This document shows positions 1-64,000 of a DNA stretch of 64,000 bases, piece after piece. Positions within the stretch are counted from its first letter, which is position 1; every line of letters starts with the position of its first letter. The notes under the pieces are model-generated. The model saw only the letters and a program-made list of their open reading frames with translations, did no database searches and was not told the DNA's origin. The position numbers were made by a program, and so were the translations under genes. This DNA comes from Apostichopus japonicus (Eukaryota > Echinodermata > Holothuroidea > Aspidochirotida > Stichopodidae), in contig NC_092571.1 of assembly GCF_037975245.1 (NCBI RefSeq), positions 23,173,917-23,237,916 on the forward strand, read 5' to 3'.

Positions 1-3000
1 AAAATGGTGATAAAATTGGAATGGTATAAAATATAAAATAACCCAAAAATTGGTGATAAAAATAATGGTGATAAAAATAATGGTGATAAAAAAAATGGTG
101 ATAAAAAAATGGTGATGGAAATGGTGATAGAAATGGTGATGGAAATGGTGATGGAAATGGTGATGGAAATGGTGATGGAAATGGTGATAAAAATGGTTAT
201 GGAAATGGTTATGGAAATGGTGATGGAAATGGTGATGAAATGGTGATAAAAAAAAATGGTGATAAAAAAAATGGTCATTAAAAAAATGGTGATAAAAATA
301 ATGGTGATGGAAATGGTGATGAGAATGGTGATGGAAATGGTAATGGAAATGGTGATAAAAATTGTATTGGAAATGGTGATAAAAAGGTGATGAAATGGTG
401 ATAAAAAAAAATGGTGATAAAAAAAATGGTCATTAAAAAAATGGTGATAAAAATAATGGTGATGGAAATGGTGATGAGAATGGTGATGGAAATGGTAATG
501 GAAATGGTGATAAAAAGGTGATGAAATGGTGATGAAAAAAATTGGTGATAAAAATATTGGTGATAAAAAAATTGGTGATAAAAAAATTGGTGGTGGAAAT
601 GGTGATAGAAATGGTGATGGAAATGGTGATGGAAATGGTGATGGAAATGGTGATGGAAATGGTGGTGGAAATGGTGATGGAAATGGAAATGGTGATGAAA
701 TGGTGATAAAATGGTGATGAAATGGTGATAAAATGGTGATAAAATTGTGATAAAAAGGTGATAAAAATAATGGTGATAAAAAAAATGGTGATGGAAATGG
801 TGATGGAAATGGTGATAGAAATGGTGATGAAAATGGTGACGGAAATGGTGATGGAAATGATGATCGAAATGGTGATGAAAATGGTGATGGGAATGGTGAT
901 GAAATGGTGATAAAGAAAGGTTATACAAAAATGGTGATAAAAAAAATGGTGATAAAAAAAATGGTGATGGAAATGGTGATGAGAATAGTGATAAAGGAAG
1001 GTGATAAAAAAAATGGTGATAAAAAAAATGATGATGGAAATGGTGATGTAAATGGTCATGAACTGGTGATGAAATGGTGATGGAAATGGTGATGAAATGG
1101 CGATGAAATGGTGATGAAATGGTGATAAAAAAAGGTTATACAAAAATGGTGATACAAAAAATTGTGATAAAAAAAATGGTGATAAAAAAAAATGGTGATG
1201 GAAATGGTGATGAGAATGGTGATAAAGGAAGGTGATAACAAAATGGTGATAACAAAAATGGTGAAAAAAAAATGGTGATGGAAATGGAAATGGTGATGAA
1301 ATGGTGATGAAATGGTGATGAAATGGCGATAAAATGGTGATAAAATTGTGATTAAAAGGTGATAAAATGGTGATAAAAAAAATGGTGATGGAAATGGTGG
1401 TGGAAATGGTGATGGAAATGGTGATGGAAATGGAAATGGTGATGAAATGGTGGTAAAATGGTGATGAAATGGTGGTGGAAATGGTGGTGGAAATGGTGAT
1501 GGAAATGGTGATGGAAATGGTGATGGAAATGGTGATGGAAATGGTGATGGAAATGGTGATAAAAAGGTGATGAAATGGTGATGAAATTATGATAAAATGG
1601 TAATGAAATGGTGATGAAACGGTGATGAAATGGTGATAAAGAAAGGTGATAAAAAAAATGGTGATAACAAAAATTGGTGATAAAAAAAATTTTGATAAAA
1701 AAAATTTTGATAAAAAAATGTTGATGGAAATGGTGATTGAAATGGTGATGGAAATGGTGATGGAAATGGTGATGAACTGGTGATGAAATGAGAATGAAAT
1801 GGTGATGAAATGGTGATGGAAATAGTGATGAAATTGTGATGAAATGGTGATGGAAATGGGGATGAAATGGGGATGCAATGGTGATGAAATGGTGATGAAA
1901 TGGTGATGGAAATGATGATAAAGAAAGGTTATACAAAAATGGTGATAAAAAAATGGTGATATAAAAATGGTGATAAAAAAAGTGATGATGGAAATGGTGA
2001 TGGAAATATTGATTGAAATGGTGATGAACTGGTGATGAAATGGTGATGGAAATGGTGATGAAATGGCGATGAAATGGTGATGAAATGGTGATAAAAAAAG
2101 GTTATACAAAAATGGAGATAAAAAATGGTGATAAAAAAAATGGTGATGGAAATGGTGATGAAATGGTGATGGAAATGGGGATGAAATGGGGATGCAATGG
2201 TGATGAAATGGTGATGAAATGGTGATGGAAATGATGATGGAAATGGTGATGGAAATGATGATGGAAATGGTGATGAAAATGGTGATAAAAATAATGGTGA
2301 TAAAAAAAATGGTGATAAAAAAATGGTGATGGAAATGGTGATAGAAATGGTGATAGAAATGGTGATGGAAATGGTGATGGAAATGGTGATGGAAATGGTG
2401 ATGGAAATGGTGATGGAAATGGTGATAAAAAGGTGATGAAATGGTGATGAAATTATGATAAAATGGTAATGAAATGGTGATGAAACGGTGATGAAATGGT
2501 GATAAAGAAAGGTGATAAAAAAATGGTGATAACAAAAATTGGTGATAAAAAAAATTTTGATAAAAAAAATTTTGATAAAAAAATGTTGATGGAAATGGTG
2601 ATTGAAATGGTGATGGAAATGGTGATGGAAATGGTGATGAACTGGTGATGAAATGAGAATGAAATGGCGATGAAATGGTGATGAAATGGTGATAAAAAAA
2701 GGTTATACAAAAATGGTGATACAAAAAATGGTGATAAAAAAAATGGTGATAAAAAAAAATGGTGATGGAAATGGTGATGAGAATGGTGATAAAGGAAGGT
2801 GATAACAAAATGGTGATAACAAAAATGGTGAAAAAAAAATGGTGATGGAAATGGAAATGGTGATGAAATGGTGATAAAGTGGTGATGAAATGGCGATAAA
2901 ATGGTGATAAAATTGTGATTAAAAGGTGATAAAATGGTGATAAAAAAAATGGTGATGGAAATGGTGGTGGAAATGGTGATGGAAATGGTGATGGAAATGG

Positions 3001-6000
3001 AAATGGTGATGAAATGGTGGTAAAATGGTGATGAAATGGTGGTGGAAATGGTGGTGGAAATGGTGATGGAAATGGTGATGGAAATGGTGATGGAAATGGT
3101 GATGGAAATGGTGATAAAAACGTGATGAAATGGTGATGAAATTATGATAAAATGGTAATGAAATGGTGATGAAACGGTGATGAAATGGTGATAAAGAAAG
3201 GTGATAAAAAAAATGGTGATAACAAAAATTGGTGATAAAAAAAATTTTGATAAAAAAAATGTTGATAAAAAAATGTTGATGGAAATGGTGATTGAAATGG
3301 TGATGGAAATGGTGATGGAAATGGTGATGAACTGGTGATGAAATGAGAATGAAATGGTGATGAAATGGTGATGGAAATAGTGATGAAATTGTGATGAAAT
3401 GGTGATGAAAATGGTGATAAAAATAATGGTGATAAAAAAAATGGTGATAAAAAAATGGTGATGGAAATGGTGATAGAAATGGTGATGGAAATGGTGATGG
3501 AAATGGTGATGGAAATGGTGATGGAAATGGTGATGGAAATGGTGATAAAAAGGTGATGAAATGGTGATGAAATTATGATAAAATGGTAATGAAATGGTGA
3601 TGAAACGGTGATGAAATGGTGATAAAGAAAGGTGATAAAAAAAATGGTGATAACAAAAATTGGTGATAAAAAAAATTTTGATAAAAAAAATTTTGATAAA
3701 AAAATGTTGATGGAAATGGTGATTGAAATGGTGATGGAAATGGTGATGGAAATGGTGATGAACTGGTGATGAAATGAGAATGAAATGGTGATGAAATGGC
3801 GATGAAATGGTGATGAAATGGTGATAAAAAAAGGTTATACAAAAATGGTGATACAAAAAATGGTGATAAAAAAAATGGTGATAAAAAAAAATGGTGATGG
3901 AAATGGTGATGAGAATGGTGATAAAGGAAGGTGATAACAAAATGGTGATAACAAAAATGGTGAAAAAAAAATGGTGATGGAAATGGAAATGGTGATGAAA
4001 TGGTGATAAAGTGGTGATGAAATGGCGATAAAATGGTGATAAAATTGTGATTAAAAGGTGATAAAATGGTGATAAAAAAAATGGTGATGGAAATGGTGAT
4101 GAAATGGTGGTAAAATGGTGATGAAATGGTGGTGGAAATGGTGGTGGAAATGGTGATGGAAATGGTGATGGAAATGGTGATGGAAATGGTGATGGAAATG
4201 GTGATAAAAACGTGATGAAATGGTGATGAAATTATGATAAAATGGTAATGAAATGGTGATGAAACGGTGATGAAATGGTGATAAAGAAAGGTGATAAAAA
4301 AAATGGTGATAACAAAAATTGGTGATAAAAAAAATTTTGATAAAAAAAATGTTGATAAAAAAATGTTGATGGAAATGGTGATTGAAATGGTGATGGAAAT
4401 GGTGATGGAAATGGTGATGAACTGGTGATGAAATGAGAATGAAATGGTGATGAAATGGTGATGGAAATAGTGATGAAATTGTGATGAAATGGTGATGAAA
4501 ATGGTGATAAAAATAATGGTGATAAAAAAAATGGTGATAAAAAAATGGTGATGGAAATGGTGATAGAAATGGTGATGGAATTGGTGATGGAAATGGTGAT
4601 GGAAATGGTGATGGAAATGGTGATGGAAATGGTGATAAAAAGGTGATGAAATGGTGATGAAATTATGATAAAATGGTAATGAAATGGTGATGAAACGGTG
4701 ATGAAATGGTGATAAAGAAAGGTGATAAAAAAAATGGTGATAACAAAAATTGGTGATAAAAAAAATTTTGATAAAAAAAATTTTGATAAAAAAATGTTGA
4801 TGGAAATGGTGATTGAAATGGTGATGGAAATGGTGATGGAAATGGTGATGAACTGGTGATGAAATGAGAATGAAATGGTGATGAAATGGCGATGAAATGG
4901 TGATGAAATGGTGATAAAAAAAGGTTATACAAAAATGGTGATACAAAAAATGGTGATAAAAAAAATGGTGATAAAAAAAAATGGTGATGGAAATGGTGAT
5001 GAGAATGGTGATAAAGGAAGGTGATAACAAAATGGTGATAACAAAAATGGTGAAAAAAAAAATGGTGATGGAAATGGAAATGGTGATGAAATGGTGATAA
5101 AGTGGTGATGAAATGGCGATAAAATGGTGATAAAATTGTGATTAAAAGGTGATAAAATGGTGATAAAAAAAATGGTGATGGAAATGGTGGTGGAAATGGT
5201 GATGGAAATGGTGATGGAAATGGAAATGGTGATGAAATGGTGGTAAAATGGTGATGAAATGGTGGTGGAAATGGTGGTGGAAATGGTGATGGAAATGGTG
5301 ATGGAAATGGTGATGGAAATGGTGATGGAAATGGTGATAAAAAGGTGATGAAATGGTGATGAAATTATGATAAAATGGTAATGAAATGGTGATGAAACGG
5401 TGATGAAATGGTGATAAAGAAAGGTGATAAAAAAAATGGTGATAACAAAAATTGGTGATAAAAAAAATTTTGATAAAAAAAATTTTGATAAAAAAATGTT
5501 GATGGAAATGGTGATTGAAATGGTGATGGAAATGGTGATGGAAATGGTGATGAACTGGTGATGAAATGAGAATGAAATGGTGATGAAATGGTGATGGAAA
5601 TAGTGATGAAATTGTGATGAAATGGTGATGGAAATGGGGATGAAATGGGGATGCAATGGTGATGAAATGGTGATGAAATGGTGATGGAAATGATGATAAA
5701 GAAAGGTTATACAAAAATGGTGATAAAAAAATGGTGATATAAAAATGGTGATAAAAAAAGTGATGATGGAAATGGTGATGGAAATATTGATTGAAATGGT
5801 GATGAACTGGTGATGAAATGGTGATGGAAATGGTGATGAAATGGCGATGAAATGGTGATGAAATGGTGATAAAAAAAGGTTATACAAAAATGGAGATAAA
5901 AAATGGTGATAAAAAAAATGGTGATGGAAATGGTGATGAAATGGTGATGGAAATGGGGATGAAATGGGGATGCAATGGTGATGAAATGGTGATGAAATGG

Positions 6001-6395
6001 TGATGGAAATGATGATGGAAATGGGATTGAAATGGTGATGGAAATGGTGATGGAAATGGTGATAAAAAGGTGATGAAATGGTGATAAAAAAATGGTAATA
6101 AAAAAAAATAGTGATAACAAAAATGGTGATGGAAATGGTGATGGAAAAGGGGATGGAAATGGTGATGAAATAGTGATGAAATGGTGATGGAAATGGTGAT
6201 GAAATGGTGATGAATTGGTGATAAGAAAAAGGGTGATGCAAATGGTGAGGGAAATGGTGATGGAAATGGTGATGGAAAAGGGGATGGAATGGTGATAAAA
6301 TGGTGATGAATTGGTGATAAAAAATGGTGATGGAAATGGTGAGGGAAATGGTGATGGAAATGGTGATGAAATGGTGAAGAAATTGGTATGCAATA
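1..6395. repeat. Degenerate 12-bp minisatellite with ~1.1-kb higher-order repeats
   Basis: The whole stretch is built from variants of the 12-mer TGGTGATGGAAA and its relatives (TGGTGATAAAAA, TGGTGATGAAAA). Longer blocks recur in the same order. The block with a row of three GATAAAAAAA-type variants followed by TGTTGATGG appears near 1690, 2545, 3240, 3670, 4330, 4755 and 5465. Spacings of 1088-1132 bp between corresponding blocks (for example 2808, 3940 and 5030) show a higher-order unit of about 1.1 kb. The - strand stays open for hundreds of codons because a 12-bp unit keeps frame and has no stop in that orientation. The resulting His/Phe/Ser/Ile-rich translations are not evidence of a protein. 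The array begins before the window. Confidence 0.95.
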
Positions 6396-6419
6396 TGCAA
6401 TATTTTATTCAAAACACTC

Positions 6420-7012
6420 TGTAAATTGAAATAAAAACATATTATAAATTCATTGCAATACAAACACATACTTTACTCTTTTGCTTGAGGCAAAAAGCTG
6501 GGGGCGGTAGCTGAATGCTGGTGGAATGTGGTTGGTGGTGGTATTTGTTAGTTGGTTGCTGGAGACGTCTGGAACATCTATAAATATATAAATATATAAA
6601 CTAGAAAAGAACAATCAGGCATTTTATTTTAGTTTAAACACTCTTCAAATCGGCATAAAAAATATATATAGTAAAATCATTGCAATACCAACACACATAC
6701 GTTATTACTCTTTTGCTCGTAGCAAAAGGCTGGGGCGGTAGCTGGTGGAAGGTGGTGGAAGGTGGTGGTATTTGTTAGTTGGTGGCTGGAGTGGTCTGGA
6801 ACATCTATAAAATATAAACTAGAAAGAACAATCAGGCATTTCTTTAACAAATCTGCATAAATATATGTAATAACATCATTGCAATACAAATACACATACT
6901 TTATTACTGTTTTGCTTGTGGCAAAAGGGCTGCTGGCTGGTGGCATGTGGCTAGTGGATGATGGAAAACCTGTAACACCTGCAATATATAAACTAGAAAT
7001 GAGCAATCAAAA
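6420..7012. repeat. Three imperfect tandem copies of a 200-230 bp unit
   Basis: Three successive blocks share the same order of landmarks: TTGCAATAC, ACACATAC, CTTTTGCT followed by GCAAAA, a GCTGGTGG-rich stretch, GTTAGTTGGT, a CTGGAACATCTATAAA-like stretch and AACTAGAAA followed by GAACAATCA. The TTGCAATA landmark lies at about 6453, 6680 and 6880. The copies differ by many substitutions and small indels. The block directly abuts the end of the 12-bp minisatellite. No coding function is seen. Confidence 0.8.
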
Positions 7013-8266
7013 CTTGTTTTTCAATTGATACCAGTACTACACCATTTTTGGTTCTTCTTCTGTTTAGTTCATATCATGGTTCCTTTCGTTCTTCCATCGA
7101 TCTGTCGTCTTGGTCCTCGTCCGCATTGTCATCATTCTAGAAGCAAACCAGTAGAGTTGTACATTAAGTTTCTCTTTAATTTTAGTTCGAGTATGTCCTA
7201 AATTTAAATTGCAATATTCGTAATAATGCTGGTTGCTAAATAAGGGAAATCCTTGCAGGTTTCCTGGTACCAGCAGACGTATCCAAGAAAGAAAGTCCCA
7301 TCAAATAAGAAACGTTCTAGAACGTACCGTCAAAAATTTCATCTTCAAGTAAATATATTGACATTTTGCAGCAAAATAAGAAATATCTTAAGTGTAATTA
7401 GTGAGGAAATATACTTTGTGCTGCAAAACGCCAACTTTACTATTTATCAAATGTCACCCATTTCAACATTTGGGAACAAAAAGATAACTTATGCTCACAT
7501 CATTACCACTGACAATTTGCAGCAAAAATTGATGACGTCATTTCAACATGTTCAACAAAAGGTTTGATTACGCTTCCATCAGAATGCTATCAGTTCAGCA
7601 TTTTGCAGCAATAATCCAGAAAAGGATTTTAACATTTTGACGGCACCTTTACTTGTTCATAGGTTACTACAACTGGATTAATCGACAGTAACTGTTAAAA
7701 TTTGGTTTCTTGTCATAACATTAATAGACGTATAGCCTACTTAACCGCATGAACAAGTATGGTAAAAGATAACATGTTTCTCGTCTTAAATATGAATGGT
7801 ATCTAAGAACATCAGTTAGTAGTAGAGCATTTTAGCTAGAGTTTGTACTCCTCTTTTTAAAGGTGACAATAATCCTAAAATCATTCTTGGTTCATGTGAT
7901 ATATGCCATGCATGACTTCTCCAAACATCTAAGCAAAAATCTTATTCATTTGGGACATATGATATAGATTGAATGCTTCATTACACACAAGGCTGGATAA
8001 CTAACCAAGTTTACATATATGACATCATAGAGCCAATTGTGATTCATTGTTCTTCTATTGTCCTTTGATAATTACATCTGTTATGTTTGCATAAATGATG
8101 GCTTTTGTGTAAAATTTGTTTTTGAACAAATGCTGAATGTCAAATATTGAACCTCTTTAACACGATCAACAGCTAGTTTACCTAGGGATTGTGTCGAAAG
8201 AAAACCAAAGAGAAAATATGAATGAAGAGAATCCAAGACAGAGATGGAACAAACACCATGGAAGTA
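7013..8266. other. Non-coding stretch, nothing recognised
   Basis: No convincing exon, repeat terminus or RNA gene is seen. A 104-codon open frame at 7253-7567 has no recognisable similarity and no obvious splice context. Confidence 0.4.
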
Positions 8267-8752
8267 CAGGGATGTGCCCACACTGGGCGGCACTTGGTGG
8301 CCCCGCCCAGCTCTAAAAATTACCGCCCAGCACTGTCTTAAAAATCGTGAATCCCGCCTAGCACTATTTTCATCTAAAATCCCGACATTCCTAACATTAT
8401 ATTCAACATAAATTGGGCCTGGTCTATGCCAAAATCATACAGACTAATAATGCATCAGTTACGCATGCGAGAAACATTACTTACGGCTCTCAATCGGTCC
8501 CTTGTAAAATCTCTTTGAAACAAACTAGTAACTTTTACCAGGTACGTAATATATTTCACTAAAAAACAATTAAAAAAGGAAATTTTTAGCAAAACTAGTA
8601 CTTGTGTATGTGCTTAAAAAGCTACACAAGTGCCAGCATTTGGCATCTGAGCACCTTCAAAAATCGGGGGGATTGGGACACACCCTCCCCCTTACACCCC
8701 TCCCCCAGGACGGCGATCAGTATACCCGGCACTCAGAAAATCCTGGGCAGTA
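8267..8752 (+). mobile_element. hAT-like MITE, right end lost (same family as 52027-52389)
   Basis: It starts CAGGGATGTGCCCA and runs in the same order as the complete copy at 52027: GGCGG, CCGCCCAGC, AATCCCGACATTC, then CGGCGATCAGTATACCCGGC and AAATCCTGGGCA. The final ACATCCCTG terminus is missing here. The interior carries extra sequence relative to the other copy, including a block containing TACGCATGCGAG. Assignment to hAT rests on the terminus style only. Confidence 0.7.
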
Positions 8753-9310
8753 TATGCTCTACTGACATATTTCTCCCTTTGCATCTTTACAAACAGTAGA
8801 TCAGGAATATGTGACTACACATTCCTGGATGTAAGCTGATCTTTACTGGCTATAGGCTAATACAGATCAGGCCTACTCTTAGCATTACCATTGAGTAAAG
8901 GCCAACAACGTTGCACTTAAATTATCTGACATCATTGCCTTCTGTTTACATGCATATGGTGTTATAATTATTTTACAGTTACGCACATTATTAACAATTT
9001 CTTTAAGATATGTTGCATTCCTCAGCCAAAACAAAGGAAAAGTAACTTAATTAAGATACTCTATTTACATTCCTCAACTCACCTTCTATGCCTTCACTGC
9101 AAAGCAGCCCGCATTCGTCTCTTCCGAAAGTCTAAGTTGAAGTTCCCGCCAAGCGCGTCTGTCGCGTGCCTTACCTCATGAATATGGATGTCTTTCATCG
9201 AAGTCAGTCAACCACACTTAAGCTGTTGGAAGCTAGACCAAGTATCCCCTGTGCGTTCTGCGTATCTTTGGTTGAGTGACTTCGTCAATGGGTATATTTG
9301 GGATAGTTTA
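8753..9310. other. Non-coding stretch, nothing recognised
   Basis: No gene or repeat terminus was recognised in these 560 bases. Confidence 0.4.
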
Positions 9311-9715
9311 GTTTAGTAGAAAAAAAGGATCAGGAGGGACACTTAAGTCCCCATCAAAGACCCTATAGAGAGAGGGAAAAAAACTGAAGACACAAACACT
9401 CAGACCCGATTACAATGCTTAAAGTACTTGTCCAAAGCATTCTTAAACCCGTTGACACTACTTGCAAGTACAACTTTCTCAGGCAAACCATTCCACTCAT
9501 TCACAACCCTATTAGAAAAAAAGTTATGCCGAATATTAATCCTACTATGCGACTTTTGGAGTTTAAGACAATGATCTATTGTACAACTACTGTTAGCAAA
9601 CATGAAAAAGTCGGTAAAGGATAAATTGTCGAAACCATACACAATCTTGAAAACCTGGATCAAGTCCCCATGTAACCTCCTAAGCTCCAGTGTGGATACA
9701 TGCACTCCACGGCAG
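9311..9715 (-). mobile_element. 3' end of a non-LTR retrotransposon (RT C-terminus)
   Basis: On the - strand an open frame of about 100 residues (9400-9705) contains LRRLHGDLIQVFKIVYGFDN, then FFSNRVVNEWNGLPEKVV and NGFKNALDKYF. This is the characteristic C-terminal tail of CR1/Jockey-type LINE ORF2 proteins, downstream of the reverse transcriptase core. Only this tail is present. A second, interrupted copy lies at 36913-37154 and 41004-41345. The stretch AATATTAATC near 9532 corresponds to the undisturbed target of the foldback insertion in that second copy. Confidence 0.85.
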
Positions 9716-11391
9716 TGCTAGATCAAACAGCTGGATCATTTCTAGTAGCGGCAAATGATAATTTTCTCCGCTTCAGATAGTAACCAGTCCAAGTATATAA
9801 CAATGTTATTAATAATAAGAATCAATTAAACACCTATGTTCAACATTTCTACGTTTTAGGTGAAATTTTGTCCTAAAAAGTCACAATTTCAATAAAGGCC
9901 GAATGAATAAAATATATTTACTGATAAAAAACCGAAATTTGGCATACAATTCAAAAAGCCTAAAGTTCAACACTTTATTAGAAAATTTGGCAAAAAAATG
10001 TAAAATATCAACAAATAGCTGAAATGAAATTGAATTGAATATTTCAAGATGAACAGTCGACGTTTCTAGATATAAAAAAGTCTCCAAATTTCGAGGAAGC
10101 CGAAATTTCAGAAACAAAATGTCAGCTAAATTTGAAGTAAAAGTGTCGCCCAATCCCCTCACATGATTAACTTCTAACCGTGCAAATAGATTACGTCATT
10201 GGAACCGGCACTCCTAATTGGTCCAAAGTAGTACCAGTAATTAGTATAGGACAGTATGATACATTGCCGAGATGAGACGAGACCATAAATATGGTTGCTA
10301 AAGGCCGATTATTCGTTCCAAATGAAACAAGGAAAGTTTTTGTGTTCAGGGTATTCAGAGATATAGTTGAAACCGGTAGGCATTAATTTTGGAGTTAATA
10401 TTGGGTATGTTTAGAACTTCTCATAAAAAGATATCATACGGAGAGGCGGTTGACGGTTGTACATACGCGACTTCGGTCAGCCTACAGATAATAATAGTAT
10501 TACTATCAAGATACTACACCTTGCTATATATGACGAGGCCCGTAGTATTTCGCCTAATTATTGCCTATACTATAGGCTTGGCCATAGTTTAAGTAACAAT
10601 ACATATTGAGGAAGGTAGGACTAGGCCTAACGTTAGGCCTTTACTTCTTGGGAACTTGTGAACTAGTACTAGTAGTGCATACTTGCGGTACGGATGTTTG
10701 CCTACACAACTAGTGAACTAGTAGTATAGCTACATACTTGGGGTAGGGGTGTTTAGGCATACAATTCCACACGCAACATTAGTGTTAACCGCCCTAGGCC
10801 TACCCATAATATTAATACTTAATATGCATATGGGACATACCCTGATGCTCTTATAACCGCTAAAAAAACAAATTTTCAAGAATGGAGACAATACTATTGC
10901 TGAGAATCAGTCTATCACCTGGATCTGGACTATGCCTATTTAGTTACTTATTTTTACTATTAATAATGGCGTATGATGAAATGCACCATTTTGTGGTATG
11001 ACTCCCAGGACGGCAAGTCGAGAAACTCACATGCAGTCGCGGCAGATAGCTTCCTTCGCCTATAGTATGTCCGGGGACATTTTGGGACATTGTTCCTATA
11101 GGCCTATATCTGAGGCCCTGGGGTCATTCCTTGACCAACTTGGTGCAATATAATGGTGCCCATTTTCGAAGTAAATGTATTCACAGATAGTTAGTTGTCA
11201 TCATTTTGAACAAATGAGGGGTATTCTATCTTGAAACATAGGGCAAAATAGGGCTAGGGCTTCCAGTTCGCCGCTTCATATTTGTCGACTTGCACTAGGT
11301 TCTAATGTTCAGGTCAATTGGAATCACTAATAACAGAAATATTCCACCACAAATTAAGGCCGCATGAACTTTATTTCAGATTTCCTGAGTG
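9716..11391. other. Non-coding stretch, nothing recognised
   Basis: Unique-looking AT-rich DNA with small open frames that have no recognisable similarity. The words CTAGGCCTA and AGGCCTA recur between 10550 and 10800 without forming a clear repeat. Confidence 0.35.
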
Positions 11392-11665
11392 ACGAATTTG
11401 TAATTTTCTCCCAAAATCACGCAACTTGATGGCTGCTATCCAGCCAGGCAAGTGCCATCTCCAGCGATCTGGCAGGTATTGAAATCTGAAATTTTCTTGG
11501 TACGCTGCTCGCCAACCGATGGTGGCGCTCCGCTTAGATAGCATTTTCGGCCGAAAACTCGAATCGATTATGTCACCCCACCCCCCCCCCCCCCCGCGTT
11601 TCAAATTGGATTGACGCCACTGCTTACAAGGCCTGGGAAGTGTCATTTCCGACGATCTAGGAGGC
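11392..11665. mobile_element. Degraded hAT-type MITE fragment(s)
   Basis: It contains the internal words shared with the MITE family at 24681: a GCCATnTCCAGCGATCTGG stretch, AAATTTTCTTGG-TACGC, GGTGGCGCTCCGCTTAGATAG, then a poly-C run and the terminus GACGCCACTG at 11612-11621. A second fragment (CCTGGGAAGTGTCATTTCC) follows directly. The left terminus is not clear. Confidence 0.55.
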
Positions 11666-12047
11666 CTTGTTAGCTAAAAAATTTAGCTATATTTAGCAAA
11701 AATCAACTCAAGCCCTGCCCACTAATAAAGTAAAATAGCTAAATGTTCATAATATCACATTGAATATTCATTATCACGTACCCGCTATCTACCAACACCT
11801 TCACACAAAGTATGATTCAATTCTAAAATGTTTACATTTGACCCTATGACCTCGTTATTATGTATTAGATGAGCACCAAAATCAAAAGGGTTCTTCTACT
11901 CACTACGGCACATAAATGTTTCAAGTATGGCTTTAATCCAACATCTCATAGTCCAGTTACCGTGTTGCAAGCTATTTTAGTGAAAATCAACTTAAGCCCG
12001 CCCACTCATAAATATGCATAATATCAACTTGAACATACTGTATATCA

Positions 12048-12288
12048 AAATGTATGTATGTATATTAGATCCTCCTGCAAGCAGGAACTCGCGAAGAAGC
12101 CTAATTGGCTTATCAAAGCCGCAAGCTGACTGAAGTCAGTCTCTTACATTCATATTTAACGTCCATGATTATGAATTGTTAATTTTCAACAACTCTGTAA
12201 CTGGACGACATACATTAATCTGGGAGTGACTCGAACCGGGGACCTTATGATTGAAAGGCACCGGCGTTAACCACTGAGCTAACACTCC
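12048..12288 (-). mobile_element. tRNA-derived SINE, near full length
   Basis: Read on the - strand it begins GGAGTGTTAGCTCAGTGGTT, an A-box region. A GGTTCGAGTCACTCC B-box follows about 40 bases later. Then comes a body containing ATGTATGTCGTCCAGTTAC, GCTTGCGGCTTTGATAAGCC and GAGTTCCTGCTTGCAGG, and a short (TACA)n tail. Copies of the same family lie at 26396, 49201 and 58139. The tRNA head is too altered to be a working tRNA. Confidence 0.85.
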
Positions 12289-13385
12289 ACATGTACCTGC
12301 TATCTACCAACATATTAATACCAAGTATAAATAAATTCTGACATTCGGTTGGGGAGTTATTAGCATTTGAATATTTTGACGTTTGACCCCATTACCTGAT
12401 TGTTATTCATGAAATGAGCATCAAAATCAATAGGGTTCTACTTAATATGGCCCATCTATGTACCAAGTTTGACTTCAATCCAACTTGCCATTCTTGAGTT
12501 TTCATGTTAATGAGCCAAGGGCGTCACTTACACAAACACGCACACGCACCCAATAGCACCTCTCACACACTCACACGTTTTGACCCCTCCCTTAGTCATG
12601 GACTTCCGTGGGGTACCCCGGCATTGGTCGTTTGACCAATAAAAGTCAATATTAAAAAATCTACAAAACTAAGGTAATCAGTATTGCTCTATATATATAT
12701 ATGCAATTAGTTGCTCATAATACGGTATTTGTTTTGTTTATATTACGGATTTATACATAACGCTAACCCCTAACACCCTAACCTCCTGATAACCAACTAC
12801 AATCTCATAACCCTAACTCTAGACGATTAGGCCGTAGGTCAACTTAGATATTAGATAAGACACTAGTTTCTACTCGCTAGAATTGCAACTGACACTGAAC
12901 TTTTTATGTTCCGTGTTCTCATGTGTATTCACTGTTTTTTTTTTTTGGGAGAAGGGGGTGTTCACTATTTTCGTATTAAGTCTGCTCAATTCGAGTAGTG
13001 AAATGGGATTGCTTTGAAGGTGGTCATTATTGAACTTTCAAGCACATTTTAGGCAATGCTTACAAAGCTGTCTACATGCATGTGGTCATATAGTTTGTAA
13101 TGTATCAAGGAAAGTCTGGAAATGAGAGAGATGCGTTTTGCTTGCAGCCCTGGCAGTTTTTTGTTTTCATGCCAAGGGGAATAACAACAAATTACTTTAC
13201 ATTATGGACTATAATGTTGACATAAAGGTGTGATTAACGACGGTATTATATGATACCTATCTCATCATGTTGGAACTCAATTTTCAATTACAGGTAGACA
13301 TACTTACTTCTTAAATTACATAACTAAAATTCAATAAAACTTAAACAAATTCATGATAGCGATTAAAAAGCACTTACTTCCAGTG
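12289..13385. other. Non-coding stretch with a degraded repeat
   Basis: 12360-12640 carries wording (TTTGACCCCATTACC, ACCAAGTTTGACTTCAATCC, CA-rich run) that resembles the repeat at 61200-62950, in particular CCAAGTTTGGCCTCAATCC there. The rest shows nothing recognisable. Confidence 0.4.
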
Positions 13386-13520
13386 CACTCTAAAAAACGT
13401 GTTTAGGAATTGGACATTTTCCGTGATTATAAACATGTCCTAAACCTAAACACTCCGTAAACCGTGTTTAATATGATTACACTTAGTGTATGATTCCTAA
13501 ACACTTCAGTGTAAAAACAC
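13386..13520. repeat. Left terminal and subterminal repeats of the 9.9-kb element
   Basis: The perfect 22-bp terminal repeat is followed by alternating GTGTTTA and TAAACAC words (for example CCTAAACACT near 13448 and CCTAAACACTTC near 13498). The same words, in the mirrored order, fill 23105-23291. Confidence 0.75.
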
Positions 13521-13670
13521 TTTTTAATAGAGAGCCTGATCATCCTAATTAGCATATCGATGCGGATTGGTTATTACCATCACGTGCCTAGAATCGTTCG
13601 TTCGTTCACCAAGGCCTAAAGCGTCACAATCACGATCGTTCGGAAAGAATTTTCTAAACAGTTTTCAAGG

Positions 13671-13764
13671 ATGACAAGGATGTATCCCATCGACGTTGAT
13701 GAACAGAATTTCCGTAAAAGGCTGACTGGGAAGGTGCATCCAGATGCCATCGACATTTTCATTG
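13671..13764 (+). CDS. Candidate first coding exon of the uncharacterised gene
   Basis: An ATG at 13671 opens a 31-codon frame (MTRMYPIDVDEQNFRKR, then LTGKVHPDAIDIFI) that runs into a good donor, ATTG|GTAAAT, at 13764. The upstream 110 bases contain a reverse CCAAT word (ATTGGTT, near 13568) and CACGTG (near 13581), which would suit a promoter. It lies just inside the left end of the 9.9-kb TIR element. Assignment to the same gene as the downstream exons is inferred from strand and position. The connecting exons between 13764 and 18385 were not found. No domain is recognised. Confidence 0.4.
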
Positions 13765-13809
13765 GTAAATAATGATTCTTCCTTAACATTGGCATTAGAA
13801 ACAAATAAT

Positions 13810-16800
13810 TCGAAGCAATCTCGACTTCGGTCCGAAGATCACATATAGCCTAGGCTAACTGTATGTTACAACTTACAGTGTTGAGCTGTGCTAGGCCCAC
13901 GCACGAGTATAACGTGTTTCCTATGCACTATCACGTTAGGCTATCGCATTGGCTAGTGTCAGTGAACATCCTGACAATTCATCAAATTACTGGGCGAGTA
14001 TAAATGACAAATGTGCTAGGCCCCTTCCAAGCACATACTTGGTGTCTACTTGTAGACCTTCATCTAATGCCCATATAAGGGCACATTGGAGTATCATCAT
14101 GAACATGAACATATTTATTGTTAAGTTGAACTACAATTCAATCCCACATGCACAGATGCACAACTGAGACCTTTCTTTTAAAATGAACTGAAAACCTGAC
14201 ATTTTTCATGCACAGGCCAAATTTTCCATGCAAAGATCCAACATAACACCCTGTACATGTGCATCTGTGCACGTCAAACCCATCGATATCGAAGACATTA
14301 ATTTGATGTATTTGAATGGTTCATATACTGTAGGCAATCGAAAAGAATTCGCTGTCTGTCATTCTGTTCCAATTTCTTATACTGGCAATAACAGCAATTT
14401 TTGACATCTTTTTTCAATTCATAACATTTCCACAAAATTACTTTTGTTAATGTTACCTGAATTTTCACTTGGCGAATGCAAACATCATTCTCATTGATCA
14501 GTGATCACCTACAAAAAAGTGTTTTGATCCCATTTCTCCATTTCTATGCATTTTATGTGACAAGGTTGCCCAGTATACAACCCCCCAAACAAACAAATCC
14601 ATTTAAAAGATGATTCTCTACAGTTTGATGCCCATAGTTTCTGAATTGACAGAACAATATTGGGTATATACATCTTGAAGTGTTCCTTCCAGCTTAAAAC
14701 CCTTTACCTTTTTTGCATGCAAATTGGACATGATTTTTCTGACCATTTTCACAAATTGGTAACTCCCAGACCCACCCCCCCCCCAGCCTTGAAAGTGGTC
14801 TCATTTGAAAGAGGAAAGTATAAGCTTTCATTTGATACTAAATTTAGGGGGGGGGTACAGTAGGCTGTAGTGGATGAAATTTCTGAAAAGTGTCCCCTTT
14901 TCCCTTGTGACCTAAAAATTTGACCTTTTGACCTCCAATTTGACCCCGGCATTCCCAAAATTATAATAGAGCCCCAAAGAAAGGGAACAGGTCCCAATTT
15001 TCTCAGGAACTCCTCCTGTCCTGTTCTTGCCATTGGCAAAGTGTCAGGAGCATCCCCCCTCTCATTTGTGAGAAAAGGGGAAAATTTGGTGAAAATTAGG
15101 TCAATTTCAAGTCAAATGAGGTAAAACAAGGGCGATCGGAAACGTCTCGGTAGCTGCAGGCAGATTCAGTGATTTGACCTTCAATGACCTCTGATGACCA
15201 TGGAATGACCGTCAGCATTTTTGCCACGTTATGTTTAGTACATGTACAAAGTTTCATTTAGATACAACATTGCTGAGTTATTTGACCATGGAACTACTAC
15301 TAATTTTGGTAATTCTAGGGTCTTTTGCCTAAAACTAGTTAAATTTACCAAAAATAGACCATTTTCCAGATATTTTAGACCATATCCTTACTTGGAGACC
15401 CATCCAAATTTATTTTGAGTATTTTTGATAAATCTTCGGAATTTCCTACCGAAAATTTCCATATTTCTTCAAATTTTCGGGGTCAGACTATAACTCAAAT
15501 CAACTATTAAAAATCTATTTTGTGATCGGTGACCATTCATCCTATGAATCTGTGCTAAATTGACTCGAAACAACACGAAAGTTGGGGAAGCTACCATTTA
15601 GCGTTTTCTGGGGTTTTATTTTTGCAAATCTAGCGTTTTTTCTTCAACTGTCGCTGGTAACGCTGGTCAATGGTATTTCCGGTCGCCGTCAACATTTGTA
15701 AACAAACAAATACAAACATCAACAGCAAGAGAAATTGCCGATTTTTTCAGGTAATTTCTTCATTCCAGTAAGTAACACCCTCCCTGAAGGTATTCTAGCA
15801 CTGTTTCGAGCTCTAAATATCAAAATGCCTAGCCAAATCGGAGCCATAATCGAGGTGGGTCGAATCTTGTTTTTTGTCCTTCCAGCCTAACTCTAGCATG
15901 TACAAAGTCTATAGAGGGGTCGAAGCCTAAGCTACATATAAGCCTAGCCGTAGTTCCATACGATCAAAGACTCATTTTGATTGGGAAAATTAGGGATTTT
16001 GGTGGTATAAAATGGGATAAACTGTATGCATGTGGTGAGGTTGGCTTCTTAGGACCCTCTACTATCACCAACTTGGGTGTCAAGTGCAATAATTAGAATA
16101 GATTCTATATGACATTACAACTTACGAGTGTGTTCAGTGTAAGTTGGTTATGCGGTAATGTCAGAATAAGCCAGTGACAGACAGAAACAAAATGATTTGT
16201 AGAAAAGATTACTGTAGCTTTATTGAGAAAATTAAACACACAAGAAACAGATGAAAAACGGGAAATTACGTTCATATTTTTCTCAAGTTGAATTTGGGGA
16301 TCCGCGTACTGATTTCGGAACCGGGTACTGTCATCGTCGGGCAGGTAACCGTTGCAAACACTGCCTAGGTCACAATTTAGAAAAATTGTCACAATATCAG
16401 GTGCAATTGCAGAAAACTCTGCCCCTCCACTGCAACTCTTCACGTCTATACACGCCTATAGGCAGAGTAGCAGTCACCACCCCACCTCCACTAGAAAAGT
16501 GTAGGCGGAGACTTCGCCGCCACGCCTCCATCAAGAGAGACGAATCCCAGTCCGTAACTGCAACTCCATCTCTGCCCTTCTACCACAGAATGACAAACTC
16601 CATGTTAAATAATCGGGTAGTTAATACGGAACACGTGTGTATTGTTATTTTTCAAAACAGTGAAAAGTGAATATTTATCTCCTACCAACCTGCCTTCGCC
16701 TCCATCAGGTTTACAGGGGGTCACTCGGTGATCAAGCAGGGTATTCTGCAATTACTACCAAAATCGAATGCAATGCTTAGTAGTAGTAAGTTGAGTCTTT

Positions 16801-18380
16801 GGGGGGTATATAATTTTATCGTTTTTGACTGAATATCATATACTGTACGTACTGTACGTCATATATTAAAATGATGAAACACAATTTTTCTCAACGAGTA
16901 GGGGTGCACCGTACAGGAAGTTTGATTCGGGCCAGAACTGGACTTTATATGCAATACATCAGTGTACTGTACCATTAAGCTAGATGTGAATGCAATAGAG
17001 TGATAGGCAATGACCCAGGAGCTACAGTATGATAATGAACTGAAGCAGTAGCAGAGTGGAATCAAGGAAGCTGAATGAAGAATTTTTGTTTGAGTGGTGG
17101 ACAAATCATCAGTCGACTAATAATATGATTGACTGCCGTGTACTCAGTAAATGCATCCTGGGTCAATATGGACCCAAATAATCATTGAATATAAAAAACA
17201 ATAGTACTCAGCCATCTTACATGCTACAACATTCATTTAGGTATTGAAATTAAATTAGCTAAGACCATGCGTTTGTGTAGAAAACAAATATAAAGGGGGG
17301 TTACTGTGATTTTTATTTAGTGGGTGGGGCTCAAATGTCAAAGGTCAATCTGAAAATGACGTAATTTGGCTAAAAATTGCTGCTTGCATCAAAAAAATCG
17401 TGACAGAAAATAAAAGTTGAACAGACCCCCCCCCCCCCCCATTATATTTGGATAAAATGCTAACATGTTTTGAACATATTCTGAGCATTTCAGCAATATA
17501 TCTATAGAGGGTTCTGAGAAAAATGCAAATGTCCTCAAAATTGCACAGGGCACATTTTCTGTGACGTTGTGGTCCGATCACACTGATGTCACACGGTATG
17601 CTTCGAAAACAGCTTCACGTAAACAATGCATCGGTTGAAGAACTTCCAGCATTTGGAAGTAGTGGTACATCTTGTACCGTTTCAGCTAGAGCCTTTAATT
17701 CCGGTATATTCATGGAAAGATATCGTTAAGTAGATTTTATCGACGCATCGCTACTCGGTATCCCCTCCGAAGCCACGTGGTGAGCGGACAGTAGAACCGT
17801 TCAGACTTCAGTTGCAGGCTATAAATACAGGGCTGGCATTATTGCGTAATGAGGATCGCATTTTACTGCGACTCACAACTTCAGAAGTCGGGATTGTGAG
17901 TAGGGCTGTTGAATAATGAATGACTCTGATGGAATAATTTTACATATTTTGGAGATCGGGTATCATGAAATTATGGAAATTGAAGCGTGATGTGAATCTC
18001 CCACTCAGTTTTTCTGTATTTTGAAAAGTTCAAGGTGAAGTTATGAACAATAATTTAACGCTTCCACTGGATGGTCAATTCTCAAACTGGGCGGCCAACT
18101 TTGAAACTGGGCAGGGAATGTGAAAATGAAATTCAAACCGGGCGCCAGGGCCAGAATACTGCCAAGTTAGTGAGCCTCATGAAATTTTTGAGGAGCGCAG
18201 TTCAGTTTGCTCTCCTGCAGAAATTAGGGAGTGTTGTTGAGGAGCACAATGAACTGCTCTCCCAGAGCCGTTTTAAGGAGCGCGTAGGAGCGTGATTGCA
18301 CTGGTATTGAACATCATGGCAGGATGGAAGAAATGTTAATGTGATAATTATTGTGTTTTTGTCCAAAGGGAGCCAAGATG
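13810..18380. other. Intron-like stretch inside the TIR element, mostly unassigned
   Basis: No certain exon was found. 14880-15250 contains scattered TGACCT/GGTCA words like those at 61000-62700. A short candidate exon (ATGCCTAGCC..., nine more codons to a GTGGGT donor) lies near 15823. A 139-codon + frame at 16251-16670 lacks recognisable similarity. Poly-C and poly-G runs occur at about 14777, 14846 and 17427. Confidence 0.35.
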
Positions 18381-18384
18381 ACAG

Positions 18385-18546
18385 TCTCGCAGAGATGAAG
18401 CAGAATTTGGTGGAGGAGATGGGGAAGAGAACCCGGAAAAGGCAAGACTGGCGTACCTGCAAAGGAAAACTTTTGACCTGGGAAGAAGGGAAGAGAATGG
18501 GGCACTGGCCTTTGAGACCTACCCCTTTCTGCTGGAAGAGTACTTT
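18385..18546 (+). CDS. Internal exon, uncharacterised protein family
   Basis: One frame is open from 18382 to a strong donor (TACTTT|GTAAGT at 18546). It encodes a charged linker followed by EENPEKARLAYLQRKTFDLG and then LAFETYPFLLEEYF. The acceptor is probably GACAG at 18384, because an in-frame TGA lies just before it (18379-18381). The pattern of a short basic helix, RKTF, then a hydrophobic YPFLxEEYF matches my general recollection of a large uncharacterised family in fish and marine invertebrates, some members annotated as SAMD3-like. That resemblance is from memory and not verified. Codon phase at the donor is 0. Confidence 0.6.
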
Positions 18547-18784
18547 GTAAGTCACAAAGTTAATTCTGTAACAGTACACACGATCGCAGAAAAACAATCG
18601 GAACTATTTTGTTTTGAAGATGTTCATGAAATCATCAGTCCCAGTTGTTCATTATTTAATGTCATCCAAACTTTTGTGGTAAACTTTCTTTAATGAGAAA
18701 ACTGGCTAGGTGGAAATCAGCCTCATTCATACTCTACTAGAGACATTGGCTCATCACTTGCAGTCGTGTTGAAATTGTTAAGTG

Positions 18785-18875
18785 AAGCAACAAGATCATC
18801 CGCAACTGGAAAAAAAGGCCGCTGATGGCGCTAATTATCCCGAAATTGGTTACAAAATGAGCCGTAAACCCCTGA
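18785..18875 (+). mobile_element. Fragment of the SINE family seen at 19769
   Basis: ATCATCCGCAACTGG, GGCCGCTGATGGCGCTAATTA and AAAATGAGCC match, in order, the body of the SINE at 19769-19980. The tRNA-like head is missing. Confidence 0.6.
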
Positions 18876-19439
18876 CTATCCACCTACCTACCCAACTCAA
18901 TGCCACATCAACACCCAGGTATACAAATAATTCTCTGTTGATTGATCCTCTCTCCATTCCAAAATCTGTATAAATTAGTGAAAAGTTCATGTCACCATTG
19001 TTAAAGGTGGTAATTTAGGTTTATAACTTTATACTGTGGCATACTGTACACACCAAGCCATGCAACAAATGACTGAAGTATGACTTCTTTCAACAATTAC
19101 ATTTTATGCATGAGGGACTGTGGTCCAGAATAGGAAAAAATCATGATCGTAGAAGGAAGCAATAATCCCGGACTAATATCATGAACGGGAAAGGCTTATC
19201 TCACATGTGCTCATTGGTGGAGATGAATAACAAATCGCTGGAGAATTTGCCCAATTTATTTTCTGTTTGTCTCATTCATACATGATCAGTGTTGTGCATG
19301 ATATTCAGCAAAGTCAACAAAAGTGCCCTGCCAATCCATTTGTTGAGTTTATGAAGAATGACCCAGTGATGGTGTGACAGACCTGGGCCAAGACATAATG
19401 CATTGCAATTGTGAAATTTGTTTCTTCCCAAATTCAGGA

Positions 19440-19515
19440 AAGATGAGTTTGTCAATGTACTTCAACAGAAGCATCGATCCCGAATACCAGGATTAGCATC
19501 TCTGGCACAGTTATG
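19440..19515 (+). other. Ambiguous exon-like stretch
   Basis: A good acceptor (TTTGTTTCTTCCCAAATTCAG) ends at about 19438. One downstream frame reads KDEFVNVLQQKHRSRIPG and then stops. No donor follows and the frame does not match the phase left by the exon ending at 18546. It could be a decayed exon or chance. Confidence 0.2.
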
Positions 19516-19554
19516 ATCGTTCAAATTATGTTGTTTCCACAGATCATTTAAGAG

Positions 19555-19656
19555 TTCAACCTCCAAAGACCAGATATGGACCTGGGGCAGTACGAACAGA
19601 ACTGGAACTCTTTGAAAGAAGGGCTCATGAGATGTGCTGAACAGGACGAACATGTT
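19555..19656 (+). CDS. Internal exon, uncharacterised protein family
   Basis: Thirty-four codons in phase 0 at both ends read FNLQRPDMDLGQYEQNWNSL and then KEGLMRCAEQDEHV, ending at the donor GTT|GTACGT. The better-looking acceptor TTTCCACAG at 19542 would put a TAA in frame, so the start is placed at the weaker AAGAG at 19554. Alternatively a small indel has damaged the exon start. It joins in phase with the exons before and after it. Confidence 0.5.
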
Positions 19657-19768
19657 GTACGTATCTTTTTTTCAGTAGCGTGTTTAGAAAAGTGGGTAAA
19701 GGCTTAGAATGTCACTCACAACTGTTGAGTGAGTGAGTTGTGAGAATGTCACTCATAACTGTTTAGAC

Positions 19769-19980
19769 TGAGTGGTTAGCTCAATCAGTAGAGCGTCCGC
19801 TTTCCACCCGAAAGGTCTGGGTTCAATTCCTGGCTGGGTCATACCAAAGACTTGAAAAATGGAACCTACTGCCTTGTGCTTGGTGCTCAGCATATAAATT
19901 AGGTCAAACAAGCCAGTGATCCGCAACTGGGAAACAGGCTGCGGACGTCGCTAATTAAAATGAGCCATGAAACTAACTAA
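19769..19980 (+). mobile_element. tRNA-derived SINE, second family
   Basis: The head contains TGGTTAGCTCAATCAGTAGAGC (A-box region) and GGTTCAATTCC (B-box). The acceptor-stem partners GACTGAG and CTGGGTC pair only partly and the anticodon arm is distorted. A body with CCGCAACTGGGAAACAGGC and AAAATGAGCC follows. The tRNA folds too poorly to be a functional gene. It lies in an intron of the uncharacterised gene. Confidence 0.75.
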
Positions 19981-20350
19981 CTCACAACTGTTGAATTGAC
20001 AATCCAGAGAACAAAATGGGATTGTAGAAACTAGAAAAATGCATTCCTGTGTCGTTATACTCGGAACGCTGTGCGGAGAAGAGAAAGTGAGCAATTTCCA
20101 GTGTGTGCATCCAGGATAACACTAAGCTTCCGCATCCTACAACGGTTTTACATGGCTGCCTGAAACCGCTGATAACTTTGAACAATGTTAGTTAGAAAGT
20201 TCTTGATTGTGGAGGCTAGTTGTTACCACCAATTTGACCCCTTCATCTGCAAAGCTCAGGAATGCTCCTGTGACATTTTGAGGTTTACAGTGAGCTATGT
20301 TTGATTGTTGTCACTGCGTATACCTCAAAATTATATTCTCCTTTCCACAG

Positions 20351-20446
20351 ATCACTGATGATACGGACCTCCTGATCTATCTGGCTGCCAAGGTTGCTGT
20401 CGGCAAGGGGATCAAGAAACTGCATGCTGCAATCTCTGTGGCTGAT
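20351..20446 (+). CDS. Internal exon, uncharacterised protein family
   Basis: Thirty-two codons between TTTCCACAG and GAT|GTGAGT, phase 0 at both ends. They encode ITDDTDLLIYLAAKVAVGKG and then IKKLHAAISVAD. It runs directly in phase into the last exon at 21764. The leucine-rich first half followed by a more polar strand is what is seen at the start of the C-terminal region of the fish and invertebrate family mentioned for the exon at 18385. This is one of the cleanest exons of the gene. Confidence 0.7.
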
Positions 20447-20625
20447 GTGAGTAAATTCGATACTTGGGGGCCTATAATTATTGGGGTCCTACTTTATGAG
20501 GAAAGGGACAAAATTATCATTGAACTCTCAACGTAGAGTATAGTCATTTTACTACACTGTATAATACCACAACACATAAATAACTGTGTGTTAGTGCCTA
20601 CACACCGTGTGGTGCACAATCTTCT

Positions 20626-21085
20626 TGTGATGAAAACTTGTGGTTATTGGTTTGCTGTTTCCGCGAGCGAACGGTGAGCTGGTGACAACTCGTCATTCGG
20701 TGCTGTTGTCATGTGGTGTTGTCGTCATGTGGTGATGTGTCATGCAGTGCTGTTGTCATAATAAAATAACAGGGGGTTAGGGGGTACGCCATCTAACGTA
20801 CCGTACCGATTGGACCGGCGAGCGTGTTTATATTTTATAAGGGATTACCCATGATCTTTTTGGATCGTTAGGAAAATCCGAGCATTTTATAGTTTGTGGG
20901 TAATGGCTTTACTGCCGTTTAAACAATACAACACCACATGACAACAGCACCGCATGACGAGTTGTACCAGCTCACCGTTCACTCGCGGAAACGGCAAACC
21001 AATAACCAATAACCACAAGTTTTCATGACATAACGTCGCGGAAACGGCAAACCAATAACCACAAGTTTTCATGACATAACGTTGC
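20626..21085. repeat. Inverted repeat, ~95-bp arms, with a tandem echo in the right arm
   Basis: The left arm (about 20627-20722) contains AAAACTTGTGGTTATTGGTT, CGGTGAGCTGGTGACAACTC and CTGTTGTCATGTGGTGTTG. The right arm (about 20928-21030) is its reverse complement with a few changes. A further tandem copy of the outer 45 bases follows (about 21035-21080). The spacer is about 200 bp. It resembles a small foldback element in the intron between the exons at 20351 and 21764. Confidence 0.75.
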
Positions 21086-21339
21086 CGTTTTCGCGTTCCA
21101 TACATATGATGTTTGTGACCCTTGAGATATACATAGCTGGTAGCTACAATGTTATTGTACATGGCGATGCAACTGTTACGACATCGCTATGACTCACTAT
21201 GAGTTTCCTGCCCACTGCTTGAACCTATTGCTTTCCGTTGCAGAGAGCACTAAATGGAAGGACTCTACTGAGGCCCGGAGGAGGGTGCGATAATTATCAC
21301 TAGCGTATCCCTCCAAGTCACTGATGTTTTCTGCATATA

Positions 21340-21406
21340 TTTTTATTGGGCACTTGGGCCATGGGGGTGTTTGAACACCCAAAACGCCCCCTTTGGCTAC
21401 GCGCCT

Positions 21407-21440
<34 letters not shown>

Positions 21441-21475
21441 TATATATATATATATAGATATAGATATAGGTAAAA
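21340..21475. mobile_element. hAT-type MITE right end plus TA/TAGA microsatellite
   Basis: TTTGGCTACGCGCCTG at about 21393-21408 is the terminus of the MITE family at 24681. It is followed immediately by a (TA)n tract with TAGATA interruptions to 21470. Confidence 0.55.
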
Positions 21476-21763
21476 TGGCGGTCCGGGAGCAGGAGGGGAT
21501 TGGTCACGCCCCTGCCCTGATTATATGAGCACTAGTCTTAGAAGAGCAGGCGAGTTGTCGCCGGTGTTCATCCAAGACCAACGCGGTCAGGGATCCTCGT
21601 ATGAGTCCAAGTGGTTTCCTGAACCTCAGTCACTAAACTAAAACTAAAATAATATAGATTTCTAGGTTACTGGCCAGCATTCGCCACTATATTCACCACT
21701 GTTCCCAGTAAAAATTCCACCCCTTCACAAGATCTTGATCATTTTTCATATTTTTGTCTCCAG

Positions 21764-22057
21764 GTGACATTTATCCAGAAGAGCTCCGCCAAAGAGGCTC
21801 CACGTTTGGTGCTCATCCGTCATGAGTCATCAGAATACAGGAATGGCTTCCTACTCTTCAACAGCCTTACTATTGAACTGCATAAAGACAATCTAATGGA
21901 GCTTGTGTTGCTCCTTATTCAGTGCTACTACGCGTGGGACCTGACGTGTCCCATTCAATACCAAATACTGGGGTTCCTTCAGTTATATCTATTGAAGGAC
22001 AGTGATTCAGATTTCAAGAAGTCTGCAAACTTTCTGAGATTTCATAAAAAAATATGA
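21764..22057 (+). CDS. Last exon, uncharacterised protein family (C-terminus)
   Basis: It follows a clean acceptor (TTTTTGTCTCCAG) and ends at TGA, giving 97 codons. The sequence begins VTFIQKSSAKEAPRLVLIRH, then a strand-rich stretch (NGFLLFNSLTIEL), then a hydrophobic segment (LMELVLLLIQCYYAWDLTCP) and IQYQILGFLQLYLL. The order of strands, hydrophobic helix, YP/CP turn and final LxFLQ helix is typical of the C-terminal domain of an uncharacterised protein family with many copies in fish and marine invertebrates. I cannot name a biochemical role. It lies 1.2 kb inside the right end of the TIR element. Confidence 0.7.
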   Translation: MTFIQKSSAKEAPRLVLIRHESSEYRNGFLLFNSLTIELHKDNLMELVLLLIQCYYAWDLTCPIQYQILGFLQLYLLKDSDSDFKKSANFLRFHKKI

Positions 22058-23104
22058 TGACATAACTAATTAGGATTTGTACCATTACCATACCCCCTTG
22101 TGTTTACTTGCTTACTACCCCATGCCCAAAAAGAGGGTTTGCTAAGTTTGGCAGATGAACAACGACCTAATGGTGGTGCTCTACCACAAGAATTTTCCTC
22201 CATTGCTACTGGCTGCTACTTTCCTCGGATACTGCTAGAGACAAACAGTTGTTACCTGTCATCTTTGTCTCTCTGTCTCTCTCTCATTGGCTGTTAAACA
22301 GGGGCATACCCATAGGTTGATTTTGGGGGGTTGCACCCCCCCCATGACTTAGGGTTGAATTCTAAAAAACGCATTGAGAGGCCTTCAAAATACATTTTTT
22401 TTTCTGCCATGGGGGATGCCAGTGCTGTGAACCATCTCGGCTTTGGAAGTCGGAACCCCTAGTCTATTTTTGTATGCGCTCCCCCTTCCTTTTGATAAGA
22501 GGGGGGGTGAACAGTCGAAGAAACAAAACCACCATTATGACGATTTGTTACTGGAGCATGAGCACTTCAACAAGAATATACTAGTGCTTTGGGAGGGGAG
22601 GTCTGAGAGGATGGGGGTATGTTGTGCCCATCCATGCTTTACATTTTTATTGGGGGGGGGGTATACATATGTATAACACACATCTTCATGTTTCCTGACT
22701 AACATGTTTGAGCGCCCTCTCCAAGTGTTGAGAGGAACCCAAATAGATGTAAAGTGGAAAAATATTGAGAGCATTCTTTTGTGTACTTTATTCAAATCAA
22801 TTGGCTGCTTATTGTCAATATGCAGTATTGTCACCTGTTGGGCACAGTAGGAGCTGTAGTCAACGGCGTCTGGAAATGTCTCTGGCATTCCAAAAGAAAC
22901 AAATGCAGTGGAGGAGCAGTGGCTATAGTTGTGAATGAGGAAGTGGGTTATTTTCGGAGGAACATGGTAGCCTGGCGAGGAGGCTGTACTGCTTCTGATG
23001 ACAGGTGAAGTCATGTGAAGCTTGCAGACATTACTGTCGTCTGCACTGCAATCAGGAGTGCGTTTCAGTGAACTGAGCTTCATGCAGAAAGGCACGGTGA
23101 ATTG
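22058..23104. other. 3' flank inside the TIR element
   Basis: No further exon was recognised. A partial hAT-type terminus (CAGGGGCATACCCATAGG, near 22300) and several poly-G runs are present. A 186-codon - strand frame at 22535-23095 has no recognisable similarity. Confidence 0.4.
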
Positions 23105-23291
23105 AGGTGTTTAATATCTAAACACTATTCCTCAATCTAAACATTTACAGATCTAAACATGTTTAGTCTATAAACAGAAAAATGTCTTATGTCTAAACAT
23201 TTGAAGTGTTTAGGAATTAAATGCGTTTATAAAGTGGGGTCAGAAAAGTGTTTAGAAAAGTGTTTAGAACCTAAACACGTTTTTTAGAGTG
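23105..23291. repeat. Right subterminal and terminal repeats of the 9.9-kb element
   Basis: About ten TAAACA/TGTTTA words occur here (for example CTAAACATGTTTAG near 23152 and AAAAGTGTTTAGAA twice near 23245-23268). They end in the perfect 22-bp inverted repeat at 23270-23291. Confidence 0.75.
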
Positions 23292-23828
23292 TGACAAAGG
23301 TTATACAAATCTGTCAACTCACAGATCTGAAAAAAAAACTTAAGTAAATAATAAAGGTATAACCAGCAGAAATTATCAACAAGAAGATATCACAAATATG
23401 TATGTTTTTATGTGTGTTTGTTTCTATGTAAATGAAAAATGGTGCCACCCTAATAACGCGATGATCATCAAACGCCACTCTCGTTCAACCAACATTGACA
23501 TTTTATATGTCAGTTTACGACCCTATCATCTGCCACGGGAGTTTCACATGTTATTGTTCACACCATATATGTGCCCAATCGCAACGTATAAAAACCGGCT
23601 GCATTGGAACTTTCTGATATCATTCATGAATATGAGGCCTCTGCCCCGGATGCTCTGACAATCATCAATGGAGACTTTAATTATCGTATAGCTTCAAGAA
23701 GAGCAGTGTGTATTACTACCAACATGTGAAGTGTGCAACCAGGAATACTGCAACCCTTGACTCACTTTACTCCAATGTTAAGGACGCATACCTCTCTATT
23801 CAGCTACCCAAACTTGGAAAAGCCGATC

Positions 23829-24021
23829 CTTTTTAACAAAAAGTCGCCCAGGAAAGAACCTGGGCACGAAAACCAAACTACCGAACGACAGATCCGCTCT
23901 AAACCCCAGTCCCTTTGCGTCGGGACTGTGACTGTGTGATCATTGTCGGGTGTGCATCACCATTCCCCTCGAAAGGGAACAGATACTACACATGATCTTA
24001 GCCAAAAGGCCGAGAAGCGAT
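23829..24021 (-). mobile_element. U2 snRNA-headed insertion (SINE-like)
   Basis: Read on the - strand from 24021, the first 45 nt match the 5' end of U2 snRNA almost perfectly, starting ATCGCTTCTCGGCC and including the branch-point recognition GTGTAGTATCTG, with one difference from the human sequence as I know it. After position 45 (23977) the U2 similarity stops. About 148 nt of other sequence follow, containing three predicted hairpins: TTCCCTTT-GAGGGGAA, AGTCCC-GGGACT and CCCAGG-CCTGGG. The - strand 3' end is a CTTTTTGTTAAAAAG hairpin. It interrupts the LINE frame between AAAGCCGAT and CATAACTTA. GATC occurs at both junctions but overlaps the U2 start, so a target duplication is uncertain. 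Confidence 0.75.
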
Positions 24022-24680
24022 CATAACTTAGTTAACCTGGTGCCAAAGTATTGACCTATTGTACAAAGTCAAAAGCCCTCTATTATTGCAGTTCAGCAAT
24101 GGAATGCTAATTCATTAGACCATCTACGAGCGGAAGTCGATAGTACGGATTGGGAAATGTTTGCTGAAGCTTGCAGTCGGTGACCAGTGGATGAACTAAC
24201 AGAAACTGTTAGCCATTATATCAACTCTTCGGTCGAGTCAACCATCCCTACACAGCAGATTAAAATATACCCCAACAATAAACCCTGGATCTTAAAAAGG
24301 TTCAAAGATATTATCAACAAGAACAAAGGAACTTTTGGAGAAAAGAGATCGGGAGGGACTAAAACAAGTGCAGTTTGAACTTAAACGTGTGATCAAGGGA
24401 GAAGGCCGCTTATCGGGGGGAAAAAATGAAGGGCATTTTACGAACAATAATATGAAGCGTGTTTGGGAGGGTTTGCGTTTGACGAGTGGGTATACACTAA
24501 TAAATCTAACTCTTGCCAATTACCTGCATGCCGCTACTGTTGATTATGCAAATGAATTGAATTATTTTTATAACCGTTTTGACAATAATGATTCTTCAAC
24601 AGATCTTGACAACTTAGGTGTATTGCTTGCCGATTCTGATTGCGATTTAGTGGTAACGGAGGATGAGGTACGTCGTCAAT

Positions 24681-24973
24681 CAGGCGCGTAGCCAAGGGGG
24701 GGGGGGGCGAAGGGGGCAGCCGCCCCCCCCCCTTGAGCATATATATATTTTTTTTAATGTTTTTATTATATCGCTAGTATTCTCAAAAGAGAAAATGCTA
24801 AGATGCAACTTACAAGGCCTGGGAAGTGCCATTTCCAGCGATCTGGGAGGCATTTTCAGCCAAAATTTTCTTGTACGCTTCGCGTCAACCATGGTGGCGC
24901 TACGCTTAGATAGTCTGCAATGCCGAATCTACAGTTTCGCCCCTCCCTTGGCAAATACCTGGCTACGCGCCTG
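24681..24973 (+). mobile_element. hAT-type MITE, copy 1
   Basis: The ends are CAGGCGCGTAGCCAAG and a CTGGCTACGCGCCTG-type complement. Flanking 8-mers are TCGTCAAT and TCGTCAAA (7 of 8 identical). The interior contains a poly-G/poly-C pair near the left end, a T-rich stretch and GATCTGGGAGGCATTTTCAG. The 8-bp duplication and the CA...TG ends point to the hAT superfamily. It interrupts the RT domain of the host LINE. Confidence 0.9.
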
Positions 24974-25738
24974 TCGTCAAATTTCTAGGTTACACTCATC
25001 AAAAGCTGTCGGTCCAGATCATATATCATCACAGGATTTAAAACATTGTGCAATAGAACTGGCCGATATATTTACTCTCATTCATTATCGATCTTTTAAA
25101 CTTGGTTACATTCCTTACACCTATGCCGAAGAAATCAGCAGAAATATCATGCATGAATGACTTGCGCCCGTTAGCACTTACGGCTGTTCCAATGAAATTA
25201 TGTGAACGTTTATTTGTAAAGCATTTTAACTCGTTTCTAGCTCCATTTCTAGACCCACTACAGTTTGCATATCAATCTAGTCGTATACCTGTGAAGATGC
25301 CATCCTTTTAATTCTCCACAAGTTATACTCTCACTTAGAACACTCTAACACTTCTTCTGCGCGTGTCATGTTTTTCAATTTCTCCTCTGCCTAATACTAT
25401 ACAACCGCATAATTTAGTCACTAAGCCTCTTATAATGGACACTATTTCTAGATGATTTAATTAATTTGATCATGCAATATCTCACTAAGAGAACACAGTA
25501 TGTTAAACTTAGTCCCACTTGTCGTTCAGATCAAATTATGTTTAATACAGGGGCCCCTCAAGGGACTGTCCGGTCCCCATTTCTCTTTACATTATATACT
25601 TCTGATTGCAGATCTCTGTCGGAGAGGTGCCCTCTCATCAAGTTTGCTGATGATACGGCCATGGCTGACCATATCCATGGTAGTGATGACAGGGAATACC
25701 TGCGCCAGCTTCAGTCATTCGTAGATTACTGTGACTAT

Positions 25739-26026
25739 CAGGCGCGTAGCCAAGGGGGGGGAAGGGGGCCTGCCCCCCCCCCTTGAGCATATTTTTAATT
25801 TTTTTTTAAATGTTTTTATGATATCGCTAGTATTTTCAAAAGAAAAAATGCTAAGATGCAACTTACAAGGCCTGGGAAGTGCCATTTCCAGCGATCTGGG
25901 AGGCATTTTCAGCCAAAATTTTCTTGTACGCTTCGCGCCAACTGATGGTGGCGCTACGCTTAGGTAGTTTGCAATGCCGAATCTACAGTTTCGCCCTCCC
26001 TTGGCAAATTCCTGGCTACGCGCCTA
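25739..26026 (+). mobile_element. hAT-type MITE, copy 2
   Basis: It is closely similar to the copy at 24681 and lies in the same orientation in the same LINE. The flanks are a perfect 8-bp duplication, GTGACTAT (25731-25738 and 26027-26034). The last base of the right terminus is changed to A. It interrupts the region just after the FADD motif of the LINE. Confidence 0.95.
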
Positions 26027-26395
26027 GTGACTATTAAATAATTAAATGTCTCTAAGACAAAAGAAATGATTATTGATTTTAGACGTTATAATATTTTACA
26101 ACAGCGAGTTATTATTAAAGGTAATGAAGTAGAACGTGTTTCATCATACACATATTTAGGAGTGGTGTTGAACACCGATACACATAGAGAACACAGTTAC
26201 TACTGTAAATCTTAAAGTTTGGTACCACAGTTAAAACTGGATCGTTCTATTAATCGGTAGCATGTATTATTAGGATTACATAACTGAGCATATGTGTAAT
26301 TCCAACAAATTCAATTGTTTGAGGTTTGTTGGAACTACAAAATGGACATACATAAGCATGTATTTATTGTATGTATGTGTGTATGTATATGTGCG

Positions 26396-26592
26396 TGTAT
26401 GTATGTATGTATGTATATTAGATCCTCCTGCAAGCAGGAACTCGCGAAGAAGCCTCATTGGCTTATCAAAGCCGCAAGCTGACCGAAGTCAGTCTCTTAG
26501 ATTCATATTTAACGTCCATGATTATGAATTGTTTAATTTTCAACAACTCTGTAACTGGACGACATACATTAATCTGGGAGTGACTCGAACCT
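26396..26592 (-). mobile_element. tRNA-derived SINE, head-truncated
   Basis: Same family as 12048-12288. It has a (TATG)n tail, CCTCCTGCAAGCAGGAAC, GGCTTATCAAAGCCGCAAGC and the B-box end GGAGTGACTCGAACC, but the A-box part is missing. Confidence 0.85.
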
Positions 26593-26599
26593 GTGTTCG

Positions 26600-28490
26600 G
26601 GAGTGACTCGAATTGTTAATTCTAAATTTTCGGGGGGGGGGGGGGGGGGGGGGAGAAAACGACGGGAGATTTAATACTGTTAATTGAGTAATGAAACGCA
26701 ATTCATGCATGTACTGCTTTTAGTGTTTCCTCAAACATCTACGTAATATCTCGGTTTCTTAATCCCGCGGCCTTTGAGGAAAAACCCCAGTTTATTACCG
26801 TCGTAACGGATCCAGGATATTAAGAAGGAAGGGTGGGAGAGAGAGAGAGAGGGGGGGGGGGAGGGGGCGAGGGGAGGTTGGCCCTGCGGTCGCTGAAGCC
26901 GATTATAAATGGGTGCATGCTGACACATATACATTACCGTATTGGTCTTTTAAGTGCTAATAAATTTCATTTTCATTTCATTTCATTTATTTGTTTCCAC
27001 ATTCAAAATTATAACATAATAATAGAAGAAAATGGATGTGACAAGTGGAGGAGGTCTGAGAAAGCCAATGCTCTTACGAAGCAGACCCCCCGTACAAAGA
27101 CAATAAAAAAAGAAAAGAAAAAATAATGAACAATGCATGCAATAAAACAAAGGTTGCACACACACACAATTAAACCATGTAACTGTACTTACGTTACATA
27201 AGATAACATGATACAATTTAAAGAATTATCATATACGTAATGACAAAAAAAAGACAAAAATGAAAAACAAAAAACAAAGAAATATGTATTACCTTAGCCA
27301 TCTTAAACTGTTCAGTAATTGGATAAAAGTAAATGCTTCCGATTTTTAGAAAAGATTGCAAGTGATGGGACATTTTTAACCGTGTTATCAAGATAATTCC
27401 AATTGATTGTGATAAGGAGGGTGGTACACCCCACGTGCACCTCCTATTTCCTACATGTTTGGACTGTATGACTCAACAAACAACCACCACTTCAGTACAT
27501 ATTCAATGTGGGAATTGCAATCAGACTTACAACGAGAAATACAATAAAAGGAAGCCTGGAGGAATCCTCATTGTTCGACAAGTTATAGGTAGTATAGACT
27601 TCTTTTTGAGAAAACCGCCAAATATGCAGTGAGAAAAGGTAACAACAGGCAACCTAATTCCCCGTGACAGTTTCGACCGGTCAGACACTTAAAGGAGCTA
27701 ATTGGGAAATCAGGTTGTATTGTGTGATTCTACGATAGGGGATTACTTGATATAAAAGAAAGTCTTGAATGAAACATTTTGTGGTTTCTGTTAACGTCGC
27801 TTCTTCCAACTTGATTTTTTTTATCTTACCTTCTGTTCGGTTTTGCACACTATACCCTCTGACACACATCTGTATCGCCATTCTATCTATAGGATAGGCC
27901 CAGGTTTCTTTCTTGGGTGACTTGTTTTTGCTGAAATGTATCTAGGATAGGAATGTATATGGTTTGCGTCGATCCTATGTTTTGATATCTTTTACACGAG
28001 CAACAGATATAACCGCTTGACAGAATCAAAAATGTTATCATCCATTCGTGTGCCTCGTAAATACGTTTGATAGACGGCAACGTTTATTTATATTTGCCCG
28101 GCGAGGAGAGGAATGCTACGACTTTCTTGGTTCGACAACAATAACATGACGGTATTTAACACCATGAGGTGATCAACTTCTGAACTTCAACAACACGGCT
28201 CGACTTTTTTATACTGCGTGCAAGCTGGAAGAAAACTGTCATTCATTGAATTGCCATTTTTACAATCCGGTTTTTGAAACCCAGAGTTAGCCTGCACGAT
28301 TGAAGCCGGAGATCTGATTTCATTCCTTGCTTCCCGTGTACACGCTTCACTATTTAGAAACATAGCTGATTTTTAAGACTAACTGCTCTGTATAGGGGAG
28401 CTGATTGCATCCGCTCAAACCGTCCCACTAGTAAAGTTGTTATTTACGTTTGCTGATCACATTGTTTGTTAACAAAGGAATCTGACAAGA
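26600..28490. other. Upstream region of the NBL1-like gene, nothing recognised
   Basis: It contains a poly-G run (about 26633-26653), a GA/GGGGG-rich stretch (26837-26875) and a CA run (27166). No exon or mobile-element terminus was identified. A TATA-like word (TTTTTTATACTG) at about 28206 lies 300 bp upstream of the NBL1-like start codon. Confidence 0.35.
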
Positions 28491-28511
28491 AAATACCAAT
28501 AAGAAAGAAAA

Positions 28512-28727
28512 ATGATTGGTGAGAAGTATTGTTATAGCTACAGTCACGTATTATTATTACTAATTACGTTGATCGCCATAGCAACAGGCCAAATACTAGA
28601 TGATAAACCAACTAGACACTTGGACCATCTGGCCCTGTTTCCGGAGAAGAAAACCTGGTGCGACGTCAAACAGATTCAGCAAGAAGTCGCTTTACCAGGA
28701 TGCCATTCTAAGCTTATACCAAACACG
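28512..28727 (+). CDS. NBL1: NBL1/DAN-like BMP antagonist, exon 1
   Basis: The protein is a small secreted cystine-knot factor of the DAN family, whose members bind BMP/TGF-beta-type ligands outside the cell. Exon 1 (72 codons) starts at ATG 28512 with a signal peptide (basic start, then SHVLLLLITLIAIATG) and a short linker. It then carries the first knot cysteines in WCDVKQIQQEVALPGCHSK. The donor ACG|GTAAGG keeps phase 0. Joined exons encode about 163 residues, close to vertebrate NBL1 (about 180) but lacking its Pro/His-rich tail. The strongest signature is GQCFSYSIP in exon 2 together with MDKLVE and CDCQKC in exon 3, which matches NBL1 better than gremlin, cerberus or bursicon. Confidence 0.85.
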
Positions 28728-28739
28728 GTAAGGTCTGAA

Positions 28740-29641
28740 ACCACGATAAGTAATCATGTATTAGGTACAGCCCTATAGCTTCCGTAACACAAGAAAAGAG
28801 CAAACAGTCACGATAGTATAGATAGACGGCCTTTGTAGTCTTGTATTCCACGCTAGGGGTGCACGGAGAACGCATACAGTCGTTATATATGCTCATGGTG
28901 TGTGTGTGTGGGGGGGGGGGGGGGGCTGGCGGCTTCGGATCGGCCAGTGGCGTACCGGTTATACGCCGGTAAACCGGTAGGCTGATCCACCCCTGAATGT
29001 GGTGTAGAGATTATTAAGGTCATGCATAGTTGTCGGGCAGTGGGAATGGATAGATGACTGTCTAACAAACTCGCGTACACGTTGAACGATTTCACAACTG
29101 CACACTCTGCTCTTCGAAGTTACAATGCTGTCGACGTCATCATTATGAGACACGTGAGGCCTTTTTCACATGATTGAATACAGAGTGAGAAGCTTCCTTG
29201 TGTTTTCTCAGTCTTAGACCAGAAATATTTGACTGTTTTTACAACAACAACACCAAAAACAGTTTTCCGACTGTTTTTGACTTTATGTAACTGTACACCT
29301 TGGAGATACGTAATTTTTATATCTTTTTTTTGGATTAAGGTAATGCCTATGGTATTAATTACACTGCAGTTTCATATAAACCGTATATATATATATATAC
29401 TGTGTGGTTCCTCTTCTCTTATGAGAATGATAGATGAATATGTTAAACTTTACATTTTGTTTTGTTTATATTGTGTTTTAATTAAGTTGCTTTGAATATT
29501 AAAACCATAAATGACGAACATTTCGAACCTAGCAGGATCGTCTTTAGAGCTTGTTATTTTTTTTTTTGCAGTTTTATAAGTAAATTGTTAACAGGTTTTT
29601 GTTTATGTTCTTGTTTTCTGATTTCTTTTGTTGTTTGTCAG
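28740..29641. other. Intron 1 of the NBL1-like gene
   Basis: It holds a GT run followed by a poly-G run (about 28901-28926) and then a stretch beginning GGCCAGTGGCGTACCGG that looks like a MITE terminus without a clear partner. Otherwise nothing is recognised. Confidence 0.4.
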
Positions 29642-29755
29642 GTTTGCTTTGGCCAGTGCTTTAGCTACAGTATTCCCCAATCAATGCCGGATAAAGCCGA
29701 CCCACACCTACAATATTGCGAATGCTGTAAGCCAATCAGATTGTCACAAGTGAAG
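29642..29755 (+). CDS. NBL1: NBL1/DAN-like BMP antagonist, exon 2
   Basis: Thirty-eight codons, phase 0 at both ends (TTGTTTGTCAG acceptor, AAG|GTAAGT donor). They encode VCFGQCFSYSIPQSMPDKA and then DPHLQYCECCKPIRLSQVK. The CFGQCFSY core is the central finger of the DAN knot. The CxCC here replaces the CxSC expected in vertebrate NBL1, adding one cysteine. A CxCC at this place is known in bursicon subunits, but the surrounding residues are DAN-like. Confidence 0.85.
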
Positions 29756-30022
29756 GTAAGTTTCAGATGGGGGTAAACTATCGACTGAGGGAGGGTATGT
29801 GGGGGAAGATATTGACCAGAATAATAGGGTGTTATATCTATATGGTAACTTGTAAAAGATTAATAAAGATGCATAGTAAGTGTAATAGTTGATACATAAG
29901 GCGACAATACTTTATATTAATAATAATGATATTTTAATTAAAAAAAATCCTCCATTAGAGGTATTTCCCCTCAAAACAAAGATTACAAAATAAAATAACT
30001 CAACTACGTATGTGTACTACTC

Positions 30023-30023
<1 letters not shown>

Positions 30024-30083
<60 letters not shown>

Positions 30084-30185
30084 ATATATATATATATATA
30101 TAATATATATATATGTACATATATATATATATACATATATATATATGTACATATATATATATACATATATAAATATATATATATA
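30024..30185. repeat. (TA)n-rich microsatellite
   Basis: Long runs of TATATA with ATAC/GTAC interruptions. Open frames read through it (Tyr-Ile repeats) are not meaningful. Confidence 0.9.
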
Positions 30186-30248
30186 GAGAGTTGGTTGGTT
30201 GGCGTCTATCTTGGCGCAGAGTGCTCTATGTCCATTGGACAGAGCGGA

Positions 30249-30418
30249 ATATATGTTGATACTAGTTGAGACGAGTGGAACACTATTAGTTGTAACTCGG
30301 AGTTTCACGCGTTATAGCGATCGTCAGACAACACTTATAGCGGAGTTGTCTGACGATCGCTAAAACGCGTGAAACTCCGAGTTACAACTACTAGTGTTCC
30401 ACTAGTCTCAACTAGTAT

Positions 30419-30428
<10 letters not shown>
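30249..30428. repeat. Near-perfect palindrome, 84-bp arms and 12-base loop
   Basis: The left arm 30249-30332 (ATATATGTTGATACTAGTTG to GATCGTCAGACAAC) and the right arm 30345-30428 are reverse complements with three mismatches by eye. The loop is ACTTATAGCGGA. The arms end inside AT microsatellite on both sides, which could be the insertion target. It could be a palindromic MITE or a hairpin-forming transcript source. It lies in intron 2 of the NBL1-like gene. Confidence 0.9.
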
Positions 30429-30482
<54 letters not shown>

Positions 30483-30498
30483 GTATATACATATATGC

Positions 30499-30537
<39 letters not shown>

Positions 30538-30545
30538 TATATATT
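30429..30545. repeat. (TA)n-rich microsatellite
   Basis: A continuous TATA run with ACATATATGT-type interruptions, directly adjoining the palindrome. Confidence 0.9.
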
Positions 30546-31476
30546 CCATTTTAATATTATTGCCACCAAAGTACAAGTATGTGGTTGTCCCATCACCCCC
30601 ATCCCCTTCCCCCACCCGTAGTAGATCGCTCACCAACTGTAACTGGGATCACTTCCTTCTGGAAGGGACCCGTGATATCTCACTTGGCGTAAAGACGTCT
30701 TCATCACACGGTATCAGTCTCAATGTATGTCAATAGTTCCATTATTACTGATGGGAGCCCCTTCATTTAAATACTTTTGAAAACAATACATCATTATTCA
30801 GGATAAGGATAAGATTCGATTGGCGTGCAAAGTTACAACCAACAGTAACTTGAGTGAAAGTTCAGTTAGATTTTAACTGAAACTTAAAAACCTTCTGATT
30901 TAAATCGCATAAATTAAGTCATATACGCAAAACACGGTTAAAGCAAAATAGTCTTTTCTTGTTATGTTTATATACGTAATCGAATAACAACAAACCGAAT
31001 ACAAAAATAAAACGATTAAAATATACAATAAAAAATATATAGCCTATACAAGTTTGTTTCATGTCAGAACAAATGCAACTTCATGTTGAAATCCTATTTC
31101 TAACATTAACCTAGATAGTTTTACGACCGACCTACTTTTCATGTTGATTGCATTAATGTTTAACAATGAAAAAAGTGGTGTGCCCATTTTAGCACATTCG
31201 ACATCTTGTAACGTCATTTGAGAAATTCGCTAACTTGTCAATGGTAAAACCACTTCCGTGTTATCCAATTTAACAGTTGAATTTCACTTTTAAAACCAAG
31301 TCAAGGAATATACAAGACATTTATGTAGTCTGGCGTGAGACATTGCAACATTTGTAACTGGTTGAATGACGCTTTGAGTGATTTTTTTCGGCTAGAAATG
31401 AACAAGGTACTTGACTATAATAAATTGACCGAATTATTTGTAAACAGACGTTCTTGTTTAGTTTGACATCAGGAAA

Positions 31477-31995
31477 ATGTCAAACTTTAATGTTCGCTCT
31501 GAAATTTTGGAAATGTTTTATAATGCTACAATTTGTGGGGTCTGGCGTTATTGTCTTATATGCTGGAGTGGAAATGTAGTTAATTCGGAAAGCGATCGTA
31601 TCGATGGAATTAGAAAGAAAGCGGAGGAGGTGATCGGTACTTCCCAGCCTACGGTAGGCGAAGTTTATCAATGCTTACTCCAAAGTAAACTTGACACTGT
31701 GTGTGGGGGGGGGGGGGACAGTGCCCACCCACTCCATGACCATCTCCATGACAGTTGCATGAGTAGGGGCAGTGGGAGACTGAGACTCCCATGCTTGAAA
31801 ACCAACAGACACCGCAATTCATTCATCCCATGTGCAATTCAACTTTTCAACAGCAATCTTCAACGTTAATTTCTTACCCCTCTTACCATATTATCTGTAC
31901 AATCATATTTTTTTCTATCATTTGAGAATTTTTATAGTACGTGCGAGTACACGAATTTCCATATTGGATCAATAAAGTTTTACTTACTTACTTAA
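31477..31995 (+). mobile_element. 3' end of a non-LTR retrotransposon
   Basis: An open frame of 130 codons (31477-31869) reads FNVRSEILEMFYNATICGVW, then IDGIRKKAEEVIG, then SGRLRLPCLKTNRHRNSFIP and AIQLFN. This is the C-terminal tail of a CR1/Rex-type LINE ORF2. It is followed by a short 3' UTR ending in ATAAAGTTTTACTTACTTACTT. A poly-G run inside the frame suggests damage. Confidence 0.85.
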
Positions 31996-32894
31996 TATGA
32001 ACAAAACATGGCCATGTGAACATTTTCCCGAGAAGCTGTTTTACAAATTATTTAAAATGTACTTGTATACGTTTCATGTCATTAGTTTGTAAAGTGTGAA
32101 TAATTCCAATACTGTATATTTATATGGTTGACTGTTAATATAGATCGAGTAATCATCGCGTGTATACATGTCAAGTTTGATGCAGCTGGTTAGACACTTC
32201 TGAAGAGTATCTCGCAATAATGTATGGAAAATAAAAATACAACTCGTAATTGAATGATGAAATAATAATATAGATTCCCACGAAAAAATAGTAGAAAATG
32301 TTAAAAAACAACAACAAACAAACAAGTAACAACTGAGGATGCATGTTATAGCATTTTGTGAACCCCCGACATTGTGGCATTAACCCCCCTCCCCACCCAT
32401 TAAAAGAATAGCCCCAAAATACAGACTAATAAATCCAACCTATAAATCACAGTGAGTGCATCTTGCTCAGACGACTAAATTGTTCATCAGTTGTAGTAAG
32501 AAATGTATCACAGTGGGTGCAGGGTTTAAGTATTGTATGGGGAAGTTCTTCCAAATCGTGTACAAAGTGATTTATACATTGGTATATAGAATATTGATAG
32601 AAAAAAACAAATAGGCAAACAGTGTTCAAACAAAATATGTTGCAGAAGTCAACCTTACACATTGTTTTATCAATTACATCATGATAACGTATTAAACATA
32701 TTTTTGTATTTTTTTGGGGGGGGGGGGTAGGATGGGGAGCGGAGGACAAAGGATGGAGGGGGACATTCATAACGTTGCCCATTACCATACATAATTGTAA
32801 TTGCATGATGATATAAATTCATTTACTCAAGCTTTCAAGAAGTACAGATACATGACGTCACTTCACCCCCCCCCTTTGTTTTATTCAACAACAG

Positions 32895-33056
32895 GTAACG
32901 CTAACATGTCCTAGAAATGACGTTAAAGTCATGGACAAACTGGTAGAAGTCGTCGAGGCGTGTGACTGTCAGAAGTGTTTCGAGGACCCTCCTATCCAAG
33001 ATGGCGCCATAATCGACGACTTCAGTTATTATTCCTATTACGAAGACGACATTTAA
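32895..33056 (+). CDS. NBL1: NBL1/DAN-like BMP antagonist, exon 3
   Basis: Fifty-three codons and a TAA. The acceptor is TTCAACAACAG. The sequence begins VTLTCPRNDVKVMDKLVEVV and continues EACDCQKCFED, completing the cystine knot. It ends in a short acidic and tyrosine-rich tail, DDFSYYSYYEDDI. Vertebrate NBL1 has a longer Pro/His-rich tail here, so the tail is diverged. AATAAA words at about 33119 and 33134 are likely polyadenylation signals. Confidence 0.85.
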   Translation, partial: VTLTCPRNDVKVMDKLVEVVEACDCQKCFEDPPIQDGAIIDDFSYYSYYEDDI

Positions 33057-33116
33057 CATAAACTACATATTATATATAAGACCGGTGGCCTCATGCTTTG
33101 ATGGCTGGATTTCATT

Positions 33117-33140
33117 TTAATAAATATACATAACAATAAA
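33117..33140 (+). terminator. Probable polyadenylation signals of the NBL1-like gene
   Basis: Two AATAAA words about 15 bp apart lie 60-80 bp after the stop codon. Confidence 0.5.
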
Positions 33141-33815
33141 TTTCATTTCCTGGGACCAGCTTCTTGTCAATCAATGAACAAAGCAACGCAGTGTTGTGCA
33201 TGGACGATTTATATGGTTTCGATTTATTCTAACGCAAAGAGGTGTAGTAAGCTGTAAGGTATAAATAACATCATGCTGACACATCACGTCGCAGTATAGT
33301 AGCAACCTCTGCAGCCCAGATGTTTATGTTAATTACATTATGATCATTAGAGAATCTAGCTATGAGCGTTGGACCTTGAAATGTCTTAGATGTCTCGTAC
33401 TTATTTCTTCTCGAGGAATCGTATACGACAATTTTCATGTTAAATTTATTGCGAACGACAGGCGAGAATATGTAGCATTATATACGTAGATGGAATGTGC
33501 TCGGGTTGCTCAGCTGTTTTCTTGTATATGTTGCAGCAGTTTTCATCTGCCTGGTGAATAAAGAGGTTCATTTACATATCTGAATTCTAAAAAGAGATTC
33601 AATCGTTTGGTCAGAATGTGTGTATTTAGCTACGGAGCTGATTATGAGCGAATATAACAATGGCTGTTTCTTCGTCAAAATATAAAAAAGAACAGATTTT
33701 GTAAATACTTTTTGTAGATGTACAAGAAAAGCAAACGCGACTAAATTCTTTGTAATGTTCAATAAAGGATGTTTGAAGATTGAATCGTATGGTTTGTGAG
33801 TCATGTCAATGCACT

Positions 33816-33878
<63 letters not shown>

Positions 33879-33886
33879 TATATATA

Positions 33887-33945
<59 letters not shown>

Positions 33946-34749
33946 CTGACAGCATATAGTGCTATATAGAGTTGACACGTTTTCCCTTTAGATCTGATTT
34001 TTTATTTTTATTTATGCTAAACAATGGGGGGTTAAATGATTAAGTGTCCTGAGTTAAAGCAACTACATTTGCAAATGCTGTCTGTATCACAGAATGTAAA
34101 TAAACGAAAGAATGGGTAAAGTAACTCAATCACTAGTGGTGGTGCATGCTGTCACTTTTAAACTTGCTCAAGACGATTTCGTAAATGAAAGGTGATATCC
34201 CCCCTTGGAACACGAGTTGTGTCTATGTTTGGGGTGAGTTTTTCTTTTGTGATTGGCTTGCATATCCGTACTAACATTCGGCTTCGACATTTGAAGGGAT
34301 CGACTGATTTATAATTATTTGATAAAATAAAATATTTGAGTTTGTCTTGAATAAATCAAAATGAAAATTTGAACGGCAGACAACTGGGAAAATGTTTACT
34401 GAGTTTTGTAAATATTGTAATTTTTTCAGCTCAAAATATCCAGCGTTTGAAATATTTTAACCAAGTGGTCACGATATCGACAATTTCTTCAAAATTTATT
34501 TCGAAATTTTAACCTTTTATCTCAAAATTCTCAATAAAAAAAGTCTCAAATAAACACTCGGATATATGACAAACTATGAGAGATATAAAACTACAAATTG
34601 ATAACTTGATAGACTGTTTATTTTAATTTATTTATTTGTATAATTATTTTATGTGGGCTGATTATCCAGCCGAATTATCATCGTTGATGCTACGGAGTAA
34701 ATCGCTAGTTAGAAAAGAGACGGGGCAGACACATGCTGTGCTCCCATCT
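33141..34749. other. Intergenic stretch
   Basis: A (TA)n microsatellite occupies 33821-33943. Nothing else is recognised. Confidence 0.5.
33821..33943. repeat. (TA)n microsatellite
   Basis: An uninterrupted TATA run with three AATATA interruptions. Confidence 0.95.
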
Positions 34750-34757
34750 TTCCAATG

Positions 34758-35030
34758 CAAGGGCGTAGGAACCGGGGGGCTGGGGGCGCCATCCTCCAGT
34801 GAAAAATATGGGGCGGAAGTATCATTAGGCCCCCACCCCCGCTTCGCAAGTCAGAAAACTCCATTTTCATTTCTCAATAAATGATAAAGTGTGCTATAGT
34901 GCACCAAATTGCATCTGAGGCCACCTGGAAATGCAAAAAAAAAAAATCCCCCTTCCTTAGACCCCTCCATCAGGCCGGCCATCAGTCTTCAGCCCCACCC
35001 CCACTCAAAAAGTACCTTCCTACGCCACTG
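34758..35030 (+). mobile_element. hAT-type MITE, third type
   Basis: The ends are CAAGGGCGTAGGAACC on the left and the complement of CAGTGGCGTAGGAAGG on the right. They are flanked by TTCCAATG and TTCAAATG (7 of 8). The interior is G/C-run rich, like the other MITEs. No coding capacity. Confidence 0.8.
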
Positions 35031-35039
35031 TTCAAATGT

Positions 35040-36302
35040 GATGGAGAATCTTTTCTCATCTGACCTCTGTGCTATACGCCAATGCCAAAGTTAATATGGG
35101 CTCCTTTGAAATGTTCTATCTTTACAGAAAGCTTGTCTTAGAGAAGTTGAGTTTCTCTCTTCTTAGGTGGATGTTAATGCTAAATATTAAAGTACAACAA
35201 AACGTCTGACGTATAACAAAGTACCAGCGAAAGGAGAAGAAATTAGACAAGTTTGTTTATTATACGTTACATTTTATTTCATTTGTTTCTTCTATATAGC
35301 ATTCTTAATTCAGAGTGCGATTAATCGCAAAAACAAAAATCAGTAAGATTGAAATGACATAAGCAGTTTTATATATTGCAAGTAAAATCGGACTGCATAT
35401 TCAAAAAGGTCGTTTAACGTATATAATTCCTCACGTCCTCACGCATTAATCCCGTTACCAACAAAGCAGTAAAATAGAATAACTTCATGCGAGTTGCACT
35501 GCGAACGAATTGTGATAAGAGCATTAAATGAAATAACCAAACAAAAAATAGAGAGAAAAATGCTTTGTTCGATGACAGATTTAATGTAATCCTCTCAGAG
35601 GATATGGTATAACATCCAAACAAATGGATGTAACATTACTGACCTTTACTAAATAGTAATGTAGTGAGCAATTAAGATGAAATACATTTGCCCTGTTTCA
35701 GTGAAATGACGAACATACGAGCTAATATTGCATATAAACAAAGAAAGAACCACAATGAAAGAACCACAATGAAGAGAGAACCACAATTAAGAGAGAACCA
35801 CAATGAAATTTATACACACACTTGAATAAACACTGTTTAGATGACAATACTGGAACATGGAACATATTGGACAAAATATCTTAATTTTATTTTTTAATAT
35901 TTTGTATAATCTTCCATTGAAACTATAAATACATACAATTCGGCGTGAAGGTAAATTATAATACGTTGCGTAACCATTGGACTATAGTTAATGCTGTACA
36001 CGGACCTGGTTGTATGGCTTCCATATACACTTAATTATCCATGAGGCGGTTGGGGTTGTTATGTACGGATAACTGTAAGAGACGTTACATTGTTTTCGAG
36101 TATGGACTCGAAACATTTTTCAGTAATGATACGCGATCATGCCAAATGCGGGAATGCTAGGGAACCCCTCCACTCCCGCCCCACCTACACCATGTAATTG
36201 CTCCTGGTACCTTCCACACTCAGTAACATGACACTCAAAAGTCATTTAAACTTAGAAAACAAGTTATATAAACATTTTATAAATATCATAATGTCATAAC
36301 AT
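35040..36302. other. Intergenic stretch downstream of the duplicated D2HGDH-like exon
   Basis: A short run of GAACCACAAT repeats occurs at about 35745-35805. AATAAA on the - strand at about 35886-35892 could serve the exon at 36303-36755. Nothing else is recognised. Confidence 0.4.
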
Positions 36303-36755
36303 TTACAATTTACTGAGTAATTCCTGTCCATCGAGATTTGAAGGCAGCAGTTTGTAAGGATTCAAAATACTTTTCCGATCGAGTAAGGTTTTCATCTTCT
36401 TCATCAAGTTTATAGCATTGATTGGTTTACTATAGTGTAAACTATCCCTTCTTTGAACGCCAATACCGACCTCTGAGGAAATACTGCCACCAACATCTTT
36501 CACACGACGAAATAAAAAGGACTCAATGAGCTTGCTAAATGATGGATGTGTACGGAAGGTGACCAGATTTACATGCAGGCCACCTTCTGCAAAATGGCCA
36601 AATCCAGCAATACATGATGACAGGTGGCTGAACTGGGTTTTTACTTCAGTTAATATTTGGACGTATTTATCATGAGGCACCGTGACGTCGTACTTATACG
36701 CAAATCCTGCTCGTTTCACTGCCACGCCTATATTTTCACGATAAGACCACAACAT
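36303..36755 (-). CDS. D2HGDH-like terminal exon, second copy (alternative or relic)
   Basis: A fully open 150-codon exon with a phase-0 acceptor (TTTTCAACAG) and a TAA stop. It is homologous along its length to the last exon at 43715-44176, about 45% identical by eye: LWSYRENIGVAVKRAGFAYKYD, then GFGHFAEGGLHVN, GSISSEVGIGVQRRD, SILNPYKLLPS and LLSKL. The two metal-ligand histidines (GHFAEGGLH) and the glutamate of SSEVG are kept. The histidine after that glutamate, part of the EHG motif of this FAD-oxidase C-terminal family, is valine here. It lies downstream of the first terminal exon on the same strand with the same entry phase. It could be an alternative last exon, the remains of a tandem gene copy, or a pseudogene. 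No other exons were found between 36755 and 43715. Confidence 0.7.
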   Translation of the reverse strand: MLWSYRENIGVAVKRAGFAYKYDVTVPHDKYVQILTEVKTQFSHLSSCIAGFGHFAEGGLHVNLVTFRTHPSFSKLIESFLFRRVKDVGGSISSEVGIGVQRRDSLHYSKPINAINLMKKMKTLLDRKSILNPYKLLPSNLDGQELLSKL

Positions 36756-36912
36756 CTGTTGAAAACAATATTAAACCTTCACAGAGGCATTCGTACCCAA
36801 ACTCAACTGAAACTTATATTACAGTAGCCCTCCCCAATATATATACGGTTCTGAGTTGAATAATAAAATAGCGCCACCGAATCCTTAAGACTACACAAAA
36901 GGTGGCGCAAGA

Positions 36913-37154
36913 ATGTTTAGTTTAGTTTACTAGAAACAAGGATTTGGAAGGACACTAAAGTTCCTCTCAAGGACCCTATAGGAGAGAGAAAAAAACAGAA
37001 TACCAAAAAAAAAAAAAAAAACAGACCCGAATACCATGTTTAAAGTACTTGTCCAAAGCATCAGTTTAAACCCATTCACACTACTTGCAAGTACAACTTT
37101 CTCAGGCAAACCGTTCCACTCATGCACAACCCTATCAGAAAAACAGTTATGACG
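36913..37154 (-). mobile_element. LINE 3'-end remnant, part 1 (interrupted by the foldback element)
   Basis: On the - strand HEWNGLPEKVVLASSVNGFK matches the LINE tail at 9400-9705, and the flanking non-coding 3' sequence is also shared. The homology stops at 37154, where the 10-bp target repeat of the foldback element begins, and resumes at 41004. Confidence 0.85.
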
Positions 37155-37164
37155 AATATTTATC

Positions 37165-38290
37165 GGCCAGGTCGATAACGCGGAAACGCGGAAACCGCGG
37201 AAATCGATAAACCGGGTTCAATATCAACGGTTTCCGCGGTTTCCGCGTTATCGACCTTGCTATATAGTAAGGTCGAAAACGCGGAAACCGCGGAAACGAG
37301 AGGAATTTGTCAAGGGAGGGTGAAGAAGTCTTTTGGGCGCATTTCAGCCTATATTCGCCAAAAAGGGGTGCGGGTTTAAAGCTAGTAAATGTATAGGTCG
37401 AAAACGCGGAAATCGTACTTTACAATGGATGAGTTAGATTATTTTGTCAAGGGAGGGTAGTGTAGGTCGAAAACGCGGAAATGTTTTTTTTTTACAATGG
37501 CGAAACTAGATGATTTTGTCAAGAGAGGGTGAAAAAAATTTTGAGCGCATTTCAGCCAGTATGCGCCAGGAGGGGTGGGGATAGAAGATTTTGTTTCACT
37601 AAATGCCGGTCGAAAACGCGGAAATGTTTTTTTACACAATGAATGGCGAAACTAGAGAATTTGTCAAGGCGGAAGGTTAAGAGTTTTCGGCGCATTTCAG
37701 TCAATATGCGCCAGGAAGGTGAGGGGTTGTAGGCTGTTTTTTTTTACTAAATGGAGGTCGAAAACGCGGAAATGTTTTTAGCAAAGGCGGAACTAGAGGA
37801 GTTTGCTAAGGGAGGGAAAAGAAGGGTTTTGGCCGGCGCATTTCAGCCAAAATGCCAGGAAGGGGGTGAGGAAGGATGTTGAGGCTTTTTCACTTAATGC
37901 AGGTCGAAAACGCGGAAAAAGTGTTTGCCAATATGCGCAAGGATGGAGTGGGGGTATGAGACTTTTTTCAGTTAGTGTAGGTCGAAAACGCGGAAATTTT
38001 TTTTTTTCACAACATTTTTCACAACTAGATGATTTTGTTAAGACAGGGTGAAAAGGTGTTTTGGGCGCATTTTAGCAAATAGGCGCCAGAAAGGGGTGAG
38101 GTTGAAGTCTTTTCACTAAAGGCATGTCGAAAACGCGAATTTTTTTTTTAACAATGACGGAAATACTCTAAATGCATGCAGGAAATGTAAAGAAATGTTT
38201 TGGTCGCATTTCAGCCAACATGCGCCAAGAAGGGTTTGGGTTTGAAGCTTTTTCAGTAAATACAGGCAGAAAACTCAGTAATGTTTGTTA
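37165..38290. repeat. Left arm of the foldback element
   Basis: An outer block of CGCGGAAAC-type repeats contains a local palindrome around CTTGCTATATAGTAAGG (about 37256). Units with GTCGAAAACGCG start at about 37270, 37396, 37466, 37609, 37757, 37903, 37979 and 38127. Spacing varies from 70 to 150 bp. Confidence 0.85.
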
Positions 38291-38397
38291 ACGTCCATTT
38301 GGTATGCAGGGATGGTTCCAGGATTTCTCCGACACGGGAGCTAAGGTCCCCGGAAACAATTGTGTGCACGTTGTAATATTAATAAAAAAATAAAAAA

Positions 38398-38437
38398 ATT
38401 ATATATATATATATATGTATATACTTACACATACATA

Positions 38438-38473
<36 letters not shown>

Positions 38474-38480
38474 TAGATAG
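38398..38480. repeat. TA/TAGA microsatellite inside the foldback element
   Basis: A TATATA run followed by (TAGA)n, in the central segment between the two arms. Confidence 0.9.
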
Positions 38481-39834
38481 ATAGATATATTTACACATAC
38501 AGATACATATCTATGTATATATAAATCTAATATTGCCGAAGCGCGCGGTAATTTGTAGTGTCTTTTTTGGTATATGAGAGAAGTTTGAAGCCCGTATGTC
38601 GGTGCGGCTGACACCTGTCGGGGACTGATTTTCCTACATTTATCTTTATCATAGAATGATCATTATGATGATAAGAAATACACAATAATATATTTTTTTC
38701 TTCATTGCTCCCTGACGAAATCATAATTTCCCCTACCAGGGGGCTAGACCTCCCCGACGAGGGGAAGGGGACTGTTACCCAGCTTCTCTCTCCCCCTCTG
38801 GGGCCACCCCGTCGGTATATATAAAGGTGCGTATGTACAATGGCGGAACTAGAGAATTTTCACAGCTAGGGGACGGCAAAGGAGCTTTTGATCGTTTATG
38901 AAAAGAAAACATAAAACCTATGTTTTGGGACGATTCGGAGGAAGTGTATGAACTTGAAGTTGCGAACTATTAGAAGTAAGACAGTCACATTTACAATTAT
39001 TTCACCGATTGCGTTACAATAAAACTGGCAACCCTGCCATCTTCCCCAGTATTGGAATACCGGTGTGAAGTTAGATACTAATTCCTCGTTCGACGTTCGC
39101 GAATGAGTAACTGCTACCTATTCAGTTACTTATTCGACAATGGTACCGACGTAACACTTATGACAAGACGAATGCATTCTTACAAGATGTTCAACATTTG
39201 GTCGTGGAAAAGAGGTTTATCTGGGTCATTTGAACTCTAATGACAATGTAAATGGGTACCATAGTGCATCTTGCCCGGTCCAAAGAGTTCTTGACCAACT
39301 AAAATGACCACTACATCATCGGTTCTTAAATTAATGTAACGGAAACGGGACCTGACGAAAAATCACTTTAGGCCCTAATCAAGACTAGCACGCCTTGGAC
39401 CACCTAACCAATGGGTCATATGAATTCTTAAGACAATGAAGAAGGATATCATAATGCGTCTTGCCCGGTCCAAAGAGTGCTTGACCAATTAAAATGACAA
39501 TTAAATCATTACTTCTTTAACGAGTGTTACGGGACCTTGAAAAAGCTTAATGTTTTAGTTCTATACGTGTTTATATCAGAAAATTTCCATTGTACCTCCG
39601 TTTGTGTTTACTCTCTTTCTTTTAAGTTTGTTATTTGAGATATCGTTATGTAGAAAACACTTAGATTCGTCGGGTATGAAGTACTTATATCAAGCTCTAC
39701 CCAATTATTAGCTTAAGAACCGGTATGCTGAGACTTATGCCATGGCGAAATACTTAAGCTCTGATATTAATAGCCCTACGTCACATTTTCTTTGATTAAT
39801 GTCTGGAATAACCACCACAAAATCCTCTAGTTTC

Positions 39835-40993
39835 ACCATTGTTAAAAAAACATTTCCGCGTTTTCGACCTGTATTTAGTGTAACAGCCTCAACCCACCTC
39901 CCCAGACCTTTGCTGGCGCATATTGGCTGACATGCGCCGGCCAAAACACTTCATTTCCCTCCCTTAGCGAACTCCCCTAGTTCACCCTTTGTTAAAAACA
40001 TTTCCGCGTTTTCGACCTGCATTTAGTATTAAAAAAGGCTACACCCCTCCCGCACCCCCTCGTGGCGCATATTGGCTGAAATACGCTCAGAAAACATCTT
40101 CACCGTGCCTAGTTTCTCTTGTTTCGCCATTGTAAAAAACAATTCCGCGTTTTCGACCGGCTTTTAGTAAAATAAATTTTTTTACCCCACCCCTTCTTGG
40201 CGCATTACAGCTGAAATGCGCCAAAACACTTTTTCACCTTCCCTTTACAAACTCCCCTAGTTCCGCCTTTGTTAAAAACATTTCCGCGTTTTCGACCTGT
40301 ATTTAGTGTAAAAGCCTCAAACCACATCCCCACACCTTTGCTGGCGCATATTGGCTGAAATGCGCCGGCCAAAAACACTTCATTTCCCTCCCTTGGCAAA
40401 CTCCTCTAGTTCCGCCTTTGTTAAAAACATTTCCGTGTTTTCGACCTGCATTTAGGGGAAAAGCCTACAACTCCATCACCTTCCTGGCGCATATTGACTG
40501 AAATGCGCCGAAAACTCTTCACCCTCCGCCTTGACAAATCCTCTAGTTTCGCCATTCATTGTGTACAAAAACATTTCCGCGTTTGCGACCTGCATTTAGT
40601 ATAAAAAAAAAACCTTAGCCCTTTCCCACCCCTCCTGGCGCATATTGGCTGTAATGCGCTCAAAAAACGTCTTTATCCTCCCTTGACAAAATAATCTAAC
40701 TCGTCCATTGTAAAAGTACGATTTCCGCGTTTTCGACCTACATTTACTGAAATAGCTTTAAACCCGCACCCCTTTTTGGCGAATATAGGCTGAAATGCGC
40801 CCAAAAGACTTTGTCACCCTCTCTTGACAAATTCCTCTCGTTTCCGCGGTTTCCGCGTTTTCGACCTTGCTATATAGCAAGGTCGATAACGCGGAAACCG
40901 CGGAAACCGTTGATATCGAACCCGGTATCTCTATTACCGAACCCGGTTTATCGATTTCCGCGGTTTCCGCGTTTCCGCGTTATCGACCTGGCC
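39835..40993. repeat. Right arm of the foldback element
   Basis: Units with CGCGTTTTCGACC, inverted relative to the left arm, lie at about 39858, 40007, 40148, 40286, 40434, 40580, 40726 and 40853, with a regular spacing near 145 bp. The outer block ends in the complement of the left terminus. Confidence 0.85.
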
Positions 40994-41003
40994 AATATTA
41001 ATC

Positions 41004-41460
41004 ACACTTTGTGATTGTTAGAGTATAAGACAATGACCTCTGGTACAACTACTATTAGCAAACATGAACAAGTCAGTGAAGGATAAATTGTCAAAACCAA
41101 ACACAACCATGAAAACCTGAATCAAGTCACCACGTAAACTTCTAAGCTCCAGTGTGGTGAGATTCAACAGCTGTAACCGCCTATATTAAGGAACAACCTT
41201 TAAGGAACTAATCATCCTAGTAGCCCTCCTCTGGACCTTCTCGAGTACTTCCTTATCCTTAGCAAAATATGGGTTCCAAGCCTACACAGCATACTCCAGA
41301 TGAGGCCTAACCAACTGCATATAAAGCTTTAACAACTATGTCCTCTTACAGAAAATTGAAGTCCTCTTGATAATACCTAAAACCTTAGTATCTCTTTTAG
41401 CAGAGGTAATAGAGTGTAACTTCTACCGTGTAACTTCCTTTGTAACTTCCTCTTGGCTGG
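41004..41460 (-). mobile_element. LINE 3'-end remnant, part 2
   Basis: It resumes the LINE homology broken at 37154. It matches the remnant at 9550-9700 (complement of TTGACAATTTATCC and of CTTAGAAGTTTACG) and then extends about 300 bp further into the LINE coding region in degraded form. Confidence 0.75.
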
Positions 41461-42880
41461 TAATACTTTTGAAATTCAACTTGAATTTCCTCTTAAATGA
41501 ACGTTTTATGAATATGAATATCTCAGTCATTATTCTGTATCTGAACACTGTTACAGTTCTTTATATTCATATTAAACCTGAGTATCCATTTCAAATGACC
41601 AAAATATTAAAATAATCACCATTGAAAGTATTTATTTTTCTCAGGCATGGGCGAAGGAGCCAATTTTTTTTTTTTTTTTGTGGGGGGGGGGGTGGGGCTG
41701 TAACGACCTGCTCCAAAAATGTAACCAATATGGAAGGGCATACTGATGAGATCCACTCACCTCTGAAATTTGAATTTGTTATAAGGAATGCCAGCAGTGA
41801 TACATATCATAACATCGTCTTGGACAGAGAAGGAAAGCATGGATTGCGAACTGTGTCAAAACTCCACAACAACGTCTGATTAGTTAGCACATAAGGTTGA
41901 GTTTTTACGTAACTAATGACTCTCATCAAACAAGATAATTGCAGGGTCAAGGCACAAAATATTCAGTAGTGATGCAACGATGACTGGAAAACCCTGTTGC
42001 ATCATATTGGTTAAGAGTGTTAAGATATAGTTTACTGCTATGTTGCAATAATGTCAAAATACAGAAAAATAAAACAAAAAGAACGTAGGAATTCATTGGA
42101 TATAATTCCTTCAAAAAATTAATGCCAGACGAAAAAATATTGAAGAAAGACCTTGATTTAAAGAAACACTGCATTTACCCTTAGGCCAAAAAAGTGTAAA
42201 CCCTGTACTAAATATTGCAAAGATCAATATGCCCTTATAATAATACCATTACATATGCAACAGCACATGATATGAGTAAATATATCATTTCTAATATGAA
42301 TATTAACATAGTGTTATCTTGACAGAAACAGTGTAATATCTTTTACTTATGTAAAGGTTTTGGCTAAAAAAAAGAAACCTTTTAATATTATTACCGGTAT
42401 GCACGAAAGAATGTATAACATTTAAGCGAAAGATAAACAGTTTATGAATGTTGCAATAAAGCTTATAGAAATGAAATGATTTTTAATACTTAACAATTCA
42501 TTCTAATGCTTATAGTGTAGTAATGTGAACATTTTACGTACATAGTTTAATGCTATTAGTGCTTCAGAATTAAAGCTTTTAAGTACATAGTTTAGTGCTT
42601 CAGAAATTGAGATGAAGATCTCACACATGCACTCCTTTTCTGAAATATGTAAATTATGTTTTGCAACAAATTTTAATACCGGTGACCAGCAGGGGCAGAC
42701 TGACAATTACTCCCCACCCCTGCCCTCCCAATACTGGGCAAAGTACTCATTCCAACTGGGGCACAGCCAGCAATAAGAGGAGTGAAGGGTTCCAAGCTGA
42801 CCACCCCCCTCATCAAAGGCAAAGTGTGGAGACTTACTGTGGATGAGGTCCACCATATTGGGACAAAATTTGTATGCAAG
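41461..42880. other. Stretch between the two terminal exons, unassigned
   Basis: A poly-T/poly-G run occurs at about 41660-41697. 42700-42880 has an open + frame (GVKGSKLTTPLIKGKVWRLT, then VDEVHHIGTKFVCK) that is cut by the MITE at 42881 and does not continue openly after it. It may be a relic of a coding sequence I cannot identify. Confidence 0.35.
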
Positions 42881-43213
42881 CAGTGGCGGAGCGTCCATAC
42901 AGTCGGGGGGGGGGGGGTGGATTCCCCCCTTGACGGACTCAAATGGACTGCTGACGCCCTTTTCAGCTTTTTACTATTTTTTACTTATTCGCAATGATTG
43001 ACAATTTTATTGCGCTCTCATCTACCTATTGACATTTGTCACATTATCTGCAAATTAGCAGGGTCATTTCTGGCGATCTAGGGAGTATCTTTACTCAGAA
43101 AATGTCTGTACGGCCCGTGCCAACCTGTGGTGGCGCCCCGCTTAGATAGTGTCGAAAGTGCCCCTAGAGATCATTCTCGCCCCCCCTGACTTATACCCCT
43201 AGCTCCGCCACTG
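42881..43213 (+). mobile_element. hAT-type MITE, fourth type
   Basis: The ends are CAGTGGCGGAGCGTCC and the complement of CAGTGGCGGAGCTAGG, flanked by a perfect 8-bp duplication, TATGCAAG (42873-42880 and 43214-43221). The interior has a poly-G run and the shared words GGCGATCTAGGGAG and GGTGGCGCCCCGCTTAGATAG, linking it to the family at 24681. Confidence 0.95.
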
Positions 43214-43714
43214 TATGCAAGTGCACTAAATAGAGTCACATTTCCTGTGGGTCCTCTTGTACTGCCGGATTTCTTCACTGACCAGTCCCCCCCCCCCCCG
43301 GGTCATCGATATTTCTTTGAGACATAGACATGCTGGGCTGACATTGTTGCACAATGATTGCTTTTGAACCATTCAAAGTTACACCTAAGCATTGACAAAT
43401 CATTGCATTATAGAACTGCATGACTGAATTGCACAATAGTGACCATTCTATGTGGCTTTCTAGCATTTTCTAACATTTACTCTGGTTTCTTTCTAGTAAT
43501 GTTGAGAAACACTGATGTGCTATATTTATGTTAAATAAATGTTCATATTTAGCAATGAAAAAATGCAGTATTATTTATGTAGCATCTTAACCCACTTTCA
43601 GACAAGGCAATCTCATATTTGATTTCAGTTTCTTCTGATCCTACTGATAGTTATCTAATCCTATGATATTTATCTAATCCTACTAATCCTACTTTACAAT
43701 CCTAGTTGTACACT

Positions 43715-44176
43715 TTATAACTTGGATAGGTTTCTCTGTGTAAGCTCACTGTCCATCCAAGATGGTAATACTTTGTAAGGATTTAAAATACCCTTTGGGT
43801 CAAAGGTCAATTTCACTTTCCTCATGACCTCAACCCCCTTGGGAGACTTGCTGTAGACAATCTCGTCCCTGCGTTGGATCCCGAGACCATGTTCCGAGCT
43901 TATACTTCCACGGAGGTTCTGGATCCAGGGATAGAGGAAGCCCTCGACTTTCTCCTGAATTTCTTTATCTAACTGTGGCATTATGACATTCAAGTGTATA
44001 TCCCCCTCTGCCAAGTGACCGTAGCCCACCACGCATGGAGAGTTGGGATGCAAGACACCCCGCAGTTCTGTAATCACATCAAAAAATTTCTCATGCGGTA
44101 AGGTGATGTCATACTTGTAGCAGATTCCCTCTCGTTTCAGTGCGACGGCTATCCTCTCGCGATAGGACCATAGATG
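43715..44176 (-). CDS. D-2-hydroxyglutarate dehydrogenase-like, terminal exon
   Basis: The gene encodes a mitochondrial-type FAD enzyme of the family that oxidises D-2-hydroxyglutarate to 2-oxoglutarate. This exon (153 codons plus stop, phase-0 acceptor TCTCACACAG) is the C-terminal FAD-oxidase domain. It reads LWSYRERIAVALKREGICYK, then the metal site VVGYGHLAEGDIHLN, then GSISSEHGLGIQRRD with the Glu-His of the active centre, and DPKGILNPYKVLPS. The canonical GDGNLHLN is AEGDIHLN here, so the protein is a divergent paralogue rather than a standard D2HGDH. The 10-residue C-terminal tail (LTQRNLSKL) is shared with the second copy at 36303. Confidence 0.9.
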   Translation of the reverse strand, partial: HLWSYRERIAVALKREGICYKYDITLPHEKFFDVITELRGVLHPNSPCVVGYGHLAEGDIHLNVIMPQLDKEIQEKVEGFLYPWIQNLRGSISSEHGLGIQRRDEIVYSKSPKGVEVMRKVKLTFDPKGILNPYKVLPSWMDSELTQRNLSKL

Positions 44177-45975
44177 CTGTGTGAGATATATGCAGATGGG
44201 GAGGGAGCATGCATAGGATATATTTCAAAAGCAAATTACAAGTCCATAGCAATGTGCGTCTTTACACGAATAAAGTGACTTGATGATATTGCTAAATTTA
44301 TAAAGCTTTTGTTACAAATGTTAGATATAAATATACTGTACTGTTGAGATATTACATTGAAGTGGCTGTGGTTTGACTTGAGTTCATGATGTCAAAGCCA
44401 ATTTGTGTAAATATGAGTATGAGTATGAGTATGAATATAAAATATAGAGATATAGATAGATATAGATATAAATATAGATATAAATATAAATATAAATATA
44501 TATATAAATATAAATATAAATATAAATATAAATATAAATATAAATATAAATATAAATATAAATATAAAATATAAAATATAAATATAAATATAAATATAAA
44601 TATAAATATAAATATAAATATAAATATAAATATAAATATAAATATAAATATAAATATAAATATAAATATAAATATAAATATAAATATAAATATAAATATA
44701 AATATAAATATAAATATAAATATAAATATAAATATAAAATATAAATCATGCAGCATTGACAGCACAGGATCTCAGGATGGTCATTAATCTCTATAGCGAT
44801 GGCAGCAGGGGTAAGATGTTTTAATTAAAGTCAAGCCAAGTTATAAAAGCTAAAACTGAAATCTAGTGTTTTACTTAAAGCATTAAACTACTACGCCAGG
44901 GTGTCGGCACCGTGAAACTGAGCTTGCATGAGGCCACGGTAACAGTTTCTAAACATCCAATCAGCTAGCTGCAATACTTAAGAATGGACCCATCATTTTC
45001 TAGACAACAAGATGGGCACCTTTTCTGTGGCCTATATTTTGAAAGCAGGACACATTTCTACAGCTGCATATGTGAAATAAGACTTCAGTATGTTGTGCAT
45101 TTGCTTCAGCCTAGTATATAATAATAAAAGCAAAATCAGTCTGCCAGATATTCAGTGAGTCAAATTCCTTGTTTTCCAAATTTGCTATATTGTATGTAAA
45201 AGGCACAACGTGCAGATTATGATACAGTTTCTATGTGGATCCTGTGGCGCATTTCTCTCAGGCCTGACTTTGGCCACCTGTAATTTACACAGGACAGATA
45301 AAGATAGTTCCCTCCACGCTTCCACTTCGGGGTAAACTTGAATACTCACTATGCCCTTTTATAGCGATGTATCCTCGGAACCCATGAAATGAAATTACTC
45401 TCTCACTCAAAGAATGGACAAAACTCTGATGTAAGTCATATAATGTCAAATGCAAGAATTATGAAGACCGATTGATATAAATTTCCCTTTCAACCGATAA
45501 CTTTCAGGTATAATTTTTACCAAAAATTTAGTAATGTTATCCATACTCCAAGCCAAATACCAGGTTGCCGGGGCAACTATGGCAGGAACCAGCATTAATA
45601 ATTTGAGTCTATTTTTTTTTAAAGCCATGGGATGTTTAAGTCAGATCTATAACAATGTAATTAAGTAGCTTGATTAGGCAAGTTTTATGTATCAAAAAAT
45701 GAGAAAAAGTAGGAAAATCTGGAAGTTTTCTCTTTATTTTGTGATTACTTCCGAATATTTGAAGAAGAAAAAAAGGTTTCTGGCAGCCAATAGTTTTGAA
45801 TCAAATTTATTCCTCGATCACTCGCTGAGTAACATTCAATATCTTGGAAAGTGACTTACGAAAAAATTTGATTAATTGCTTAATGTCTCAATTTGAGTAT
45901 TGCTTAGCTGGTTACAACAACGTCTGCTGCTGAAAGACGAAAATATGATATTTATTGCTTTTGAAATGTACTGAC
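44177..45975. other. Intron of the D2HGDH-like gene
   Basis: A 330-bp (ATAAAT)n microsatellite occupies 44420-44747. Nothing else is recognised. Confidence 0.6.
44420..44747. repeat. (ATAAAT)n hexanucleotide microsatellite
   Basis: About fifty AAATAT units, very homogeneous after 44580, preceded by TAGATA and GAGTAT variants. The long Phe-Ile and Tyr-Leu frames through it are artefacts of the repeat. Confidence 0.97.
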
Positions 45976-46161
45976 CTTCATTGCCTCAGCTCTACTCTCC
46001 TTGAATCCATTCTGTATGGCGCCCTCTTTCTCCAGCTGCGATAGGAAGGCATTCATCTTTTCATCATCGTGTCTGCGATTAGAGCCTGCAGTTGCTATGA
46101 TCATGTAATAAGGTGACTCTCCCGAGAGAGGGTTGGGTAATTTCAAATTTTTGTTGATGAG
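45976..46161 (-). CDS. D2HGDH-like, exon before the last
   Basis: Sixty-two codons, phase 0 at both ends (TTTTTTCTCAG acceptor, AAG|GTCAGT donor). They read LINKNLKLPNPLSGESPYYM, then IIATAGSNRRHDDEKMNAFL, SQLEKEGAIQNG and RAEAMK. This aligns with the region of D2HGDH that links the substrate domain to the C-terminal domain (PFYVLIETSGS and the following DAEKLGHFLE helix in the human protein). It splices in phase to either of the two terminal exons. Confidence 0.9.
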
Positions 46162-47686
46162 CTGAGAAAAAAGAAATTGTATAGACAGACATTTTCTTTT
46201 TGTCAAAATATATTGTAACAGTAACTCACAAGACATGTTATTCCTCTTTAAAATTGAAAACCATAAGTAAATTTATGACCAATAGAAAACTGAACATGAA
46301 ATTATATTTACAAAGTTTAACATGAAAGAAGCAGAGCAATGTTGGCATGAACAAGATTTGCGCCGGTGGCCTCAAGATTAAGAATCCAATATTCCACCGA
46401 CTGGGTTATCCAGCCCTGCCTCGGTGCTGATCTCGGTGAAGTACCTAGAATAGTTGGCACCTAGGGTGGATCCTTCCTTTGTCCCCCATGCAAGGGATGC
46501 CATCTTGGGGGAAGAGTCTATGTGGTCACCTGTCCCCTTTAAGACATTTTGTTTTTTTGTAAGATGGCTTAGATGCAAAATTGTGCTATCTTTGGCAAAG
46601 CTTTGAACTGATTACACCAATGATTTACAAAAAATAGGGAATTTTTTTCTGGGGGGGGAGGGCTGTGGCATGGCACCCTGTGGTACCCATGGAACCTGGG
46701 GTGATCCCCACCCCTGCTTAGTACACCATTGCTGATCCCTAACTTGCTGTTTCACTGGGGGTGGGGGAGTGCCAATTGGATGCCACAGTACCCTGCAAAC
46801 TGTGCAAGAAATCAGAGATGTTTTCTTGTTACAATGGCCCCTAGATCAGTGCTTCTTTGTGCAGTTTTTCAGACCTGTTTTGATTGCTTCTCCCTCCTCA
46901 CACCCTTCCTTTTTTTTTAATTAACTTCATGTATCCAGGATTTGCATGACTTTCTCTCAAAACAGGGTTTATGTAACTTTCCATCAAACTTCCTGCCTGG
47001 CTTAATGCTATTCGTGGTAAGATAAATGTATCTGTATTCTCACACTGTACATGTAATGTTTTCTTTTACCACAATCTGATATCTGTTACATAAAACAAAT
47101 ATACTATATTTCTCATGATATTATTTACAATGCTTCCACCAGATTTGATTAAACTAATGATTTGACAAATGAAAACCCCAAATTTAATCATAATTAAACC
47201 ATTTAAGATATGAAAGAAATGACCATTTATGAAAAAAGTGTTATTTTATATTAAAGTTTCCACTTACGGTTAACAAATGCCACATGAATATATCCCTGTA
47301 AAATTCCATATTGTAACAGTCATCAAACATTAAAGCTTTTAATAACTCTCTTAACCTAGGTGTATAAATGGGGACTTGCGAGGTAACTTGTAAATATAGT
47401 TGCGTGCACCGGTTTGTGGCTGCACCTTATGGGAAGTCCCCCAGGGGACAAGTGGTTGTGGTGCACTGTGGTGCCCCAGGAGAGATTGATTGAATTGTGC
47501 ACACTTTGGTGTTTAGGTGTGACAAGTTTACCAATGACCAAGGCTAAGTTGTCGAAAGTGCTACCATCTCGATGTAGCAGCGCTATATAAGTGCCTAATA
47601 TGTTTGTATGTATGTAAAAGAAAACTGAGATTTTCTGTTCTTTGAAGGGAGAGAAACAGAGAAAAAAAGGAATCCTACAGTGATAC
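46162..47686. other. Intron of the D2HGDH-like gene, with a SINE-like body
   Basis: 47345-47625 ends in AGCGCTATATAAGTGCCTAA followed by TGTATG repeats, the 3' tail of a widespread class of marine-invertebrate SINEs. The remainder shows nothing recognised. Confidence 0.5.
47345..47625 (+). mobile_element. SINE-like element with GCGCTATATAAGTGCC tail
   Basis: The 3' part reads CGAAAGTGCTACCATCTCG, TGTAGCAGCGCTATATAAGT and then (TATG)n. The 5' head is not clearly tRNA-like. The tail is shared with many SINE and LINE 3' ends in marine animals, which is why this is only a class assignment. Confidence 0.5.
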
Positions 47687-47790
47687 CTTCATAACGGTCT
47701 CGTCAAATACTTCGAAAGCAGAGAGAATTTCACCAAGGTCGTACTTTGCCTTCTTGAAAATTTTGAGGACATCTTGAAACGATGGTACGC
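47687..47790 (-). CDS. D2HGDH-like, internal exon
   Basis: A 104-bp exon (CTTTTCCAG acceptor, AAG|GTATCA donor) completes a split glycine codon from the previous exon. It reads GVPSFQDVLKIFKKAKYDLG and then EILSAFEVFDETVMK, matching [20 protein letters not shown] and EILSAYEFMD in human D2HGDH. Phases are 1 on entry and 0 on exit. Confidence 0.9.
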
Positions 47791-48316
47791 CTGGAAAAGC
47801 AAAAAGGGCAAAAATGAATGAAAAAAAAAAGTGGTGAAAGGAGAAATGAAAACCCACACGGGGGTGTCTAGAGCTAGGTTGAGATAGTGGGTAACTAATG
47901 TCACTAGGCCCTCTTTCTGCACTGTTCATATAGCCCATATTTCCCTGGCCCCGTCCATACTTTCCCGGGCAACAGTTGATCCCAGTGCTAACCCTACTCC
48001 CCTACCCGACCCTATCGCTCCTATCACCAGTGAAAAAGCCCCCCCAAAAAATACAAACAGAAAGCCAAGTTTTGTGGGGTTCGTTTACATATTATACAGC
48101 ACATTAGCTTTTGAACAATGTAAATTCCCAGATGAAATTAATCTGAAGTGCATTTTCACTCTGTGTAAAAAGAATTGTTTTAAACCTTGTTATTTATTAA
48201 AAAAAAAAAAGAAGTACATTCGACATTTGCGAGATGAAAATTTCCATTACAAGTCATGTTGTGCATTCATGTAATATATACTGCAGTAAACACCCTTAAG
48301 GCATAACACTACATAG

Positions 48317-48550
48317 ATGGATAGGCCCCGAAAGAATGATCATGCAACAACCAATCTTGCAGGTACAGTACTGCTGTGGTTACCAGTAACTGTGCATCAC
48401 TCAAGATTCTACGCTTACAAACTGTACCACTGTTTGCATGGTCTGGTGCCTGACTATCTATGCAGTTTAATCTCCATAAAATTTCCATTATATTATCAAC
48501 TGCACATCATTCACCAAAGTTGTGTCTTCTGTTCTTACATTCCGGGATAG
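48317..48550 (+). mobile_element. LINE (CR1/L2-like) ORF2 C-terminal fragment
   Basis: The frame reads LLWLPVTVHHSRFYAYKLYH and then CLHGLVPDYLCSLISI. This is the well-known LHWLPV...R..FK....KCLHGLAPxYL motif at the end of CR1/L2-type LINE proteins, with substitutions. A poly-G run follows at 48570. Confidence 0.8.
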
Positions 48551-49200
48551 AACCAACCATTTTTTTTGGGGGGGGGAGGGGAGAGGGTGAGGGGAAGCTG
48601 AGATGTTGTCTCAACCAGCGGAGGGGTGGGTCTAAGGGCATGGAAAATTTTGGTTAAATGCAGGGTGTTTTAGATACATAAAAATTGGTGCAATATTTTG
48701 CAAATTTTGAAACAATGTAAAGGATTTTCAACAGTTTAGGTGGTACCTCATAAACATGTCGAATATTCATGTACTGTAGACTTTTATCGTAAACAAGAAT
48801 ACATGGTTTCACCCGAGCATGCATATATATCCACCAGTTCATAATCTAATCCATGACACTGTGGAATACTGATATATAATAGAAGTTAATATGTGGGTAC
48901 ACTTTAAAACCCAAAATATTTCACAACAACCGATAGCATGTGATAGAAGAGACTTCACTACACCACATATAAGAAATGAAAACACATGTATGTTAGTCCA
49001 TATCTAGTGCTCCAACTTCTCTCCGAGATAACTGCATGCTGGTATGGTGATTTCAATGTGAACAATGCATAATGTAGCATAGACATTGCTCGTAGTACAA
49101 AGCCATCGATGACAAAAGCCGTCAGATGGAATAAGGAAAACAAACGACATCAGAGTCTTTGCTAGTTATGCTAGTAGTCGTTTTACATTTACATTACATA

Positions 49201-49432
49201 GGAGTGTTAGCTCAGTGGTTAACGCCGGTGCCCTTCCAATCATAAGGTCCCGGTTCGAGTCACTCCAAGATTAATGTATGTCGTCCAGTTACAGAGTTGT
49301 TGACAATTGACAATTCATAATCAAGGACATTAAATATGCAATTATGAATGTAAGAGACTGACTTCGGTCAGCTTGCGGCTTTGATAAGCCAATGAGGCTT
49401 CTTCGCGAGTTCCTGCTTGCAGGTAGATCTAA
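49201..49432 (+). mobile_element. tRNA-derived SINE, near full length
   Basis: It starts GGAGTGTTAGCTCAGTGGTT (A-box), with the B-box GGTTCGAGTCACTCC at about 49252. The body ends GAGTTCCTGCTTGCAGG and then GATCTAACATACAT. This is the only copy of its family on the + strand in the window. Confidence 0.9.
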
Positions 49433-50370
49433 CATACATTTACTGTTCTAACTAGGTGGCCAGACTTTGGCACTGTCCTCCATCTAGCTATACCTCTCGC
49501 TGAGCTCATGTATGTCCGGGAATCTAAATACGAGTATTTGAAGACAAACTTGAGGATTAACATTAAATACTTACAGAACCCTGCAGCTACACATTCTTAA
49601 AACTCTAAATTACCTATTAGCTTCAATGAATGTAAGCTCGCATTCATATCCTACCACGCTAAACAAGTACAGTTTCGTTGAAGTAAACATGACCCTACAG
49701 AATATACCTGTATTAATTAAAATTAGTTAATATATTGTGTACATTTAGATGTACTGCAAATTCTATGACAAAATGTGTAGAATGCAGGGGTACCCTCAAC
49801 TTTTAAGTAAAGCAATTATAATTAACCGTATTATGATATAATTGATGCATATAAATATGCTGAAACTGTGGTTCTGCTGGATATCATTACCGAGAAGGCC
49901 ATATCTGTGTTTTCAAAAACATATTTCCACTTTACGAAAGGCTTGTGCAGTTTTCCTACATGCTTTAAAAGTAAGGTAGAAATATTCGCTATGAGGAGTA
50001 TGGTAGTTTTAGACTAAGTAATCATGCATGATTGCTTTTAATGTGTAAACAGACTCTCTCAAGAATTTGCCTTATTTATGCAACAAAACGTAGCAATATA
50101 CAGTGTCTACTAATGCCGAGCAAACATTGACATGCTAGCTGCACTGAAGGAAGCCTCACCATTGTTGGGGCCGAACGTAATTTTGGTAAAATAAAACATA
50201 CATGGCCAGAAATGGCATTTCCAGGATAAATAATATCTCTGAACTGGCTTGAACTCACGATGCAGTTTATATTCAATTGCAAGCAAACAAAATTTAATAT
50301 AAACTGGTAAAAACCAAGCGTTTCTCTGCCCTACATTTAAATACTGGTAATTAAGCTTTTGTGTGTGTGT

Positions 50371-51358
50371 GCGTGACATGGATCTTTAAGCCATGATAAA
50401 GCCATAATGGCAAGGCTCATACATCTGTGTGTGACATGGATCTCTAAGCCATGATAAAGCATCGATGACAAGGCTCATAGAGCTGTGTGTGACATGGATC
50501 TCTAAGCCATGATAAAGCCATAATGGCAAGGCTCATACAGCTGAGTGTGACATGGATCTCTAAGCCATGATGAAGCCATAATGGCAAGGCTCATACAGCT
50601 GAGTGTGACATGGATCTCTAAGCCATGATGAAGCCATAATGGCAAGGCTCATACAGCTGAGTGTGACATGGATCTCTAAGCCATGATGAAGCCATAATGG
50701 CAAGGCTCATACAGCTGAGTGTGACATGGATCTCTAAGCCATGATAAAGCCATAATGGCAAGGCTCATACAGCTGAGTGTGACATGGATCTCTAAGCCAT
50801 GATAAAGCCATAATGGCAAGGCTCATACAGCTGAGTGTGACATGGATCTCTAAGCCATGATGAAGCCATAATGGCAAGGCTCATACAGCTGAGTGTGACA
50901 TGGATCTCTAAGCCATGATGAAGCCATAATGGCAAGGCTCATACAGCTGAGTGTGACATGGATCTCTAAGCCATGATAAAGCCATAATGGCAAGGCTCAT
51001 ACAGCTGTGTGGGACATGGATCTCTAAGCCATGATAAAGCCATAATGGCAAGGCTCATACAGCTGAGTGTGACATGGATCTCTAAGCCATGATAAAGCCA
51101 TAATGGCAAGGCTCATACAGCTGAGTGTGACATGGATCTCTAAGCCATGATAAAGCCATAATGGCAAGGCTCATACAGCTGAGTGTGACATGGATCTCTA
51201 AGCCATGATAAAGCCATAATGGCAAGGCTCATACAGCTGAGTGTGACATGGATCTCTAAGCCACGATAAAGCCATAATGGCAAGGCTCATACAGCTGAGT
51301 GTGACATGGATCTCTAAGCCACGATAAAGCCATAATGGCAAGGCTCATACAGCTGTGA
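50371..51358. repeat. 58-bp minisatellite, 17 units
   Basis: The unit GTGTGACATGGATCTCTAAG continues with CCATGATAAAGCC, ATAATGGC, AAGGCTCATACAGCTGA. GACATGG recurs exactly every 58 bp from 50375 to 51303. Units differ by one or a few substitutions (for example ATGATAAAG or ATGATGAAG). Each contains the palindromes CATGG-CCATG and GCCATAATGGC. The array is in an intron of the D2HGDH-like gene. Repeats directly abut each other without spacers, so it is not a CRISPR array. Confidence 0.97.
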
Positions 51359-51552
51359 TGTGACAGTTAATCAGTGATAGCTGCTATCAATCTAAATAGT
51401 GTCATTTCAACAATTATTGATGGCGAGAGAGCTGATATTGCCAAGAAACACTAACTGTACAAGCCCTTCTAGTTGGTGGGTTGTACTTTAGATTAGGACA
51501 GGAATATGTCTATTTAAATGCAGAATTCTTCTGCACACTGTAATTATCTTAC

Positions 51553-51721
51553 CTATGAATAGCATATGTTGAGATGGTGACTTCACTGGGCACTCCAATG
51601 ACACCTTAGTTATGATACCTAAGGTACCCTCTGCTCCGAGGAAGAGATGTTTTAGGTGGTACCCGGTATTGTCCTTCTTCATCGTCGTAACCAGATCCAG
51701 GATAGACCCATCTGCTAGCAC
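51553..51721 (-). CDS. D2HGDH-like, internal exon (FAD-binding domain)
   Basis: A 169-bp exon with acceptor TTAAACAAG and donor ATAG|GTAAGA. It reads VLADGSILDLVTTMKKDNTG, then YHLKHLFLGAEGTLGIITKV and SLECPVKSPSQHMLFI. GAEGTLGIIT is the conserved FAD-site motif (GSEGTLGIIT in human D2HGDH), and KKDNTGYHLKHLF matches RKDNTGYDLKQLF. Phases are 0 on entry and 1 on exit. Confidence 0.92.
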
Positions 51722-52026
51722 CTTGTTTAATGAAAAATGCAAAAATATGACAAATTGTAGTGGAAGAGATATGAAATTAAAAAACTAAAAAATGCTGTTC
51801 TATCTAAGAATTAAGGTAACTTGCATAATCAGGAGGCAGCAAATGTTTGTCAAGTATTTTCATGTTACAGGTTAGCCACTGTCAATTCCACCCCCTATAG
51901 AATAAAAATTTAGATAAAAAAAAAAACAGAATAAGAAACAGACTAAAGGGACCTTTAAAGCCCAATCAATGATTCCATTATAAACATGAACTAACCGATT
52001 CCTCACTCTGCAATGGTTTTTAGTAC

Positions 52027-52389
52027 CAGGGATGTGCCCACGCTGGGCATGGGCGGCCCCGCCCAGCACTAAAAATTACCGCCCAGCACTGTCATAAAAA
52101 TCCTGAAACCCGCCCAGCACTATTATCATCTAAATCCCGACATTCGTAATATTATATTCAACATAAATTGGGCCACATGTATCCTTGTTTCCCCCATTTG
52201 TCAAATTCATGTAAACACAGGTGCGGAGATGTGGAGTATGCGTGGCTTTAATCTGCAGCATGCAGTATCACTCTACACTAGCTCTGTATACTACTTCAAA
52301 AATCGAAAAATGTCACTCCTCCCCTTAGACCCTCCCCCAGGACAGCGATCAGTATACCCAGCACTCAGGAAATCCTAGGCACATCCCTG
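52027..52389 (+). mobile_element. hAT-like MITE, complete copy
   Basis: The ends are CAGGGATGTGCCC and the complement CACATCCCTG. The word AGTAC flanks both ends (five bases), so the target duplication is short or eroded. The interior matches the copy at 8267. It lies in an intron of the D2HGDH-like gene. Confidence 0.75.
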
Positions 52390-52699
52390 AGTACTATTGT
52401 ATAGTAAATAACCATACTATCATGATGATGCACTCTTTTTGCCAACTTTTTAACCCAATTCAAAATTCTAACAAGAGGTGTCTTGTTCTTTGTTATTGTT
52501 TTGGTCAAGATGAAAGGTTATGTCCAATTAATGTTTCCATCTCGACCAAAAACGATGTTACAAAGAACTTTGTTTTGGTTTGCATTTTTTTCATTTGCTC
52601 AATTTAAGTCTGGGAATATAGGCCAAAGTTGGGCCAAAAAGGTATATCATTGCGATTGTGTGATAATATTCACTCCACAGTAGTACTAAAAAAGGATTC

Positions 52700-53110
52700 A
52701 TTATCGACCGTCGAGATTGAATGCATTATGAGGCTTTAAAGGGTGTGAAGACTCGCGCACAAAGAAACGTCTGACGGTAATCTGACCTTGTTTCGAATGA
52801 GGTGTAAAAGAAGTGTTAGACACCATCAGCGATCCCAGAAAATACACAAACAGCTTGCTACTGTCGTTAATAAGACACTCATGTACAGTCAGTACATATA
52901 CAGCTACGGTCAATACCCACAACACAGTGTACATAGCAGCGATGGACATCGCAGGTCTAGATAAAAGATAACAAGGTATCACATTTCCTTACTGTCTGCA
53001 TTTTGTAGCGACAAGAAGAAAACATCACTTGCAAGCAACAGAAAGTAATAACTTTTTCAGAGAGCGGCACGAGGTTTGGGGCGAGTCTTCAATGCCTTTA
53101 ATGTATGTCA
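52700..53110. repeat. Diverged copy of the 58575-58950 repeat
   Basis: The order of words AACGTCT, TTTCGAATGAGGTGTAA, CAATACCCACA, GTCTGCATTTTGTAGCGACA and GGGGCGAGTCTTCAATGCCT is the same as at 58575-58950 and again at 59489-59700. A 93-codon - strand frame (52701-52982) with one hydrophobic segment runs through it but is not preserved in the other copies. Confidence 0.8.
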
Positions 53111-53165
53111 CCGATAAGCTAGTATTCTAACAAATTACTGTATATGTCTTGAGTCTTGTCTTGTC

Positions 53166-53456
53166 TTGTTTCATATTACTGCAGCACAGACTCACAGGTC
53201 GTCTGTCACAACGTGTGACCACACTGTGACCATAAAGTCATTCTTACCCCAATTGTTGGTCCTTATGTCCAACAACAATATGAGCAAATCTAGTCAAATT
53301 GAAGGGGAATCCTCTCAGACTACCGGTCACATTGTGACCATAAAGTCATTCTTATCCCAATTTTTGGTCCTTTTGTCCAACAACAATATGAGCAAATCTA
53401 GTAAAATGAAGGGGATTTCTCCCTCGATGAAAAGTGTTTCCTGTTGTTTGCTTTAA
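53166..53456 (+). repeat. 108-bp tandem duplication within an open frame
   Basis: GTGACCATAAAGTCATTCTT occurs at 53226 and 53334. The intervening sequence (TTGGTCCTT, TCCAACAACAATATGAGCAA) is repeated with few changes. Because 108 is a multiple of three, a 96-codon frame stays open. No similarity is recognised. Confidence 0.7.
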
Positions 53457-53767
53457 TAATACACAGTTAATTACTGTAGTTCTTTGACATTGTATTAAGA
53501 GCTGTCAGCTGGACTTTAATACATATCTCAGCAACTACTGACAATCACAATTAATGTTATGCTTTGTTAACAAGGCTGCTCTATTAAAGCTAATTTTGAT
53601 GTCAATAAAGAAAAAACTACAAAATTTTATGTCGGCTAAAATGTTTAATTACCTCGCTTTGGGAATCAAAATCAAATTGCCAAAGGTTAAACTGTAAGTA
53701 CCTTCAGCCGAGCATTAAATTTAGTCCTTGAAACAGATCTTACACGCAGTTACGACTAAAAGCTTAC

Positions 53768-53961
53768 CACTTCTAGACCAAGAATCGCTGCATGTCTTGA
53801 ACCGTACCTCACCACATGCATCCCCCCACAATTGGTAGACATGTTACCTCCAATCTGACAGGTGTCCTTCGGTCCAATCCTATACGGCATGGTGTATCCC
53901 TCTGCATCCAGAAAGTCCATCAGAGACTGGAGTGTACAGCCTGCTTCACATACTAACGCAC
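53768..53961 (-). CDS. D2HGDH-like, internal exon (FAD-binding domain)
   Basis: A 194-bp exon with acceptor TTGACTTACAG and donor GTG|GTAAGC. It reads GALVCEAGCTLQSLMDFLDA, then EGYTMPYRIGPKDTCQIGGN and MSTNCGGMHVVRYGSRHAAI. The fold and spacing match D2HGDH exactly (LVCQAGC, then IGGNVATNAGG and RYGS). The strongly conserved PLDLGAKGSC is replaced by PYRIGPKDTC, and NAGG by NCGG. These changes line the FAD/substrate pocket in this family and mark a divergent paralogue. Confidence 0.92.
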
Positions 53962-55403
53962 CTGTAAGTCAAGTCAGATGTATAAATAGGCTTTAAAAAA
54001 TAGCTATCATAGCACCAAAGATGATTTTAGGCAGAAAGTTAGCATAATAATAATAAGTTATATTTATTTAGCACATAATCAGCAAAGCTGCTCAAAGCAC
54101 TTTACAATTGTAAAACCTAAAAACAAATAGTCACAAAAACCTAAATATATATAGAACCAATAAGGCATAGAATGTAAAAGCCTAAAGCAACAATATAAAA
54201 AACACCCGTACTAAACGATGATAAAAAAATACACATAAAAAAATATATATATACATATAAAAAAAAGTATTAAAAAATAAAAATAAAAAAAAAATAAAAA
54301 ACTTGAGGATATACTGGTAAATTTATCTACAGCTATTGAGCTTGTCAAAGATATTCAACTTTTCATAAAAATGTTAAAATCTCTGGAAAATATGCTCTTT
54401 ATAGGCTAATACTGGTTTAATTGTCTGTGATCCTTGGTGCAGGCCTAACTGATATTAATATTAATCCATCATTTCATCAATTCTAATCATACTTTCAGTA
54501 AGCATTTAAGCATGTAAACAACATGTAAAGCATATAAACAATAAACAACAGCATATAAACAACATATTAGCATATAAAGCATAATAGCATATAAACAGGC
54601 GCGTAGCCAAGGGGGGGCGAAGGGGGCAGCCGCCCCCCCCTTGAGCAAATTTTTTACAAACATTTTTAAGGTATTTATGATATCGCTAGTATTTTCAAAA
54701 GAGAAAATGCTACGATACAACTAACAAGGCATGGAAAGTGCCATTTCCGGCGATCTGGGAGGCATTTATAGCCAAAATTTTCTTGTACGCTTCGCGCCAA
54801 CCATGGTGGCGCTACGCTTAGATAGTTTGCAATGCCGAATCTACAGTTTCGCCCCTCCCTTGGCAAATTCCTGGCTACGCGCCTGCATGTAAACAACAGG
54901 GTACCTCTTTATGACAACTAATATTTACCAATTGCCCTTGGCAAATTTGTAATGCATCGTAAACATGTCTTTTGAGCTCATAATTTTATTCTGTTTTCCC
55001 AGTGTCTTTTGTGTAGCACCTGGGGAACTGCCCTAATGGTCTGTTTGGGTTAGACAATTCAGCAATTTTGAGTAGATGAAAAGAATTTGTTTACCGATGA
55101 ACAGGGGGGGGGGGGGTTGGGGGGGGGGTTGGGGGAGAGGGAGAAACTACAGGTTCTGGGGAGGTCACTCTCACTTCTAGCATAGACTATGCCTTCACTC
55201 TAGATGAAAAGTCAGTTCCTTTTCTTACAAAATCATTTTTTTGTCTTTGGTTTTAATTGGTGAAAGTAGACAGGACACTGTGACATAAACCACAAACTGT
55301 GGATCCTTTTTTGTCCCAGTAGACGGAGGATAAAAATAATCATATTTAATTCACATTTTCTTTCTGTAATCAATACTTTCTCTCTCTTTCCATGTCTCCT
55401 TAC
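53962..55403. other. Intron of the D2HGDH-like gene
   Basis: It contains a SINE/LINE-type tail on the - strand (54040-54115, complement of GTAAAGTGCTTTGAGCAGC), an A-rich tract, the hAT MITE copy at 54596 and a long poly-G run (55104-55135). Confidence 0.65.
54596..54885 (+). mobile_element. hAT-type MITE, copy 3
   Basis: Same family as 24681 and 25739, with ends CAGGCGCGTAGCCAAG and GGCTACGCGCCTG. The flanks are CATATAAA and CATGTAAA (7 of 8). Confidence 0.92.
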
Positions 55404-55601
55404 CTGATAAATTATTAAAAGAAATAATTTTATCCATCAACTTAAGTGAAATGATAACTTCGTCAAACATCGGTACACTCCCTCCAGCTAGACTGGTATT
55501 TCCACCTTGGGGGACCACGGCAAGATTCCTGTTATGACAATACCCCAGAATTTTGGAGACTTCCCAAGTACTCTTTGGCTTCAGTAACAGAGGGCTGGTA
55601 C
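55404..55601 (-). CDS. D2HGDH-like, first exon visible in the window
   Basis: A 198-bp exon with acceptor TTTTCAG and donor CAG|GTAAGG. It reads SPLLLKPKSTWEVSKILGYC, then HNRNLAVVPQGGNTSLAGGS and VPMFDEVIISLKLMDKIISF. PQGGNTSLAGGSVP is the pyrophosphate-binding motif of the PCMH-type FAD domain. The human protein has about 100 further residues upstream, including its mitochondrial transit peptide. No exon for that part was found between 55602 and 64000, so the 5' end of the gene is probably outside the window. Sum of visible exons: 1313 bp, about 437 codons. Confidence 0.92.
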
Positions 55602-55609
55602 CTGAAAAT

Positions 55610-56215
55610 GAAAATGAACCGACACAAACGGGTATTAGAGAATGAAAGAAAAGGTATTTTACACGGTTAACTCTTTGATGTTTTCACCTGTGTTATGCCT
55701 CACAGAAAATTACGAACATTTTATCGATGTTCAGAATTCATGATAGCTAGCATGGACTTGATGTCAAAGAAAAAGAAAAGACATTAAATTTAATTGATCT
55801 CCATTTGAGATCAGGAAACTGTATGAATTTCACAACCTCTGGGAGAAACCCCTGTGACCCACCGAAAACTGTTTGCACCCACTTCTGGATCACGTCCCAT
55901 TCGTCTGAGGACGGTGGCTTTTAAGGTTAAAGTTTCTCATGAATACTGTATCTCAGGGTGTACACAAAATTATGTAAGGAAGAATACCATCCTTTGAAAT
56001 GCAATACAAACATGTAACCTCAAGTTGCAACATTTCCAATATATGCTTCGCTACACAGTGTTGATGATTTGCAATTTTAGTTGTAAAGTGTATCAAGAGG
56101 GCATAAACTAAGTACTAGCATTCTGGTTTGTCACTGTCATTGAGTACTGTATGAAAATGCATAAAGGGTTTGTATAGATATTAGTGAATTCATAACTTAC
56201 ATGTGTGAAGGAAAA
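55610..56215. other. Upstream intron, nothing recognised
   Basis: Unique-looking DNA, no exon or repeat terminus seen. Confidence 0.4.
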
Positions 56216-56217
56216 TG

Positions 56218-57105
56218 CTAGTGTGGGTCTAGGAGGGAGTACTAGTGTGTATCTAGGGGTCATGTACACTACCTGTAAAACCAGTGTGGGTCTAGGAGGG
56301 AATATCACAGTACTAGTGTGTATCTAGGGGTCATGTTCACTACAGTACCTGTAAAACCAGTGTGGGTCTAGGAGGGAGTACAAGTGTGTATCTAGGGGTC
56401 ATGTTCACTATAAACCATTAAAACCAGTGTGGGTCTAGGAGGGAACATCACAGTACTAAGTGGGTATCTGGGGTAGGAAGTACACTGCCTATAAAACCAG
56501 TGTGGGTCTAGGAGGGAACATCACAGTACTAAGTGGGTATCTAGGGTGGGAAGTACACTGCCTATAAAACCAGTGTGGGTCTAGGAGGGAATAACACAGT
56601 ACTAGTGTGTATCTAGGGGTCATGTACACTACCTGTAAAACCAGTGTGGGTCTAGGAGGGAATATCACAGTACTAAGTGGGTATCTAGGGTGGGAAGTAC
56701 ACTGCCTATAAAACCAGTGTGGGTCTAGGAGGGAACATCACAGTACTTACTAAGATGGTATCTAGGGTGGGAGTACACTACCTGTTAAGCCAGTGTGGAT
56801 TTAGGATGGAATATCACAGTGCTAGTGTGTATCGGGGGGGGGGGGGGGTACACTACCTTTAAAACCAGTGTGGGTCTAGGAGGGAATATCACAGTACTTA
56901 GTGGGTATCTAGGGGGAAGTACACTACCTGTAAAACCAGTGTGGGTCTTATAGAAGGGAATATCACAGTATATTAGTGTGTATCTAGGGGGAAATACTGT
57001 ACACTTCCTTTAAAACCAGTTTGGGTCTAGGAGGAAATATCAAAGTGCTAGTGTGTATAAATCTACGTAAGGGGGAAGTGCACTAACTGTAAAACCAGTC
57101 TTCAG
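56218..57105. repeat. ~73-bp minisatellite, about 12 degenerate units
   Basis: The core is AAAACCAGTGTGGGTCTAGG, then AGGGAATATCACAGTACTA, AGTGGGTATCTAGGG and TACACTACCTGT. CCAGTGTGGG recurs at about 56281, 56357, 56424, 56497, 56570, 56640 and onward with 67-77 bp spacing. Later units are increasingly degraded and contain a poly-G run. Confidence 0.92.
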
Positions 57106-58138
57106 TTGTGGCATTTGTGTGCTGCATTGTTTGTTTACCTGTTCCCTAGTATGATTGTTAATCCTCATTGAGGCATTTAACTTTTGGTATACAAGTTTGT
57201 TTGGGACATGAGCCTAGGCTAAGGTGACCAGACGTCCCCGATTTTCGGGGACAGTCCCCGATTACAGTGTGCTTTCACCGATGAACAAGTGTCCCCGAAA
57301 ATGTCCCAGATTCGTCAAAATGTTCAGGAATTTCGAAAATATCCCACATTAATTAGTAAAATAATTGTAAAAACAAAATTTAGTCAAGTGTGCAGTCGCA
57401 GAACGGAACTAACCAGTATATCAGGTGGGCCAGTATAAAGTGGAATATGGTAGATCAATCTAGCCTAGCACTCTTTCGTAAAGTAAGTAAATTTCATCTA
57501 AGAAAAAGCTACATTTTAGAAAATAATATTAATTAAAAAAGTGCTTCTAAGTATCACCATTTTACATCTAAGCACCTAAGGCACTTGAAAATTTTCCAAA
57601 GGGGAGACCCCTCCCCCATATCAGTCACGCAATAAATGTTCCTGATTCCAGTCAGGCAAATATGGTCACCTTAGCCTAGGCCTTAAAAGAATGTACATTG
57701 TTTACGTTGATAGGGGGCCATGTGATAAGACTTCAGGGAAGGAAAGCGTTGCATATATTATAACCTATTGTGTTGTGCATTAGTATTGTGGGGTATGTGT
57801 GTCAGGTTGTGTTGTACTTTTTTGTAAGGTTTATCCTCCATGTGCGTGAGAGCATATTTGTTATTGTGTTTATAATTAAGGTCATATCTTCTGATAAGTG
57901 AGTATCCGGGTTTCAAATGGTTTAGTGTTTATCTAGCTTAAAGTAGTATAGTGTATGTTTACAATTGTTGTTTATGTGGGTTGAATCTTGTATGACTGTA
58001 GTTGGCATTCTTAACATTAAAGGAATACTGTAGTTGTTGTATATACGTATATTATATCTATATATTAACCTGTACTTATGAACATTTTGTTGTGTCCTTT
58101 TACAGGTTGAACCATCATTACCATTATAACCAGTCTTT
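57106..58138. other. Non-coding stretch with a possible MITE
   Basis: 57214-57680 starts GGCTAAGGTGACCAGACGTC and ends with the complementary GGTCACCTTAGCCTAGG. This gives an inverted-repeat pair (CTAGGCTAAGGTGACCA) around a 460-bp interior, consistent with a further MITE. Nothing else is seen. Confidence 0.55.
57211..57681. mobile_element. MITE with CCTAGGCTAAGGTGACCA ends
   Basis: The left end CCTAGGCTAAGGTGACCAG and the right end complement (GGTCACCTTAGCCTAGG) are about 18-bp inverted repeats. The interior includes the words GTCCCCGA and TCGGGG near the left end. Flanking duplications were not resolved because the repeats extend into the flanks. Confidence 0.65.
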
Positions 58139-58362
58139 ATGTATGTATGTATGCATATTAGATCCTCCTGCAAGCAGGAACTCACGAAGAAGCCTCACTG
58201 GCTTATCAAAGCCGCAAGCTGACCAAAGTCAGTCTCTTATAATTCATATTTAACGTCCATGATTATGAATTGTTAATTGTCAACAACTCTGTAAGTGGAG
58301 GACATACATTAATCTGGGAGTGACTCGAGCCGGGACCTTATGATTGAAAGGCACCAGCATTA
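58139..58362 (-). mobile_element. tRNA-derived SINE, slightly head-truncated
   Basis: Same family as 12048. It has the (TATG)n tail, CCTCCTGCAAGCAGGAAC, GGCTTATCAAAGCCGCAAGC, the B-box complement and GGCACCAGCATTAA. The A-box end is replaced by unrelated sequence. Confidence 0.88.
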
Positions 58363-58731
58363 ATAGCGCTGATTACTGTCTTAGTTACTGTCATGGTGGT
58401 ACAGTGTGTGTCAAATACAGAGTGGTCATCTTAAACCAGTGAAACCTATTCATTTTTCCTTGTCATTATTTCACTGGCCTGTCGGCGGAGGTGCCAGGGC
58501 TTTAACGAGAATGGTGACCATCCTTGATGAGAGCTGAGACATAGAATAGCTCTTCTAGAGGATTAAACCTAGCTTAAAGTGTGTGAAGATTCGCGCAACA
58601 AGGAACGTCTAATGCCAGTAATTTGACCTAGTTTCGAATGAGGTGTAACAGAAGTGTTAAACACCACCATCGATCCCAGATTATACACACACAGCTTACT
58701 ACCGACGGTAATTAGACACTAGTGTACAGTC

Positions 58732-60233
58732 AGTACATACAGCTGCGGTCAATACCCACAGCACAGTATACAAACGATACAGCGGTGGACATCTCAGGTC
58801 CAGCTAAAGATAACAAGTTATCACGTTTCAATACTGTCTGCATTTTGTAGCGACACAAACAAAACGTGACTTGCAAGCAACAGGAAGTTAACTTTTTCAG
58901 ATGGCCGTATGCGGTTTGGGGCGAGTCTTCAATGCCTTTAATTCTGAAACTCTTTCCGAAACCAGATCATCCCTACAGTATGTATTACATTAATATATAT
59001 TATGGAATAATAAACAAAATGATACCTTATTTCTTCGTCAAATAATTTGAAGTGATATAGGCTAATCATGTGACGGTCATTTTTAACACTTTATTTTTCA
59101 CAGTTTTTTCCAAAGCACCTATGTACCCACCCTTAAAGTATGTTAATGACTGTAAATATTATGTTATTTACATTGTACTTATTAGACATATATTCCATTT
59201 GATAATTCATCTTGTCATTGTGTACTATGTAGCAGTGGAAACAAGTCATGTGGGCATTTTTACCTAGACAGTTTACCTATAACTTTCCTTTTTACAACAT
59301 CTTGGCTTCCTGCCAAACCTAGACTGATTATTACAGAGTTGATGATTATCAGCTCAGGTGACAGCTCCCATCAAAGGTTGTATATTGGTACAAGCATAAA
59401 AACAAAAAACCCACAAGGATTACATAAATATATGTTAGAGATAAGTACTCAGAAAAATGGAGGGAAAAAATGAGAAGAGAAATGAGAAGTACATACAGCT
59501 GCGGTCAATACCCACAGCACAGTATACAAACGATACAGCGGTGGACATCTCAGGTCCAGCTAAAGATAACAAGTTATCACGTTTCAATACTGTCTGCATT
59601 TTGTAGCGACACAAACAAAACGTGACTTGCAAGCAACAGAAAGTTAACTTTTTCAGTTAACCGCCGTATGCGGTTTGGGGCGAGTCTTCAATGCCTTTTA
59701 TTCCGAAACTCTTTCCGAAACCAGATCATCCCTACAGTATGTATTACATTAATATATATTATGGAATAATAAACAAAATAATACCTTATTTCTTCGTCAA
59801 ATAATTTGAAGTGATATAGGCTAATCATGTGACGGTCATTTTTAACACTTTATTTTTCACAGTTTTTTCCAAAGCACCTATGTACCCACCCTTAAAATAT
59901 GTTAATGACTGTAAATATTATGTTATTTACATTGTACTTATTAGACATATATTCCATTTGATAATTCATCTTGTCATTGTGGACTATGTAGCAGTGGAAA
60001 CAAGTCACGTGGGCATTTTTACCTAGGCAGTTTAACCTATAACTTTCCTTTTTACAACTTCTTGGCTTCCTGCCAAACCTAGACTGATTATTACACAGTT
60101 GATGATTATCAGCTCAGGTGACAGCTCCCATCAAAGGTTGCATATTGGTACAAGCATAAAAACAAAAAACCCACAAGGCTTGCATAGATAATACATTAGA
60201 GATAAGTACTCTGAAAAATGGAGGGAAAAAAAT
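58732..60233. repeat. Tandem duplication, two ~750-bp copies
   Basis: 58732-59476 and 59488-60233 are near identical over their whole length with a 756-bp offset (for example AGTACATACAGCTGCGGTC at 58732 and 59488). Differences are scattered single bases and a few indels. The first half also occurs, more diverged, at 52700-53110 inside an intron of the D2HGDH-like gene. Confidence 0.95.
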
Positions 60234-60959
60234 GATACACACCACCATAGATATGAATAGAGAGTATTAATATAAACCTACCATATCTTCACATGATGGA
60301 ACCTGTGTGATAAAGGTCTTTCACATAAAGCAGTAAATTGCAATAGGATTTGATTACAAGTGGTAAAATCTCTGTTTACAATAAAAGCCAGCAACTATTT
60401 TCATTGGAAAGTGCAATCTTGCCAAAATAACTGTTCACACATTGTACAGTCACCTCACTGACGTAATGTGCTTGTTGTGGGGGAAAGTACACTTATCGTG
60501 TATACTGTATATCGCACCACAATTAGAGTAGTGCACCTCCTTCTGAATGGTTAAACCGTGGGCGAAATAGCCCTAATGTGACCTACTGTTTTGACTTTTT
60601 GGGGCATTTTCCAAGGCATCATCATTCTTTTTGACGTTTGGAAATGAAAGAGGACAAAATAAACTACTGATAAAGTATAACAAGAGCCCAAGGGCACTGT
60701 GGTTCCTTGCTTAGGGTATATGACAATACACATAATATTATCAAGCAAGATTGGGCTCAAATAGTCCAAGTAATTGTGGTCCTACATGTACGCATAAAGT
60801 AACCAACACTATAGCCAACACTTTTGTGATCACAAAATGTGATCGGATTTTTGATCAAAAGGCACTTTTGAGATCTAAATATGGCGTCGAAAATGTAAGA
60901 AGTATAAGGTCACCTACAAGCAGGTCAACAGATATGATAACATTAGTGACCACAGATGA

Positions 60960-62760
60960 CATGACCTTTAAGTTTGAAAATGTTCCACCACCCCATTCAC
61001 AACTTGTCCCAAATTATCAACCGTGTCACACCTTGGCATTGGGATTTAATTGCATTAAATGTCTAAAAATTAACTTTGAACTTGTATACATAACTTCACA
61101 CACAAAGGTCACCCGTAGGTCAACCAATTGACATTTTTGATCGGTGAGACCTAAACGGAGCATCGAAACTGTAAAAATTCAAACATGTTTTCTTTGCCCA
61201 TTTTCTCCCCCCAAAATACTAGTTTTTTAACATTAGCTGACCTTTGGTGACCTTGGATCACATGACCGCTAAGTTTGAAAATATTCCCCTATACCATTCG
61301 CAACTTGTTCAAAAAAATCAACCTTGTCACACCTTGGCACTGGGAGTTATTGCATGAAATGTCTGAAAATTAACTTTAACCTCCTATAACTTCACACACA
61401 AAGCTCATCCAGGGGTCAACCTATTGACATTTATGATCAGAAGGTACCTTTAACATCTGAAAATAGCATCGAAACTGTAAAAATCCCCAAAACACGTAAA
61501 GGTCACCAGAGGTCAAATTGAGGTCAAGGGTCACCCAGATGTGGGTGGACAATTGGATTACGTAGAAGCAACTCCCAACCCTAACTGACAATTCGTTCTC
61601 AAGTTATCGCAAAAATACTAGTTTTTTATCATTAATTGACCTTTGGTGACCTTGGAACACATGACCGTTAAGTTTGAAAATATTCCCCTATACCATTTGC
61701 AACTTGTCCCAAAATATCAACCGTGTAATACCTTGGAACTGGGAGTTATTACACTAAATGTCTGAAAATTAACTTTGACCTCATATAACTTAACATACAA
61801 TGGTCACCTTGGGTCAACTTATTGACATTTTTGATCGGTGAGACCTAAATAGAGCATCAAACTATACAAATTCAAACATTTTTTTCTTTGCCCATTTTCT
61901 CCTCCCAAAATACTAGTTTTTTAACATTAATTGACCTTTGGTGACCTCGGATCACATGACCGTTAAGTTTGAAAATATTCCCCTATACCATTTGCAACTT
62001 GTCCTAAAATATCAACCACGTCACACCTTGGAACTGGGAGTTATTGCATTAAATGTCTGAAAATTAACTTTGACCTTGTATAACTTCGCACACGAAGGTC
62101 ACACGGGTGTCAACCCATTGACATTTTTGATCGGAAGGTACCTTTGGTATCCAAATCTAGCATCAAAATCAAACATTTTCTTTTTTGCTTGTTTCCTCCC
62201 AAAATAAGCACATTTTTTCTAATGTGACCTTTGACCTTTTGACCTTGGTTTCAGATGTAGTTTAATCTCCTGATTCCAAAAAACAAAACGACAAGTCTGT
62301 ACAACCATCCTAACTCCGACCGAAAAACTTTGACCCCATATAACTTCGCACATAAAGGTCACACGGGGTCAACCTATTGACATTTATGTTCAGAAGGTAC
62401 CTTTGACATCTGAAAATAGCATCAAAACTGTAAAAATCCCCAAAAACATGTAAAGGTCACCAAAGGTCAAATTGAGGTCAAGGGTCATCCAGGTGCGGGT
62501 CGACAATTGGATTACATTGAAGCAACTCCCAACCCTAACGGACATTTCGTTCTCAAGTTATCGCAAAAATACTAGTTTTTTATCATTAATTGACCTTTGT
62601 TGACCTCGGATCACATGACCGTTAAGTTTGAAAATGCTCCCCTAACCAGTTCACAACTTGTCCCAAAATATCAATCTTGTCGCATATTGGCACTGGGAGT
62701 TATTGCAGTTTTAATATTTTCGGTTTTTGGACCATAACTGACCTTTGGTGACCTTTGTGG
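60960..62760. repeat. Repeat family dense in TGACCT/AGGTCA, about six partial units
   Basis: The unit contains TTGACCTTTGGTGACC, GATCACATGACCGTTAAGTT, CAACTTGTCCCAAAATATCA, ACCTTGG, ACTGGGAGTTATT, AACTTTGACCT and GGGTCAACCTATTGACATTT. Anchors of the type CTAGTTTTTTAACATTA lie at about 61220, 61618, 61913 and 62573. A longer variant with CAAATTGAGGTCAAGGGTC occurs at 61515 and 62470. The units are neither equal in length nor coding. Confidence 0.85.
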
Positions 62761-62870
62761 GCACCGGAAACAATAGGGCACACCTTCTCCATATGGTGGA
62801 TCTATAGTCCAAGTTTGGCCTCAATCCAACATTCCCTTATTGAGATAGAGCGTACCCAAGCAAGTGTCAC

Positions 62871-62913
62871 AGACACACACACACACACACACATACACAC
62901 ACACACACACACG
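62871..62913. repeat. (CA)n microsatellite
   Basis: ACACAC run with one ATACAC interruption. It lies in the tail of the AGGTCA-rich repeat, next to a small palindrome (GGTTCCTTTTGC with GCAAGGAACC). Confidence 0.95.
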
Positions 62914-62949
62914 CCAACCTGACTGCCTAGGTTCCTTTTGCTAAAGCAA

Positions 62950-64000
62950 GGAACCAAAAATCTGGAGGACTGAAGGTGATTTAACAGCATTTTAGAAAAT
63001 TATAACAAGAAGAATCCGCAGTGAGAGTTGGCAGATGGGTTGGGGGGAGCACTATGCTAAACTTTGAACCCTTCTAGCTCAAAATCTAAACAGTCATGGT
63101 GGCAAAAGTGCTGTGATAGCACATGTATCCCTACAGCTATCATATGGTGGGTAGGACATGTCAGTTGAAAATGTCTATCTATGCTCTAACAGCCTTGGAA
63201 AGTGACGAGTTTAGTGTGTATGTCAATGGGAGCAATTAATTGTGGTGTGACACCTACAGTACATTGCAAAATGTTTCCTAAGTTGTGAGTTCTTGACTTC
63301 ATTTCAATATTGAAATCCCATAGTATTGCAGTGTGTAATTAGCTTGACTACATTAGTCAAAGTGTAATTTGGAATGTCAGGAAAATTCAAGTCATTGAAG
63401 CATTCTGAGGTCGTCAAAGTTGCCATTTGGAATGTAATTAAATTATTATAAACTGACATAATACAAGAATTGTCTGGAAGACTGAATGAGCTACAAATCA
63501 GGTCAAAATTTAGTCATATCTCGCTCATTAAACGACACTTGATAGCAACATATCGTGAGTGTCTTAGTTTGATTAATCGTACAAAGTCTTGTTTTTTTGG
63601 TAATGCTTTACTAGTCAAGTATAGCAGTTGAAATAAGCTGCTGTTCAACAACCTATCATTTAGATATGTATCAGTTTCAGTTTACATAGGGACAGGAAAT
63701 TGTTGACACATCTATTATTAAGTCAAAAACCCTTGAAGTGTTAGTAAATAAGATAATAAATCTCTGTCAATCTTACTGCTGGTAAATGGTAAATGAATTA
63801 TAGAACAGCATGACTCAGCATGATTTTAGTTGAAATAATACATTCATATGGTTTTATATTGGACTGTTATAATAATACAGCTATTCAATTAAAGTCTATA
63901 CAAACACTGTGCCTTCAGTACAGGTAACCGGTACTGGCCCAGATAGCATACACGCTTAAAAGTACCATGCAACCATGGTTTTCAGTCTATGTGCAATTGA
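62950..64000. other. Non-coding stretch to the window end
   Basis: No exon, RNA gene or repeat terminus recognised. Confidence 0.4.

Follow-up and report, generated by a model that had tools for sequence, protein, structure and literature searches.

A probable CACTA-like transposon of Apostichopus japonicus that carries a second gene without a detectable transposase gene

Plant CACTA transposons of the En/Spm type have CACT...AGTG ends, repeated subterminal words, two genes (TNPD and TNPA), and derivatives that lack the transposase. CMC/CMCT transposons are bounded by 5′-CA...TG-3′ terminal inverted repeats, and the same source places fungal EnSpm-like elements (ESTA) in the CMCT clade, with TA duplications and, in three families, a TET/JBP dioxygenase gene (PMC12730594). 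SmTRC1 of Schistosoma mansoni is described as a Transposase_21-related element with a 2-bp duplication, a 54-bp terminal inverted repeat beginning CCC, and further element-encoded proteins that match nothing in other elements (PMC1636069). We present here an element located at positions 13386 to 23291 of a 64,000-nucleotide stretch of Apostichopus japonicus DNA (the window). It is very probably a CACTA-like (CMC/CMCT) cut-and-paste DNA transposon, a transposase-less relative of two-gene elements that would be moved in trans. Full members of such families encode a tnp2-like transposase (gene 1) and, downstream on the same strand, a multi-exon second protein (gene 2) whose C-terminal domain is found again from family to family.

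The element spans 9.9 kb between exact 22-bp inverted ends (Table 1), and the similarity of the ends extends past 22 bp (83% over 35 nt). These two ends are the sole matches to the 22-bp sequence in the window at up to 3 mismatches, and 100 shuffles expect 0.00. Of the words GTGTTTAG/CTAAACAC, the outermost 500 bp of the element hold 3 on the left and 5 on the right; one more lies in the element interior and two in the remaining 54,094 window bases. The exact ends, their coordinates, and the word counts bear out a first-pass annotation of this DNA, which had described 22-bp inverted ends 9.9 kb apart, a TG outside each, and subterminal words.

Table 1. Coordinates of the features of the element in the window
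Feature	Position	Strand	Remark
Left 22-bp terminal inverted repeat	13386-13407	+	Exact
Right 22-bp terminal inverted repeat	23270-23291	-	Exact
Left target-site duplication TG (2 bp)	13384-13385	.	Single TG in alignment of joined flanks with empty site
Right target-site duplication TG (2 bp)	23292-23293	.	Same empty-site alignment
Left subterminal words GTGTTTAG/CTAAACAC	span 13399-13504	.	Starts 13399, 13446, 13497
Right subterminal words GTGTTTAG/CTAAACAC	span 23118-23278	.	Starts 23118, 23206, 23248, 23260, 23271
Gene 2 exon 1 (predicted)	13671-13764	+	ATG, donor GT; identical across all three copies
Gene 2 exon 2 (predicted)	18404-18546	+	Gene model; present in three copies
Gene 2 exon 3 (predicted)	19543-19656	+	In-frame TAA 19549-19551 in window and C5 copies
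Gene 2 exon 4 (predicted)	20351-20446	+	Gene model; present in three copies
Gene 2 exon 5 (predicted)	21764-22057	+	Conserved C-terminal domain and stop; HMM E 3.4e-6

The 671.6-Mb genome was searched with the 22-mer at up to 2 mismatches, which returned 6 sites, all exact (reversed control, 0). They form three inward-facing pairs on three contigs (C5, C11, which holds the window, and C16), each enclosing the same ~10-kb sequence at 97.5 to 98.8% identity right up to the ends, with flanks unlike one another (30 bp per side compared). The 2-bp duplications at the three copies are TA, TA, and TG (3/3). Two paralogous empty sites read through the junction of the window element with a single TG in the alignment; for the C5 copy, the joined flanks gave no match across the junction among the 40 of 238 candidates scored. 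The window element is a real and recently mobile transposon. That an ordinary gene happens to lie within a fortuitous inverted repeat is rejected on the strength of the three pairs of ends with their copies and of the empty sites, with the shuffles and the duplications also against it, and its probability is negligible. A check proposed at the outset asked whether homologous gene exons also lie between further pairs of these ends, and they do so in all three pairs (3/3). The accompanying idea of a many-copy family holds for the related families described below but fails for the window's own variant, which is low-copy in this genome (three full copies and one end fragment, on C22, that sits without the gene).

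Class membership was assessed by the CMC/CMCT criteria of a 2- to 5-bp duplication and, in relatives, of a Transposase_21 domain and a DDE transposase bearing the motifs C(2)C and H(3-4)H. The three pairs of ends read CACTCT...AGAGTG, in agreement with the CA...TG termini of the class, and the duplications in 3/3 copies, together with the empty sites, fall within its size range. The transposase of its own expected of an autonomous CMC/CMCT element was not detected, and the 2-bp duplication and CACTC core differ from the 3-bp duplication and CACTA core of plant-type En/Spm sensu stricto. The ends, the copies, and the 2-bp duplications support the first-pass proposal of a large CACTA-like element.

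As that annotation had also indicated, a gene lies between the ends, with the model's ATG (13671) 285 bp inside the left end and its stop codon, reaching 22057, 1,234 bp short of the right end. The first intron of the model is 4.6 kb, and all five exons were recovered in 3/3 copies. The C16 copy is free of the in-frame TAA of exon 3; given this TAA, the window gene would not be intact unless splicing avoids it. Coding differences among the copies (8 amino-acid-changing and 3 silent) show no sign of constraint on gene 2. Pfam gives nothing for the protein at E≤10, transposase models included; the predicted structure of its exon-5 domain (mean pLDDT, 66.6) has no PDB match at E≤0.001. It may resemble a many-copy protein family of fish and marine invertebrates, such as the SAMD3-like proteins of fish. 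ARAGORN found no tRNA genes in the window, so a tRNA-like stretch seen by eye near 19,765-19,850 is at most SINE-like.

A gene-2 profile (HMM) was built from 14 relatives, with the window sequence left out. It matches the window open reading frame (ORF) 21653-22054 at E 3.4e-6 (the runner-up among 1203 ORFs of the window scored E 1.3), and BLASTP aligns the window last exon with a homologue on contig C13 at 34% over 70 columns. Judged by this homology of the last exon, which is predicted to encode the C-terminal domain, the window gene belongs to the gene-2 family. For 39 of 55 tnp2-like transposase matches, gene 2 was found on the same strand and no more than 16 kb downstream, against a mean of 0.155 and a maximum of 2 in a shifted control; the other 16 are without gene 2 as searched with two gene-2 queries. 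One family, grouped by hand, contributes 20 of the 39 linked cases, and the downstream position is conserved in about ten families (hand-grouped, one genome). Because relatives of its last exon occupy this position in about ten families, the window gene appears to descend from transposon genes, and the linkage supports the earlier suggestion that the gene family belongs to transposons. Capture of a host gene as cargo by a non-autonomous transposon would suit a model with a 4.6-kb first intron in an element without a detectable transposase, but the same linkage, downstream and on the same strand, disfavors it and leaves it very unlikely. That the enclosed gene codes for the transposase and makes the element autonomous is highly improbable: it is the sole evident gene and occurs in all three paired copies, yet it is disfavored by the Pfam null and by the separate large tnp2-like transposases that its homologues adjoin, and an in-frame stop is common to the window and C5 copies. 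The proposal that the gene is the machinery of the transposon thus stands insofar as it is the second gene of a transposon family, and not as its transposase, since no transposase model matched and a separate tnp2-like transposase lies upstream in relatives.

Pfam searches of the 14 gene-2 members matched six families, none of them in more than a single member (PAH scored best, E 0.00056), and the profile reached a best E of 0.16 against PDB sequences. The predicted structure of one relative, L058 (mean pLDDT, 85.1; beta3-alpha3), has no match at E≤0.001, whether PDB or viral. At the C13 locus, an ORF upstream matches CIDE-N by Pfam; Pfam does not detect the domain in the C3 ORF, and it is optional and non-defining for the family, and the CIDE-N-like N-terminal part has no match inside the window element. 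Gene 2 at C9:13.77 Mb is of the same family as that of C13 (93% over 101 aa). The second protein would have a CIDE-N-like N terminus in some cases and a beta3-alpha3 C terminus. The literature searched, mainly papers outside subscription journals, showed no description of this gene 2.

Transposase open frames of full members are mostly 800 to 890 aa. When the ORFs of C3 and C13 are aligned (two sequences, residues assigned by eye), Asp, Asp, CxxC, DPxH, and MRxEAKH are conserved; of the H(3)H motif, C13 has the first His (HDPMH) and C3 lacks it (PPDPAH). Transposase_21 (PF02992) matches the C3 ORF at E 0.00058 (19.5 bits, below the Pfam cutoff of 28.6) and the C13 ORF at E 0.056 (13.1 bits, also below the cutoff), and the C13 transposase has no match among PDB sequences at E≤1. 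The C3-type high-copy two-gene family has ends CACTCTAAAAAA.../CACTGTAAAAAC..., similar to those of the window element, and exact 2-bp duplications in 20/20 sampled pairs (18 TA and 2 TG). Its members (C3:18518363-18533614 and others) share with the window element the CACTCTAAAAAA end, a 2-bp duplication with TA more frequent than TG, and the gene-2 C-terminal domain but differ in an 872-aa transposase ORF, a length of 15.3 kb, and the lack of GTGTTTAG words. A family at C16:29.5 Mb has the subterminal words of the window element (3 left and 5 right); its DNA gave no alignment with the window element, and its transposase is itself broken.

A tblastn search of the window with two transposases gave nothing at E≤1, matches in the other two copies were weak and at chance level (best E, 0.51), and no transposase-bearing element with the ends of the window element was found in the genome. 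With no detectable transposase gene, the element was probably moved by the enzyme of a relative. As a version of this explanation, not an alternative to it, there is an even chance that a transposase of its own was once present and that an internal deletion removed it shortly before the spread of the three copies. A derivative at C7:6.95 Mb (6.9 kb) illustrates partial loss, keeping its ends, a piece of the transposase N terminus, and the gene-2 last exon, with the remaining transposase gone; in the window element, however, neither gene 1 nor the CIDE-N ORF has left a recognizable trace.

The window copy keeps its ends, subterminal words, and gene 2, with gene 1 undetectable. For movement in trans, we propose that the transposase of a relative would recognize the CACTCTAAAAAA ends together with the repeats of the GTGTTTAG words, excise the element, and insert it at TA or TG with duplication of 2 bp. 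The gene-2 product may act like TNPA of maize En/Spm, either assisting in the transposition complex as an accessory protein or binding the ends as a regulator. More tentatively, and with somewhat less than even probability, animal CACTA-like transposons may be widely two-component, pairing a tnp2-like transposase with a fast-evolving second protein as a TNPA-like end-binding or anti-silencing partner, and many uncharacterized multicopy proteins of marine animals and fish may be gene 2. If so, gene-2-only elements such as that of the window might serve as mobile regulators, providing the accessory function or competing for it. The results give a gene without a Pfam match a concrete origin, as gene 2 of a large class of recently active animal CACTA-like elements, and the role of the second protein in animal CACTA relatives becomes directly testable, as for TNPA in maize En/Spm. 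The window element offers a clean gene-2-only derivative with empty sites, and annotators are cautioned that multicopy "genes" of this sort can be transposon genes.

Compared with plant CACTA/EnSpm (CMC) elements, the window element and its relatives share 5′-CACT...AGTG-3′ ends, repeated subterminal words, two genes in the family, a transposase (in relatives) that may be weakly related to Transposase_21/tnp2, and transposase-less derivatives. They differ in that the window element has a 2-bp TA/TG duplication, in contrast to 3 bp in plants, and no detectable transposase, and the proposed likeness of gene 2 to TNPA is one of function. ESTA elements share the CMCT placement and the TA target duplication but are fungal, and the available part of their description reports no gene 2 of the window kind (PMC12730594). 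SmTRC1 is an animal Transposase_21-related element, as the relatives of the window element may be, and likewise has a 2-bp duplication and further encoded proteins; its terminal inverted repeat is 54 bp and starts with CCC, and its further proteins reportedly match nothing in other elements, whereas the gene 2 of the window family recurs across families (PMC1636069).

The first-pass annotation had described identical 22-bp inverted ends around a multi-exon gene and proposed a large CACTA-like transposon. The two ends were confirmed as exact and form the sole pair within the 64-kb window. Searching the genome (671,581,487 bases, 35 contigs) with the 22-mer at ≤2 mismatches returned six matches, every one exact, forming three inward pairs; the reversed control of the whole genome returned none. 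A looser end pattern recovered the identical six ends plus one on contig C22, with one match in its reversed control. The extra end on C22, a 221-bp fragment of 93% identity, has TA on its outer side and no partner end in the 20 kb of surrounding sequence searched. The three copies align in pieces over their full length at 97.5 to 98.8% identity, with similarity ending at the ends, and their flanks differ (30 bp compared per side). Duplications of 2 bp border each copy: TA on C5, TA on C16, and TG in the window. Among 9,879 ungapped columns, private changes number 59 (window), 20 (C5), and 62 (C16), and all three copies differ in 1 column. The window copy is inserted within a dispersed repeat, two further copies of which continue through the junction without the element, at C11:4410596-4410870 (85%) and C18:19491709-19491957 (78%), the latter with TT in place of the TG of the filled site. 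No element-free site was recovered using the flanks of the C5 copy (40 of 238 candidates scored).

Coordinates of element copies, gene 2 exons, and other features
Feature	Location	Strand	Length	Description
Element copy	C5:16039205-16049508		10,304 bp	Inward pair of exact 22-mers
Element copy (window)	C11:23187302-23197207		9,906 bp	Inward pair of exact 22-mers
Element copy	C16:36237036-36247262		10,227 bp	Inward pair of exact 22-mers
Gene 2 exon model	window 13671-13764, 18404-18546, 19543-19656, 20351-20446, 21764-22057
Intron 4 repeats	window 20626-21076			Nested inverted repeats, 27-43 bp
Long array	window 51-6387			AAATGGTGATAAAA-like unit, higher-order period ~431 bp, very strong GC skew
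Tandem repeat	window 50373-51365			58-bp unit, 17 copies, 97% match
ORF	window 25436-25786	+		RVT_1 match, E 1.8e-5, 25 bits (cut-off 29.6)
FAD-oxidase_C exon	window 36303-36770	-
FAD-oxidase_C exon	window 43715-44224	-
FAD_binding_4 exon	window 55351-55683	-
Two-gene locus (L028-L030)	C13:13068001-13098000			Stop-free 822-aa ORF

The enclosed gene is related to the second gene (gene 2) of two-gene elements, which lies downstream of a tnp2-like transposase. The question, raised with the original proposal, of whether other end pairs bracket its exons was answered positively: all five are present in 3 of 3 copies, giving 15 of the 17 genome matches at E ≤ 0.01. The remaining two are weak homologues at C13:13082745 (31%, E 6.8e-4) and C9:13775333 (29%, E 0.0026). 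Counted by hand, 10 codons differ among the copies, with 11 changes, 8 amino acid changing (stop included) and 3 silent; these give no sign of constraint, at low power. Near the start of exon 3, the window and C5 copies contain an in-frame TAA; the C16 copy is free of a stop at this position. If the stop arose once, we infer that the element moved despite a broken gene 2, a reading kept conditional because the three-copy tree is unrooted. The nested repeats of intron 4 are possibly a small element within the transposon; in this region the C16 copy exceeds the other two by 53 and 103 bp.

Transposases of the C3-type family (a high-copy two-gene family in this genome) and of the C13 locus had no tblastn match in the window at E ≤ 1 and a single 24-aa match (E 0.51) in the C16 copy. 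Gene 2 pieces of other families had chance-level matches (E 0.26 to 0.90) in the copies on C5 and C16. Six ORF pieces (four transposase, two other) of a further element, at 29.5 Mb on C16, had no match inside the window element; their weak window matches all lie outside it (best E 0.21).

At the C13 locus, the gene 2 homologue lies 8.4 kb downstream of the 822-aa ORF, whose Transposase_21 match is weak (below cut-off at E 0.056); the interval separating the two holds an ORF with a CIDE-N match (E 4.1e-6). Terminal repeats were not recognised at this locus; a pair spanning L028 and L029 could be missed because they were searched separately. Repeated matches ~3.26 kb apart lie downstream of the locus. 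With the 822-aa ORF as genome query, 55 of 375 candidate places were scored, with open frames of 478 to 890 aa; 48 are stop-free within the match and 7 contain a stop. Gene 2 last exons were located at E ≤ 1 with a C3-type exon (at least 148 places; 150/267 candidates scored) and the C13 exon (19 places; 27/27 scored). Of the 55 transposase places, 39 are followed on their own strand by a gene 2 place ≤16 kb downstream, and one of these has an additional gene 2 place on the opposite strand; with these two queries and 16 kb, 16/55 have none downstream. Randomly shifted gene 2 places gave a mean of 0.155 and a maximum of 2 (200 rounds; 28 Mb assumed for contigs of unknown size). The 39 loci are not independent, since hand grouping gave ten families, with 20 loci in one high-copy family. 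A profile of 14 gene 2 exons, excluding the window's, matched window ORF 21653-22054 at E 3.4e-6 (runner-up of 1,203 ORFs, E 1.3). Reciprocally, the C13 exon recovered all three copies of the window element, with E about 8e-5; these were absent among matches listed for the C3-type exon at E ≤ 1 (150/267 candidates scored).

The C3-type copies on C3 and C7 are 15.3 and 13.9 kb long. The former encodes an 872-aa ORF (Transposase_21, E 0.00058, 19.5 bits; cut-off 28.6) with the gene 2 last exon downstream. C3-type ends (CACTCTAAAAAATAAACGG.../CACTGTAAAAACTAAAAGGG) matched genome-wide at ≤2 mismatches 27 times on the left and 25 on the right, forming 22 pairs by eye; reversed controls gave 0 matches. 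Flanks were examined for 20 of these pairs, C7:7.13M and C7:11.1M counting as one insertion because they share flanks, and all 20 carry an exact 2-bp duplication (TA 18, TG 2), TA being favoured as in the window family. The C3 and C7 copies are 99.7 to 99.8% identical in two aligned blocks, which suggests that the family was active very recently. The C16:29.5-Mb element (16.7 kb) has stops in its transposase, gene 2 downstream, and imperfect terminal repeats (CACTGTAAAAA versus AACTGTAAATA). Its subterminal words GTGTTTAG/CTAAACAC occur 3 times in the left 500 bp, 5 times in the right 500 bp, and twice in the interior, much like the window element's pattern; they are absent from the C3 element. 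A 6.9-kb relative on C7 keeps its ends and gene 2 last exon, lacks most of the transposase, and offers a model for the origin of transposase-less forms.

Elsewhere in the window, the FAD-oxidase_C exons (46% protein identity) and the FAD_binding_4 exon probably represent a diverged tandem duplication of one gene, presumably D-2-hydroxyglutarate-dehydrogenase-like. The RVT_1 ORF is a probable retrotransposon relic.

The best-fitting mechanism is cut-and-paste in trans, in which a relative's putative transposase would move the window element. The C-terminal domain of a gene 2 relative (L058) is predicted with good confidence (mean pLDDT 85.1) to consist of three β-strands plus three α-helices; the window's own domain was predicted with lower confidence (mean pLDDT 66.6). 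Neither matched solved structures at E ≤ 0.001, nor did L058 match viral structures at that threshold, so structure gives no function for gene 2 yet.

No description of gene 2 was found in the accessible literature, a scope outside which Repbase and most subscription journals lie. In the available text on Hydra, CIDE-N and transposase domains are both over-represented, with no link drawn between them (PMC7642931). Features of Chapaev are described in the accessible part of PMC4079192. According to the portions available, the CMCT clade has CA..TG ends and 2- to 5-bp duplications, and fungal ESTA elements have TA duplications (PMC12730594); animal CACTA relatives have 2-bp duplications and further proteins without match elsewhere (PMC1636069). 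The closest functional model for gene 2 is TNPA of En/Spm: in the accessible text, TNPA and TNPD are both needed for transposition, and TNPD stabilises TNPA on DNA (PMC1636069).
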